NCBI GenBank assembly: GCA_000320605.2
Contig: KB445794.1
Coordinates: 911,837 to 975,836, forward strand
DNA: 64,000 nt
DNA from: Gelatoporia subvermispora B
Lineage: Eukaryota > Basidiomycota > Agaricomycetes > Polyporales > Gelatoporiaceae
Direction of reading: 5' to 3'
Part shown: positions 1 to 64,000 of the stretch, in pieces
Position numbering within the stretch: the stretch's first letter is position 1
How the letters are laid out: each line of letters begins with the position of its first letter
Notes under the pieces: generated by a model
Seen by the model: the letters and a program-made list of their open reading frames with translations, nothing else
Told to the model about the DNA's origin: nothing
The model's database searches: none
Translations under genes and position numbers: made by a program

Positions 1-950
1 GTTTCGGACTTCGAGGTACGCGATGGGTTACTTGCGCCCACAAACCGTGCACTTCGAGAAGATGTTCCCAACTTGACAGAACCTGCCAGCAGAGGACAGA
101 CAATGAACTGAGCAGAGATGCCAGCGTGATACAAGTACTGCGATCGACGAGAGGCCGATCCCGACGATCAGATGGAATCGTGCGACGACCCAGCGCCGGA
201 GAATGGCCCGCCGCCGCCCGAGCCGGACGCTGCCGCCGTTGCCGCCGGAGTTGACAGGGCAGGAAAGGGGGAGCGGAGTGAGCTGCCGGGCCGTAGCAAC
301 AGGCCGGTGCCGAGCATAGCAACGGGTGGTAGCGGGGAATCGGCGGCGCCCGTCCCGACGCCCGAGGCCGCATTTTCCAGTGCTGCCACGCCGACTCGTC
401 GCCGACCACCACGCTCGTTACAATTGCCGTTCTTTCTTTTGCTCTCGCCCTCATCGTTGCGCACGACGAGGCCGTCTGTTTCCGCTTTGGTTCGGTCTGC
501 GGTGGCACCCTCCAAAAATCGTACAATATTCTCACAATATCCTAATTCCCCGTCTCTCTCGACTCCCGTCTGCGACTGGTGTCGTACCGCGCGCACACGT
601 GCTGATAATTGACGACATAACACGCGCCTTCTCGCTTTCCGGGACCACCACCACCACCATTACCGTCGCCCTGAGGAGGTCCGTATAAAACTAAATATCC
701 TCCCAGAAATATGTGAGTAGCGAGTGCAACCGTTGCCTTCACGCCAGCTCATGCCCTGCCGACCCGATCGTTAGGCATTATTGCTAGCTTTGCAAGGCTT
801 CACGTTTCCGACAGACGCACACGACCCTTGGATTCTTACGGACTTGTCACGGTTGTAAGTCGCAACTAGGACGCTGCAGTGATTTCTCTCCCTGACGCCA
901 TACGCCGTCCTGCGGCCTGTAGGGTTTTATAACTCACAAATTGCCGCCTA
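1..950. other. Upstream region, no gene assigned
   Basis: No gene is called. A GC-rich stretch at about 170-620 is open in several frames on both strands, but it has no recognisable domain and no splice structure, so I treat the frames as compositional. A TATA-like gtataaaact lies at about 683-692, roughly 260 bp before the start codon at 951. With the CT-rich DNA that follows it may be the promoter and 5' UTR of the gene at 951. Confidence 0.4.
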
Positions 951-3900
951 ATGGCGCCTTTCAGTTCGAAAAGGAACGACTCCATTACAGGCACGCCAGA
1001 ACGCGTCGCAAACTCGCAGGAAACGGACGCAGCTGCACGCAAGGTACACCCCGACGCGGAGTCCTCGCGCCTCGACAAACCCCACCGCTCGCAGTCGCTC
1101 GGACCCAACGCCCCGGGCGTATACACGCGCCCTGCGCCATCAGGACACCAGCCACAGACGCTCGACGCGCGTGCGCATCACAAGCAGCCACGCAGCCCGA
1201 CCCGTGATGACGCCCGCAGCCACCTGCAGGCCGCGCTGGCGGACTTGCGCGGCGCGAGATCGGTCGCAGAACGCACGATGCTCACAGAGCCGCAGTCGCT
1301 TCCATCTAGCTCGTCGTCTCCGCTAGCATCGGCGTACAGTCTGAACGTCGCGATTCCCAGCACTGGGTCGTTGCTCAGTTCTGCGTCAGGGTCAGGGTCG
1401 GGCTCGCTTTCGGACGCTTCTACACCGCACCCGCGCCGCCGCCCGTCGCACGATACTCTGGCGTCGCACGCGCACGCGCATTTGCACCCTCATGCGCACA
1501 GCATGCACGCCCAGCACCACAAGCACCCGACCGTCGCCGCGCCAAGCTCTCGGAAGTCGTCTGCAGCATCGCTCGATCGCGACGCGCTCATGCGGCTCGA
1601 CATGAAGCGCCTGCTCAGCAAGCCCGCTGCGCTCGGTGCCGGGGCCCTCTCTGACTCGGAACGCGCGCCTCCACCACTCGCTCTGCAACCGCGCAGGCAT
1701 CCGAGCCACCTCGAGCTCGGACGGTCGTACTTGGCCGCGGAGAAGCAACGATCGAAAGACCGCCCGAGTACTGCGACTGGCGCTGAAGTGTCTCCGGCTC
1801 TCAGCTCACACTCGTCGCCAAACGGCTCGGGATCCCCCAGAGACATCCAGCATTTCCCGCCGCCAAAGTCTATTAGGAACGTGCTACGCCGGAAGTCGAG
1901 CGCGCGGTCGAATCCTGCTACACCTACAGCTTCGACCTTCAGACTCATCCCGGAGCCCTTATCGCCGCCCCCACGTAAGTGACGTTTTTATCTTCTCCGC
2001 CCTCACTTCTTTCAAGACTAGAGCCAAAGCTAACTGCGCTGTAGCCCGTCGTAGCCCACAGCGTACTTCCACTGCCGAGGTAGGCTCGAGCACGAGCACG
2101 AGTGTTGTAATCGGGATGCCTAAGAGTCCCATAACACCTCCCGATCTGACCCCCGCAGGCAAGGTTGCCCATGCGTACAAGCAGCAAAAACAGCGTCGCG
2201 ACAAGCTTGAAGAACTATCCGGGTGGAATGACCATGCGCGCCATTTCCACATGGACACGCTGCCCAGCGGCAGCCGGGAGGACGTGCGCAGCGAGAAGGG
2301 GAAGGAGTCAGAGCGGGAGCCCGCGTCGGACGTGGAGGGGGAGAACGGGCCGTACTACACCGTCGTCGGGACGACCGCGGGGCACCGGATCGCGGCGCGC
2401 AAGGCGCAGGACGACTCGTGGACGTACGATGCCGCGTGCTGGTCCGGGGACGAACGTGCGCGGGCGACGGCGGCACCGCGCAAGAGCCTGACGCGCAAGA
2501 TGTCCGGGCGCCTCCGGCGCGTCGTCCGCGGGAGCAGCGATATCGAGCGCGCGCCGGAGCGCGGACGCGAGTGGCGGCCGTACGACGGGCAGGTGCTGGA
2601 GGAGGAACGGAGGTCGGGGAGCACGTCGCGCAATGCGCGGCCCGCGACGGCGTCGGGGACGGGGACGGTGAGGCCGTCAGTGGATGGATATGTTGATGTT
2701 GCGCGGGAGGGCGTGCAGAGCCCCGTGCCGAGCATAAGGAATGGCTTCCCGGAGAAGGGCTCGCCAGACGGGCGTACGCTGCGGTCGGCGAAGTCGGTCA
2801 GAGGGAAGGAGAGGGAGCGTGTGGACGATGTATCGCCTGGGGGCAGATGGTGGAAACTTGTCAAGCGCATCAGCACCGGCGGACTTCGAGATAAGTACAA
2901 CCAACGGCCGACGACGCCGCCCCCTGTGCCTGCTCTCCCACCGGAGCTCAAGAGGGCAACATTTTCCCCACTGTCGCGCACTACGTTCGAGATTAACAAG
3001 TCCCCGGCACAGTCCGAAGCGGCCCACGGCGATGGAAACGTACTGCTTTCACGCTTTATACAGTCGCGGGCGTCGCTGTCGGGCATACGCCCTAATGCCC
3101 ATGCGCATCCAACCCCGCAGTCCACCCCAACACCCCCGAAGAAACATTCCATGGGTTCTCGACCTAGTACCACAACACGTTCGTCTTCTCCCGTCTCTTC
3201 TGAGATGTTCCATCGGACACATTCAACGCGTTCCTCAGCATCGTCCTATGGTGAGGAGGTCCCGCCCGTGCCGCAAACGCATGTTGCGCAGCACATCCTC
3301 TCCCCGAGTGAGCTTCATCGTCTGCAGTCAAATGATAGCGTCGAACAGTCTCCCACCCCGGAAGTGCGTAAACCACGCAAACCGCCGGCACGCTCCCAGT
3401 CTGCCCCCGATGAGCAGACATACTCGACGGGCCCCGAAACCTTCCATGCTCTGCCACTTCCCCCTCGACGTCCTAGCTTAGGCCCTCGTGAAGCGCATCA
3501 CGCGTCGCCGCGAGAGGCGAATCCGTCATTATCTCGCCCCCCATCGATACCGTCATTCAGCATTGACGACCCTGTGAACCATTTCACCCCCTCATCCTTA
3601 CCGCTGAGCGAATTCGGCGTGCTCCCAAGCACGCCGCCCCGTCCGAAGCGTAGCGAGCGCCGAAATCTCAAGCATATCGACGTACCTTCACCAACGGACG
3701 TGCTGCCGCAGTCTATGCAGACCCCGCGTACACCACGTGCGGTGCCCTCCGTCACAGTCGATGTACACGTCTCGTCCCTTCCGCCCGACCCCGACCTTCC
3801 CGGCAGCGCGCGCAACGTCTCGTCGCCGTCGACAGCATCGACACACTCCTCGTCTGTCTCGCAGAAGCGCTCGCCGCTGCTCTTCCGCGAACTCGATTCG

Positions 3901-4059
3901 CCACGGCAGCAGTGGTCGGAGCAGGAGAAGGCGCAGAAATGGGAGGACCTCCTCACGCAGAGCGCGCGGGCTGGCGGCACGCTGCATATCGGCGAGTCCG
4001 GCCTGCTCTCGGAGAGCACTCGGCTCTCCGTTTTCGACGAGTTGGACGCAGATCTGTAA
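951..4059 (+). CDS. Ser/Pro-rich protein of unknown function, 1012 aa
   Basis: I do not recognise the family. Two exons (951-1974 and 2045-4059) join in phase 1 across a 70-bp intron with gtaagt and gtag borders and give 1012 residues. A second acceptor at 2158 is also in frame and would remove 38 codons, so alternative 3' splice site use is possible. The protein is low complexity and rich in Ser, Pro, Arg and His, with a His/Ala-rich stretch near residues 170-190. The best candidate for a conserved core is a basic, probably helical segment at about 380-400 (KVAHAYKQQKQRRDKLEEL). The C-terminal third has many S/T-P sites, and a short charged segment ends the protein (QWSEQEKAQKWEDLL, then GESGLLSESTRLSVFDELD). 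There is no membrane segment. A regulatory or scaffold role is only a guess. The start is the first ATG of the long frame. Confidence 0.75.
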
Positions 4060-4284
4060 CATTTGGGGAACCCGTGTTTATATAGTCTTAATACCGCGAG
4101 TTTACGCGGATGCGCAGGTAGCACCATTCTTCATACCAGTACCCTAATGAGAGACCCTTAGCAGGCCTTGTAGATCACTTCCGCAGCCTATACCCCTTGC
4201 GCTCTGGCTGCATTCCGCTCTTTTGCGCTGTGACATTGCTGTCTAGATCTGAAAGTTGACCGCCCAATTTAATTGCACAATAAC
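4060..4284. other. Intergenic spacer
   Basis: This is the 3' flank of the Ser/Pro-rich gene, up to the start of the first duplicated unit. I see nothing coding in it. Confidence 0.5.
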
Positions 4285-4553
4285 ACAGCTTCATAGTGCC
4301 ATCACGGAGTTCACTGGGTACATAATTCCCATGGACCGCTTGCTCTACCCATTGACACTGGCTCTCGAGGGTGTAGACATTTACAGCATGGATTCAATGT
4401 ATTCGAGCGATTCGAAACGAAATACAGAACATACTACGAAACGGTAGATCACATTGCGAACAAATTCGGAACATATCAACGACACAGCTAAACTTCACTT
4501 CGCTCGTCCAAACCAGTCGACTGAGCAGGTGTGCAGGTGTTAGTACATGAGGT

Positions 4554-6469
4554 TCATCCTATGTGCACCTGCTGCCAATTATCGGGCCGGCGGCGCTTGA
4601 ACTCCTGCAGAAACATCGGCCATGGGGTAACCGCATTCGGTTGGTTGCCTGTGTTGGCGGGCCCATTCTGCATCGTACCCGCTCCTCCAGCCACAACCGT
4701 ATTTGTAACATGGCCGGCAGCATCTATAGCATCATCTATTTCCTCGTCTTCTTCGTCTTCGCCCTCGTCTCCGTTATCGTCGTCATCATTCTCATCCATC
4801 GGCGCATCTTCAATCTCGCGTCTATCGGCGGTCTCAATTTCCTCGAGGTTCGGGAAGCATTTCAGTAGAAGCAACCCCAACGCGGCTTGATTGTTGAAGA
4901 CTGAGTAACCGAGATGCACTTTCTTCGTCATTATGTTGTTTATGAATGAAACAGAACCCCATGTGTTGCTTGGAGCTCCTGGCTGACCTCGAGGCGGGTC
5001 CCGGACTTGGTAGACAACTAGACCCGCAGGCTGAGAACGGATGGGAACCAGAAGAGGAATGTCGCAAGCATCTATTGCAAGAGCGAGAGTCTCCAAGTGT
5101 CGACAGCAGTGAGCCAGAGTTATCAAGGATCTGACTGTTGTCTTGACTTCCCGCGCTCGAGACAAACCCGCTTCGAAATCCATAACGCGCAGTGAAGGCC
5201 ATGCATCGACCATCACCCATATAGCAGCGTCATCAAGGTCCCAGGCGTTGGCAGTCCCCGTATAGATTTCGCGCAGCTTCGACAGATGGAGTAAAGGTTG
5301 GAGAGCCTGAAGGGTGACAACGTGTTCGTCACCGATCGGGTCTTGAACAGAGGATGCATGAGTCGAGATGTCGATTTCTTCTATAGTATCAGCCCAGGAG
5401 TCTCGGATGCCGAGGAAGATATTATGCAGCTGGTTGGCAGTGGGTATTTCATCAAATTCGATCTCGAAGCTTGCCACCCCGCGAGGCTGCATATACCGCA
5501 AGAGGTCGACGAAAGTATTGAATTTCATGCCCGTCAATGCGAGCCGGCGGAGTGTGAAAGGTGATGCGTGCCCGATTGGGATGACGAAAGAATCGGTACA
5601 CCGTAGGTGCAATGCCTGCAGCTGTGGCAGGTTCCGCAATCTGTCGAAGAGGTCGTCGAGATGCTGACCAGTACACCAGATTCCGACGTTGCGCAAGGAC
5701 ATCAGTTGGCTGATACATTGCAGGAAGTAGGCCGAGACGTTTTCGCTCGGGTTGAAGATTTGGATCTCCTGTAGTTGAGGACAGGCATGCGGAAGGGTCT
5801 GAACTGTCGGTACGAGGATATCGCCGAGGTCCTCGGCTTCTCCGGGCCATTCAATGCCGATGTACAAACGTTGCAACGTCGGTGTGAGAAAGAGCTCGAC
5901 ATCGTCGAAAGATTCGAAGAGGTCTCCCGGGATGATCCACTGTAGTTCTTTGAGGTTGGGCAAGATCGGGATAGGTAGTTGTGCCCGCATAGCTTCGTAG
6001 ATGGATCCCGAAAGAAGACGCGCAGAAGGCGCGGCAGCTTCCAATGTGCTGAAGTAGGCTACGTCCGACTGGGAGTTGATGGGTAGCCAGCGTTTCGCGC
6101 CGACGCTCTTTACGCGAGGCGCGTATGCCTTCAATCTGTCCCACTCGTGGGGTAGTAGTGGGCGTGCGAGGTCCTATGCATTATGAGCACAGTGAGACAG
6201 CTTCAGTGTATCAATGCACTCACCACTACGAGCCACCGTACGTCGTCTTGCTCTAACACCTTCGTTTTCAGGGCATTCCGTGGGAAGAGCCACAGTAGTT
6301 GGGACAGGGAGTCGAGGTGGTGCCATAAAGTGTCCAGGGCAGGTTCGAGAAAGACGCTGTTAGTGCGTGCTAGGGCAGCGAGAGTAGGTCTGTCTGTCTT
6401 GATGTGGTTCGCGTCGAGTTGCTCGACGATCACTCTGGTGAGCTCGGGGATCAGCCAGCAGCGATGCAT
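4554..6469 (-). CDS. F-box-like protein, tandem copy 1 (621 aa)
   Basis: Two exons on the minus strand (6469-6224 and 6173-4554) join in phase 0 across a 50-bp intron and give 621 residues. The N-terminus (MHRCWLIPELTRVIVEQL, then LARTNSVFLEPALDTLWHHL) has the layout of basidiomycete F-box-like proteins. In this family the motif recruits the protein to an SCF ubiquitin ligase through Skp1. The rest has Leu-rich segments at fairly regular spacing (PNLKELQWI, LQRLYIGIEW, CPQLQEIQIF, LQALHLRC), consistent with a degenerate leucine-rich-repeat receptor. A strongly acidic stretch lies at about 545-570. The second copy at 8401-10301 has the same intron position and an 82-codon first exon. Substrate unknown. 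The start is the ATG that aligns with copy 2. Confidence 0.8.
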
Positions 6470-7242
6470 GGTGGTAACAGACAGGAGCAGTAATCGGTCG
6501 CGTTCGAATTTGTCGGTGACTCTTATGTGGCCACAGCAAAGTAGCCGAATTACCTCCGCGTTGAAGTCGATGGCTATCGCCGGTCACCAAGGACGGGGGC
6601 GGCTGCTCATCCACGTGACCGCGTTGATGCCGCGTCTTGTTCATATTGTGTTCGCGATGTGGTGCTGACAAGCGCGAACTTACTTCTGCGGTTACCGCCG
6701 GTATCGCTGGAATGAGTGGGGATTTCGCATCGTTGAGGCAGTACGGCGTTCCGATCACGCGGGGTAGACCCCATTTTCATAGGTGCATGTGCAACTTAAC
6801 ACAGGACAGCCGGAAACGATGGCTTGCCAGCACATTCCATGAGCAAGGACCCAAAGAGCGTAGACCTGCGAGCACTTACCGATAATCACGGACACGCCTA
6901 TCAATGGCACCAGCTTGTAAAGAAGGCGGGATGAATGCCCTGCCGCGGCCACTGCTTAGTCCTGGTCTGATTATCGAGGGTTGGGGACTATCGAGACTAT
7001 TAGCCCCCGACCCCGGAGCGACAGGTATTAGGCGAGCCCAGATAAATAGTGTCCACTGGGCCACGCGACGGAAGTACTTTGTCCACCAATCATAAAGCAA
7101 GACCCGCGATCAGAAGCAGCACCGTGAACAATCTTGTGAACCCACAAAGGTAGATTCTCAAGTATTGAGCAGCCTTGCGCGACGAGTGGCATACTGGCGT
7201 CTTGTATTGTAGCCCAGCCAAAAATAGATCGATTGAGATAAA

Positions 7243-7440
7243 ATGGTACAGGCATACGACACCCTCGTCGCTCAGTACTCAGTGTTGGCACGTCCGTCGA
7301 CGACCGCTTGCTGGAGATGAATTGGCGACTCTACATACGGACCGGTCCGAACCAGGAGGTCGCAATCGGGAGGACGTAGGAGTTCGTCGCTACACCTGGC
7401 AGATTTGCGCTGCAGGTGCAGGAGGGCCATCGTTGAGTCA
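7243..7440 (+). pseudogene. Broken copy of the ~150-aa protein gene
   Basis: This is the unit-1 counterpart of the intact gene at 11082-11534. The start (atggtacaggcatacgac) and later blocks such as gaggtcgcaatcgggaggac align almost base for base. I see three lesions: a net +2 insertion near 7285, a TAT-to-TAG stop near 7378, and the loss of about 260 bp after 7430, so that the reading joins the former last codons and stop. The upstream region still looks like that of the intact copy, but its TATA-like box reads agataaatag instead of agatatatag. No functional product is expected. Confidence 0.85.
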
Positions 7441-7510
7441 TTTTCCGCTGCGTGTTCGATATTGCCTTCTAGAGGGCACGGGCACTGGACCTAGGCTGTT
7501 GGACGCCGTG

Positions 7511-8094
7511 CCATAGTATTCATTCGGGCTCGGTGCCCGCATGTACTATTTGTGTCTCATTGAAATTCCTGTAGAATATGTCAGACGCTATTTGAGAAGT
7601 ACGATGGTTTGAGTACATGTCAGAAAGAACTACGAGCAGACCAATGCAATAGGAACAGGCAGCCAGCGAGAGTCCACACAGAAGGCTTGAACGGAATTGA
7701 TGTTGCATATGCCGCCCAGGTCTGATCATCACGTTCACTGAGCACAGCCGCCTGTAGACTTGTCGTGTAATGGGAGCTCCGGAATACGGCGAGTCTGACT
7801 ATCAAAGGTACACGAGTTACGACGTGCAAATCGGCAGGGACCCAATGATGTGACAGTGGGATCGCAATGCTACGGACGCGCTGTTTGGTTGTATTGACGC
7901 TTCTTGACCTCCTCCGTGCAGCGTATGCTATACAGTACCTGCGCAGTGCGAACCATTGCCCATACTCGCTCTGAATTCCACGTCATTCACACCTCGCGAC
8001 CGACCACCCTGAAATCAGTACAGTGTCGACAACCTCAAAGCAATCGCTGACGCCCCTGTGTTCGATGCATTCACTTGCAACAATAAACTAGCCC
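7511..8094. other. Spacer between duplicated units
   Basis: About 580 bp separate the two duplicated units. The open frames here are short, on both strands and without recognisable motifs. I see no gene. Confidence 0.5.
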
Positions 8095-8400
8095 CGTAGC
8101 GCCATCACGGATTTCGCTGGGTACATTGTCTTCATGAAATCCTCACATCAGACCAAATCAACTCGCCTCACAGCCCATCGACTCCAGATCCAGAGGGCAT
8201 GCACATTTCGAGCATGCATTGAATGTATTGAAAGATTGGGGACGGATCATAGAATACATACTACCAAGGCAGATATATACCGACGATGTTAGGACACATT
8301 AGATCAGACCAGACTTGAGCCTCTTCAGTCGGTGGATTTGTTCGGGGTTGATGCATGGGAACTGCGCTGAACGACAAGCGTGTGAGAGACAGTTCAGGGC

Positions 8401-10301
8401 TCATTCTATATGCCTAAACTGCCAATTCTCCGGACGACGGAGCTTGAAATCCGGCAGAAACACCACCCATGGTATGAAAGCCCTTGGTTGCTGATTGCCC
8501 GTATTGTTGCCGTCGATAGGCCCAGTTTGCGTTGCTCCGCCTACCACGGTCATGTCTGCGTTGTCAATCTCCTCATCCATTTCCTCGTCCACCTCGCCTT
8601 CGTCATCTCCATCATCTTCCATCGGCGTATCATCGAGCTCAGCACTAGCGTAAGTCTCTATCGCCTCGAGGTTCGGGAAGCACTTCAAGAGAAATAGCAG
8701 TAATGCAGCCTGGTTGTTGAGGGTGGAATGACCCAGAAGAAGTTTCGTCGTGTTGGGATTATTCATCATTGCAGGTTGATCCTGCACGTTGGAAGGAGCT
8801 CCTTGGGGTCCCTGACGAGGATCGTCCCGGACTTGATAGATGGCAAGACCGCTGGGATGAATACGTATGGGTGCCAAAAAGGGGAAGGCACGGGCGTTGA
8901 TACTCAGAGCGAGCGTCTCCAGGTGCCGGCAGTAATGAGCCAGATAGACCAGTGAGCGGGCCGTCGTCTTGATTTCATGAGTTCTAGAGCGACCAGATTC
9001 GATATTCAGCACACGCAGTGAGCGCCACGCGCTGACCATTGCCCGAATAGTACCGTCATCGATATCCCAGACATTGCTAGTCCCCGTGGAGAGCACGCAT
9101 AGCTTGGGTAAGTAAAGCAAAGGCTGGAGAGTCTCGAGAGTGACGACGTGATCATCATTGACGGGGTTTCCAGAAGAAGATTCATGCGTCGTGATGCTGA
9201 TGTCTTCCATGGTGTCTGCCCAAGAGTTCCGAATACCGACGAAGATGTCATATAGCTGGGTGGCGGTTGGTATATCGTCAAGTTCGAATTCCAAACTAGT
9301 TACTCCGCACGGCTGCGTGTACCGCAAAAGACCCATGACGGTATCATATCTCATGCCGGTCAACGCGAGCCGACGGAGTGTGAAAGGCGCTGCAATTCCG
9401 AGAGGAGTACTGATAGGTTCCGTACCACGAAGGTGAAGTGATCGAAGATGGGGGAGTTTCCGAAGCTTGTGGAGCAGGACATCGAAATGTTGCCCGGTGT
9501 ACCAAAATGCAACGCTGTGCAAGGACGTGAGCTGGCTGAGACATTCCAGAAAGTACTCCGAGACGTTCTCGCTCGGGTTAAATATCTGTATCTCCTGCAG
9601 CCGAGGACAGGTTCGCGGAAGGGCTTGCAATGTCGGTACCAGAATATCGCTGAGATCTTCGGACTCTTCCGGCCATTCCACACCAACATATAGACGCTCC
9701 AATCTTGGCGTGACGAAGAGTTCGATGTCATCGAAGGTGTCGAAGAGATCACCCGGGACAACCCACTGGAGCTCTTGGAGGTTTGGCAAAATCGGAGTAG
9801 TCAGGTGCGTCCGCATGGCTTCGAAGACGGATCCCGAAAGACGGCGCACGGAAGGCGGAGCGGGCTCTAGCATATGGAGATAGATCGCATCTGATTGGGA
9901 ATTGATCGGCAGCCAATGCTTTGCGCCGATGCTCTTCACTCGATACGCGTAGACCTTGAAGCGATCCCATTCGTGGGACACAGTGAGACGCGTGAGATCC
10001 TATGGAATACGGGACCAGTTAGACGGCTTCGTCGACGACACATTGGTGCACATACCACAACGACTAGTCGCGCCTCGTCTTGCTCCAGTATTCTTCCACT
10101 GAGGGCGTCCTGTGGGAGCAGCCACAGTAATTGAGCCAGTGAGTCTAGGTGGTACCAGAGAGCGTCCACAGCAGGCTCGAAGAAGATGCTGCTTGTTCGC
10201 GCAAGATTGGCAAGAGCGGGTCGGTCGGTCTTGATACACGTCGCATCGAGTTGTTCCACAATGAGCCTTGTGAGCTCTGGGATTGCCCAGCAGCGATGCA
10301 T
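8401..10301 (-). CDS. F-box-like protein, tandem copy 2 (614 aa)
   Basis: Exons 10301-10056 and 9999-8401 join in phase 0 across a 56-bp intron and give 614 residues. The N-terminus (MHRCWAIPELTRLIVEQL) is F-box-like as in copy 1. The body repeats the Leu-rich pattern (PNLQELQWVV, RLERLYVGVEW, CPRLQEIQIFNPSENVSEYF). The acidic tract near the C-terminus is kept but differs in composition (DDGDDEGEVDEEMDEEIDN). Both copies keep a full frame, so both may make protein. Divergence is visible at many sites, so the duplication is not very recent. The likely role is substrate adaptor of an SCF ligase, inferred from the family only. The gene shares an upstream region with the divergent gene at 11082. 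Confidence 0.8.
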
Positions 10302-10872
10302 GCTTGGCGACGGAAAAGAGTAAAAATCGGTCGTGTTCGAATTTGCGGTAACCTTTATGTGGCCACAAAAACTAGCCGAAATAGCACCGCGATTTCGATG
10401 GCCATCGCCGGTCACCATGCCGGATGGTAGCGCCTGCTCATACACGTGACCGCGTCTTGTTCATGTTGTCTGTTCGCGAACGCGAACTTGCTTCCGCGGA
10501 TACCGTCAGTGCCGCTGAGATGAGTGGCAATTTCGCGGTGTCATTGTGATACGGAATGCCGATCATACGGGACAGGCCCTAAATTAGTGGGTGCATGTGC
10601 AACTTACACAGGGAAGCTGCGGGTGACTGCTTGCCTGGGAGATTCCATAAGCAAGAGGTCAAAGTGCGTAGACTTGCGAGCACTTACCGATAATCACGGG
10701 CACGCCAATCAGTGGCACCAGCTAATTAGCACCACCTGATAGTAGAAGGCGGAACGAATACCCCGCCACGGCCACCGCTCAGCTCCGTTCTGAGTAATGG
10801 GGGTCGCGAACCATCGACACTACCCCCTTCCGACTCCGGAGTGATGGGCCACCTTCGCATCAGGCGAGGCAA

Positions 10873-11044
10873 GATATATAGTGGCCACCAGGCCGCGCGA
10901 TAGAAGTTCTTTGTCCAACGATCATAAAGCAAGGCCCGCGATCAGGAGCAGCGCCGTGAACAATCTTGCGGACCCACATACGTAAGTTGTCGCGTTTCGA
11001 TCAACCTTGTGCGACAAGTGGCACACTGACGTCTTGCATTACAG
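10873..11044 (+). promoter_or_regulatory. TATA-like box and 5' UTR intron of the gene at 11082
   Basis: A TATA-like agatatatag lies at about 10872-10881. Between it and the start codon there is a typical small intron at 10982-11044 (gtaagt to attacag, 63 bp), so the 5' UTR is probably spliced. Both features have counterparts in unit 1, where the TATA-like box is altered and the donor reads gtagat. Confidence 0.5.
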
Positions 11045-11081
11045 TCCAGAGCCTAGCCAAGAATAGAACAAATAGAACAAG

Positions 11082-11534
11082 ATGGTTCAGGCCTACGATG
11101 TCTTCGTCACTCAGTACTGCCGTGGCGTATCCGTCGACGGTCGCCCGCTGGAGATGAACTGGCGCCTCTGTATCCGGATGGGCCAGAGCCAGGAGGTCGC
11201 AATCGGGAGGACGTATGAGTTCGTTGGCTCGCCAGGCAGGTTCGCGTTGCAGGTACAGGACAGCTCGCCGTACGCAGCGTGCCACCTCTGGCGCGGCAGC
11301 CTCCACGTCGGGTCAATTCCTGCCGACAGACTGGCCGCGGTCGACGAGATCATTGAGGGTATCATGACCCGTCAAGACGGCATCAAAGCGCAGTGGGTGC
11401 TGCATCACTGGATCTTCGCGGTGGTCGGGAAGCTGCATCTCAATGGATATCGCATCATGCAAGTGATCTCTCTAGCAGAGCTCGAGGACAAGATGCGGTT
11501 GGTCTTCAAGGACTGGGAGAAGGGCTATCGTTGA
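11082..11534 (+). CDS. Small basidiomycete protein of unknown function (150 aa)
   Basis: This is an uninterrupted 150-codon frame. I cannot name the family, but the window holds another intact member at 29873-30322 (-) and a broken copy at 7243. Shared features are an N-terminal block (A/S-Y-x-x-F-I/V-T-Q-Y), a Gly-Arg-Thr/Val block near residues 40-55 (AIGRTYEFVGS here), a Trp-containing block near residues 115-125 (HHWIFAVVGKLHLNGY here, NWVFAAVRKLVGYGF in the paralogue) and a C-terminal helix ending in D-W-E. There is no signal peptide or membrane segment. The gene diverges from the F-box gene at 8401-10301. Duplication together with an F-box gene could hint at a shared role, but that is speculation. 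Confidence 0.7.
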   Translation: MVQAYDVFVTQYCRGVSVDGRPLEMNWRLCIRMGQSQEVAIGRTYEFVGSPGRFALQVQDSSPYAACHLWRGSLHVGSIPADRLAAVDEIIEGIMTRQDGIKAQWVLHHWIFAVVGKLHLNGYRIMQVISLAELEDKMRLVFKDWEKGYR

Positions 11535-11640
11535 GCGTTGTTTGACTACGTGTCCTGACGTCCTAAACCTCTAGAGGGCACTAGCCTCTGGTCGTGGGCG
11601 TCGTGTTAGATTTATTCATCCTCGTGTACTACTCGTGTTC

Positions 11641-12210
11641 CATTTGATTAGTATTATTTGTACACTGTGCCACTTCAATTCGTTTACGAGTTCATAGTTT
11701 GAGCGAGACGTATTCTTGTGCGAGCAGAGGAGGTAGTGATGACAGCTCATACAAATGCTGGGTGAGTCATTAGGGAGGAATGTGCATGGTCCCTGCCAGT
11801 TGCCAGCCTAGTGATCAGACAAGCAGTAAGCACTAGCACGCGATTTGAGCACGTTCCTCCTCTGCGAATTTTGAAAGACAATAGAGTGTAAGGAGGGTCC
11901 ACAGAAGCTAGAGTATAGGTCCATCACCATGTCAGCGAACGAGTCGACGTGTTCAAGAATTCCTGCTCAACCCAAACCGGAAACGCGCTGCAGCTGATGT
12001 AATTGCTGCCGAAGAGGCGTTAGGCGCTTCTGATCTGTTCCGTCAGCCCTAGACGTAAATCAAGGTGGCTCAGATCTTTGCTCTCCACTGTTGCACGTTG
12101 CACTTTCGCAACTTTGCAGCGAGGAATCACTAGACGTTGTCTTGGGGATCGCGTATTGATGTTAGGCTGGGATCGCTCTCTGCACCTTCATACCCTAGTG
12201 CTCACTGCAT
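11641..12210. other. Intergenic, APN2 upstream region
   Basis: About 570 bp lie between the end of the duplication and the APN2 start codon. I see no conserved frame. The stretch probably contains the APN2 promoter, but no clear TATA box stands out. Confidence 0.5.
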
Positions 12211-14282
12211 ATGCGGATACTATCGTGGAACATTGTATGTTTGTTTTGGGCTGCTTGAATTCAGCGGATCCTCACGCGTTCTTTCGTTTAGAATGGAGTC
12301 CGTACGTTGCCGCAATACCACCCGTATGTCTTCAAGCCGAACGAGATTTCACAGTCCGAGTTAATTTGGATATAACCTTGGCAGCTGGAACACCTTCAAG
12401 TCGTTCGAAGGTATCCTAGACGAAGTGGGTGCGGATATCATATGCTTCCAAGGTAGAGCAGATTCCCACAAATGTCAGAATCTACACGCTGACGGACATA
12501 CGAGAGATGAAGTCCTCGCGTGCTGCTATCCTTCGCGACGTCGCGCTTCCAGGGCCCTACCATTCCTTCTTTTCCTTCCCGGTGAGGAAGGGTGGCTATA
12601 GCGGGGTCGCAGTGTATACAGACTCGCGGAAGGTTGTACCGCTCAAAGCAGAGGAAGGCCTTGCTGGCATTCTGCAACCAAAACCCCCCTTGACTTCCGA
12701 GGAACGCGTCTCGCCTTCCTATCCACGTGCACACGAGATCGACGCGTACGTGGACGGGCACGGCGACCTGCCCTCGACCTTCGACGCGCTCGACAGCGAG
12801 GGCCGTGCCGTCGTCGTCGACTTTGGGCTCTTCGTGCTCATCAATGTATACTGCCCCAACGAGACGGACGAGACGCGCACGTCGTTCAAAATGAACTATC
12901 ATTTGATGCTCCAGGAACGCGTGCGGAAGTTGATAGAAGAGGAGCGCCGCGAGGTTATCGTTTTGGGAGACGTGAACATCTGCGCGAACCCGATAGAACA
13001 TGCCGAGGGCAACCAGCCGAGCTTCCTTGCGGCATTCTACGAGCATCCCGCGCGTTTGTGGTTCAAGCAGTGGCTGGACCCGGTCGGTCCTATGGTGGAT
13101 ATCGTTCGTCATTTCTGGCCGGACCGTAAGGGGATGTTTACTTGTAAGTCTACCTGGTGATCCCCCGGTACGCTGGATTGAAGTGTAGACAGGCTGGAAT
13201 ATGAAGATCATGGCTCGGGAAAGCAATTACGGTTCACGCGTGGATTATATCCTCGTCACGAAAGGACTTCTACCATGGATCAAACACGGGGATACGCAGC
13301 CATCGATCAAGGGTTCTGACCACTGCCCTCTCTACATTGATCTTCATGAAGAGATCACATCAGAGACTGGAGAAGTCATGAAGTTGCGCGACGCCATGAA
13401 GCAAGATGACCTACGACGTGAGCCGCCACGTATCGCTGCCAAGTTTTGGGAAGAATACTCTGGAAAGCAGACGGTACTGTCCGCGTTCTTCGGAAAGCAG
13501 GGCGACAAGGCGAAGATATCGCCATCCCCAAAGCCGACAGTTTCACCTCCGACAACACAAGAGACGAATCCCGACAGTGGGAGCCAGGTCACCCAAGAAA
13601 ATACTTCTGCTACCTCCGCTCCCTCTTTCTCCTCACCAAAGGCGGCTGATCTAAAACGCAAATCATCAGGCAAAGTTTCTAAGACAGCTCCACCACCAAA
13701 GAAAAAAGCCAAACCCGACCCCGGTCAGGCTTCCATCGCGACGTTCTTCTCTAAAGCTGGCACATCGAAGGCGCCCTCCAAAGAGGAAGTGATCGATGTA
13801 GACACTGATCCCCTTGTTGCGGAGCGACCGACACTGCTCTCTCGGTTTGTCAGTGAGCAGGAGGACGCAGATTTCCGTTTGGCCTGTGAGCTCTCTGCCT
13901 CACAGGCGGACCTTCTGGACCAGAGCGAGCCCACTACCTCGGCGTCGCAGAACAAAGCGGCATGGTCAAGTCTCTTTGCCCCGCCGGATCCACCGAAGTG
14001 CACCGCACACGGCGAGCCAGCGAAGTTGTTCACAGTAAACAAGCCTGGTCCAAATAAGGGCAAAACGTTTTACGTCTGTTCCCGGTAGGCTTAATCCTCA
14101 TATATTTCTCTCTGTGTAATATTAACATGATCTGGCATAGGCCAGTTGGTCCGGGCTATGATAGAGGCCGGATGGAACGCCCGCGGGACGAGGTGGACCA
14201 TCAGTATCGCTGCAACTTCTTCAAATGGGCTAGCGATGTGAAACGGGATTCTCTGCGAGAGAGGTCTATCAAGTGGGGCTGA
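12211..14282 (+). CDS. APN2: AP endonuclease 2 (class II, exonuclease III family)
   Basis: Six exons (12211-12234, 12292-12323, 12385-12452, 12505-13143, 13193-14084, 14141-14282) give 598 aa. The enzyme cleaves DNA 5' of abasic sites and trims 3' ends in nuclear base excision repair. The first two exons are only 24 and 32 nt and encode the start of the EEP nuclease fold (MRILSWNINGVRTLPQY). The metal ligand Glu is in CFQEMK at the exon 3/4 border, the Asp/Asn pair is in LGDVNICANPIEH and the catalytic Asp-His is in GSDHCPLY near residue 300. Two canonical PCNA-binding boxes follow: QTVLSAFF (from about 347) and QASIATFF (from about 433), with a basic stretch between them. The C-terminus is a GRF zinc finger (CTAH, YVCSR, RCNFFKWAS). 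The length fits the family. Confidence 0.93.
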
Positions 14283-14532
14283 GGAGCAGGCCTTCATAGC
14301 ACTCCGCTGTAATATAACTGCATACTCGTCTTCATGTACTCCGTTGTCTTTGCAGCCTTCGCAAATCGTCGCCTCTGCGTCTGCTCACGGCGTACTCCGC
14401 GTCGCGGTCACATGACTGACGCGTCGAGGATCGGTTGAAGTTGGGATTACCAAACTTGGGGTGAATCCGCTCCTGAAACGGCAAGCGGACGCGCGCGTAT
14501 CAGCGATTTGGTACCAATCCAATCCTTGAACC

Positions 14533-16996
14533 ATGTCCCGTCTCCCACGGTTGCATTCTGACCCAGACAAACATCTCCCAGCGCCGGCCATGTCTTCGAT
14601 TGGTCTCAAGCGCAAGGCGGACACTCTCGAAAATGCGCCAGGACAGCCTCGTTCCAAACTTCCTGCCATCGCAGAGGCCGATACCAATGTACCGCTGCGG
14701 CCGTCGCGCGCTGCGGCGAACAGAGCAGCGGTAGGCAAGGGGCCGCCGCCATTGACGAAGCCGAGGGCACCACCGCTCAGCACATCGACGACGACACGGA
14801 GATTCGAGCGCGCCACAAGTGCGCCACCAAAGATCGCACCCGTACGACCACCAGCGCGGCCGACAGTCACCCGGCCAACGACGACACGAACGACCCGCGC
14901 AGCATCCGGCTCTGTTTCTGCACAAGACAAGCGTTTCCAGGCGTTGCAAGACCAAGTGCAGTCCATCGAGTCCGCGAGGGCGGCCGATACGGCGCGGCTC
15001 GCGGCGGACATGGATCGCGAGCGTGCCAAGCTGTCCGAGCTCGAGGAGAGCCACATGGCGCTCACCCGCGAGCTTGCCACAGCGCGGACGCAGGAGCTGA
15101 CGCATCGGCGCGAGCTCGTCGACGCGAGTGACGAGATGGAGCAGATGCGCAAGCGGCACACGCGCGAGCTCGACGAGCTCGACACGCAGATGCGCCGGCG
15201 CGACCGCGAGATCCGCGAGCTCAAGGATGAGCTCCGGGTCTGCCAGGATGACCTCGAGCGCGAGCGCCAGACAGTCTCGACGCTCAAGTCCACAATCGCG
15301 CACCAGTCCGATGCGCAGCTCTCGCTGACGACCCAGGTTGCGGCTATGAGGGCGCAGATCGACGCGCTACAGGGGCAATTGTCCACATCCTCCGTATCCA
15401 ACTCGACGCTCGGGCTGCAGCTTGACACTGAGCGCAAGAAGGTCGCCGAGCTCGAGCGGCAAGTGCTTGACGCGGAGACGGTCCGCCGCAAGCTGCACAA
15501 CATGGTACAGGAACTCAAGGGTAACATCCGCGTGTTCTGTCGTGTACGCCCTATCCTTCCTTCCGACCTCATCCCTTCCGCTCTTGTCAAGTCCTCATCA
15601 TCTGCCTCAAGCCTGTCCAATACGCCCACTCCCGAGCCTGAGGATGAGGAGAAGCTGAAGGAGCAGGCTATGGCACGCATTGCGTTCCCGGATAAGCTGG
15701 ACCACAAAGAGATCGTGCTCAACTCTTCCAGTGAAAATGCGATGGGCCAGGAGCGCAAGGACGAATGGGCATTTAGCTTTGACCGAGTGTGTATCATTGG
15801 TCCAAAACTACGTGCTCCGACATGCTCACATCCCGTAGGTCTTCGAGCCACAGTCCACCCAAATGGAGGTATTCGAAGAGATCTCGCAACTGGTGCAGAG
15901 CTGCGCAGACGGCTACAACGTCTGTGTGTTTGCATATGGCCAGACAGGCTCTGGAAAGTCGTTCACTATGGAGGGTGGCCACGTATGCGGATTCCTTTGT
16001 CGTCATGTGCAGCGCTGACTCTGTCGCAGACGGATGCCACTGTTGGCATGATCCCTCGAGCCGTGCAGCAAGTCTTCCGGGTCACAGAAGACCTTCGCAC
16101 TAAGGGTTGGGAGTATAAGATGGAGGGCCAGTTCCTCGAAATCGTGCGCCCAGAATCTTGGTTTTCCCTCTTCATCTAACTCACGCCCACACAGTACAAC
16201 GAAACAATCAACGACCTGCTCGGGAAGGGCGAACTCGACAAGAAAAAGCATGAAATCAAGCATGACACACGCACAGGCCGTACGACCGTCACGGACGCGA
16301 ACGTCGTCGCGCTGCATTCGTCTGCGCAGGTGCGCACGCTCCTCGCGCAGGCGCAGAGCCGGCGCAGCGTCGCCGCGACGCTCATGAACGAACGCTCTAG
16401 CCGCTCACACTCGGTCTTCACGCTCCGCATCCGCGGCATGAACGCGCAGACGGGCGAGACATGCGAGGGCAGCTTGAACCTCGTTGACCTCGCCGGTAGC
16501 GAGCGCCTCGAGAAGAGCGGTGCGGCGAGCGACCGCGACCGGTTGCGCGAGACGCAGAATATCAATCGGAGCTTGAGCGCTCTCGGCGATGTCATTGCGG
16601 CGCTAGGTGAGAAGGGCGACGGTAAGAGCGACAAGCATATTCCGTACAGGAACTCGAAAGTGGGTAGGATCCGTTTGAGTGTTGGACGAATGCTGATCGC
16701 CATCATGCAGCTGACATACCTCCTGCAAAATTCACTGAGCGGCAATTCGAAGACACTGGCAAGTCCTTCCGCGTGAAAGGGGCGATGTCGTGCTGAGTCA
16801 TTCCGCAGATGGTCCTCAACCTATCGCCGCTTGCGACACACCTCAACGAGTCCCTCTGCTCCCTCCGGTTCGCCACCAAGGTCAGTCTGATCAATTCCAC
16901 GATAACATGGTGCTCAGCTTGTGTGTTCTGTGCCAGGTCAACAATACCACAATTGGAACGGCGAAGAAGCAGACTAAGCCAGGAATCTCGGCATGA
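14533..16996 (+). CDS. Kinesin-14, C-terminal motor (Kar3/KlpA/Ncd type)
   Basis: Seven exons (14533-15786, 15839-15982, 16030-16143, 16195-16659, 16711-16758, 16809-16880, 16937-16996) give 718 aa. The order is that of minus-end-directed kinesin-14: a basic Pro-rich tail (about 1-135) that would bind microtubules, a long coiled coil (about 135-325), the neck ([14 protein letters not shown]) and a C-terminal motor. Motor motifs are the P-loop GQTGSGKS (about 452-459), switch I NERSSRSH, switch II DLAGSE, and [15 protein letters not shown] at the end. The likely role is spindle organisation and nuclear movement. An acidic, Ser-rich insertion of about 30 residues follows the first motor strand ([20 protein letters not shown]). 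The fifth intron (16759-16808) starts with gcaagt, a GC-AG intron. A second in-frame ATG lies 20 codons downstream. Confidence 0.92.
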
Positions 16997-17199
16997 TGCA
17001 CTCCGTATATGTTTATTCGTATTCACCAGCCGCATCCGTCCCGGACAATCCACCCTCCGTGTAGATACCAATTGTAGAACTATAACCTTACAACAACATG
17101 ACCTGAGGAAGTGGGATCATTTGTAGAATGCCTGTGCGAGGTAAACATTCGTCTAAGATTGCTTCAGAATGCCTGCCAGACTGCGGACCCTCTTTCTAG
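16997..17199. other. Convergent 3' intergenic region
   Basis: About 200 bp separate the stop codons of the convergent kinesin and ABC transporter genes. I see no other feature. Confidence 0.5.
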
Positions 17200-20100
17200 C
17201 TATTGCTCAGCGAGGTCGCGCTCGGCTTTGGCTTTCGCTGCAGCCTCAAGTTCCGCGAACGTCCCACTCTTGAGACACATATCCCGGAAGATACCTCCCT
17301 CCTTGTTAATAAGGTTCAATGGCGTGTCAAACTCGGCCAAGTTGCCCTTGTCCAGAACGAGCAGACGATCGTAGTCGATTACTGTCCTGAGGCGATGTGC
17401 AACTGCAACGAAATCGTCAATAAGTAAAATGGGGGAGATAGTCACATCGTAACGCACCTGTCAACAATAAAGAGTCGCCGAACTCTTCACGAATCGTTGC
17501 CTGAATTTTCGCATCAGTGGCAAAGTCGATGCTACTGGTAGCTTCGTCGAGAACGATAATTGCGCTCCGCCGGAGCAGCGCACGCGCCATCGCGATGAGC
17601 TGCCTCTGGCCCTGCGAGAAGTTCGTGCCTCCCGGAGAGACCTGCGTATCGAGAGTGATCGTTGTTTTCGGGTCGCTCTCTGTCGCAGTTGTCGAGATGG
17701 ATGCAATTGTCTCTCGTTCATGGATCGAGGCCGGGCGTGATGGCTCGCGCGAGGTCCGTTGTGACGCAAGCTGGCTATCTGTGATCATCTGGACGCGATA
17801 CAAAACGTCCCAGCATTCGCTATCGTCGTGTTCGCCTGTATTTATGCATCTCGTGAGCAGTCACATGCAGGCCCCAGTCGACGCTTTACTGACCGAAAGG
17901 GTCTAGGTTGTCTCTGAGCGTTCCTGAGAAGAGCGTAGCATCCTATGCACCAATGAGCGAAAGCCCTCCCTAATCAAGCTACCGCCTACCTGTGGTATGA
18001 ACGTCTGATGGTTACAATCAGTATTTGGATTGTGCGAAAATGTGTGACAGCACTCACGATACGCGAGCGAAGATCATACAACCCGATTGAAGTAACATCG
18101 ATGCCATCGATCACGATACGACCACTGGTAGCATCGGTCTAGACGTACTGTCAGTCGACTCCTCAAACGAATGCATTCTATTTGGAACTCACGAATCGGA
18201 GGATGCTCATTGCCAACGTAGATTTGCCGCTTCCTGTGCGCCCTAGCAAGCCGACCCGTTCCTTGGCCCTGAGCTTGAAAGAGATACCGTGTAACACTGC
18301 CGGAAGCTCCGGTGCATACTTGACAACGAGATCTTCTACAGCTATGAGCGAATCCCTGTTGGGACTGGATGATGAGGGCCAGTATGCAGGAGGGCGATTT
18401 GACTCGATGATTGCGGGTGCCTCCTGCGGCAGGTTGAGGTACTCGACGACACGCTCAACGGAGCTGTCACAGCGGTGTAAGAGTATGAAAGAGATTTTAG
18501 TGGACTAGCTTACTTGAGGTCGAGTTCGAGTGCAGTCCAGAAACGGCACGCCCAATATACCGACATTGTGAAGTTCATGGCGGACGTGATACAGACGCCA
18601 GCCGTACCCGCCTCAACGTAGCCAGACAATGCGAACAGTGTCGTAACGAAGACGCCTGCTGCACCCAGAGTATCGAAGTACAAAAGTAGCCACCTGTTTG
18701 TCATCCAGAACGTATACCACATCTTAACGACCCTGTCAGTCTTATCTCTCTAAAAAAAGAGCATAGAATGCATACCCTTGTGGTGAGGTCCACTTTCGTG
18801 TAAAGACCCTCAAGGAAGGTCTGCTCCGCTGAGAAAGCGCGAACCGTGACGATACCTTCCAGGAGTTCGCTGAAGTTGGCGAAGATGGGACTCCGCGTGT
18901 TGGACTCCATCCGTCGGACGTCACGACCTGTGTTCAAGTACCCAATCGCGGCGTGACGGTAGAAATAACCCAGAACACCGGCAGGGAAGATGAACAACGG
19001 GAACACGATACTGGAACACACAATGTACATGAACACAAGCATAGAACAAATAGCCAAGTACGTACACAACGGTTATGATCGACGCCGCGAAGTTAGCCAG
19101 AGAAGAGTTCACGGCTTGCAAGGAGCTTGCAAGAGATGTGTCGACTGTCTCGACATCCTGGATTTCGGTGAGTGACTGAGATGTAGCTATGGGATAGTTT
19201 CATATACCTTGCTAAACCGATTGAGCATCCTGCCTATTGGGTCCTAAGCTTTGCATACTAGCACAAGGGCGCAACAACAATACGCACCTTGCGGCGTAAC
19301 ATCATGCCAGCGCATCGTCGCCCTTACTACCGTTACTAGTAGCTGCTTGAACAGCACACGAGACGCCCTCAATGCACCCGTAAATTGAGTGATGGCTCCC
19401 GTGATGCTGACAAGCCCTGTGGAAAGGGCGATCGCAGCATAGATGCCGATATAGAAAAAAGGATGCTGCTGGGCGGGGGGCCAGTCGATGCCGAGAAATC
19501 CCTTCTTCATCTGAGCAGCCTGAAGAGGATGGCTCAGGTGCAGATTGGAGAACGTGTCCGGCATGACCATTTCGTGATCAGTCGTAGCGAAGGAACGGAA
19601 GGTGTATACATAAGAGGTGTTGCCACTGTCGCCGTATGCTTCTCCCCAGATCTAGATGTAGAGCAGATGAGCCTCTATATTAATCGGTATTTGGATATGT
19701 TACCTTGATCCAAAACTTCTCCGTTACGCCCAAGAACTGGGTAGAGATGATCAGGAAAGATAGAATCGCCCAAGTCCAGTAGGATCTAGAACAAATGTCA
19801 GCCGCCTGAACACGGGCAGATTGAGGAGATACCTACGATGCCTTCAGGTACGTGTTGTAGATATGCCACTTCACGCTCCCTGTCTCACGTTTCTCCTCCT
19901 CGACGAGCTTCCGTGGCTTCTTGGTAGGCGGCGCGGGCTTTCCATTGCCTTCAATAGCTTCAGCCTCGGCTTCAACTTCGTCCTCAACATCCTTCGTCTT
20001 CACAGTTTCCGCTTCCTCTGCGGCCTTCTGCTCCTCTTTGTGCGCTTCCACAGATTCGTCATGTGTAATGTCATCCAGAACACCGTGCGACCGAAGTTCT

Positions 20101-23100
20101 TTGACAGTGCCTTGTGTGTCGATGCGTCCGTCCAGCATGCGGACGAGGTAGAAAGCACCGGGAAGAACGAGCTCGACATGATGCGTCACCAGGATCTGAC
20201 AAGCGAGATCATAAGAGACCTAAGTAATCCTTCGATAGCTGCATACATACCACGGTGCGACCAGCGAGAAGTGGCCCACGGAAAAGACGATCATAGAGGA
20301 ACCGTGCAGTGTGGCTATCCTGAAGCAGTGCATTCAGGTTGGGTAAAGCACATTGATTGTGTTACTTGACTCACGACTGCACTTAGCGGGTCATCTAGAA
20401 GCACATATTTTGAAGGCTGAGGCGTGAGATTATCAGCGATCAGTTTTGAGCGATGACCACAAATAACATTACCGCATATACTGCGCGCGCAAGAGCGACT
20501 CTATAATTGTCGAGTGACATATCAAAATCAAAGGTCAGCTCTTGATAGACCGTACATACCTTGCCTTCTGCCCTCCCGAGAGACTGACACCCCTGCCCAA
20601 CACGAACTACATTAGGCCCTTCAAGAGAGGGGAAACGACAACCACACGCACCTCGCTCCAATCTCCGTCGCATCCCCATCCTCCAAAATAGCCAAGTCCG
20701 GCTTCAGTGCACAGCATTCCACAACCGCATTGTACCTCTCCTCGTCGTACGGGTACCCGAAGAGGATGTTGTCCTTGATTGACTGGTGGCGCAGCCATGG
20801 TGACTGCGCGGCGTACGAGATCGAATGCGTCATCCCATTCTCGTACACCTTGGACGGATTCTTGCACATCACGATACGGCCCTCGAGGCGGGTCATTTCG
20901 CCCAGGAGCGCCATCTGCGTATCGGTGAGTACCGACGATCGATTGTTCGCGGCGAAGCTTGAAATGCGTACCAGGAGCGCAGTCTTACCGCTCGCAGTCG
21001 GACCAGTGACTACAGTGAGCTCGCCATCGGGGAACATCACGCTGATATTCCTCAGCTCGAACCTATGGTCCTCTACCTCCCCAACCTGGCTCGCGTTGTC
21101 TACCACCGTATCCGTCTCATCCGTTGTGCTTGCAGTGGCATCGCTCGGGTTGCCTTTCGGCTTGTCCTTATCGTCTTTGGCCTTCTCGACCTCGTTCCAC
21201 TTGAACGTGCCGTTGACGATCCCGAGCCCCTCGTCAGTCTCTTCAGGAGAGATGCGCCCGCGCTTGAGCGAGGACACCTGCTCGTCCACTTCGTCCTCGT
21301 CAAGGTATGTTGCAATACGCTGGATACCCACCCGGGCTTGCAGGATCTGGACAATCCAGGCTGGGATGACGTTCAACGGGGCCCTTGCCATAAGTCAGTA
21401 ACGGCAACATCCCCCTGGCGGCCTCCCCTACTCACCTGATCATCTGGAAGAGTGTGATCGCCTGGAATACTTCCGCATAAGTCATCAGAGAAGAGATAGT
21501 CAGCTCCCCGCACGCACCGTGAACGCCGTTCCAACGGTGAGCTCATTTCCTTGCATCACATAGACCATGAAAGACGTCACGGAGACCAGGATCGGCGCGC
21601 AAGTCCAGATGAGTGAGAACATGATCGAGTTCAATCGACCTGGAAGTATGTATGCGTCAGATTAATACACACAGGAGCACATCCCCTTACGTACTCTTGA
21701 TCATCCACTGCATCTCAACCTCACGCGCGTCCATGGCTCGCTGAATCCAGCGGTCCTCCCATGCGAAGAGCTTGATGAATTTGATCTGTGGGTGATCGCT
21801 CAAAACCTACGTCCTCACTTAGATATACGCGGGACGTACTGCACCGATGAGCTCGCTCAACACGCCCATACGCTTGTCACGCGCTGTTGAAACGCCCTTG
21901 TGTATGCGCACGGCACGCTTCGACACGTAGTTGTTCAGGGGCCAGCTAGCAATGAGGATGAAGAAGCCAGCGAAAGCAGACCAGCCAAGCAATCTGTAAT
22001 GGTGTGGGAAGTGACGTCATCAATAAATGCTCCCATGGCAGAGTCATGTCGCGCATTTACGCACTGATACAAGAATATGCTCGCAATTACGATTTCGAAG
22101 GGCGCTTAGCATGGAAGTTAGCTTCGGGCAGCTTCAAGCTGAAAATTTGTGTACCTGAATAAATGAAGTACATCCCAGAGGTGACGTTGGCGACCTGTCC
22201 AGACATTCAAATATTTGACACGTCACAAAATCCATGCTAGACGCACCTTATTGGCATCCGCAGCCATCAGGTTGACTATCTTCCCGATATCAGCTCCAGC
22301 CTTGGGATCGTCTCCCTTTGGATCTTCTTTCTTTGGTAGCGACTTGTTTGCAGCGTCTTTCTTATCCTTGGCTGCATCCTTGTCGACGATGCCCGAAAAG
22401 TCCTTACGTTTGAGCGCCTTGTCGTAGATTGCAGTCATGAGCTCGGAGCGCATGCGTGTCGCCGCACGTCGGCCGTACCACAGATGTTGGACATCTGCCT
22501 CTGCCTACCCAATACCTATCAGTGAAACATAGAAGAGTGAGAGGATGACTCTTTACCTTGCACAGCGTTGAACAGAATGCGAGGACAGCGTACACGTAGG
22601 CGAGTGAGTGCGACTCAGGCGGCGCGCGCGGGTCGAGCGAGTCGAGGATACGCTTGAGGAAGAATGGGCCCGCATAGTTGAACACCACACTAACATACGT
22701 GAGGAAAAAGTCCAGAATAAGGTCGAGCGCGTTCGCGTCCCAAAGTCGGCGAAGAAGATGAGTGCGGTGCGTGCGGCTGAACTTGATGAAGAGCGGGCGC
22801 GACTGCAAGGTCGGGCTGAGCTCCCAGATGTCTGCCTCGTTCAGCGTAGTGTTTGTGCCCTGTCAACAGGTTGAATTCATGTACGAAGGACGGAGTGAGT
22901 GGAGTGCTTACAAGCTTCACAATCGGGAGGATCCATTGGAAGGAAGCCCAGCCCCAAAGCGAGGTGTAATCCTCGGGAGAGATCGTTTTGCCCTATTCCC
23001 CGGTCACCTCAGCCGCCAGATATAAATGACTCTAGTGTACTCACAATCTTCTCTTTGTCGATTCTTGAGCTTGGCACTGCAAGGGGCATCCTGAACACAA

Positions 23101-23737
23101 CCAAAAGTAGGACCGTGGTTGCAACCAAGTGTGCCACATTCGTTGTCACATCGACGGGAGACAAGTGATAGCCATATATACTATGGTCGAAAAGTAACCC
23201 GCCAAATGTTAGAGTGCCTAGAACGAGCTCCAGCACTAGCAGAATAAGAAGATCGTGCGGGATAGTGGCTGTGGGTGCGACGATGGGACGAAGAGCGATA
23301 TAGAGCCAGGACACAGCGACAGCAAAGTATTCCAGTCCAGTAGAAGGATGTCCATACTCTGTGACAAGTCCGTACGATCCAACAGCCAACCATGCGAGCG
23401 TCTCAACAAGTGCAACCCAAGAGAACAGGAGAGTGCGCCACAAGGGCACAGGTGGCGCGTCCTTCGCTCGTTCCCCCTCGACTGCATCACCGCTCGCAAG
23501 CAACGCCTCCGCCTCCGGTAGTGTTAGGAAGTTCGTGAACGGTTTCTTGATGATCGCAGTGACCTTTCGCAATGGCGCCGGGAGCGGAATAGCAATCGAA
23601 AGGACGACGAGAACGAACGCGAGCGGGACGACAGCGCGCCAGAAATCGCGCGCGCATGTGCGGCCGAGGTCCAGAAGACCGCCCTGGTCAGCGCAGAGCA
23701 TGGTGAGGGTCGATAACAAGCCGCGATAGATGGGCAC
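17200..23737 (-). CDS. Full-length ABC transporter, ABCC/MRP type
   Basis: A many-exon gene on the minus strand. I placed the start at 23737 and the stop at 17200, but did not fix every exon. The order is an N-terminal multi-span extension (TMD0-like), TMD1, NBD1, a charged linker, TMD2, NBD2. NBD1 has a Walker A reading GPTASGKT (about 20983-21006), the signature LSGGQKA split by an intron after its Lys-Ala, and Walker [13 protein letters not shown]. The linker (about 19860-20100) is highly acidic. NBD2 has Walker [10 protein letters not shown] (about 18210-18240), signature FSQGQRQL, Walker [12 protein letters not shown] and the H-loop TVAHRLRT. ABCC pumps export glutathione conjugates, drugs or metabolites, often into the vacuole; the substrate here is unknown. 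Met-13 (MLCADQGG) is an alternative start. A 265-bp divergent promoter is shared with BUD20. Confidence 0.88.
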
Positions 23738-24002
23738 CGCGCTCTGTCGAGCGTGTCAGCTCTGCATAAGGCGCCTTCGCGCTCACATCTGCTCACATCT
23801 TTCCATACCGCGTTTGGCGCCTAAGTGGCTACACCATATCGGGTAACTTTTCCCTTTTCAGGAGCACGAAATCATTGAAGCGCCTGTGTACCACGCGCCA
23901 CGGCTTAGCTCAGCTGCTATTTTCGGCATCCCTCAGCGTCCCTCCCTTGACAAGTCTTCGCTTCGGTACTCCGTCTCCAGTCTATCCTTTTCATCCTCCA
24001 AC
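23738..24002. promoter_or_regulatory. Probable bidirectional promoter (ABC transporter / BUD20)
   Basis: The divergent start codons of the ABC transporter and BUD20 are only 265 bp apart, so both promoters must lie here unless they extend into the genes. The sequence has CT-rich runs, common in fungal core promoters. No specific factor site is assigned. Confidence 0.45.
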
Positions 24003-24562
24003 ATGGGTCGCCTGCGTCGGTCTCGTACACACCGTGCTCAGAGAGATGTTCACAGAGCTTCTCGCACTCGCGTATGCAATAGGCTTGGTCTCGCAAAATG
24101 TGTCGCTGAAATTTGTTCCTTTCCCAGGCCCGTACAAGAGACCTCGACCAGATTCAGCTGATCGACCTCGACCCTAAAGTGCGTTAATCTTGCATGCGGG
24201 CGATAAGAAAGAATCTCACCTGGAATCTCAGAACCGTGCCAAGCTCGAGGCACAAGCACTTGACCTTGAAAAGCCGGGCCTCGCCCAGCACTACTGCGTC
24301 GAATGCGCAAAGTACGCCCAACGTTCTCCTACCTATGCTCTGAGAAGACACTTACACGGTCCTTTGATCTAGATACTTCGAAACGGATGTTGCATTGCGG
24401 TCACATTGGCGGAGCAAGGTGCACAAGCGGCGGTGTAAGGCCCTCAAGGAGCCCGCGTACACAATAGAGGAGTCGGAGCGTGCTGCAGGACTTGGGAAGG
24501 AAGGAAAACGGCCAACGACAACAGCTATCCCCCCTCCTGCTCCAGAGGTGGCTATGTCGTGA
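24003..24562 (+). CDS. BUD20: Bud20/ZNF593-type zinc finger protein, 60S subunit export factor
   Basis: Four exons (24003-24071, 24128-24178, 24232-24311, 24373-24562) give 129 aa. Bud20 binds late pre-60S particles and helps their export from the nucleus. The protein starts with the basic block typical of the family (MGRLRRSRTHRAQRDVHRAS), continues with RTRARTRDLDQIQLIDLD-like sequence encoded by exons 1-2, and has the conserved GLAQHYCVECAKYF. The single C2H2 finger is C-x2-C with H-x5-H (CVEC, then HWRSKVH), followed by KRRCKAL and a short tail (ESERAAGLGKEGKRP). The finger is split by the third intron. The length is normal for the family. It lies next to no other ribosome gene; eL33 is 7 kb away. 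Confidence 0.9.
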
Positions 24563-24940
24563 GCTATATGGTGATAGAGACGGTTGTGGTATGGTCGGGT
24601 TGGTATGATTAACTTATTGACATGTATGATTTACTCGCATTTTCATTCATCTGTGGACAACCTTCCGTGCTGATTCGGCGAGTCATGCTGGACCCTTCCC
24701 TGAGTTCTACTCCCGTTGCTCGGAAGTATCGCCGTCGAGCTAGCAGCAGCCGTTGGGTCGGTTCTCGACGGCGTGCGTGGTGCCGGTAAGGACTGACGCA
24801 GGCCTGAACGTGATTTACACAGAAAACGTTGCCTTGGTGGACCTTTGCGTCGCGCAGAGAACGCTTCCAATCTAGCTCTCAACGATAGATTGCTACTCGC
24901 ACAAAGCGCTGCATAATGAAATACCAAACTACTTATACAG
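24563..24940. other. Intergenic
   Basis: This is the 3' flank of BUD20. I see no gene or clear repeat up to the first copy of the dispersed repeat. Confidence 0.45.
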
Positions 24941-24947
24941 TACAGGG

Positions 24948-25095
24948 ACAGGTTTGGCGCAGTTGGTTTCCCTCTTTCCCGTTTGATGGGTGAGAGGTAC
25001 TTATCCCGAGGACCGCGTAAAGGTCAGCGCCAGGCATGCCACAGACGGCCGCCTCCCTCGGGTACAAGGTGCCCAGGCATCACAAGAAACATGAA
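24948..25095 (+). repeat. Dispersed repeat, copy 1
   Basis: The core runs from cccgaggaccgcgtaaaggt to ctcgggtacaaggtgcccag and a final gcatcac. The same core recurs at about 26056-26190 and 26890-27025. The 5' part holds tttggcgcagttggtttc, which fits the tRNA box A pattern (TRGCNNAGYNGG). A purine-rich tract follows the core. It resembles a short non-autonomous element, perhaps tRNA-derived, but no tRNA fold is claimed. Confidence 0.6.
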
Positions 25096-26055
25096 CGCAG
25101 ACCACAAGGAACACGAACACAGGAAAAAGCACACAGAACACGAGACACGAACACAAGGACACGAACATAAAACAAACAGACGAAGCATCAGACAAGAAAC
25201 ACGAAAACAAAGCTCAAACCACACAAATCTCGGGTTTTGAGGCACGCGTCAATCTTCGATGCTGAACTCGAACGCTGAACTCACGACCCGAGCTTGCTCT
25301 TCGCGGACTGAACTTGCTGTATCTTCGCTCTTGTAGCAGACATCCTTGATGTGTGCCGTATTCCCTTGACGTTTTCCACCGCACTTGAAGGTTAACGACC
25401 GGAGACTTGGGGAGAACTGACCATGTTGAAATGCTTCGCTCTATTGCTTCGTGTTGATGGTCTTGACGAGTGACCGACGACCGTCTTGACTTGACTTGGA
25501 GATGTCGAAGAACTTGCGAGGGCGGTGAGCGTTAGACGAAGTTGCGTACGCTGGCCGCCGCCGCAAGGTGGTGAGCGTGAATGAACTTGCGCAGGGCGGT
25601 AATGCGTCCGAGGTGCTGATGGTGATAGTAAACGAAAGGCGCAGAGTCAGCTGGAGAACTCAGGTGCTCAAATGTAGAACTGGTAGCAGGAACCCTAGAG
25701 CGGATGGAGACTCGAGCGTTCTGGCGCGCCTTATATCTGCCACCGGCCCTATGTCAGCCGCATCGCATCTTCTAACTTCGATCACTCTCAGAGAGGGAAG
25801 CAGACGGCGATCGAACAACTGTTGGCAGGTATCGTCAGCCTCGGGAAGTCCAACCATCCGCCGAAAGACGCACCTCAAGCTCAAAAAATTGCTCAGCCCA
25901 CTCAATCCGAACCGTGCTGCTAAGATAGAAGTATTGATGCTTGAGCTGTTGCAACCAATAGCGGTAGTGGAACACGTACGAAGTCACACTAGGGCGTGTT
26001 ACCTGCTTGACGCACTCCGCTGTACATGTCAGCCGTATTAGCGCACATTTGAATT

Positions 26056-26190
26056 TCGACGCGTGTTGGTTTCGCCCCCGTCCGAGCAAGCCCGAACAGA
26101 GGTTACTCGTCCCGAGGACCACGTAGAGGTCCGCGCCGGGATGGACACATGTCGTCCAACCTCCCTCGGGTACAAAGTGCCCAGGCATCA
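26056..26190 (+). repeat. Dispersed repeat, copy 2
   Basis: It shares gcgtgttggtttc, gagcaagcccga, cccgaggaccacgtagaggt, ggatggacacatg and gtgcccaggcatcac with copy 3, and the last blocks with copy 1. It is followed by an A/G-rich tract (gagaaacaagaagaaagaaa). Confidence 0.65.
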
Positions 26191-26889
26191 CAATGATTTG
26201 GATCCAAAATAACGAGAAACAAGAAGAAAGAAAGAATGCCGAGATGGTCTTGAGGTCTTGAACTTGTGCTTGCCGAATCTTGCGTGTTGACTGCTTCTTG
26301 CAGTGGCTGGAACCATGAGATCTGCTGCGAAACGAACAAGCGTGCCTATGCGAAAAGAACAGGACTAGCAAAAGCGCGGCACTCGAGACAAACTTGAGCA
26401 TCGGACGATTAGAATTCGAGTCGAAAACAGCTCATAAAATTGTAGTTCCTGTACAAGACACTATTAATTATGACGGTAAGCCAACAAACGTTATGAGACA
26501 TACCTCTTACACTTCTGAATCGTGATGAGTATCACTTAGAGTGCATGTCGATAACGCAAGATTACAGCCTACTTCAATCACGTGCACAAAACCAAACCAC
26601 TCAGCTGCTAAATGTTCCTGCTTCAAGACCTTACAAGAGCCAGTGGACAGTGGTTGCATTACTAGATGAAGTTCGTCAGCGTTACGAAGTAATCGAACGC
26701 CCTTCGAACATACCTCAGAATGTTGACTTAGACTCAATCTCTCAAGTGATCACTGACAATATGATGTATGAGCCGTACAGAATTGGACACGACAAGGCGA
26801 ATACTCACAGGTTTGACGCATACGGGAGAGATGTCTAGATCAATAACAAGGTTAGCCACAAACGTGGATAGAAACAAATGTGGATGTTT

Positions 26890-27025
26890 TGATGCGTGTT
26901 GGTTTCACTCCCACCCGAGCAAGCCCGAGCGGGAGTTACTCGTCCCGAGGACCACGTAGAGGTCCGCACCAGGATGGACACATGCCGCCCAACCCCCCTC
27001 GGGTACAGACTGCCCAGGCATCACA
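26890..27025 (+). repeat. Dispersed repeat, copy 3
   Basis: It is closest to copy 2, with the same order of blocks, and is again followed by an A/G-rich tract (agaagagaaaagtagaagaa). The three copies are all in the same orientation within 2.1 kb. This may reflect local duplication or preferred insertion. Confidence 0.65.
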
Positions 27026-29860
27026 TGATTCCGGAACCATAGAAGAGAAAAGTAGAAGAAAAAAACGATAGAAGAAAGCATACCTGGAAGATGTTGAGGC
27101 CCTTGATGAGCTTTATATTTGTGGCTGGCTTGTTCACTTGCGATACCTTGTGTACTTTCTCGTGGTTCACATTGCGATGTTTCGGCACAGCCCAAGCCTC
27201 AGACGATCACAGATTGCCCAGACATTCGTCGAACTAGAGGATCACAGGAACTCTTGACAAGCTTGAGTGATCGCCGGACAGAGAACAGAAAAGAAAGCGC
27301 AAGTGAATCGAGAGAACACCCAGGCCACTTAACAGAGGGGCGACAGAATCATCTTATAAAGGCGGCCGTTGTATAAGCCCAGTGCCGATGCCTTGCATAA
27401 CGTGGTGAGTCATAGTACGGAAGATAGAAATAGCACATAACTCACCAATGACCTGCTCTTTGTCCATGAACACTTGTGGCGCCACAACAGGCCACCGCCG
27501 ACTTGCTGTGGCGTCACAAGTATCGAAGGTCTCATACCATCGTTTAGTCCTGTAATAAGCAGAATAAGTATTTGAGACTCAAATAGGGAATATCAGACGT
27601 ACGTTATCGACGTCGCGACGCGACGGTCAGAGTCGGTGGCCAGCATATGTTGACAACGCCACAATAGTTGAGAGTCGAGATGAAACACGCGTTGATCAGC
27701 GAAGACAGCAGCGAGCAAGAACATACACATTCAAAGAGGTCAACGGAATTTGAGACCAAACCACCCGAGGTGGGCGTCGAGAGAAGAGGGGATGGGGAAC
27801 GTCCCAGCTGCGAAGCCAGCCTTTTATCCTTGGGCGCTTAGACTTACGGTGGCCACTGGCCAGCCTCGAGGCCACCCCGTGGTGCTTCCACGCCCCTTAT
27901 CGGACTTGTGGGGGCGTGTTTGTTTGTCCCCTGCCGAGCTTCGAAATCCTCATATCCCGATGTAGTGGGCGCCAGGACAATTGCAGTGTGAACGGCCGCG
28001 CGGGTGATTTCTGCGATGGCGACGGCTCTTCATCATGCCACATTCTCGGATCTTCGAGTTGCGAGGAAGCCCGCGCTGGTTGCGTGATTTGTTATTTTAG
28101 CTGCAGGTTGTGTGTCCCTCTTGTTCTTCGCAGATCACTGGTCGTGGCGTAGCGATGGGCTATTGAGAGTTGTCCATCCGATAAGTCGCAGATTGAACCT
28201 TGCTGGTGGCATGGGAATCCGGAAGCAGTACTTGATCAGAGGGCACTAAATCTGGGACCAGCGGTGATTTTCTTGTGATGCACGAGGTTGTATTCACCCG
28301 CAAAGCCGAGTCACCGTCAGGAAATTCGCAGTCAGCGGACCGAGATGTTTCGATAGAATTCGATGGAAGAGTGGAAACGAGTCTCAACCGCACATATAGG
28401 GTGAGGATTTCTGTCCAGGCCCCTTTCCTTAGTTGCCCGGAAAGGCATACGAATCATATACACATGAGATCCTTGTTGTTTCCCGTGTTGAGCGATACAA
28501 GCAGCATCTTGCCGGAGGAGGACATCGGGGCTCTTTGTCAAGTAATGTCCACTCATTATTCAACACCGTGAGAAGGTCATCACAGTAGGAGCACTTGCCA
28601 TGCGCTGTCAGTATCCGACGCGAGAAACATCAAAGCTTCCGGTCAAGTAAAATCTCTGAACTGCTGCGGGCTCTGAACAGATCATCGTCACAGGTGCCTC
28701 GAGGCACCTCGCGAGGAATCCGATAAGCATCTTCTCTGCTTCGAGACTCTAGCTCCGATAACACCAGGATACACACGGGTCACTAGGGCCTCGTGTGTGA
28801 CCTGTGGCGTATTTGTTCGGCAGGAGTATGTCACAAGAGCTGATTACGATGGAAGGTAGGCACGTGGATCGTCATGTAGGCGCGGCGGGTGTAGACGGGA
28901 GGTCAGCCGGAAATGGACTGTGTCAGAGCACCATGATGACTGTGCATGCGCATAGCTATCAGATCTGCATGACAACTGGGATATGGAGTGATATAGATAC
29001 ACCCTCTTCTCAAACGCTCAATAAGCTAGCATACCAGCGGAGGGTGGCAGCACCACAGCAGGCTGCAGCAGTTCGGTACTTCGCGCCCGGAGGATATCAA
29101 TAGGACGGAAAAGCACAGTTGGTCACTTTTATGTTGATACTACCTAATTGAGTCGTTCTCCCGGTAGTCAGGTAATCAAGAAAGTGAGGGCAAGCTTGCG
29201 AGAAGGATCAGCATGTGGCGTGTCAGGAGCTGGCGCTTGAAATAGTTGAAGTCCGCTGCAGCTGTGGCTACATACATGCAAGCTGCTCGGCAAATCCCGC
29301 CATGTACTCGATCGCGGCTACAGCGGTGCTACGCGACGATCGTACTGCCACCAAACAGGGACGTTGACGTTGAGCATGGAAGAGCGAGTCTATCATCTCT
29401 ATTCTATGCTCGTAGACCGGTGTTGACGATGACATGAAGCAGATCACTGTGGAGTGACATATCTTTACACAGCTGGTCAGGCACAGTTCACGAGCTACTT
29501 GCTTGACGCGGAAGATAAGCGTTACTTGACTGTAGTAATATAGTATGGGGCAAGAATGGGGCACCACGCGCCGACGACAGCTAAACCAACATATTTTTGA
29601 CTGTTATTGATCGTGTTGATCCTCGAACTCTCGTGGACAGCCACAGTCACACAGTTTCACGGCGTAATATCCGCTATAATTGCATACATCCTAGCAAGCT
29701 ACAAACATACACATTCCGCAAGCATAATCCGGATCCAATGACGACAATGAGTATTACATGCTTTACAAATGATGGGATACAATGACCATTCCAATCGAAT
29801 CACAGAGCACGAGAACAAGAAACATTGACAGCACCAGGCTGTCGCGATGGTTGAATTGAG
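27026..29860. other. Gene-poor region
   Basis: About 2.8 kb without a convincing gene. Short open frames (for example 27750-27965 and 28804-29103) have no splice context, no repeats and no known motifs. The DNA may be old transposon remains, but I cannot show this. Confidence 0.4.
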
Positions 29861-29872
29861 CAATTGAGCACC

Positions 29873-30322
29873 TCAGTCGGAAGTGGTGCCGCTCTCCCAG
29901 TCGTCCCAGGCAGCGGCCATCGCGGCCTGCATGTCTCCCAAGTTCGCAAAGGCGCGCACGGGGAAGCCGTACCCGACGAGCTTCCTCACGGCCGCGAACA
30001 CCCAGTTTTGGCAGTTCCAGCGCGCATCGTTGTTGAAGATCTCGACCTGCCTAAACAGCGACTCCATCTTGGCGACCTGGCTTGCGGCGACGGAGCCAAG
30101 GAAGAGCTTCCCGCGGTACTGTGCGGGGGAGGTGAAATGGACGTTGTCCTGCCGTTGGTAGCCGAAACCGCTCGTAGAGCCGACTATGTGGAAGACAGTG
30201 CCAACGCGAGTGGTGCCGTGGACCCCGGTGAGGAGGCAGAGCTCCATGTGGAACGGGAGGGGTCGCCTGCTGCTGCTCAGTCCACGGTCATACTGGGTGA
30301 TGAAAAGCTGGTACGAGGCCAT
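29873..30322 (-). CDS. Small basidiomycete protein, paralogue of the gene at 11082 (149 aa)
   Basis: This is a single-exon frame. The start is MASYQLFITQYDRG, chosen because it aligns with MVQAYDVFVTQYCRG of the gene at 11082; an upstream in-frame ATG at 30385 would add 21 residues. It keeps the family blocks: the Gly-rich centre (VGTVFHIVGSTSGFGYQRQDN), HFTSPAQYRGKLFLGSV, the Trp block NWVFAAVRKLVGYGF and a C-terminal helix ending DDWE. It is single here, without an F-box neighbour, and is clearly more distant from the pair in the 4-11 kb duplication than they are from each other. Function unknown; no membrane segment or signal peptide is seen. Confidence 0.7.
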   Translation of the reverse strand: MASYQLFITQYDRGLSSSRRPLPFHMELCLLTGVHGTTRVGTVFHIVGSTSGFGYQRQDNVHFTSPAQYRGKLFLGSVAASQVAKMESLFRQVEIFNNDARWNCQNWVFAAVRKLVGYGFPVRAFANLGDMQAAMAAAWDDWESGTTSD

Positions 30323-30399
30323 TTTCGCGAAGACTTGGGGTTGGATAGGAGTTTTGGTAGGTGGTATTTTTCGCTGGGTATGCAAGCTAGGGCGTGAAC

Positions 30400-31540
30400 C
30401 TTTCGAATGGCGTATGGGAGGGGAGGGCGGGTTGCTGCTGCTGTCTCTAGAGCAGCCCTCGCCCTCCTCTTATCCTCGCCGGACAAAGGGGATACTCATG
30501 GCCGCTCTCGTCGTCGAAGGCATGGATGTGGACGAGCGGAACCACAGCCATGTCAGCGGTGGTGAAGGGCACATTTAATTTCCTACAGTTATATTGAGTG
30601 AGTTACGTACGGCATCAATGGAATAGCTGTTGTTCTGGCGGCCACAGAGTTCGGTGGCCCTCGTCATGCTCCTTCCGCCCGTCAAAAATAACCTGTGGCT
30701 GCTTGAGCTTACTTGGCGCCCCGAGGCCAGTTGCGTCGAAATGATATTTGGTTTTGTCACTGCAATTTCTGCGACCGCCATTGAGCTTCCCCTGATAGCA
30801 CAAACCACCATTGCTCCTCGACGAAGCGGATGACTGTTCAGTCGGTTTTGATCATCGAGCTATTGCCGTCCAAATTTCACGCTGTACGGAGGACCGAGAT
30901 TCCAGTTCGCGCTCCACTCGTTGGTGTCGGCAATCTATACCAGCAGAACACTGCATCGGTACGGACATCGGTTCCAAATGAACAATTATTGTCCCACTTG
31001 GCCTAAATGCTTGACGTCTTAGCGTCCTCACTCTCCCAACATTCGATCGAGTCTGATATAAACGTTCGGTCGGTATGGCCACACTGGACACTCGGCCACT
31101 CGCAAGCATGTATCACTTGCAGCCGAGTTATCGGCTTGTGATGCTAGCGCATCTTCAAACTGACGGACCTTAGCAAGATTAAGAAGACCATCAATTGATC
31201 TCTCAAAAGTTAACAAACTCTCAGCATCCACAACAATTGACTCTTGGAAGTCAACACATCTTATCACGGTCGCAGTCAACAGTGACAGTCTGTGAGACCA
31301 CATCAGAGACTCAAATTCTGTGTTGCCGGCACCTGGAAAGATTGTTACTGAGGACAGTATAATGGCGGGTGGCAAAGCCAATAACGGCCAAGGTGTATTG
31401 AGGCCTCCCTCATAGTGCCCGCTGCGAACACTCAGCGACTCTTAAACTACAGTTCTCCGACCATAGGCGATAGTGGAAAGCATGAATGTCATAGCGTACG
31501 ACCACTACCGAAATGCATGAGATGCATGAGAGAATACAAG
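30400..31540. other. Intergenic
   Basis: About 1.1 kb between the 29.9-kb gene and the 3' end of the eL33 gene. I find no splice-consistent coding sequence. Confidence 0.45.
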
Positions 31541-31542
31541 AA

Positions 31543-32176
31543 TCAGATGGTGGAGGGGTAAAGCATCTGTGGGACAATAGGTGAGAGGCAATCGTGGCTC
31601 CGAACACATTGAGACATACGATCCGGACGGACGCGCCGAATGCGTGCGGGGGCAGGTTGGACCGGAATTTTGACTTGACGGCGCCAGAGTTGCCGTGGGA
31701 GCGGGTAACACGGCTACAGCCCAGTTATTAGACAGCCATAAACCTAGGGGGGAAGGCAGACGTACCCCCAGATCACCCGGACCTTGGAGCCCTGGATCTC
31801 CTTGCGCGCGCGGTAGACGTACGCAACACGCTAATTATGCGTATCTCAACTTCCGCACCAAACTGCCTTAAGTTCGAATAGTGCGTACCTTGCCCAGGTA
31901 GAACTGCGCATCCTCCTTCGTCGCGACACCCTCAATCTGGAGGAGGGAGGTGTTGGGGCGAGTGTTGCGCTTGGCGCGCTTGTGGCCGAGGACACGGCCC
32001 TTCGTGTACAATCTAGTTACAGAATAGCATAAGAGACCGTCCAGAAGCGCGAGAGATGGGTTGCACAGAGAAAACGAGAGGACAGCCGGGGCGGAGAACC
32101 AGAGAGCGCAGGGCGGGAGAGGTGCATCCGAGCGACCAGGCTGCCATCCATCCAGATTTTGACTTCACGAGCCCAT
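31543..32176 (-). CDS. RPL33: 60S ribosomal protein eL33 (yeast Rpl33, human RPL35A)
   Basis: Five exons on the minus strand (32176-32169, 32012-31889, 31830-31766, 31713-31620, 31566-31543) give 104 aa, the usual length. Diagnostic segments are [71 protein letters not shown] and the end MLYPSTI. eL33 is an essential structural protein of the large ribosomal subunit. The first exon holds only ATG GGC TC and is split from exon 2 by a 156-bp intron. This is the least certain part of the model; it was chosen because it restores the frame and the usual N-terminal length. A long first intron near the start codon is common in fungal ribosomal protein genes. Confidence 0.9.
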
Positions 32177-32771
32177 TCAAAGTCCCGACGTGCATCCTCT
32201 AGACCTGTATGAGCAATCTGACAGCATTCTCACCTGGTAGATCCCATTTCTTGAGGAGTAGCGCAGCGACGGAGGGGGTCTTGAAGTTTTGGCGGCGTGC
32301 TGTGCTCTACGAGCGCTTGTTGGATGGACGAAAGCGTGTGAGAAGCACTTTCCCAAAGCGGTCTACCGTGGGAACGACACTACGTCCTCTGCAGAAATTG
32401 AGCTCTCTTTCTTTCTTTCTCAACCACTGATGCAGCCTCGTGCTGCACTCGAACGCTGTCTTGCGCGGCGTATGCGAGTAACGGAACAGTGGAAGATCGA
32501 CGACGCTTCCCTTAGGTGGTCGGTGTCTTTGCGGGCACTCGGCTGCGTTTGCTTGCTTGTTCACTTACCCATCCTGTACACTACAAGCTCGAACTGAGGG
32601 ATACATAACGCATTCTGATTTTCCAATCTTAGACATCGATATGAACAGCGTCCGCGTGCTCGAACATCGCTCCTGGTGAGCAATATCTGCCGCCAGGGTA
32701 TATGACTCGGAGATGGCAGCAGCAGGAGTTCGCACGGGTAGCGTTCTGGCTCTGTCTGACGAGTCGCGACG
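32177..32771. promoter_or_regulatory. Divergent promoter region of eL33 and ARG7
   Basis: About 600 bp separate the two divergent start codons. A pyrimidine run (ctctctttctttctttctc at about 32400-32418) resembles the CT tracts of fungal ribosomal protein promoters. No specific binding site is assigned. Confidence 0.4.
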
Positions 32772-34332
32772 ATGGCCGCACGCCTGCCTCCAGTCTGGAA
32801 GCGATTTTCGTCGACAATCACCACCCGTCCCGCCCCACCAAAAGGACACCACCATGTCTCCCTCCCCGACCACGTCTTCCCAAAAGGCTATGCGCTGACT
32901 GGTCTCCACTGCGGCGTCAAGAAGAAGCCCGAACTACTCGACCTCGCCGTCATCCTCTCCACCGCTGAGCAGCCAGCCGCCGCGGCCGCATGCTTCACGC
33001 GCAATGCGTTCAAGGCGGCACCCGTCATGGTCTCGCAGGAGGTGCTGCAGATGAGCAGCGGTCGTGCTAGGGCCGTGGTCGTCAACAGCGGGTGCGCCAA
33101 CGCGGTCACGGGCAAGCAGGGGATGGAGGACGCATGGGCGATGGTACGCGCTACAGACGGGCTGCTGCAGCGCAGAGACGATGCCTCTGACGCTCCCGAG
33201 ACACTCGTTATGTCCACCGGAGTCATCGGCCAGAACCTGCCCATCTCCAAGATCATCTCCGGCATCGAGTCGCAGGCACAGTCCAATCCGTCGAGCACCC
33301 TGGGCACGACCTTCGACGCATGGGAGCGCGCCGCACGCGCATTCATGACAACGGACACCTTCCCGAAGCTGCGTGCGCGCACGTTCACGGTGGATGGCCG
33401 GGAGTACCGGATTGCGGGCATGGACAAGGGTGCGGGCATGATCCACCCCGACATGGGCCCGCCCGCGCCGTCTGGCCAGCTCCACGCGACACTACTTGCC
33501 TGCGTCCTGACCGATGCGCCGGTGTCCCCGCGCAGCCTGCAGTCCGCACTCACGTATGCTGTCGACCGAAGCTTCAATTGCATCAGCGTCGACGGCGACA
33601 TGTCCACGAACGACACTATTCTGGTCCTTGCTAACGGTGCCGCGGCTCAGAATGCAGAGGAGATCGACGAGGAGCGTGACGTGAAAGCGTACGAGACTTT
33701 CAGGGACGAGCTGACTGCGTTCGCAGCCGATCTTGCTCAGCTTGTCGTTCGGGACGGCGAGGGTGCAACCAAGTTTGTGACCGTGTCCGTGGAGGTTAGT
33801 ATCGCCATATCTTTTTCTGCGACGTCTGATGGCGAATATTATCCAGGGTGCCACTAGTTACGCTGACGCGCACAAGATCGCTTCCCGCATATCTACGTCT
33901 GCCTTAGTCAAGACCGCTCTTTACGGCGAGGATGCTAAGTGAGCAATACGATCCGGAATGATTCTCATTATTAACGCTATTCCCCTTTACTGTAGCTGGG
34001 GCCGTATTCTGGCTGCCACAGGATCTGTACCCCTCTCTACGCCGCTTGATCCCACTCGCGTGAGCGTGTCTTTCATTCCTAAGGATGGCACGACTCCTCT
34101 GCCACTACTAGTCAACGGCGAGCCTGAGAAGGTTGACGAAGTTCGGGCGACGGAGATTGTCAGCCAGGAAGACCTTGAAATTCGTGTTGAGCTGGGCCTT
34201 GGCACCGAGAGCGCAAAATACTGGACTTGTGATTTCAGCTATGTGCGTAATATGGTGCTTTCTTATGGACTATCTTGACCGTATCTTGTCATACAGGAAT
34301 ACGTCAGGATCAACGGAGACTACAGAACGTAG
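32772..34332 (+). CDS. ARG7: Ornithine acetyltransferase / ArgJ bifunctional protein, mitochondrial
   Basis: Four exons (32772-33794, 33847-33938, 33996-34242, 34297-34332) give 465 aa. The enzyme moves the acetyl group from N-acetylornithine to glutamate in the cyclic arginine pathway. Some homologues also make N-acetylglutamate from acetyl-CoA. Residues 1-25 are rich in Arg/Ser/Thr with no acidic residue ([19 protein letters not shown]), as expected of a mitochondrial targeting peptide. The family block [15 protein letters not shown] leads to HATLLAC, where the precursor cleaves itself before the Thr that becomes the N-terminal nucleophile of the beta chain. [21 protein letters not shown] and [11 protein letters not shown] are also conserved. 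The last exon encodes [11 protein letters not shown], the normal end of the family. No defects seen. Confidence 0.95.
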
Positions 34333-34519
34333 CCAGGCACAATGAGGATGGAAGGGACATTACTATGGTGCTCTGTTGATTACGACCGACCATAACAGCA
34401 CGAGTGATACTAGATACAAGCTGTGAGCTTCGCATAATGAACGTCCGAATATGTAAGTCCGCAGGGTTGAGCAAACTGGGTATACCATACAGTCCACATC
34501 ACATCCTGGCGAGATGGCC

Positions 34520-35860
34520 TCATTGCCAGACAAGCTTCCCGTTCTCGTCTACGTACGCCGACATGCCGCCACTCGTCTTCTTCGCCTTCCCGGCCTGCTC
34601 CGCCATCCGCTCACGCTCCAAGGCCCGCTTGTGCTGTGCCAGCGCTGCGAGCCGGTCCACCTCGGCATCGGCCTTGGCGACTTTCTCCGCGTCACGCTTC
34701 GCCGCCCTCTGCCGTTGTTTCTTTGTGATCGTCTCAGGCGCGGTCTGCGTGGGTGTCTGTGCTGAAGGGCTCTTCGCCGCTTCTGCACACGTAAGCATAT
34801 ATCGAAGCCTGAGTGAGACAATACGCACTTCGAGTCCGGCTCTTCACAACGCCCCATCCGCCGTCGTCCTCGCCGTCTGCATCGTCGGCAGTGATCCGCG
34901 AGTCGTCCACGTCCTCATAATCGGCCCATGAGAACCCAGCGGGGGGTTTCTCCCCTGGAGGGGGCGGCACTCGCATCACACGCGACAAAGTAGGGTAATC
35001 CGGTGTCTCCAGCATGCTGAAGAATTCCGCGTCGTAATGAGCCAATAGCACCAAATGGGCGAGACAATGAGCACGCACTCCTCCACGCCCGTCTTCCGCG
35101 GTTTCGGCAGGAGCTTCTCCGCGAGCGTCTTCCGGTTCTCCGACGCAGAGCCCTCGCGCTCGCGGACCGCGAGCTCGTCGTCCTCCGTGCGCTCCGTCAC
35201 AGGCGACGAGTTGCCTGTCACAGAAGTAGTGACCCCCGCGTCGCTCGTCGACACCTCCGCCGGGCGCGCCACGCTGCCCGAGCCCTCCGCCTGCGCCTGC
35301 GCCGCATGCTGCTGCGCCTGCCGCCGCCGAGGCTCGACGCGCGTCCAGGACTCCTCCGTGACGACCGGGGGCACCGTAGGCGCCTTCGCCCCGCCGCCCT
35401 TCTTACGCGCCGCAGTAGGGCGTGCGGACAAGGACTCGGGCGCGGTTGCAGACGAGTCGGACAGCGCGTCTGCGGCAGTCGCGCGCGGCGCCGCGCCAGT
35501 GGGCGTGCCTGCCTTCTTGGCCTTCTTCTTCTTCGACTTGGACGTCTTCGCCGCAGGCTCGGCGTCGGTGGTCGTCGTAGGTGCGTCAAAGGCGCCTGGG
35601 ATGACAGGTGGGAACGAGACGACGTTCGGCGGGGGCGCTGGTGCCTCCACCTTCGACGAGCCTGCGCTCTCGGCGCCCGCTGTGTCCAACTGTGCGCCCG
35701 CCTGCTTCTTCTTCTTGCCCTTCTTGCCTGTGGGTGCGGGGGCGGGCGAGGGCGCGGCCTGCTGGCGGGCGAGGTGCGTTGCGCCGAACGCGATGGCGCC
35801 GGCGACGAGGAGGGCGGCTGCGGTTGTCTGTGGGGTGATACTGCTCTGCGCTGAGCCCAT
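34520..35860 (-). CDS. Membrane-anchored low-complexity protein of unknown function (410 aa)
   Basis: Three exons (35860-35079, 35016-34829, 34782-34520) with introns of 62 and 46 bp give 410 aa. One probable membrane helix lies at about residues 10-30 (TTAAALLVAGAIAFGATHLA). It is followed by Lys-rich patches (GKKGKKKKQ, KSKKKKAKK) and a long Ala/Pro/Ser/Thr-rich region. The C-terminal part is better ordered: DYPTLSRVMRVPPPPGEK, FSWADYEDVDD, a short acidic stretch, GGWGVVKSR, and a long charged helix (TITKKQRQRAAKRDAEKVAK) likely to form a coiled coil. I do not recognise a named domain. A membrane-bound scaffold facing the cytosol is plausible, but this is inferred from composition. The 3' end faces ARG7, with 187 bp between the stop codons. 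Confidence 0.75.
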
Positions 35861-37500
35861 GGTGGCCGGTCAGGAGGTAGGTTGGGATGAAGCACAGGTG
35901 TGGGTGACGTGGAAAGCGAGTATGGGCAATGGTTCGCAGGCGCATATGCTGCACCCGGCACCGGCAAGGCAAGACGCGTCAACACCACCAAACAGCGCGT
36001 CCCTGGCCGTCCCTGGCGCGCGACCTCCGAGGTTTCGGACACAGTGCGACGAGCGAGCATCTAAAAAACATTCTGGCCTAATGCTGACGCTCAATATATC
36101 GAATGAGATTGTGATTCAAGACGGTAATTTCTCGTCTTTTCACCACCCATATGCGTCAGGCAGACGCAGACGGGTAGCGAATAACTATTTTGACGAACAC
36201 TTGACACTCCTGATTTGACGGCCGCCTTCAGGGAGTTCGACATCCTCGGACTTCAATTCACAGATTTTTGAGCTGGACAGATGTATATATATGAGTGTTC
36301 AAGACATATAGATAGTGCGCACCGGAGTTCGGGGGGGGGGGGGGGGGGTACAAGATACGAGTCCTGCAGCGCGCCAGGTCGACGACTTCGAAATTACGAT
36401 TTGCACCCAAAATCGAGCCACCAGTAGCACGGCGAAGCTTGCTCGGATGTGGAGGCTCTGTGGGCATAGCGTTCTCCTCGAGACTGGTGCATACTGTCAA
36501 ATACTTCTCGTTGCACTCAGATAGCCGATACACAGTAGCTTCCTGGCAAACAAATGCTGGAAAGTAGCATTCTTCGCAGCATACAGTGACTATACACGGA
36601 CTTCCATAAAACTGCTTGGAGCAATCAGCTGCTCTTCAGGGCGAGTTGAGGCGATACAATATGCGAAGGACATGAAGTCGTCATTCAGCTCCCTGTTGTG
36701 CGATTATCCATTCCGAATCTCACAGCATGAACTCAAGAGAAACAAGAGAATTAATGGCACCGTACCAACAAGTAGACGCGTATATCGAATACTGTAGCCG
36801 ACGTTGCAGTGCGGGTGTGCGGTATGACGAGTCTAAGCAGCATTTGTGGAGTCTAATATGGTATATGTGCGAATGAGATGAGGACAAGCAGACCTTAGCG
36901 TAAAGAAGGCTTGATGGCATCAGTCAATAATGCAAGCTGACCTTAGAAAAGCGACCAAATCCAGAAAACGTGAATGGATACATCCTTGACCTAGTTGCGT
37001 GATAACATTTCTGATGCCATGCGGCGCAACCATAAGGATGGCTTGACGAAAGGAAACCCACGCGTAGGAGCTAAATCGGTACCGAGACGGCAGAGAAGTC
37101 ATACACAAGTGCTCTAGCTACGAACCGAGCCAACCAGCGGGAATGTCTGGGAGACGGTTCTTAGCTTATCGCGAAGTCGTCATAACAACACGTCTGGATC
37201 ACAGTCTCAATATGCGGTGATATAGAGTTGGTAACGCGTGTTCTGTTATTAGTGTTATTTGTTTGATTCGATCACATAGTTGGTTGTGCCCATCGGTTGC
37301 TATGTTGGTTCCTCAATTTTGCGACATCAAAGCACGATGGTGGAAAAGGGACAACACACAGAACATTGAAGGTAGAGCAGTCAGCATAAGATCCGACGTG
37401 CTTGCATGGGATCGGTGGGGCATCGCGAGTCCTGTCATCCGCTTATCGCATGAATATACAAGAGGGCGGCACAGGAAAGCTTGGAGAAGAACGACTTCTG
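35861..37500. other. Intergenic
   Basis: Apart from the G run there is no gene signal. Short frames here are scattered on both strands without splice context. Confidence 0.45.
36331..36348 (+). repeat. Homopolymer run of 18 G
   Basis: A perfect run of 18 G lies between ggagttc and tacaag. It could form a G-quadruplex and is also prone to length error in sequencing and assembly. Confidence 0.9.
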
Positions 37501-37501
37501 G

Positions 37502-37960
37502 GCGTCAATGCCAATAGCTTCCGATCCTAACAAGAACAAATAGAATACTAGCGGCCTCACGTGCACGTACCAAATGGCTGTGGGCGAGGGTCGCACGCGT
37601 CCATCGCCTTTTCACGTATGCGGATTCCCACGTCCCAGCCTTGAGCTTTAGCAGTGTTACATAGTCACTTTGCTGCCGACGGCTTCGTCCATTCAAGCTA
37701 TGCTCCGATAACGTCGTTCTCCGAATAGCAGGTCCGCAACTCCCGCTTGAAAGTCTACATGACTCTGTGCTGCTGCCTGATGCCAGCAATATCTGTCTCT
37801 GCAATCGTCGACGTGCGACTGGCTGCCGACCTCATCATGTGATCACGCTATGGAGCAGAATTCTGTATTCGAAAAGCAACTCTGGATTCTGTGTCTCAGA
37901 TGGCACCGGCATCGTTGTGGATATCCAGGAGCCGCTGACCCTGCACAACTTCTCGGAGTC
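37502..37960 (+). pseudogene. Relic of a BTB/POZ gene (third copy)
   Basis: Two blocks recall the BTB copy at 45.7-46.9 kb in the same order. The first, at 37502-37565 (gccaatagcttccgatcctaa), matches 45714-45780 upstream of that gene. The second, at about 37828-37905 (gccgacctcatcat, then gaattctgtattc, then attctgtgtctcag), matches the start of its BTB domain. The frame is broken and the similarity then fades. I read this as an old, truncated copy. Confidence 0.5.
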
Positions 37961-38365
37961 CGCGAAGCAAGACACCGGGCGAAAGGTGTCTTCAAAACTG
38001 AAGCAAGGGCGCCACGGAGCTCCGGCCACGGGATGCACCTGGTGAAGTCATTGAAGCGCATCGTACAGTACCATCTGTTTTCGCAGTGAACTTGACTAAA
38101 AGTGATGCATTTTATCTCGTTCATTGTAGCTTGCAATGTGTACCGGTCATGTGATACGGGTGAGGAAATATTAAGCGTTGGCTCCTTCATAACGTCATCT
38201 GGTAGGTAAAGACGCAATTCTTGTTGTGGTCCACGACTGCCAGAACTCGCGTGCCAAGGCGGCTATCGATGCTTCTTCATCTATCTTGGCTTCGGGGTAT
38301 AAGAGCAACATGCGCGGCGCGCCGGACGTGAGCTTGCGGCGCATCCGCCACTTAGTGCAGTGACC
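37961..38365. other. Intergenic, upstream of the MFS gene
   Basis: About 400 bp before the transporter start codon. The sequence may hold the promoter; no clear element is assigned. Confidence 0.4.
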
Positions 38366-40714
38366 ATGTCGACTATTCTGCCTACGCTCGCTCCCAAGAA
38401 GAAAGACTCGCAGAACGATGACTCCGAGAAGGGAGATCTCAGCCCAGCTATCAGCGTTGCGACGCTCGGCGCACCCACTGAGCTTGAGCCTAGCAGATCG
38501 TTCTGGCGGCGTCCAAAGAGAGAACTGGACAACATCGCGACGCAACCCTCTGTGTTCGATGATCCAACCACTCTCGAAGTCTATCGTCCGCCGGCGAGTT
38601 ATGAGAACGCCCACAGATTTGACCCTGATGCTCGCTGGACCTGGCGAGAAGAATATGTGAGATAGCTGGTCCTACGTCGGCCTGGTATCCAACTCTGACC
38701 TCTTTTCCAGGCCATCGTGCGTAAGATTGACTGGCGTGTAATGGTCTGGGCGTTCATTATGTTCTTCGCCCTCGATCTCGATCGCACCAATATTTCTCAA
38801 GCCAACACCGACAACTTCTTGCAAGATCTCGGCATGACGACCAACGATTTCAATCTCGGCAACGCACTCTTTCTGGTATAGATTGAACGAATGCTGTCTG
38901 AGTAACACTGAGTGATATTATCGCAGCTCTGCTTCTTGATCGCCGAACTTCCTTCGCAATTGATTTCGAAGCGCGTAGGACCAGACATCTGGATACCGAG
39001 TCAGGTATGCTAGTCACTGGATTCACTTGCGCGTTCCTTACACACGCTAGATGGTTCTCTGGAGTCTGGTATCTGGTGGTCAGTACTGGTTATCGGGACG
39101 TACCTCGTTCCTGGCTACGAGGTGAGTGTTCACCGTCCGAAGGCACAGCTAGATCCTCATGTTTATGTAGGTGCCTGCTTGGCTTCATGCAGGGCGGGTT
39201 TATCCCGGACGTAATCCTCTACCTGTCGTACTTCTACACCAAGACAGAACGTAGGTCATCTATCCGAGATCCCGTATATGTGCCAACTCTCTGTTTCGAG
39301 TTCCCATCCGACTCGCGTGGTTCTGGGTGTCGAACTATGTGGCAGCCCTCATTGGCGCGTTTGTTGCTGTCGGTGTCCTTCAATTACGCCATGTTACTGG
39401 ACGAGCTGGCTGGAGATACCTCTTTCTTATCGAAGGTGGCCTGACAATGATAGTTGGGCTTACTTCATTCTTCATGATGCCGCCAAGTCCGACTCAGACC
39501 AAAGCTTGGTACCGGCCGAACGGGTGGTTCAGTGAACGGTATGCGATCGCATTCCCGGCATTTATAATTAACTTTGGAGGTTCATGTGAGCTGGTAGCGA
39601 AGAAATCATCATCGTCAATCGGGTTCTCCGAGATGATCCATCTAAGTCTGACATGCACAACCGACAAGGGCTCTCGCCGAAGATGATCTGGAACGTGCTA
39701 AAGGACTGGCGGATGTGGCCGCTCTATATCCTTGGATTAACGCACTTCAGTCAGTTGCCCCGTGTCTCATACTTGTTCTCAGCTCGTCTAACGTTTGCAT
39801 CTGATAGTACCCGTGACCCCTCCTCAGACATACCTCACACTGTCCCTGGGCAATCTCGGATTCAACACCGTCCAGTCCAACCTCCTTACAGTCCCCTCCA
39901 CCGTGCTCGGCATCATTATGCTTCTCATTCCTTGCTATCTCAGTGAAATCTGGGATAGTCGCACCGGCGCAACCATAATTCTCCAGCTCTGGGCGCTGCC
40001 TCTCCTCATCGCATTATACACGTTTAACGAGCATACTTCGCAGTGGGTCTACTTCGCGGTCGTTACGCTGATCACCGGATACCCCTATGTACACCCAGTC
40101 CAGGTTGCCTGGGCCTCGACCAACTCCAACAGTGTGGGGGCGCGCACGGTATCAGCATCAATATATAATATGTTCGTTCAGGCTGGTTCTATAGTATCGG
40201 TGAGACATGATCTTCATCATACGACCACCTGTCTCACGTCATTGCATCCCAATCCTGCAGGCATATATTTACCGCGCAGATGATGCTGTAAGTTCCAGCC
40301 GTCCTCCGTTTGAGCTCTCGCTGATGTCCTTCATGTGATCAGCCGCTGTGTACGTCACGCGGGTTCATCTGGAAAGGAAGCGTTGACTGACAAGTGATCC
40401 TGAAGACAAACGGGGAAACAGGGCGCTGATCGGGATTACTGTGATGAACATCTTCCTCTATATCTTCACTTACTTCTTCTATCGCGGACTCAACAAGCGT
40501 AGAGATAAAATTTGGAACTCATGGACACCAGAGGTAAATGCACTGTCTACTGTCAGTATCATCTTTGCCTCACCTTTCCACTCCAGGAACAACAGAAATA
40601 CCTTGATACGACGACTGACCAGGTAAGCTGCATCTGTCTCGACGGTTCTGTACGGAATGGAAACTAATACTCATGCAGGGTAACGAGAAGATCAACTTCC
40701 GCTTCGCTTATTGA
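38366..40714 (+). CDS. MFS transporter, Dal5-like anion:cation symporter family
   Basis: Thirteen exons (38366-38656, 38711-38875, 38927-39004, 39051-39121, 39171-39250, 39301-39538, 39598-39749, 39808-40199, 40261-40287, 40343-40349, 40406-40533, 40587-40622, 40679-40714) give 566 aa. The hydrophilic N-terminus (about 95 residues) precedes twelve expected helices. Family features are [66 protein letters not shown] and, near the end, [15 protein letters not shown]. Known Dal5-type members import allantoate, nicotinate, vitamins or other organic anions with protons; the substrate here cannot be told. Exon 10 is 7 nt (ccgctgt); it restores the frame and encodes most of Pro-Leu-Tyr. The model has no frame break. 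Confidence 0.88.
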
Positions 40715-41756
40715 CATTGTGCACAACACCATCTGCAACTGCGATGTGCATTTTTTTTTAGACGTGGAGCATTTAGAGCGACTCTTAGAGGAGCTCTTAG
40801 ATAACGAGTTCGAATATGCTCTCGATGTAATGCGAATTAGCAACCCCAAGTCACCGAGCAGAATCAGGATACAAAACTGGGTCTGAAAGTGAGCAAGGCG
40901 GACATAGTTCGGACCTAGGTCGTCATCGTCCGAGTCATTAGTGCTGCCTGCACAGGCGTCCGGTGATCGAACAGCATGTCCTTAGGCAACTCAACCGCCG
41001 GACGGTCCACGAGGCATCGAATGTCTCCATTCATTTCCGCTCTACCTGTGAGAACATACACAGGTTCTATGCATCCTTCGGAAGTATCGGTCAAACTTTA
41101 GACCTTCAGGGTGACTGCTTTTGTAACAAAAGTCGGCATGTGGTGACCGATGCCCCTTCAGAAACTACTTCGGAAACCCCGAAATCAGGCGTTTGGTCAG
41201 TATATTTGGCCTCGACGATTCAGCCTACTTCGGCATGTTTTTAATTATCGGGCGAAAGAAAAAGCGAGTGTTCCATTTAAAGCACGTCAACCAGGTAGTA
41301 ATAGACCTGGACTAGAATGCTGCACAAGCCACATTTTCTGACCTTGAATGCATGGTGATGACGGTTGCTTACAACTCACACAGCCAAATGTCCACTGTGG
41401 CTTTGCGGTACTTCGCTCATCGCATGGTTCAACCGGGTGCTTTTTTATTGATCTGATAGCTCCCTGCTCTGGGCAGACTTGGCAGCCTTTATGGCATTGA
41501 GACTCCCGCAGCATCTTGAGGCATCGGCTCGTGAACACGTTCGAGAAACATGTATAAATGGATGAGAATCGGCTGAAGTGGTAAACATATATTGCACACA
41601 TCCCTTGTTACTTTAGGTTGTCGCGAAGAGCTCTTGCTAGTAGTCGCATGCTACCTATGGTGCTCAACTCGGATGTCCATAGGCACTCTCCCGTGCTTTT
41701 CGAACGAGCATACCGGTAAGGGTCATATTAAATGTAATTATCACGCTTATGCACCT
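40715..41756. other. Intergenic
   Basis: About 1 kb. A short palindrome (cttttgtaacaaaag near 41118-41132) is visible. I see no coding sequence. Confidence 0.4.
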
Positions 41757-41791
41757 TTCTAGAAGATGCTTTCAGCCACAGTGCAGCAGGT

Positions 41792-43270
41792 ATGCGTTCC
41801 AAGTCTGAAAGCATGCCCTGGACGCTTGAAAACGGGAAACATGCAGCGCTTGTGATATACGACCAGGCTTGTTCGCTAGGGCAAGAGATCGACCTCATGT
41901 GGGGTAGCGGATGTACTAGCGTAACTTTGCTCTTCCACTTGAATAGGTGGGGCATCTTCACACGGGCGATGCTACATACCATACGCCCGGAACATTTGAA
42001 TAGCAACCTCGTGAGTCTCTTGGGCATGTTCTACTTGAGGAACATTTCTCAAATTCTTCAACAGAGGTAGCCAATCCCAGTATAATCAAAATGCAATAAT
42101 ACTCAAGCATCTGTGTCTCAGTTGCGCTGCCAAGGCGTATACCACTGCTACTGTCAGCACCCTGTTAAACTCTGTCTGGGCAGGTGAGTTCGGATAATGG
42201 CGGAACAGAGGCAGATTGTTTAAGGTGTTGTTCTCCAGCGATCACAGCGATTCGGGTATATGAGTTGAGCGGTAAACGTATATCGCTTGCTGCGATAGTT
42301 CTTATGCTCAACATCCCAATGATCGGCTTCACTGCGGTAGGCAACTGTATGACTATTCAGGACCTCTTTAAGCGCTGATAATCGCAGTACTTTGATTTTT
42401 CGAACCGACACTTTGTTCGTAATGGCAGGGAATGCAGCTTTGGCTTGCACGATCACACTGCTCTTGCGATAAAGTATGTGAACACAATACGTCTTCATCG
42501 TTATATGCACCTATCGTTATGCGCCAGATGTTAGTCATGATGTATATGGACTCGATTCTGCTCACATCATGATAGTGATGACCACTGGAGAAGTATTCAG
42601 TAGCATCACCGCAATCGTCGATTTCCTCGTATTGCTCTTCGCTTGGTATAGCGCCTGTGCACGGTATCGGCATTCTGGGGGTGGGACTGTCAGCACGACA
42701 TTTGTTGCGATATTGTTGCGAGAGGGTGGGAGATATCTCACGCTCTATGGGGATCCTTTGCTCACATCTTGTACCCGTTGATTAGGATGTATTTTTGGTA
42801 TATGGTTCGGTTTATACCAAGAATTGGTCAATGACATCCGGCCTTCTCTAGTGGTTTAGTGTTAGTCAACGTACTAGAGGCGCTGACGGGTTACATTCAT
42901 GTGAGCAATCAGAACAATCACATAATACACAAATGACCACATCGATTGGCTCAGAAGCACTTTGCCCCGGTCATGGCAGATTTTAATCAACCGTAAGTGA
43001 TTGAGTAAAACATGTTTCGTGCACTAAGATCCCGATAGCGTCAAGTCGATTCTCATATCCCGCTTCCTATTGAACCTGTGCCAAGCTCGGATGCAGGCCG
43101 AAGAGAGCGATACTTCTCTTCCGCTCTTCACGCACTCACCCATCACAACCATCAGATTTGTGAGCGCCGTCGACAATTCGAGAGAGGATATCGTACTGGG
43201 AGCCCGATATACGAGACATGACATGGGAACAGGGGTAGGAAATGAGAACTGGCCGAGGCAGATTCGATAG
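41792..43270 (+). CDS. DUF6533-like multi-span membrane protein (exons partly resolved)
   Basis: Several exon pieces, in order, match basidiomycete DUF6533 proteins as I know them: ALVIYDQACSLGQEIDLMW with LLFHLNRWGIF (41792-42009), TVSTLLNSVWA then ITAIRVYELSGKRISLAAIV (about 42126-42350), SITAIVDFLVLLFAWYSA (about 42600-42660) and the C-terminal SILISRFLLNLCQARMQ (about 43036-43090) with a tail ending at 43270. These proteins have about seven membrane spans and no known function. I could join some pieces (for example 42009 to about 42126, and 42188 to 42237 in phase 1) but not all, so the gene may be intact or slightly damaged. The start at 41792 is tentative; another ATG lies near 41765. 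Confidence 0.6.
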
Positions 43271-43670
43271 AATGGGCTGGGTCCCATGAGAGCATCCCTA
43301 CAGCCAGTGAGGACTTAGTTTGCCATCTTGTGCGTAATAGAAGTGTTTCGATAAGCAGATATACGAGCTGAGACTGTCTGATTTGTGGCTCCGGTGTTAT
43401 GTCAACGATTTTAATGGATCATGGTCGACTTCACTTCGACTCCTCGATGTCTTCCAGCACCTCGCCTTCCAGAAAAGTATGCGGAGGGACAGATATTGGT
43501 CCTTCGGACTCAGAGTCGAAGTCAATAACCTCTGAACTCAACAACGACAAACAATGTTGCCATGCGCACGAAATGAACGCCTGTGAGAGACGCGGAGCCT
43601 TCCACCTCAAGTTCTCTCATTGACTTCTGCTGATACTTTCGTTCATACGCACACGTCCAAGAGAATACCT
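43271..43670. other. Intergenic, upstream of BTB gene 1
   Basis: About 400 bp with no supported gene. The promoter of the BTB gene at 43671 is expected here. Confidence 0.4.
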
Positions 43671-44642
43671 ATGTCGTTCTCCGAGGCCTCGCCCCCGTTT
43701 GACGGGGCCAGCAATGTCGCTACAGTCGACAACATGCGGCCAGTCGCTGATCTCATCATACGGTCATCCGACAGAGTAGAGTTCCGCGTCCACAAAGCAA
43801 TCCTGAGTCTTGCGTCTCAGACATTCGCGGCTATGTTCCACGGCACGGGCGCGACTATAATTGATAGCCAGGAGCCGCTCGCTCTGGAAGAGGACGAGCG
43901 CACCCTAGATGCTTTATTCCGCGCTTGTTACCCAATTCTCGACCCCGAACTTGAATCCGCGGAGGATATCTTCAAGTTGATGAAAGCGTCCAGAAAGTAT
44001 ATGATGGAGCATGCGGAGCAGATTGCATACCGGGCTTTGATGAGTCCGGATCTCCTCAAATCGGACCCCTTTAGCGCTTTCAGCATCGCCTGTCACTTTG
44101 GCCTTGCGGAAGAAGCCCGCAGAGCCGCCACTCGTACACTGCAATGTAGTCCTCCCAGGAACGTTCCCGTAGCCCTGCAATCTGTCGGCGGCGTCAACCT
44201 CTGGAACCTGCTAGCATATGCGCGGGATTGTAAAGAGGCGATATTGAATACCTTGGATGATGACGCTTTTTGGTACGGGAGACTAGAGGCGGAGCATTAC
44301 ACAATGTTTTTCTGCGGTGACTGTCACCCAGAAGTGCGGGTCCTTGGTTTTGACGAGGATATGCTTCGCGCTTGTGGTCTCGCTCCGACTGATTTTGAAC
44401 GCCAAACAATGCAGCTCCTGCGTGCATTACCTTCCGCTGTTCCAAACGAAGACGCCTACAACAACTTGCAGAAATTACTCCTTTTGAAAGCTCAGCCGGT
44501 GCTGCAGGACCTCAAGTGCCCCCAATGTCATCATGCAATTGTCGATGCGGTGGAGAAATTTGCAAAGAGAATAGCAGAGGAGATTGAGAACATCGTATCC
44601 CAAGTAAGGTTTTCACATCCCTTCCCAAGAGATGATATCTGA
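43671..44642 (+). CDS. BTB/POZ domain protein, copy 1 (323 aa)
   Basis: A single-exon gene. The BTB fold spans about residues 20-125: VADLIIRSSDRVEFRVHKAI, LSLASQTFAAMFHG, then the helices around TLDALFRACYPILDPELES and IFKLMKASRKYMMEHAEQIA. BTB domains dimerise and can link substrates to Cul3 ubiquitin ligases. Basidiomycetes carry many such genes, mostly uncharacterised. The C-terminal part has a Cys pattern (CPQCHHAIVD, about 283-292), preceded by a CGDCH-type motif, which might bind zinc. The start is the ATG that aligns with MPSIEAAPPFDRAS of copy 2. The gene stands head of the unit [BTB + / M20 peptidase -] that is repeated at 45.9-49.5 kb. Confidence 0.85.
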   Translation: MSFSEASPPFDGASNVATVDNMRPVADLIIRSSDRVEFRVHKAILSLASQTFAAMFHGTGATIIDSQEPLALEEDERTLDALFRACYPILDPELESAEDIFKLMKASRKYMMEHAEQIAYRALMSPDLLKSDPFSAFSIACHFGLAEEARRAATRTLQCSPPRNVPVALQSVGGVNLWNLLAYARDCKEAILNTLDDDAFWYGRLEAEHYTMFFCGDCHPEVRVLGFDEDMLRACGLAPTDFERQTMQLLRALPSAVPNEDAYNNLQKLLLLKAQPVLQDLKCPQCHHAIVDAVEKFAKRIAEEIENIVSQVRFSHPFPRDDI

Positions 44643-45069
44643 CCTCAGAGCTCCACTGACTTAGGTCGGGCTTGAGCTTCACCTTAAAGTATGATTGCAC
44701 ATCAAACATAAATACATAGGTGGCGCTTTGCCTATTCACTGTCTTCACACGTGCTAATCCTTAGCAGCTCTACCTCAAACTTCTGGGAAAATAACATCAC
44801 TTGCCACTATCCAAGATCCTTACGAATTCATGACGTCTATGATCAACCCATGCACACCTTCTGTCTTATCTGCGAGATGACTTCATGGAGCGGTTACTTC
44901 GCACGTTTACCGTAAGTCGTGATATGTCCCAGTCTATTGCTCTAGACTGAATACCTCTAGTCAGGAATGTGAGTTCTTGAATTCCCCGGGCGCACATTAG
45001 TGTTTCTAGTCCACACGTTAACAAATGCAGGTATCACAGAACGCGCACACTGTACATCGGATATGTCGA
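44643..45069. other. Spacer with degraded 3' flank
   Basis: About 430 bp between BTB copy 1 and the peptidase relic. It corresponds to the shorter spacer between BTB copy 2 and the M20 gene at 46853-47040. No gene is seen. Confidence 0.4.
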
Positions 45070-45640
45070 CTATTTCAGAGATGATCCCTGATCTCCGTTC
45101 AATATGAGCTTCAGGGAAAATGTGATGGCCTCAACGAACCCTTCGGCCCTGGCAGCTGGAAAATCAAAGGTGGAGGACAGCGCATTCAGAACTTCGCAAA
45201 TCGTGCACAGCGCTTCAGCACAACATATATTCCCTGGCCGTGCCGGTGCCATTGTAGAAGTCCCCGCCATTGATACGTTGATATTGCCTTATAGACGATG
45301 TCAAACTGACCTTGATCTCAGAATCCTGAACACGTCCTATCGGACACGCCTATACACATCTGAGGTGCTATGAAAGCCGTCTTGTTTTAGTATGAGGTAC
45401 GGCTAGGACTTCAAGGTGCCAATAGTGGCACCGAAAAGGGCTACCGAGAGTCGCTTTCTCCATCAGAGTCTTTGGAGCTGGCTCCAGAGCCGCTGTGCCG
45501 AAAGCGCATCGAAGATGCGTCACTGCCTACGCATCCTCAAGCCCAGAGCGTCGAATGCGTCGACAAACAAGTCGAAGCGCTCTCAAACAGAGCTGGCGGC
45601 TTAGGTTATACGATCCTTCGACTTCGCGATGGAATTGGGG
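45070..45640 (-). pseudogene. Relic of the 3' end of an M20 carboxypeptidase gene
   Basis: This stretch matches the 3' end of the intact gene at 47041-49500. The last exon reads ARAEGFVEAITFSLKLILNG, against VKAEGLLEVIRFFTRLILNG in the intact gene. Further upstream, the DNA at 45410-45600 keeps the order of blocks seen at 47465-47690 (caaggtgccaata, gctggctccagagc, gccga...gcatcgaagatgcg, gcgtcga). Frames are broken and the rest of the gene (over 1.7 kb) is missing. It marks the right end of the left copy of the BTB-peptidase duplication. Confidence 0.75.
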
Positions 45641-45882
45641 TATAATCCTGAGGTTACGGCGTAATCTCAGAGCCGCGGGTCAAGCTTCAAGCTGAGATGG
45701 GGCTGCATTGGGCGTCAAAGCCAATAGCTTCTGATCCTAACAAGGACAAATACAGGACTAGCAGTGGCCTCACGTGCAAGAATGGATGCCTATTTGAAAA
45801 CGCGTGCAACGGGAGGTCTTCTATCCAGAGCCGCCCCAGTGCTGCTGGTGCTTTCATCCATCCGCATACTACTCAAGTACCG

Positions 45883-46852
45883 ATGCCGTCCATCGAAGCT
45901 GCACCTCCGTTCGACAGAGCCAGCAATGCCGCTGCAGTCGACAACATGCGGCCAGTCGCCGACCAGCGCCGACCTCATCATACGATCATGCGACGGTGTT
46001 GAATTCTGCGTTCACAAAGCGATTTTGAGTCTTGCGTCTCAAACATTTGCCGCTATGTTTCATGGAACGTGCATGGCTATTGATGGCCAAGACCCACTAA
46101 TCCTAGAAGAGGACGCACACACTCTGGAAATGTTATTTCGCACTTGCTATCCAGTTCTCAACCCTGAACTCAAATCTACGGAAGACGTCTTGAACCTGAT
46201 GAAGGCGTCCAAGAAGTATATGGCGGACTACGCGGAACAAGTTGCGCGAATGGCTTTGATGAGCTCAGACCTCCTCGAATCAGCTCCTTTCAGTGTCTTC
46301 AGCATCGCATGTTATTTTGGTCTCGAAGAAGAAGCTCGTAAGGCTGCGAAGTACACGCTGAAGTGCCATCCGCCCATGACCATCCCTACAGCTCTTGGCT
46401 CGGCTGGTGGCATCAACGTATGGAACTTGCTGGCGTATGGGCGAACCTGCAAAGGGGCAATACTCGCTTCCCTGGAAGACGACGACGACGGGTTTTGGAA
46501 TGAGGTCCAGGAATTCACAAAGTTCATTTGCATGACGTGTAACCCGGACGCCATGGAACCTCATGGAGTACGGGATGACTCCATGCTCCGCACATGCATG
46601 TCACTCAGGCTTTATAAGCGCACCACCCTGAAACTACTACGATCATTGCCCTTTGGTGTCCCGACGAACTACAACCGCGACAACCTGCAGAGACTGCTGT
46701 TGACAGAAGCAAAACCGGATATCAGGTGCCGGAAATGCTCGGGAGAAGTAGCAACCACTGTGGAACAATTCATGTATGTATTGAATTCGAAAATTGAGAG
46801 CATCGTTTCCAAGGTGAAACTTTCTCATGATCTACGAAGGGACAAGAACTGA
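45883..46852 (+). pseudogene. BTB/POZ gene, copy 2, frameshifted by a 10-bp duplication
   Basis: The reading from MPSIEAAPPFDRAS (45883) runs parallel to copy 1 to MRPVAD. It then meets an extra cagcgccgac (45964-45973), an approximate repeat of the preceding gtcgccgac. This shifts the frame, and that reading stops soon after. The rest of the protein (DLIIRSCDGVEFCVHKAILS to SHDLRRDKN) is open to 46852 and keeps the BTB domain and the C-terminal Cys pair (CRKCSG). The downstream frame also stays open to an upstream ATG at 45782, which would give a protein with a new N-terminus, so I cannot exclude an expressed gene. I classify it as a probable pseudogene of recent origin. Confidence 0.65.
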
Positions 46853-47040
46853 TCTTCGCTTCTGCGTTCGGATGACCCAGGTCGAACTTACTCTGCACCT
46901 TGATTCTTAGGGCGTGCAGTAGACCGCGCGGTACTTCAATATCTGCATTCCTGCGGTTTATTCGCTCTCTGTGCTCCAATTCGCCTCGATATCCGGTGAA
47001 GCGCACGCTATACAGACACCATTAGGAACACTGCTGTTGT

Positions 47041-49500
47041 CTACTCTAGAAGCGAGCTCTCGTCTCCGTTCAAGATGAGCCGCGTAAAGAATCTGATCAC
47101 TTCGAGGAGGCCCTCAGCTTTGACAGCTAGAGATGGGTTTCGCAGTTAGATCTCAGCCTGCTGTTTAGAACGGTACAGTAATGCGTACCTTCGTTAACGG
47201 TGTGGGCGCCATTGTACGAATCGTCTCGGTTCATGTGTCCGTAACGGAAGATGTGCTTCGTCAGCTTCCAGTAGTGCTTGGTATCTGTAAAATCTTTCAG
47301 AATACGCTCCAAGATGATCTCATGGAAATCAAACTTACCAGTGTTGCCTAATAGACGGCGTCGGGAACTCAGCCTCAGTGTACTTCGATCAAGCTATGCC
47401 GGACGCACCTGTAGACATTCCAGGTGCAATAAAGGCTTTCTTCCCCGAATATGATGTGCGGTTAGAGCTTTCCAAGGCGCCAATAATGGTGCCGGAAAGC
47501 AGTTGCCAAGGGCCACTTTCTCCCATCGGTGTCACCGGAGCCGGCTCTAGAGCTGTGCCGAATGCATCGAAGATGCGCAGCTGTCCGTATGCATCCTCAG
47601 GCTCGAGGTCACCGACCAATGTGCCGAATGCGTCGACTGACAAGTTGAAGCGCTTCGCAACCGGGGTTACGGTCTGGATGACACGGGCTTTCAAGTCTGC
47701 GATAGAGCTAGAACACTAGACTAAGCTTCTAGAATGTTACCAAGGCGACGCAAAGAGGTCGACGTACCTGAAGGCATCCAGTCTATGGTTGACGATCAAC
47801 CACGCCAGCTCGGGCAGTGCATTCGTCTTGACACCGCCGTGGATGATGTCCACCGCCTGCGTCGTCCCGCACATAGGCGCAAACATGCGGTCTCGTCCAG
47901 CCATCACCAGCTCAAGTCGATCTAGCGCCTTGTCATTAGTCGTGGCCTGTTTGACGAGCGTGCGTAGCGATGCAGGGACGCGCGGGTCGTGCGCGGCCTG
48001 GCACTGGAGTGACTGGAAGTACGTGCTCTCGCGCCGGAGGTGCGCCGAGTGCGGATGCGCCTCCAGCTGCTTGATAATCGTGGCCAGCATGCCGATGCTC
48101 TGCGAATAAAAGGGTCAGAGGATATGAGGTATGTGAGGTATGTCTTAAGGGCAGGTGGTACCGTGTGAGGTGGAGGGATGCTCGAGTGTCCGCCTGGAGT
48201 CGTGATATCCATGCGAACGTCGAACTTGCCCTTCTCTGCTACACCAGGGCTCGCCATCATAACATGGTCTGATACGCTGTATCCTCCTGTATCCACGTTA
48301 GGAGTTTTCTGTGGAGGTAATGACAAAATCGAGAAGCTTACCGCCCTCGTCGACCAGTATAGAGAACGCGTTTTCGTCATACGTCTCAAGAAGGTAGTTT
48401 CTGATCGCGGTTGCGCCCTGTGTGCGCCTCCAGTTTTTAACAAGTGCATAGTGCTCCGGGATCAAACTTACAGAAATTCCACCTCGTTCCTCATCGATAC
48501 CATACGCCAGTACGACCGTTCTCCTGGGCTGAAAGCCCTTCTCGAGAAGCGTTTCAACAGTTGTCCTGTACGATCTGTTAGCATGGAGTCACTGCAATGC
48601 CTTGGAGCACTCACAAGCTTCCTATGAGACCCGGCTTGTCATCGCAGCTTCCGCGGCCCCAGATCCATTCGCCTTTGCCGCCTGAGTCAGCTGGATAGTT
48701 CTGGCTACAACGAGATCCTCACCGTCGTAGTACCCTGAGAAAGGCGGGTGCACCCATTCGTCCGCAGTGAGCGGCTCGATCGGTACAACGTCTGAGAACA
48801 GCGAAATTGACGCCAGGATTTGCGACGCTGTTGAGACACAACACACCTTGATGTGCTGTGAGTAACATGGGTTTGAGGGTATCATCCGTTCCCTGCCAAT
48901 GGTAGACCAGAGCATACGTATTGACCGATGTCTTCCTGAGATGAGAATGACTAAGAGCAGAGTCAGCCACACTCAGGCTACACCCAGAACCAGCAGCCAC
49001 ATAGACTCACATCAGCGGAAACCTATTTTCCAGATATGCGTGTAGATCTGAAAAGATCTCCCAACGTGCATCCTGCCCAGGAGGCAATAGATCGTCATAC
49101 GCCACGGTCCTGTGTGAGCCCTTAAGTGAAGGCCGGCCGGAGTACCTCGAAGCACGCACGGTATCCTGATGGCACCTCCAAGCGACTCGAATACCTTCAA
49201 ACGGAACGCCTCCGTGCCATAATCCTCCTCCAACTCCTCAAGAAGTGACGAGTGCTCCGATGGTGCGAGAGCCGCAACTTGTGGGCAGGTATCCGCAGTA
49301 TCCGACACGACTGCCTGGACGTAAGAGAGCAGGTCGCCAGCGTCATACACATAGCCGGGATATACTCTCAGAAGTAGGCCGATAAGGCTGCATAACAGTA
49401 CAAGTGGGAGGGCACGAGTGACCAGCGACAACTTTCGGGTCTTGACACTAGCCTCGAATATAGCAGGTTCGCCCCTTTCCCTATCGGACCAGCTGGCCAT
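47041..49500 (-). CDS. CPS1: M20 metallocarboxypeptidase, carboxypeptidase S type
   Basis: A many-exon gene on the minus strand. The start is MASWSDRERG at 49500; an in-frame ATG 48 codons upstream is less likely. A membrane anchor (LVTRALPLVLLCSLIGLLLRV) follows the short N-terminal cytosolic part, as in yeast Cps1, a vacuolar enzyme that releases C-terminal residues from peptides. Family motifs are all present once spliced: LLTAHQDVVPI (metal His and Asp), WGRGSCDDKPG (bridging Asp), IDEERGG (catalytic Glu), VDEGG, and GNTDTKHYW (last metal His). The fragment carrying Gly-Asn-Thr and the first base of Asp is a 9-nt exon (47339-47347). The end is RLILNGDESSLLE, stop at 47041. The 3' part is duplicated at 45.07-45.64 kb. 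Confidence 0.85.
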
Positions 49501-50084
49501 CGCAGAGTATGCAGAGACAGGTTGCTCGAACTTTGCTTGGGCGGCATTCCCAGGTCGTTGGTTCAGAAATAGCGACGAGTTCTGTCCGACGTGCCCAGTC
49601 AACTTCCTATGCAAGGCACACAGAATACGGTCTTCTGATCGCATTCTGTTGCGCTTTGGCGTACTCTCAGTTCCTCAGTGTCCTCCGTCAAGAGAGAAGA
49701 TGCATCAGTCCACAGGAAGGGGGAGTCATATGCCTTTGCGTTATCGCGCTACAATGATACAAGACGCGACTCGAGGAGGCTGACCACGCGGACCGCCGCC
49801 ACGCTCTGGCGCTTATACAAGTTATTGAACTCTCCACCATCTGCGTCGTGTAAGATATATCGCACTTGCGTTACTGGATGACACCGGCTGTGGGGTTCTC
49901 CATGACCGGCCCCAGTATGATGTTGCCTGGGTACAACTTGGTTAAGTTTCAAACATCCCATGAATATCACCGCGGCGCTTAAGACACATCACGTTAAAGA
50001 AATGAGTAGCTCGTCGAGCGCAGTTGAACCACACATCTATTAACTCACTCAGTCTGCCCATTCACCATGTCTTGACATCTGTAA
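49501..50084. other. Intergenic
   Basis: About 580 bp between the peptidase start and the broken gene at 50085. It includes the peptidase 5' region. No other gene is seen. Confidence 0.45.
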
Positions 50085-50735
50085 TATGTCTGGTACCAAC
50101 CTACTACCCCATGTCCCCTCAATACTATCAACTTGGCCCATATTTCCTGACCTCCATGCCGACGAGCAGCATCGTGAATGGGACGATGTAGTCCTCGAAT
50201 TTATGGATCAGAAGGGGTGATCATCGCAAGACATACTGAAGCCGATATTCGTACGTCAAGTTCTGCTGGTCGTTCTATTTGAATCTGTTTGGACCGTCGT
50301 ATCAAAAAATGTCAAAAAGGTTTGCGTAGAGAACGCACAATTGAGGGAAGGCTTGGCCCAGGCCGCAGAATTCAAGATGTTCCGTCATATCCGATTACTC
50401 GGTACGCTTTTGTGTTACTCTATGAATGGCGAAGGAGACACTTATTAGTTTCAAGAGCTTATTGGAAGAGATGCGACACTAAACGAGACGAATGGCGCGT
50501 CCTCCGCCAGACTTCATATCGTCGCAGGTCAACTTATTGCTAAATCCACAGACTTGGCGCTCACGGAAGAGGGGCTCGTAACATCTCGGCGATCATTCTA
50601 CAAATCTTGGATGGCCCCACGGCTGATGGGTCACTCTCCACCATCTTCGATGATATTGACCCGTGCAATCTGGAGATATTCCCTAAAGCGGAGACTATAC
50701 CGGTCATTCACATTTGGTGGGCCTCTCCGGCGTAA
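50085..50735 (+). pseudogene. Frame-broken gene of unknown function next to the transposon
   Basis: I do not recognise the family, but three stretches look coding: MSGTNLLPHVPSILSTWPIF onward (50085-50219), VLFESVWTVVSKNVKKVCVE to FRHIRLL (about 50270-50400), and ELIGRDATLNETNGASSARL to TEEGLV (about 50459-50582), with plausible introns between them. After TEEGLV the reading continues sensibly only in another frame (NISAIILQILDGPTADGSL, IFDDIDPCNLEIF), to a stop at 50733-50735. One missing base near 50581 (or a sequence error) would explain this. The transposon end lies about 200 bp downstream. Confidence 0.5.
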
Positions 50736-50933
50736 CATCGTGAAAGGAACAGTCCACGCAAGTAACCGGATCTGGTGAACCCGTGTACAGTGGTCAAGAG
50801 CGACGACACTCCAAATCCAGGTGTCATTGCACTGCCTTGTGGGAGCATCCCGACTTTGATCGGCCCCGACGAGGCCGCCGCCTCAGGTAGCGCTGATACA
50901 GTTCTCCGATCAACGCAAACCAAGCCCCATTCC

Positions 50934-50966
50934 CATCGTGTACTGTACCATTTCGACCTTAAGTTC
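50934..50966 (+). repeat. Outer terminal inverted repeat, left
   Basis: It starts with catcg and contains tactgtaccatttcgacctt followed by a.gttca. The inverted partner is at 63890-63922. Outside these points the two flanks no longer match, which places the element ends here to within a few bases. Confidence 0.7.
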
Positions 50967-51112
50967 ACCCGGGTGTGACCTGTGACGCTAGTTCACCAGT
51001 TCATGAGCCCTCGGACGGCGTGACATACGGCCTAATTCAGTTTGATACCCTCAGTGACATTTTGTGACCGAACCAACGACCTATGGGTCGCTCTGGCGGC
51101 TACAGTTTTGGT

Positions 51113-51212
51113 CACCTCAGTCCGGACATCATTGCTTATGTAATGTACCTAGTAAGCTCCCAATGTGATCGGGCGCCAAGGGCCTTTGAGGCTCCATCCC
51201 CGCGAGGCCTCC
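51113..51212 (+). repeat. Inner (subterminal) inverted repeat, left
   Basis: The block starts with cacctcagtccggacatc and ends with cgcgaggcctcc. It pairs with 63327-63427 on the other strand with only a short mismatched patch after ggacatc (attgc against ttctgc). It lies 179 bp from the left end. Confidence 0.85.
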
Positions 51213-51928
51213 CCGGCACTCCTTGCTTGCGGTCATCGTCGAAGGCATCGTCACATCATCAAGGACCTCAGATATAGTTCAAATACACGCCAACGGCGCT
51301 ATCCGAACCATTGCGCACCGTTCGTGGTCGTTGACTACTTCAGTCTCACCATATCAGTCAAGTTCATCTGCAGACATTGATATTACAGTACGTACACGAC
51401 AGCAAGATGGCTAGCGAAGGGATAGCAAGACGGCGAACATAGAAAGATACGGCAAGCAACAACATATACTGCAAATAGCAGCAGGCGCAACGAGACAAAG
51501 AGAGGGTATGACGAGCAAGAGCGGGCATAGCGAGGCTGGGGTATCGTACATATTTCTGTATGTAGCGAGCCTCGTAATATGAGAATAAGCAGCCACGGAA
51601 AACAAACTGATATCAGGAAGCGCAAGATGAAGTGAGTATCGGATGCAAGAGCAGATATAACGTGTCAGGGGTATTACGTGGGGGCCGCTCGAGGAGATGC
51701 CCAGCAGACACACGAATAGGAGACGGAAACGACGGAATACTCGGGACAATAGATATGCAGTAACAGATGGTTCGAGGCCTCAAACATAACATCACTGATG
51801 TTCTGCAGATGGTATAAGATATGATTGCTGGTGCCCAAGAAGACGGTGCCGCAGGCTAATCTGAGGATGAACGAGGTATCGGCACCAGGAACGAAGTAGT
51901 TTGGCGAAGAGGCAACATACCAGAGGTA
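51213..51928. other. Left internal non-coding part of the transposon
   Basis: About 700 bp between the inner repeat and the stop codon of the large accessory gene. It is rich in repeated short purine words (gcaagatggc, gcaagacggc). I see no gene; it may hold the terminator of the accessory gene and transposase binding sites. Confidence 0.4.
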
Positions 51929-54900
51929 TCATCCTTGGTTGGTGCCATTCCCTCCTCCGCCTGGTTGCTGCTGCTCTTGAAGCTGCTGCTGTAGAGCTAG
52001 GGCAAGTGCTATGACCTCTGCACTGAGCTGCATGTTTCCAAACTGCCCGACATTGATCTGGGGCGGAGGCAGCTCAGGGGCCAATGGCGCAGCGGCGGGG
52101 GGCGCCAGCGGGATCGTTGAGCCGGAAAGTGGTGCAGTAGACGGTCCAGGAATCAGCGCAATGGATGGTGCATCTGTATGACGTGAGACAGGCACAGGCA
52201 CGGCGACGGTCCCCAATGGTCCCATGCCTCGAGTCCGAACCATTCTGTGCGACGGCTTGGGGTGCCTCTTCCGCATCAGGGCCTGTTGTTCCAGGTAATC
52301 ACGCCGGCTGTCACCTGTGGTTGCAGAGGCGTCTTGCTCTATCATCGAAGCCCGGAATCTCACAATCAGTGTCCGATGCACCCATCGTTGAAGGAAATGA
52401 CTTACGGCGGGTCTCCGTAGGGTTTGACAGTACAGGCGGGGCTGCTATCTCGTCCGCCGCTAGAGCTGGAGTCGGGCTTTTTGCATCCCTTGGGGACATT
52501 GCCTCCTGGGCGGGCTCCTTGATGCGTGCCGGAATGTCCACGTATGGTGTCATGCGGCTTCGCTTCTGTGCTAAGTCAGGCATCATGGATGTTGACGGCT
52601 CACCCTCCCTGACCCTTTTGCCTGTGCCGTGCTTCGCTGGCGCCATTACCTTGGATTCCTCCCTAGTTGTCGACGGCCCAGCCAGGCTTGTACCATCCTT
52701 CTTGGAGAATCTTGAGAGGCGCTCCTTCACATGCTGCTTCATCTTCACCTGTTCCTCTTCTGTCATCTTCCGCCTCTTTACGCCTGGAAAGGGCCCTTCA
52801 ATACTGATGCCGTCGTCCACTGCTACCTTCGGTCTCCCGGGACCCTTCGAAGGCATAGGGAAGGGACCCTCAATGCTAAAGTCGTCGTCCACTGCTACCT
52901 TCGGTCTCCCGGGACCCTTCGAAGGCATAGGAAAGGGACCCTCAATGCTGAAGTCGTCGTCTACTGCTACTTTTGGTCTCCCGGGACCCTTTTGAGCAGG
53001 GAAGGGACCTTCGATGCTGAAGTCGTTGTCCTGCGCCACCGCCATCTTTGGCTTCTTGGGACCCTTCGAAGGTAAAGGAGGAGGGGGAGGTTTCACAAGC
53101 GGTGCACCTGGCGTAGTCCGCATGCCGAGGAACACAATACCAGAGTCATCCGATGTCGTGGCATATGACTCTCCGGGACCGAAGATAGGGGGTGGTGCGC
53201 GGGTGCGGGTGTCGGGGGTTTTAGCACGGTACGTTACCATGCCATGCTTCGGCACAATTGCACGAGGGCGTGGCCGCAAGGTGCCCTCTTGATTGGTCCT
53301 TGGTGTTGCAGCCCTTGCTGATGTTGCCTTGCAATCCTGTGTGACATGTGCAGATGCGGGCCTGACGGGGACTGGCATGGCAGCGGGGGCAGGGATCATG
53401 GGGCCCGGAACAGAGGCATGAGCAGGGACAGGAGCAGGGACAAGCCCGGGTGCAGGGCTGGGTGCAGGGGTCGGAGATGGTGCTGGGAATAGCGGAGAGG
53501 GTGAGGCCTGGTCCTGCTTGAATCGTGGACGCTTTGCATCCCGCACGTCATCCTCCGAGTCATGGTAGGATGAGGCATCGTCGGAATCCCCGGACGGTGG
53601 CCGTATCTGATCATCTGACTGGACTTCAACCACTCGTAACTTCCGTGAACCACGAGTGCGCTTTGCAAGTGGCGGGGATGGGGACGTGGGTTCTGCATCA
53701 AGTCCCGGGGAGGCCTCGGAGTGTGGCGGAGACGAATCCACCGCTGTTCGGCGTGGAAGACCCTTGTTGTCCGCATATGGTGCGTCTGACGATGCTGACC
53801 AGAAGACGCGAAGGCCGCGTGCATGTTCCGAGGTTGCTGATGGGGGTGCACCCAGAATTACCAAATAGTCGCCGCGGCCTATTGACAGTATATAAGATGT
53901 ATCACAGATAGGAACAGTGAAGCTAACTTACGGTTCCTGTTCTCCTCGTGGTCGGCTACGAACGTCAGAGGTCGAGTCGGATGTTCGATGGCATCTGCCA
54001 GCAGCTTCTGCTGTCTCCCGGTCAGCCCGGCGATTCCTTTGCTTCTATCCATATCGGGATGGCCGGGCCAAGGCACACCGGGCGGCCAGTTGATGATTAC
54101 AAGATTGTCGCGGTACAAGATAGACAGGAGAGATATCCATGGACACTGACCACCGACAGGTGGTACGAGACCTCGTTTGAGGCAAAGCATAGTCAGGAGA
54201 TGCACTCGCAACCCCTTCAATAGGCCGTCTCCACGCGGTATCCGCACTACTATCATCTCCGGGCCTACTGAGCTGCGGGTCTCTACTTTGGGCCCGGCTA
54301 TATCACCCGACATCTTAGTGGATGTACTAGCCGTGGCGACAGTGACATTTGCAGACATTTTATTTGCAGCTTCATGAGTGCGCTCAATGATCAGGTTGGC
54401 GCTGAGATGCCTTCATATTGACTGTAAGTGCTGGCGCCTGGCATAACACGTAAGCAGAGATGATAACATACGAAGCATGTGACCGTAGAAGCCCAACTAC
54501 AGTGTCTTGGTCCATCTTTGTTACTCGCTCGACGAACTGCTGGTCTATCAGAGATGTATCTTCAATGATGAAATCAATGTACTTACCCCTGTCGCGCCCT
54601 CCGTCTCATACATGTACCCCACGCCATCATCCTGCTGAGGATTGTTTCCGGAGGTAAGGAGAATACTCTCAAACCCCCAACGAAGATGCGCCGTGTCAAG
54701 CGTCTGGGCGAGCTTGGATGTAAACTTGTGGAATGTACGCTTGCGTGACGCAACAGTTGTGCGACCCTCCGGACCGAGAAGCATGTGCAGGTGATAATGT
54801 GTCAATAGGATGTCACGTATCTTGGCGTCATCGTTCGCATGTGCCTCCTTGAATTTCTCGAAGCATTTGGCGACGGTCTTCCGGTTATGAGATACCAGAA

Positions 54901-56974
54901 TCTTGCCTGATGTGTTTGCGTGATCAGTATCGGACTTTCCACGTATATAGATGATACATACCGTCTTTGTTTGGTCCAAGACGAGCGCACTCTGTCACGG
55001 TACGATCTTTGTGCAGCATCTGATATAGGCTCCAGATGTTGATGCTTTGCCGTGCATCTGTATGCAGGCTAGACCAGAGCCGTCGCACCTGCTCCGAGGT
55101 AACTCCGGTCTCGGAGGCAGCGATATCGTGGAACATGGTGTCAATTGCACGGCATTTCTGCTTCAGACGGTGCAGCAACTCTCCAGCTAGACGACGATCC
55201 TCAACCTGTGTCTCAGACAACTCATCATGTAGTTGCTTCGCGTCAATGGTATAGTCGGGCTCGCCATCCTCATCTTCAATGTTCATCACATCGTCGATCT
55301 CGTCTTGATTGGTACTAGTCTGCTGACCCGTCAGAGAGGCCTCGCGCTGACCCTCCTCGGAGGCATCCTGCTGTTCTACCGCCACAGAGAGAGCCGGTAG
55401 CTCAGAGGGAGCCGGTAGCTCGGAGGTATCCTGCCGTTCTACTGCCATGGATGCGCCATCAACATCTGCTGGAGCCATTAGAGCCGCATCTGGAACAGCT
55501 GGACAAACATCTGGTCCAAACGAGGCAGCGTCTGAACCGGGGGAGGGAGCTAGCGGAGATGACGGGGGCAGCGGGGAATATGGCAGTAGATGCCGGGGCT
55601 TTGGTGATGGCGTCCTTGGCAGACGCCTACCATCGCCTAAGGGATCGGGAAAGACGAGGTTATTGGCTGCAATGCTGTTGAGATGATGCTCCACCGGTGG
55701 AGGCTCATGATGATGTTCCGATGACGGAACCTGGACCTGTATGCGTGGTGTCCCTGCTGCAGGACCTGAGGATACAGCAGCCACAGGTCCACGGGCAATC
55801 GTAGAGAACACGACAGAGGTGGAGAGGGATGGAACACCCAGGCCTACGGGATGAAGCGACCTCGAGACGGAGAGAGGGGCAGCTACCCGCTGGCTTTGCG
55901 GTGTCGGAGGTGCAGACCCAGCGCGATCGGCCTTAGTCAGTGAACGTCCCACTGCTCCAGCAGCTACGGGACCTGCTTGTCCAGCATCGGTGACTGCAGA
56001 TCTAGCATGCTTGGCGTGAGCACCTGCCGCAGGTTGGACTTGGGTCGCGTGACGTAGAAAAAGCGAAGGTAGATTGGCGGTCGTGTAAGCACCTGCCGGA
56101 GGTTGTAGGTGGGTCGCATGGCGTAGAAAGAGCGAAGGAAGATTGCCGCCAGCATGGTGGTGTGATGCAAAAACATCGTCAAGATGAGGCGGTGCAGAAC
56201 TACCACGTGTTGGAGATGAGTTAATGGCCTGTGGGACGGGCAGAGTGGTAGCCCCCGTCCACTCTTCCAGCACACGGAACATACTGCGGTCAGAGACTCT
56301 GTTTGCCACCGTATCTGATGGCAATAGCGGAGCCGTGGGTGCCGGCTGTGAGTGCTCATCGGCAAGACCATCGGACAACATCATGGAGGGCTCGTGCCCG
56401 TTTGTCGATAAGTCTGCAATCTTAATCGAGCAAAGGTAAGAATTTATCATACTAATACAGTGATGTTACTCACATATCCTCCTCGAACATGTTGCTGTGA
56501 TGCAGAGATCGGGGAGGGTGTCAGATCACTCTCCGTACCCTCATCGATGTGCTGCAATTGTGAGTTCATATTGTCGAAGTGCTCCAGGTCAGACGCGGTC
56601 GGCATAAAGTGATCGTACTCATCCTCATCGCTGTCAATGGACTGCGAGAAGGATGCTATGGGAGGATGATCCATAGATAGGACCGGAGATGAAGGCGGAG
56701 GAGGATCCATGGGCAATGGGTAGCGCCGCTGAGCAGAAGGTTGTATGGGCGGCTGCGTGGGGTGGGGCACCATCGTGTAGTCGGCCTCGACAGGGGGACA
56801 ATGCAACGAAGTATGCAGCGACGTCTCTGGTAGCACTGCAAGCGCGTCGCTTCCATGATTCTCCACCATCGTGGAGGTTTCGCCGTCAGCTTGCAGGGCA
56901 CGAGTCGAACGCGTCCGCGCTGACGAGCGTGTCGGACGTGTCCCTCGTCGCGACGAGGCTTTTCCACGTCCCAT
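51929..56974 (-). CDS. KDZ-element accessory protein with tandem AT-hook-like repeats (1566 aa)
   Basis: Seven exons (56974-56474, 56420-54962, 54906-54587, 54539-54472, 54401-53932, 53878-52406, 52338-51929) join without a frame break to 1566 residues. The start MGRGKASSRRGTRPTRSS is basic. After a long Pro/Ser/Ala-rich part come two parts that look folded: about 600-780 (QVEDRRLAGELLHRLKQKCR, KTVAKCFEKFKEAHANDDAK, RDILLTHYHLHMLLGPEG, LRWGFESILL) and about 830-930 (GGQCPWISLLSILYRDNLVI then INWPPGVPWPG). At about 1211-1306 lie four repeats of about 24 residues (PGRPKVAVDDDFSIEGPFP); the GRP core with basic neighbours resembles an AT-hook. The end is Gln-rich. No known enzyme domain. A role in DNA binding or in transposition is inferred. 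Confidence 0.75.
52780..53063 (-). repeat. Four tandem 72-75-bp coding repeats (AT-hook-like)
   Basis: Within the accessory gene the DNA repeats four times with a period of 72-75 bp. The middle two units are almost identical (ggtctcccgggacccttcga in each), and the outer units are more diverged. The pattern suggests recent unit gain by unequal exchange or slippage, so copy number may vary between alleles. Confidence 0.85.
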
Positions 56975-57546
56975 TCTACTAAATTGGGCCTTTGTCAGTA
57001 TCAAATCAGTACAGGTCAAGTACGAGATGACATACCGGGAGCTCAGGGAAGTATAGGATCTTGAATAAACACTGGCAGAGCTATCGGAGCTGAATGGGAG
57101 GTCGATGGGGTCCGGGGGAAAGACGTGAGCTAGGAGCCCTAGCAATTTTACATCCAGCAGCACATGCACTGCGAATCCAGGAAGTATCCTGGATGCCAAA
57201 CATTCCAACGAGGCTGCCTGAATGTAGTTCAGCGACGATCAGTATGACCAAAAGCGGCACCAAATCACCTACTTGGGAAGGTAGATTACATTGCAGGAAG
57301 ACATCTCGCCCATATTGGAACAACTGCCTATATAGATACTGGCCAATGAGAGACGGTATAATGGAGGGCCCCGTCAAGACATACATTCCGGAGGTATCCC
57401 AGGGCATGCAATTTGAGGTATTGGTCTTGTTCTGAGCTTGGAATATAATGCATAGACTATGGTACAGTGCGCCCGGAGACTTGTAACAATCCTGTGAGGT
57501 TGCTTCTGCATAGACTGGATATGGTTGTGACACGAAGCCATAGTGC
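56975..57546. other. Divergent promoter region inside the transposon
   Basis: About 570 bp between the start codons of the accessory gene (-) and the 230-aa gene (+). Open frames exist on both strands (57081-57605 -, 57094-57435 +), but none has a motif. I leave the region as a likely bidirectional promoter. Confidence 0.4.
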
Positions 57547-58374
57547 GTGCAAGATCTCGCTGTGCTTCTTGAGGGAGCAGCGTGTGTCGAGCATACTGTC
57601 GGCATTCCTTACACCCAGAGTCTCAACTTATGGGACGAAAGGCACAGTACTTCACATCTGGAGATCGCAAAACGGCTCAGCGAGAGTTTAAGCAGCAGAG
57701 GGACAGCACTGAGCGGTGCGTACACGGTGTAGCGTGCTGGTCGTTGCAGCGTCTCGGCTAAGTCTAGATTCTCTCACACAGAGGCAGGGCGTGCCGCAAG
57801 GCACAAAAGCAGAAGGCAAAAAGTCGAGAAGCATACTATACCATCGCCAGAAAGTCTCCCAATGCCGCTGAGGTGGTGACACGACCAGAAGAGCTACCAG
57901 TGACCCTGGTGAATCTAGCCTTCTGTCATGTCGATACGTATACGGTATGTTTGCCATCCTCAGTCCAAACAGATTGCGCTCACTGCTGGATACCATCCCA
58001 ATGTCCTGACATTATAGCAAAACGATTTACGTACGCTAGAAGGAAGATTATGTGCTGAACTTCGCGCGGAAGGACAACTTCGTGTCTCTCATTGTCAAGA
58101 AGGCCATGTAGCAACAGTTTACCACATGGGCGTGAGGCATCTCGCCCAATTGATCCATGAGTGGGAGCGGGTACAGGGCGAGGAAAACTCGTACTTGTTT
58201 ACAGGCATCGAAGAGGACAGCATCCATGTAGAGTGGCTGGCTCGACGTATCTATTGTCTCTGGGATGATCTCGACTTGATGGAATCCGTTGACGACTTCT
58301 TGTCACTCTACAGTTTTGCTCTTCTAAGCTGGCAGAGTTTGACCAACATGCACCTAATGTTGCGTGACATTTGA
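57547..58374 (+). CDS. KDZ-element 230-aa protein of unknown function
   Basis: Three exons (57547-57719, 57782-57944, 58018-58374) join in frame to 230 aa. The first intron uses the weaker donor gtacac, so the first exon is less certain than the others. The middle part is basic (RACRKAQKQKAKSRE). The C-terminal part is helical and acidic (LAQLIHEWERVQGEENSYLF, then EDSIHVEWLARRIYCLWDDL) and ends HLMLRDI. I recognise no domain. It is the only gene of the element on the plus strand, and its stop codon is 38 bp from that of the transposase, so the two transcripts probably overlap at their 3' ends. It might be an accessory factor or a regulator of transposition; nothing in the sequence decides this. 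Confidence 0.6.
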
Positions 58375-58412
58375 TTGTATATAAATGAACTGTTACAATG
58401 TACCCTATACAG

Positions 58413-61400
58413 CTACACGTTGGGCAATTGAGAAATCAGTCGACATAGGTAAGTACGCAGAAAAGGTATGTCATGTTCTCGTAAATCTGTCGAATCGAAC
58501 CCCTGAAGCCGTGCCGCAATTACAGCCAGGATCCACATGCCGCAGTCAACCCCGTTACTTTGCACGGCAGATGTCTGCAATCAATGATCAGAAACGAAGA
58601 TGATCATGCTCTTTGAGGCATACCAGAAGAGGCCTCGCATGCCACATCCCCAACGGTAGTTGACAGTCGGCTAGCTCGAATACACGTTGTATTAGACAAT
58701 GCGCACGCTGAGGGAATCGTAAGAACACGAGTCGAGGGAAATATATGGAAGACTACCTTGATGTCATCGATCCAAGCATCCCTTGATGCAAGACTATCAA
58801 AATGATAGAGTTGTCGCTGCGGAATATCAGCTATCACAAGTGTCCAATGGCCGCATTGACTGGCTGTTGGCTCGCGGTGAATGGGAATTAGCCAACAGTC
58901 ACAATCCCAGTACATGTTGTGCTGGATAGAACGTCCAAGCATGGCACTTCCATGCTCATAAGCCGCAGAAACAATATCGTACGTGGAGAAAATTGCACAA
59001 GCTGGGTCGTTGGCACGTGGCAAATGTTGCTGCAGGAGTAGCGCACACCCATTGATGCAGTCGGAGTTGAGCATCCTGTCCACTTCAGCGATGCGCAAAA
59101 AGTCCCCGGGAGTGAACACAGCTGATCGCATGCGGTTTGCGCAAGCCAGGACGCGTGAGGAGTGAATGGGTACAGGTGCGTTGGGAACCTGGATGCTTCG
59201 GAGGACTGAGAAATTATGTCGACGCAGATCAGGCTACGCAAACTCGGTTGAGTGATGGAGCAAAACATCAAGGAGGTCACCTACCAAACATCTCCAGACG
59301 TACTGAATCCTAGCTGATAACCGGTGAGATGCCTGATCGTTGGAGACATAGTTCACAGGATCAGTGGTGATCGCAGTGTTGGTGAGGGCGGTAATAGCAG
59401 TAGGAGTAGCAGGACTGGCTGCCGCAGTGGTGGTGGTCGCAGGTCCGTCATCCTCTACAGATATGATGTCCTCAAAAACATCTATCATTTGTGGATCATC
59501 ACCGATGTCGCCCACAAATGACTCATCGAGATCATCGTCGTCATCCTCTTCGAGGTCGAATGTTAGAAGACGCCCTGAGACAACACTAGAGGCAGCTGGT
59601 ACCGGGTGGCCAATATCCGTAGTATCGAGGATGTCCTGAACGGTGTCAACAGCCCAAGATGCCTGCAAGTCCAAGCCACCCTTGGGCAGCAAAGGTATAT
59701 CCCACCTGCGCTGCAGTAACGCTACGTCGTCGTGTCTCTGCTGAAGCAATGGCGCGTAGAATGCATCTGAAACACTGCATAAGTGACGTACGGAGATGCC
59801 TCAGCGCAAATACATACTACCAAAAGTGAGCATGGCGAGCTTCGTTGCAGCTAATTCGCGCCCAAACCATGCACACATGTTGTGGGCCTCTCGGTGAAGG
59901 CGTGCCTCCTCTTCATTGCATCGGTCGACTTTGAGCAGTGCTTGAATACCCTCTCTGACCGACTGCTCTTCCAACCACCGTGGTCGCCCTTGATGCGGGA
60001 GCGGTGATATCCAAACATCATCGTAGAGGTTTGGGTCATCACGGAGTTTAGCAAGGTCCGTGGAGAGCGGTGAGGGAATGGGAAAGGTCGAAGGTATGCT
60101 ATGCTTCTTTGCTTCCGCTGCGAGCATAGTGCAGTAATTGTTGAACTTACGGATGGCAGTCAGGATCGATGGTTGCCGCTTCGATATCGCCTTGCGGGTG
60201 TGTTGGTGAAGCTTCGTGCCTGGAATATATGCTGAGCACCATACGAGAGGGTGGACATCCAGAAGAACATACCCAATGGATTGTCCTTGCCGCCTGCAGC
60301 ACGATCTAGTCGGTCATACTCGAGGAACTGGGCTGTAACGCGCTTGCGAATGTTACACTTGATGTCGCGGGCGAGGATCAAGATTTTTACGAAATTGGAA
60401 TCGAAGTCCTTGAGCTCAGGAAAACTTGTTCCAACATTCAGAGAAACGTAGAGTGTATCAACGCGCTTGCTAAGGTCTCGAGATGCCTTCTCAAGTGTCG
60501 ATAAGATGGTGTTCGCTTCCGGAGATGGTCCGCCGTCTGTCAATTGTGTTCGCACAGCTTCGAGTGCCGCTTCAACACGGTCGACATCGTTTTGCAATGC
60601 AAGGACAGCATCCACCTCTTTCTTGAGGCGGGCAGGTGCATCTATAGAGATGGTACAGTCGATCAGCAGATGAGCATCGGCTAATCAAATACATACGCGC
60701 TGAGACGGATAATTGAGCCGCCTGCTGCAAGGACCATTGCTCCCGCAATTCCGCCTCTGTCACGGCAACCCGATTCAGAATCTCGCGAGCCTTGTCTCTC
60801 TGTTCGATGACGCCACGATTCATCTTGTGGACTAGAAATAGCCCGAGGTTATTCAGCATCTCCTCTGCGATGGCTTGGACTTGGCGATCGATTAGCCATA
60901 TCCGTCGTGAACGCTGTGCAGGAAGGGTTCAGTTTATAATGCAGGTGTGCACAAGGGAACGCACCGCTGAAGTCCGCGTGACGGGAATAAAGACTCGCAG
61001 CCTTGACCAAAGGCGCTCAACCCCCTCACCATCGCGGAGGCCTAGGCCTGTGCGTAGGCGTGGATTATATACGAGCTGGCATGCCCATTGATGGCCATAA
61101 GCGTGCATCACAGAGATGGCCCATACGAGCCGCTCAGTGATATAATCAGGAAGGTAAGAGTACTACAAAGAATGCAGATCAGCTCCTTTTCATGGCGTTG
61201 AGAGGCATGAAATACGCACAAGACCATTGCCACGGTCCGCAACACAGCCAATGTCGTAGAGCACGGCGACAACCGCATCATCGGGAATGTGCGTGAAGAG
61301 TTCTTCTATCAAGAAAATGGCATACTTGAGTTGCTCGCCCGGGGTGTCGATGTTGGCGAGAAAGATAGGAATGTCATGGCCACAAACAAGCGCCATGATG

Positions 61401-63079
61401 CCAGTATCATCGAAGCGGTCCCCATTCGTCTTGGCCTTTTGCTCGTTTGCGGCCTCATGCCCATTTTCACAGGCATCGACCGCCTCATCTGGAACCTTTG
61501 GGACGTACGTCCGCTTCGACTTCTTGTTACTTTTCCGTAGCTCGTCAATCCGTGTACCAACCGAATCCACCTTCGCCTTGGGAACGAAGTACTCTGGGTT
61601 ATAGAAATCCAACCCTTCGCCCGAGGTTCGCAGATGTCGGTGGCTGAAGTTGCCATCCACGGCAACGACAATATCTCCACCGCTGAAAATAGAGGGTATC
61701 AGACATTCGGTCACAGCTGAACATGTTCGACTCGCTCACTCTGCCAAAGTGCGGCCCCAAGCAGATCCGCCAAAGCAGGCTGGGCAGCGTCGTTGTAGAA
61801 AGGATGAGCACTGGGTCCGGCGCTGTCTCGTAGGGTCATGGTGAACGCCCGGAGTTGATGATGGAGGCATCTGCGATGGTGCCTCGGAAGGCGGCAGGTG
61901 GTCCGAAGGAGGTATAGGGAGTGTCTTCGAGGTATTTGGCAGTGTCCTCGAAGTAATGAACGGAGGGGTCGAAGTACCGCATGATACGCCAGAGGGCATC
62001 GAGGGCACAGCCGGCTCATCGAGACGTTCATGAGCTGCAATGGCCTGCCGCGCGCTTTCGATGGTATCGTCGACGGTCCGGGAGATAAGGACGCGCACGC
62101 TGTCGTACCACTGTATTGCAAATCCCAGAGGCCGGCGGAATGGATCGAGCATAGGTACACCCTACAGGCATGCATTAGCATCATCCTTGCACCAGCATCT
62201 CGAGACTAACCTTACTGTCCAAGACACGCCAGCCACGTCTCGTGTAGTAGTTACGCAGAGCACGTGCGAGTGCTGTAACAGCGTCGCCGGAACGTTCAAA
62301 GAGGGCGAAATAAAACTCGAGGAGGTCAATGGATACCGCAATACGAGGCTGCGTAGGAGATGTCGGAAACATCCCAGATGATATGAGAACGTGCGTGAGC
62401 GGTGTGCAATGGCAATATGGGACATCGTGACTTTCATAATCTATGTGCGGGTAATGCGTGAACCTGCGAGGAGGACTGCACAAGGAAACTCACGATCCCA
62501 GAACAACAGAGTAACATCCTGCTTCCTCTGAGCGCACTGCGGGCTGGAACAGCGGTGATCCGGCGTGAAACATGTCTTCACCGGCGTCCCCGAGCTACGC
62601 TGCAAATATTGAAGTAATGGCTCCACGATCGAGGGCAAGAGAGCCTTCCATCGCGAATGCATGGAGACGACATCTGCGCGATGAGTCGTGCGCCGACGCT
62701 TCCGTTCCGGTTCGAGAGTATCCGGCGGCGCCGACGTGTAGTCCGCGGGTTCTGGGGTAGACGTCACTGGTTCATCCAGAGCATGGAGGCCGTCGGAGGT
62801 TGCTGAGGGTATGCTGGCAGTACCGGGATCATCCACGGAGGTGCCCATTGCCATCTCTACATCTTCAGGCATGGCAGAAGCGTCATCGCATGACTCTGAG
62901 GGAATGACGGGGTTCTCAAGCTCTTCCAGGCGCTTTCGGAGCCTCTTGATCTCGAGGGAGCGAGCAGCATCGCGCACCACTGCTTTGTTCACATTGTTGA
63001 CATGCCTCTTTTTAGGACTATGAAAGAGGCGGCCCGCCCCGGGAATGAAGGGTTGTTGATCACGCAAAGACGGTGCCAT
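58413..63079 (-). CDS. KDZ transposase with N-terminal cysteine cluster and C-terminal Ulp1/C48 peptidase (1363 aa)
   Basis: Twelve exons (63079-62494, 62440-62211, 62161-61740, 61682-61220, 61162-60965, 60913-60697, 60641-60273, 60219-59818, 59766-59285, 59233-58757, 58707-58624, 58574-58413) splice in frame. A CxC-type cysteine cluster lies at about 175-215 (CFTPDHRCSSPQC, then PYCHCTP). The KDZ core follows with CPACFG, VAVDGNFSHRH (Asp 422), VCGHDIPIFLANIDTPGEQ, VLYDIGC (Asp 556), MHAYGHQWACQLVYNP and DGEGVERLWS (Glu 613/616), matching the expected Asp-Asp-Glu of its RNase-H fold. A coiled-coil part and an acidic linker lead to a Ulp1-type cysteine peptidase with GHWTLVI (His 1252), YHFDSL (Asp 1269), Gln 1315 and NGVDCGMW (Cys 1321). 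Start: A at -3 and G at +4; an upstream ATG at 63238 is possible. Confidence 0.9.
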
Positions 63080-63326
63080 AGTCCCCGTCGGAGCAGAGTA
63101 GTACTGACACAAAGCAGAAGGAGGTCGAGCAAGACGTTGAGTACGTAGCACGACGCGTGCGTAGTACCGCGGGCGGACGCGCCGCGTCGGCGGCGAGGGG
63201 CGAGAATCCGGGCGAGAATCATCTCCAAGATGATACATACAATGAGTCCAGACACGAGGCGTAGTGAGATATGATCAGCACGATGTACCTGACCTGTCTA
63301 GGATGTCTCACTTCTATGAGAGCCCG
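63080..63326. promoter_or_regulatory. Transposase upstream region
   Basis: About 250 bp between the transposase start and the right inner repeat. It must contain the core promoter unless that lies within the inverted repeat. No TATA box is clear. Confidence 0.4.
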
Positions 63327-63427
63327 GGAGGCCTCGCGGGGATGGAGCCTCAAAGGCCCTTGGCGCCCGATCACATTGGGAGCTTACTAGGTACATTACA
63401 TAAGCAGAAGATGTCCGGACTGAGGTG
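63327..63427 (-). repeat. Inner (subterminal) inverted repeat, right
   Basis: This is the partner of 51113-51212 in opposite orientation. It lies 495 bp from the right end, against 179 bp on the left, so an insertion or deletion of about 300 bp separates the two ends. Confidence 0.85.
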
Positions 63428-63889
63428 GTTTTGGTTGAAACGCCTCGTCGAGCGCTGGCAAGACCGTTGAAAATTAGAGAGATCAGCCGTTCTGCCAGTG
63501 GTGCAACTGCGGTTGAACTTTGTAAAACTCGTAGCCAGGGGGTACAATAGAGTAGTAGCACCCAGAGGGATTTACCTTCGCACACACGACTGATTTCGAG
63601 GCCACCGTATTCAGCAACTTGCACGCTTGCGGCACAATCCACGGGCGTCTCGCCTGATGACATCGACATTGGGGCCACACGTTCGGATTCAATTTTAGAC
63701 CATCTCTATTCACTCTACAGGCCTTGCATACAACAAATTTAATAACCTAGGTACTCTACAACTCATCTAGGAGCTCCAAAAAAGGGTTATTAGACGGTGT
63801 GACACTTTTCCGAAGTCGAGTTCATCGAGCTCAGGACGTGTGACACGCGAACTAAATGGGGTGTTCAGAGGGTCCGAGGACGCGTGACT
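63428..63889. other. Right subterminal region of the transposon
   Basis: About 460 bp without a gene. Near the end it has several gtgtgac/gtcac words (gtgtgacac at about 63799 and 63840, cgcgtgac at 63882). Similar words (gtgtgacctgtgacg, ggcgtgac, agtgac, tgtgac) cluster at the left end, at 50970-51070. Confidence 0.5.
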
Positions 63890-63922
63890 GAACCTAAGGT
63901 CGAAATGGTACAGTAGGCGATG
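63890..63922 (-). repeat. Outer terminal inverted repeat, right
   Basis: Inverted partner of 50934-50966, with one mismatch in the best-conserved 25 bp. The following bases (ttcc) also precede the left end. Confidence 0.7.
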
Positions 63923-64000
63923 TTCCAACGACTGATCGCGACCCTCATCTTAGAGCTCTCCGACACAGTGATGAGACTCAGTGGACCTGTGTCAAGAACC
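63923..64000. other. Flank beyond the transposon
   Basis: 78 bp of sequence outside the right end, too short to assign. Confidence 0.4.

Follow-up and report, generated by a model that had tools for sequence, protein, structure and literature searches.

A 12.3-kb KDZ transposon with two companion genes is nested in a smaller mobile element of Gelatoporia subvermispora B

The window analysed here is a 64,000-nucleotide stretch of contig KB445794.1 (assembly GCA_000320605.2) of G. subvermispora B. One region of it carries three genes within two nested pairs of inverted repeats, of which the inner pair bounds a KDZ transposon and the outer pair bounds a 652-bp non-autonomous element. The features, in window coordinates, with terminal inverted repeats abbreviated as TIRs and target site duplications as TSDs, are:

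50941..51112, + strand: left part of the 652-bp non-autonomous element, whose ends are TACTGTACC...GGTACAGTA; 100% identical over 172 bp to the copy at C4:2077657
51105..51112, + strand: left copy of the TSD GTTTTGGT, from comparison with the empty-site paralog
51113..63427, - strand (that of the transposase gene): KDZ transposon proper, 12,315 bp, defined by the empty-site paralog, TIRs and TSD
51113..51213, + strand: left TIR arm, starting CACCTCAGTCCGGACATC; 1 mismatch and 1 gap against the right arm in about 102 columns
51929..56974, - strand: gene 2, 7 exons, 1565 aa, with three GPGRPK repeats and a conserved middle segment, no Pfam match
57630..58374, + strand: gene 3, 3 exons (57630-57715, 57782-57944, 58018-58374), 201 aa, helical, convergent to gene 1
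58413..63079, - strand: gene 1, 12 exons, 1363 aa, with a CxC1 zinc cluster, a KDZ transposase domain and a C-terminal Ulp1 (C48) protease domain
63326..63427, - strand: right TIR arm, paired with the left arm
63428..63435, + strand: right copy of the TSD GTTTTGGT, from comparison with the empty-site paralog
63436..63915, + strand: right part of the 652-bp element, past the second TSD copy; 99.8% identical over 488 bp counted from 63428

The original prediction read this region as one complete and apparently intact 13-kb transposon bounded by an outer inverted repeat at 50934-50967 and 63889-63922. This repeat exists (34 nt, 91%), but the search for further copies with the same outer ends, which the prediction had proposed, found them without the KDZ interior, in an uninterrupted 652-bp paralog with different flanks at C4:2077657-2078308. 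In this paralog the equivalent of position 51112 is joined to that of 63428 across a single shared GTTTTGGT, which represents the pre-insertion site. The inner repeat pair abuts the 8-bp TSD GTTTTGGT on both sides, both sister copies, C18 and C7, have their ends at the inner repeat and are flanked by 8-bp TSDs of their own, and exact 8-bp TSDs were found in all six family members with ends examined. The outer repeat is thus refuted as the KDZ border by the empty-site paralog, starting 179 bp and ending 495 bp too far out, and we give the reading as a single 13-kb unit practically no chance. The 12.3-kb KDZ transposon is nested in a smaller mobile element. What stands of the predicted transposon, judged by its sequence, is that it is complete and that its reading frames are open; its size is 12,315 bp and not 13 kb. 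Its ends read CA..TG, and no border cuts any gene, a point that the prediction had singled out for checking.

The outermost seven bases on each side of the reported outer repeat are flank, because two of three other left-end copies of the 652-bp element start at base 8 and the other right-end copies stop at 63915. The element ends TACTG...CAGTA, and a longer direct duplication was absent in three copies. A further copy (C13), partly consisting of N, shares these ends and encodes a protein with C48 and DDE_1 domains; it may be a larger, Tc1/pogo-like source of the 652-bp element, or else an interrupted small copy. As the prediction had considered possible, the KDZ insertion is recent, since the interrupted 652-bp target and its intact paralog differ at only 1 of 652 positions.

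All three gene models splice without a break with the predicted 12, 7 and 3 exons. The assignment of gene 1 to the KDZ transposases was borne out by its Pfam match (PF18758, E 1.2e-46, 159.6 bits against a cut-off of 26.6), and its CxC1 and C48 domains are likewise above the Pfam cut-off. Asp-422, Asp-556 and Glu-616, conserved in 119, 121 and 120 of 121 aligned rows, respectively, are the putative catalytic residues, and the protease residues are present in the gene 1 alignment. The splice donor of exon 10 (GTAGTC) is weak. The gene finder ended the gene 1 model in the window early, and its end was set by comparison with the sister copies; the model of the C18 copy was kept as the gene finder gave it and ends early. 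Genome-wide, a C48 search gave matches at two of the ten gene 2 loci only (C4 and C19), and several deposited protein models of these loci have no C48 match.

The two companions of the transposase are less easily placed. Gene 3 is identical to the deposited 201-aa protein CERSUDRAFT_72259, while for gene 2 some exons differ between our 1565-aa model and the deposited CERSUDRAFT_72258 (1502 aa). Neither gene has a Pfam match at E values up to 1, TET/JBP included, and a TET/JBP or other known domain in the companions was therefore rejected. A genome-wide Tet_JBP search was empty, as were its controls. Iyer et al. in 2014 reportedly described a divergent HMG domain in KDZ elements. For gene 2, no HMG domain was detected among PDB sequences or in Pfam searches of seven members at a limit of E 10, although most matches at E above about 0.1 are discarded by the HMMER filters; the best non-HMG Pfam matches of these members reach E 0.015, in one member each. 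Gene 2 may bear a likeness to AT-hook proteins. Homolog searches, which need shared 5-residue words and may let distant relatives escape, returned for gene 2 two matches among 6231 candidates, both from G. subvermispora, and for gene 3 one match among 136, the gene itself. The predicted model of gene 3 gave 427 weak matches in a fold search, none at E ≤ 0.001, and the predicted structure of a gene 2 segment (mean pLDDT 60.2) was judged too poor for such a search.

Could these companions be passengers that an ancestor of the transposon caught and that persist by chance or to the host's benefit, playing no role in transposition? They have no transposition-linked domain, and KDZ elements can do without them, because both genes are absent within 12 kb at 25 of the genome's 35 KDZ loci. 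On the other hand, gene 2 is present at the remaining 10 loci and gene 3 at 8 of these (no relative of gene 3 was found at the other two), with constant order and orientation, and all companion-bearing loci fall in one transposase subclass. The companions were not acquired by the present copy alone, because the same order recurs at other loci of this KDZ subclass, and it is kept across copies whose conserved segments fall to 32-37% identity. Between the C18 and C7 copies, dN/dS is well below 1 in gene 1 (0.30), gene 2 (0.32) and gene 3 (0.25) alike. Both order and dN/dS speak against passengers, an explanation that we regard as unlikely. Within the G. subvermispora B genome, companions and transposase are inherited as one unit, and the companions look like integral transposon genes. 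The predicted three-gene cargo outside the TET/JBP-linked type is thus upheld as to the missing TET/JBP match, but “cargo” is misleading for genes that recur in the same order at other loci of the subclass.

Two sister copies, C7 and C18, were retrieved in full. C7 contains stop codons, and for its gene 3 the gene finder gave only the last exon as open; C18 has no stop in those codons of genes 1 and 2 that were compared. A near-identical sister of the transposon is absent from the assembly, the nearest relatives sharing long aligned pieces of 65-74% identity. A lineage that is single-copy in the assembly could also be a locus domesticated by the host and kept for a host function, and low dN/dS by itself cannot separate selection on a transposon from selection for the host. 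The near-identical TIR arms, the exact TSD and the almost undiverged target fit a recent jump instead, and we consider domestication very improbable.

The PF18758 domain in a bounded unit with TIRs and an 8-bp TSD places the transposon in the KDZ superfamily. It resembles KDZ1, KDZ2 and KDZ3 of Cryptococcus neoformans, which have been shown to be mobile and, according to the available text, measure about 9-11 kb, with TIRs of 139-241 bp, TSDs of 8 bp (4-8 bp for KDZ2/3) and a CxC1 and KDZ transposase (PMC12810828). TIRs, TSDs and the CxC1 and KDZ domains are common to both, whereas that text names no Ulp1 domain or companions, and the present TIRs are about 102 bp long in an element known from sequence alone. 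The CxC1-KDZ-Ulp1 architecture itself is common in Agaricomycetes (e.g. Obba rivulosa, Trametes and Suillus), where proteins with the same domains occur: among the 120 homologs listed, 87 carry a precomputed PF02902 match. In a midpoint-rooted tree, ten proteins from Gelatoporia group with four from Obba in a single clade (local support 1.0). The TET/JBP-bearing Kyakuja and Zisupton elements known from fungi are, like the present element, Agaricomycotina KDZ transposons with additional genes, although the companions here are not TET/JBP (PMC12730594). Kyakuja is described there with 7-bp TSDs, CA..TG ends and no TIRs; the ends agree, but the 8-bp TSD and TIRs of about 102 bp do not fit this lineage. 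Animal Zisupton shares a multi-exon KDZ transposase and TIRs (PMC9297572, whose available text describes no companions) as well as an 8-bp TSD (PMC12730594). TIRs with an 8-bp TSD, as expected of Zisupton, are found here, but this TSD length does not decide for the Zisupton lineage, because an element of the Dileera lineage has been described with 8 bp as well. Among the papers searched, none treats both Zisupton and Ulp1.

We consider it probable that the locus holds a complete cut-and-paste KDZ transposon inside a 652-bp element, with companions that are co-inherited accessory factors for transposition or against silencing. The transposon inserted at GTTTTGGT inside the non-autonomous inverted-repeat element. 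For such a jump the transposase would bind the terminal repeats of about 100 bp, cut at CACCTCAG/CTGAGGTG and join the target with an 8-bp stagger; this chemistry is that expected of the family, and the 8-bp duplication is observed. The Ulp1 domain may act on the transposase itself, or on silencing factors of the host, by stripping off SUMO or a similar modifier. Genes 2 and 3 would assist transposition or counter silencing: the large companion might serve as a DNA- or chromatin-binding scaffold, and the small helical one might associate with this scaffold or with the transposase. More tentatively, and with less than even confidence, we hypothesize a three-protein system, in which a transposase of this subclass works, or evades host silencing, only with two dedicated partners of undescribed families and a built-in SUMO protease, and in which the unit, by the tree shape, predates the Gelatoporia/Obba split.

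KDZ elements are widespread in mushrooms. To our knowledge, bounded and intact copies with an empty-site control have seldom been described, an impression that does not come from a count. Such a copy is useful in that it provides exact ends, the TSD and an open gene set, and here what resembles cargo belongs to the conserved make-up of one KDZ subclass. Two questions become testable: whether KDZ elements need partner proteins to transpose, and whether transposases that contain a SUMO-protease domain use it against silencing.

Two nested pairs of inverted repeats are found in the window, which lies at C4:911837-975836 of the 37.7-Mb, 52-contig assembly searched (C numbers denote its contigs; bare coordinates are window positions) of Gelatoporia subvermispora B, a species described in PMC8955403 as a white-rot fungus of the Polyporales with the older name Ceriporiopsis subvermispora. 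Genes of the window match deposited CERSUDRAFT_ proteins from this strain. The original prediction placed the borders of a KDZ transposon at the outer 34-nt pair (50934-50967 / 63889-63922), which is indeed present. The inner pair, at 51113 / 63427, consists of blocks of 89 and 18 nt. The outer ends have 4 and 8 matches in the genome, their own place counted, and at C4:2077657-2078308 they enclose only 652 bp, between flanks unrelated to those in the window. This copy matches 50941-51112 at 100% and 63428-63915 at 99.8%, with an 8-base overlap, GTTTTGGT, that is single in the copy and double in the window. Because excision of 51113-63427 together with one GTTTTGGT restores the 652-bp copy with one mismatch, the KDZ transposon is the segment 51113-63427, inserted in a small inverted-repeat element, and the predicted borders 50934/63922 belong to this host element, extended by 7 bases of flank at each side. 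Judged by its sequence, the transposon is real, recent and complete, with its borders corrected. A stretch of ~16 kb at C13:444134-460223, of which about 9.6 kb reads N, has the ends of the 652-bp element and contains a model of 1038 aa that matches both Peptidase_C48 and DDE_1; it is perhaps the full-length source of that element.

The gene models bear out the predicted 12, 7 and 3 exons:

63079-58413, minus strand: gene 1, the KDZ transposase gene; 12 exons, 1363 codons, no stop
56974-51929, minus strand: gene 2, the large companion; 7 exons, 1565 codons
57630-58374, plus strand: gene 3, the small companion; 3 exons, 201 codons

All 11 introns of gene 1 are GT-AG and measure 49-57 bp; the weak donor of exon 10, GTAGTC, sits 9 bases upstream of the donor in the C7 model. 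Its product matches CxC1 (E 1.9e-9), KDZ (1.2e-46) and Peptidase_C48 (9.5e-11) in Pfam, each above cut-off. The C-terminal protease is present in the 12-exon model (58413-63079) and absent from the deposited model CERSUDRAFT_47795 (944 aa). In a 121-row alignment of the 12-exon model with the best 120 homologs listed, one of which is the window's deposited model, the KDZ residue D422 is conserved in 119 rows, D556 in 121 and E616 in 120, and the C48 residues H1252, D1269, Q1315 and C1321 in 100, 94, 94 and 97, the remainder being mostly gaps. From their motifs, these seven are putative catalytic residues. Elsewhere in the window, two automatic gene models on the minus strand (4554-6469 and 8401-10418) share the start MHRCW.IPELTR.IVEQLDA and are apparently paralogs.

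Aligned over ~102 columns, the two arms of the window's terminal inverted repeat (TIR) show a single mismatch and a single gap. A genome search gave 19 TIR matches, and arms at other places are 77-87% identical to the window's. An exact 8-bp target site duplication (TSD) was found in 6/6 KDZ family members with ends examined, a count that leaves out the TIR matches at C13, C8, C2, C10 and a second C4 pair; all six start with CACCTCAG and end with CTGAGGTG.

KDZ family members and their TSDs
Window 51113-63427: KDZ member, GTTTTGGT
C18:247731-259742: KDZ member, AGCAGGTT
C7:163165-175123: KDZ member, TCTAGCGC
C4:1775410-1787135: TIR-bounded stretch of 11.7 kb, interior N from 337 to 11065, without KDZ match, GGGAATTT
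C5:457511-468950: KDZ member, GAAGCGTC
C12:775382-788138: KDZ member, GAGGCACC

A further TIR-bounded stretch (C4:2224960-2237986, 13.0 kb) has no KDZ match. Pairs of KDZ-family TIR matches about 1.5 kb apart at C8:753374-754926 and C2:1823486-1825023 are possibly non-autonomous derivatives.

According to genome counts that are lower bounds, the KDZ domain has at least 59 matches at 35 or more loci, gene 2 has relatives at no fewer than 11, and gene 3 at 8 or more. Ten of the gene 2 loci adjoin a KDZ domain; the eleventh (C2:2341510-2341926) is a fragment with internal stops and no KDZ domain nearby. All gene 3 relatives fall within these ten loci, and none was found at C2:810358 and C19:546976. 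The eight loci with gene 3 share one layout, in which KDZ is followed by the small gene, convergent to it, and then by the large gene, which runs in the KDZ direction. The ten coincide exactly with the loci at which the KDZ match to the Pfam profile ends at position 200-210. A second KDZ class comprises 25 loci (e.g. C14:26851-27669 and C21:546645-547383), with 24 profile matches to 215-217 and one partial; neither companion was found within 12 kb of them. Conserved segments at far loci are 37-57% (gene 2, five loci) and 32-37% (gene 3, five loci) identical to the window's. At two far loci, C5 and C12, TIRs and 8-bp TSDs enclose all three genes, so that the unit was mobilised as a whole at these places as well. 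Presence of the protease at all ten loci is less certain: a genome search matched C48 at C4 and C19 only, and deposited proteins match it at C18, C7, C12 and one of two C5 loci.

No second element of this kind occurs in the assembly. The nearest whole relatives of the window element, on C18 (12,012 bp) and C7 (11,959 bp), are 65-74% identical to it in long aligned pieces. Between C18 and C7, dN/dS is 0.30 for gene 1 (1315 codons), 0.32 for gene 2 (1343) and 0.25 for gene 3 (189); between the window and C18 it is 0.08 for gene 1 (1338 codons) and 0.22 for gene 2 (1416), both at a dS close to 2, and saturation affects gene 3. In C7, genes 1 and 2 contain three stops each; the codons compared in C18 contain none. 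Five stops were counted in gene 3 of C18 and C7 because introns were read through; in C18 the gene has an open model of three exons, and in C7 only its last exon was recovered by the gene finder. The automatic C18 gene 1 model stops after exon 10, so the protease exons lie outside it; the protein deposited for C18 does match C48.

Of 7995 candidates scored against the CxC1-KDZ part of gene 1, at least 367 are homologs at E <= 0.001. A precomputed C48 domain occurs in 87/120 homologs among the matches listed, from Obba, Trametes, Suillus, Coprinopsis, Mycena and others. In a midpoint-rooted FastTree of the best 120 homologs and the 12-exon model, a single clade (local support 1.0) unites ten Gelatoporia proteins with four from Obba rivulosa. 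The former belong to the window, C18, C7, C10, C2, C12, C3, C5 (two) and an unplaced 13-kb contig, assignment by length being exact for C2, C4, C10, C12 and C18 and near for C3, C5 and C7. The Obba proteins occupy three places inside the clade, some nodes being weakly supported. If descent was vertical, the three-gene unit would be older than the Gelatoporia/Obba split, Obba being known here from proteins alone.

PMC12810828 describes KDZ1-3 of Cryptococcus neoformans as mobile, about 9-11 kb long, with CxC1-KDZ transposases, TIRs of 139-241 bp and 8-bp or 4-8-bp TSDs. In PMC12730594, TET/JBP-bearing Kyakuja are given 7-bp TSDs and no TIRs, Zisupton TIRs and 8-bp TSDs, and a Dileera-lineage element likewise an 8-bp TSD. 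KDZ TIR motifs are described for Marasmius oreades (PMC8290104). By its ends alone, the window element resembles Zisupton and KDZ1 of Cryptococcus more than Kyakuja.

What could the companions do? The gene 3 product (201 aa) shows full-length identity with CERSUDRAFT_72259, and gene 2 contains three GPGRPK repeats, which we take to be AT-hook-like. With E values up to 1 allowed, genes 2 and 3 had no match in Pfam, and profile searches of the companion proteins against PDB sequences gave nothing below E 0.2. The predicted structure of gene 3 is helical (mean pLDDT 72.5), an N-terminal helix of 44 residues preceding four other long ones, and it matched no solved fold at E <= 0.001; that of a 106-residue segment of gene 2 is poor (60.2). 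From co-inheritance only, we infer that genes 2 and 3 may encode accessory transposition or anti-silencing factors. This fixed companion pair is the part of the KDZ transposon most worth pursuing.
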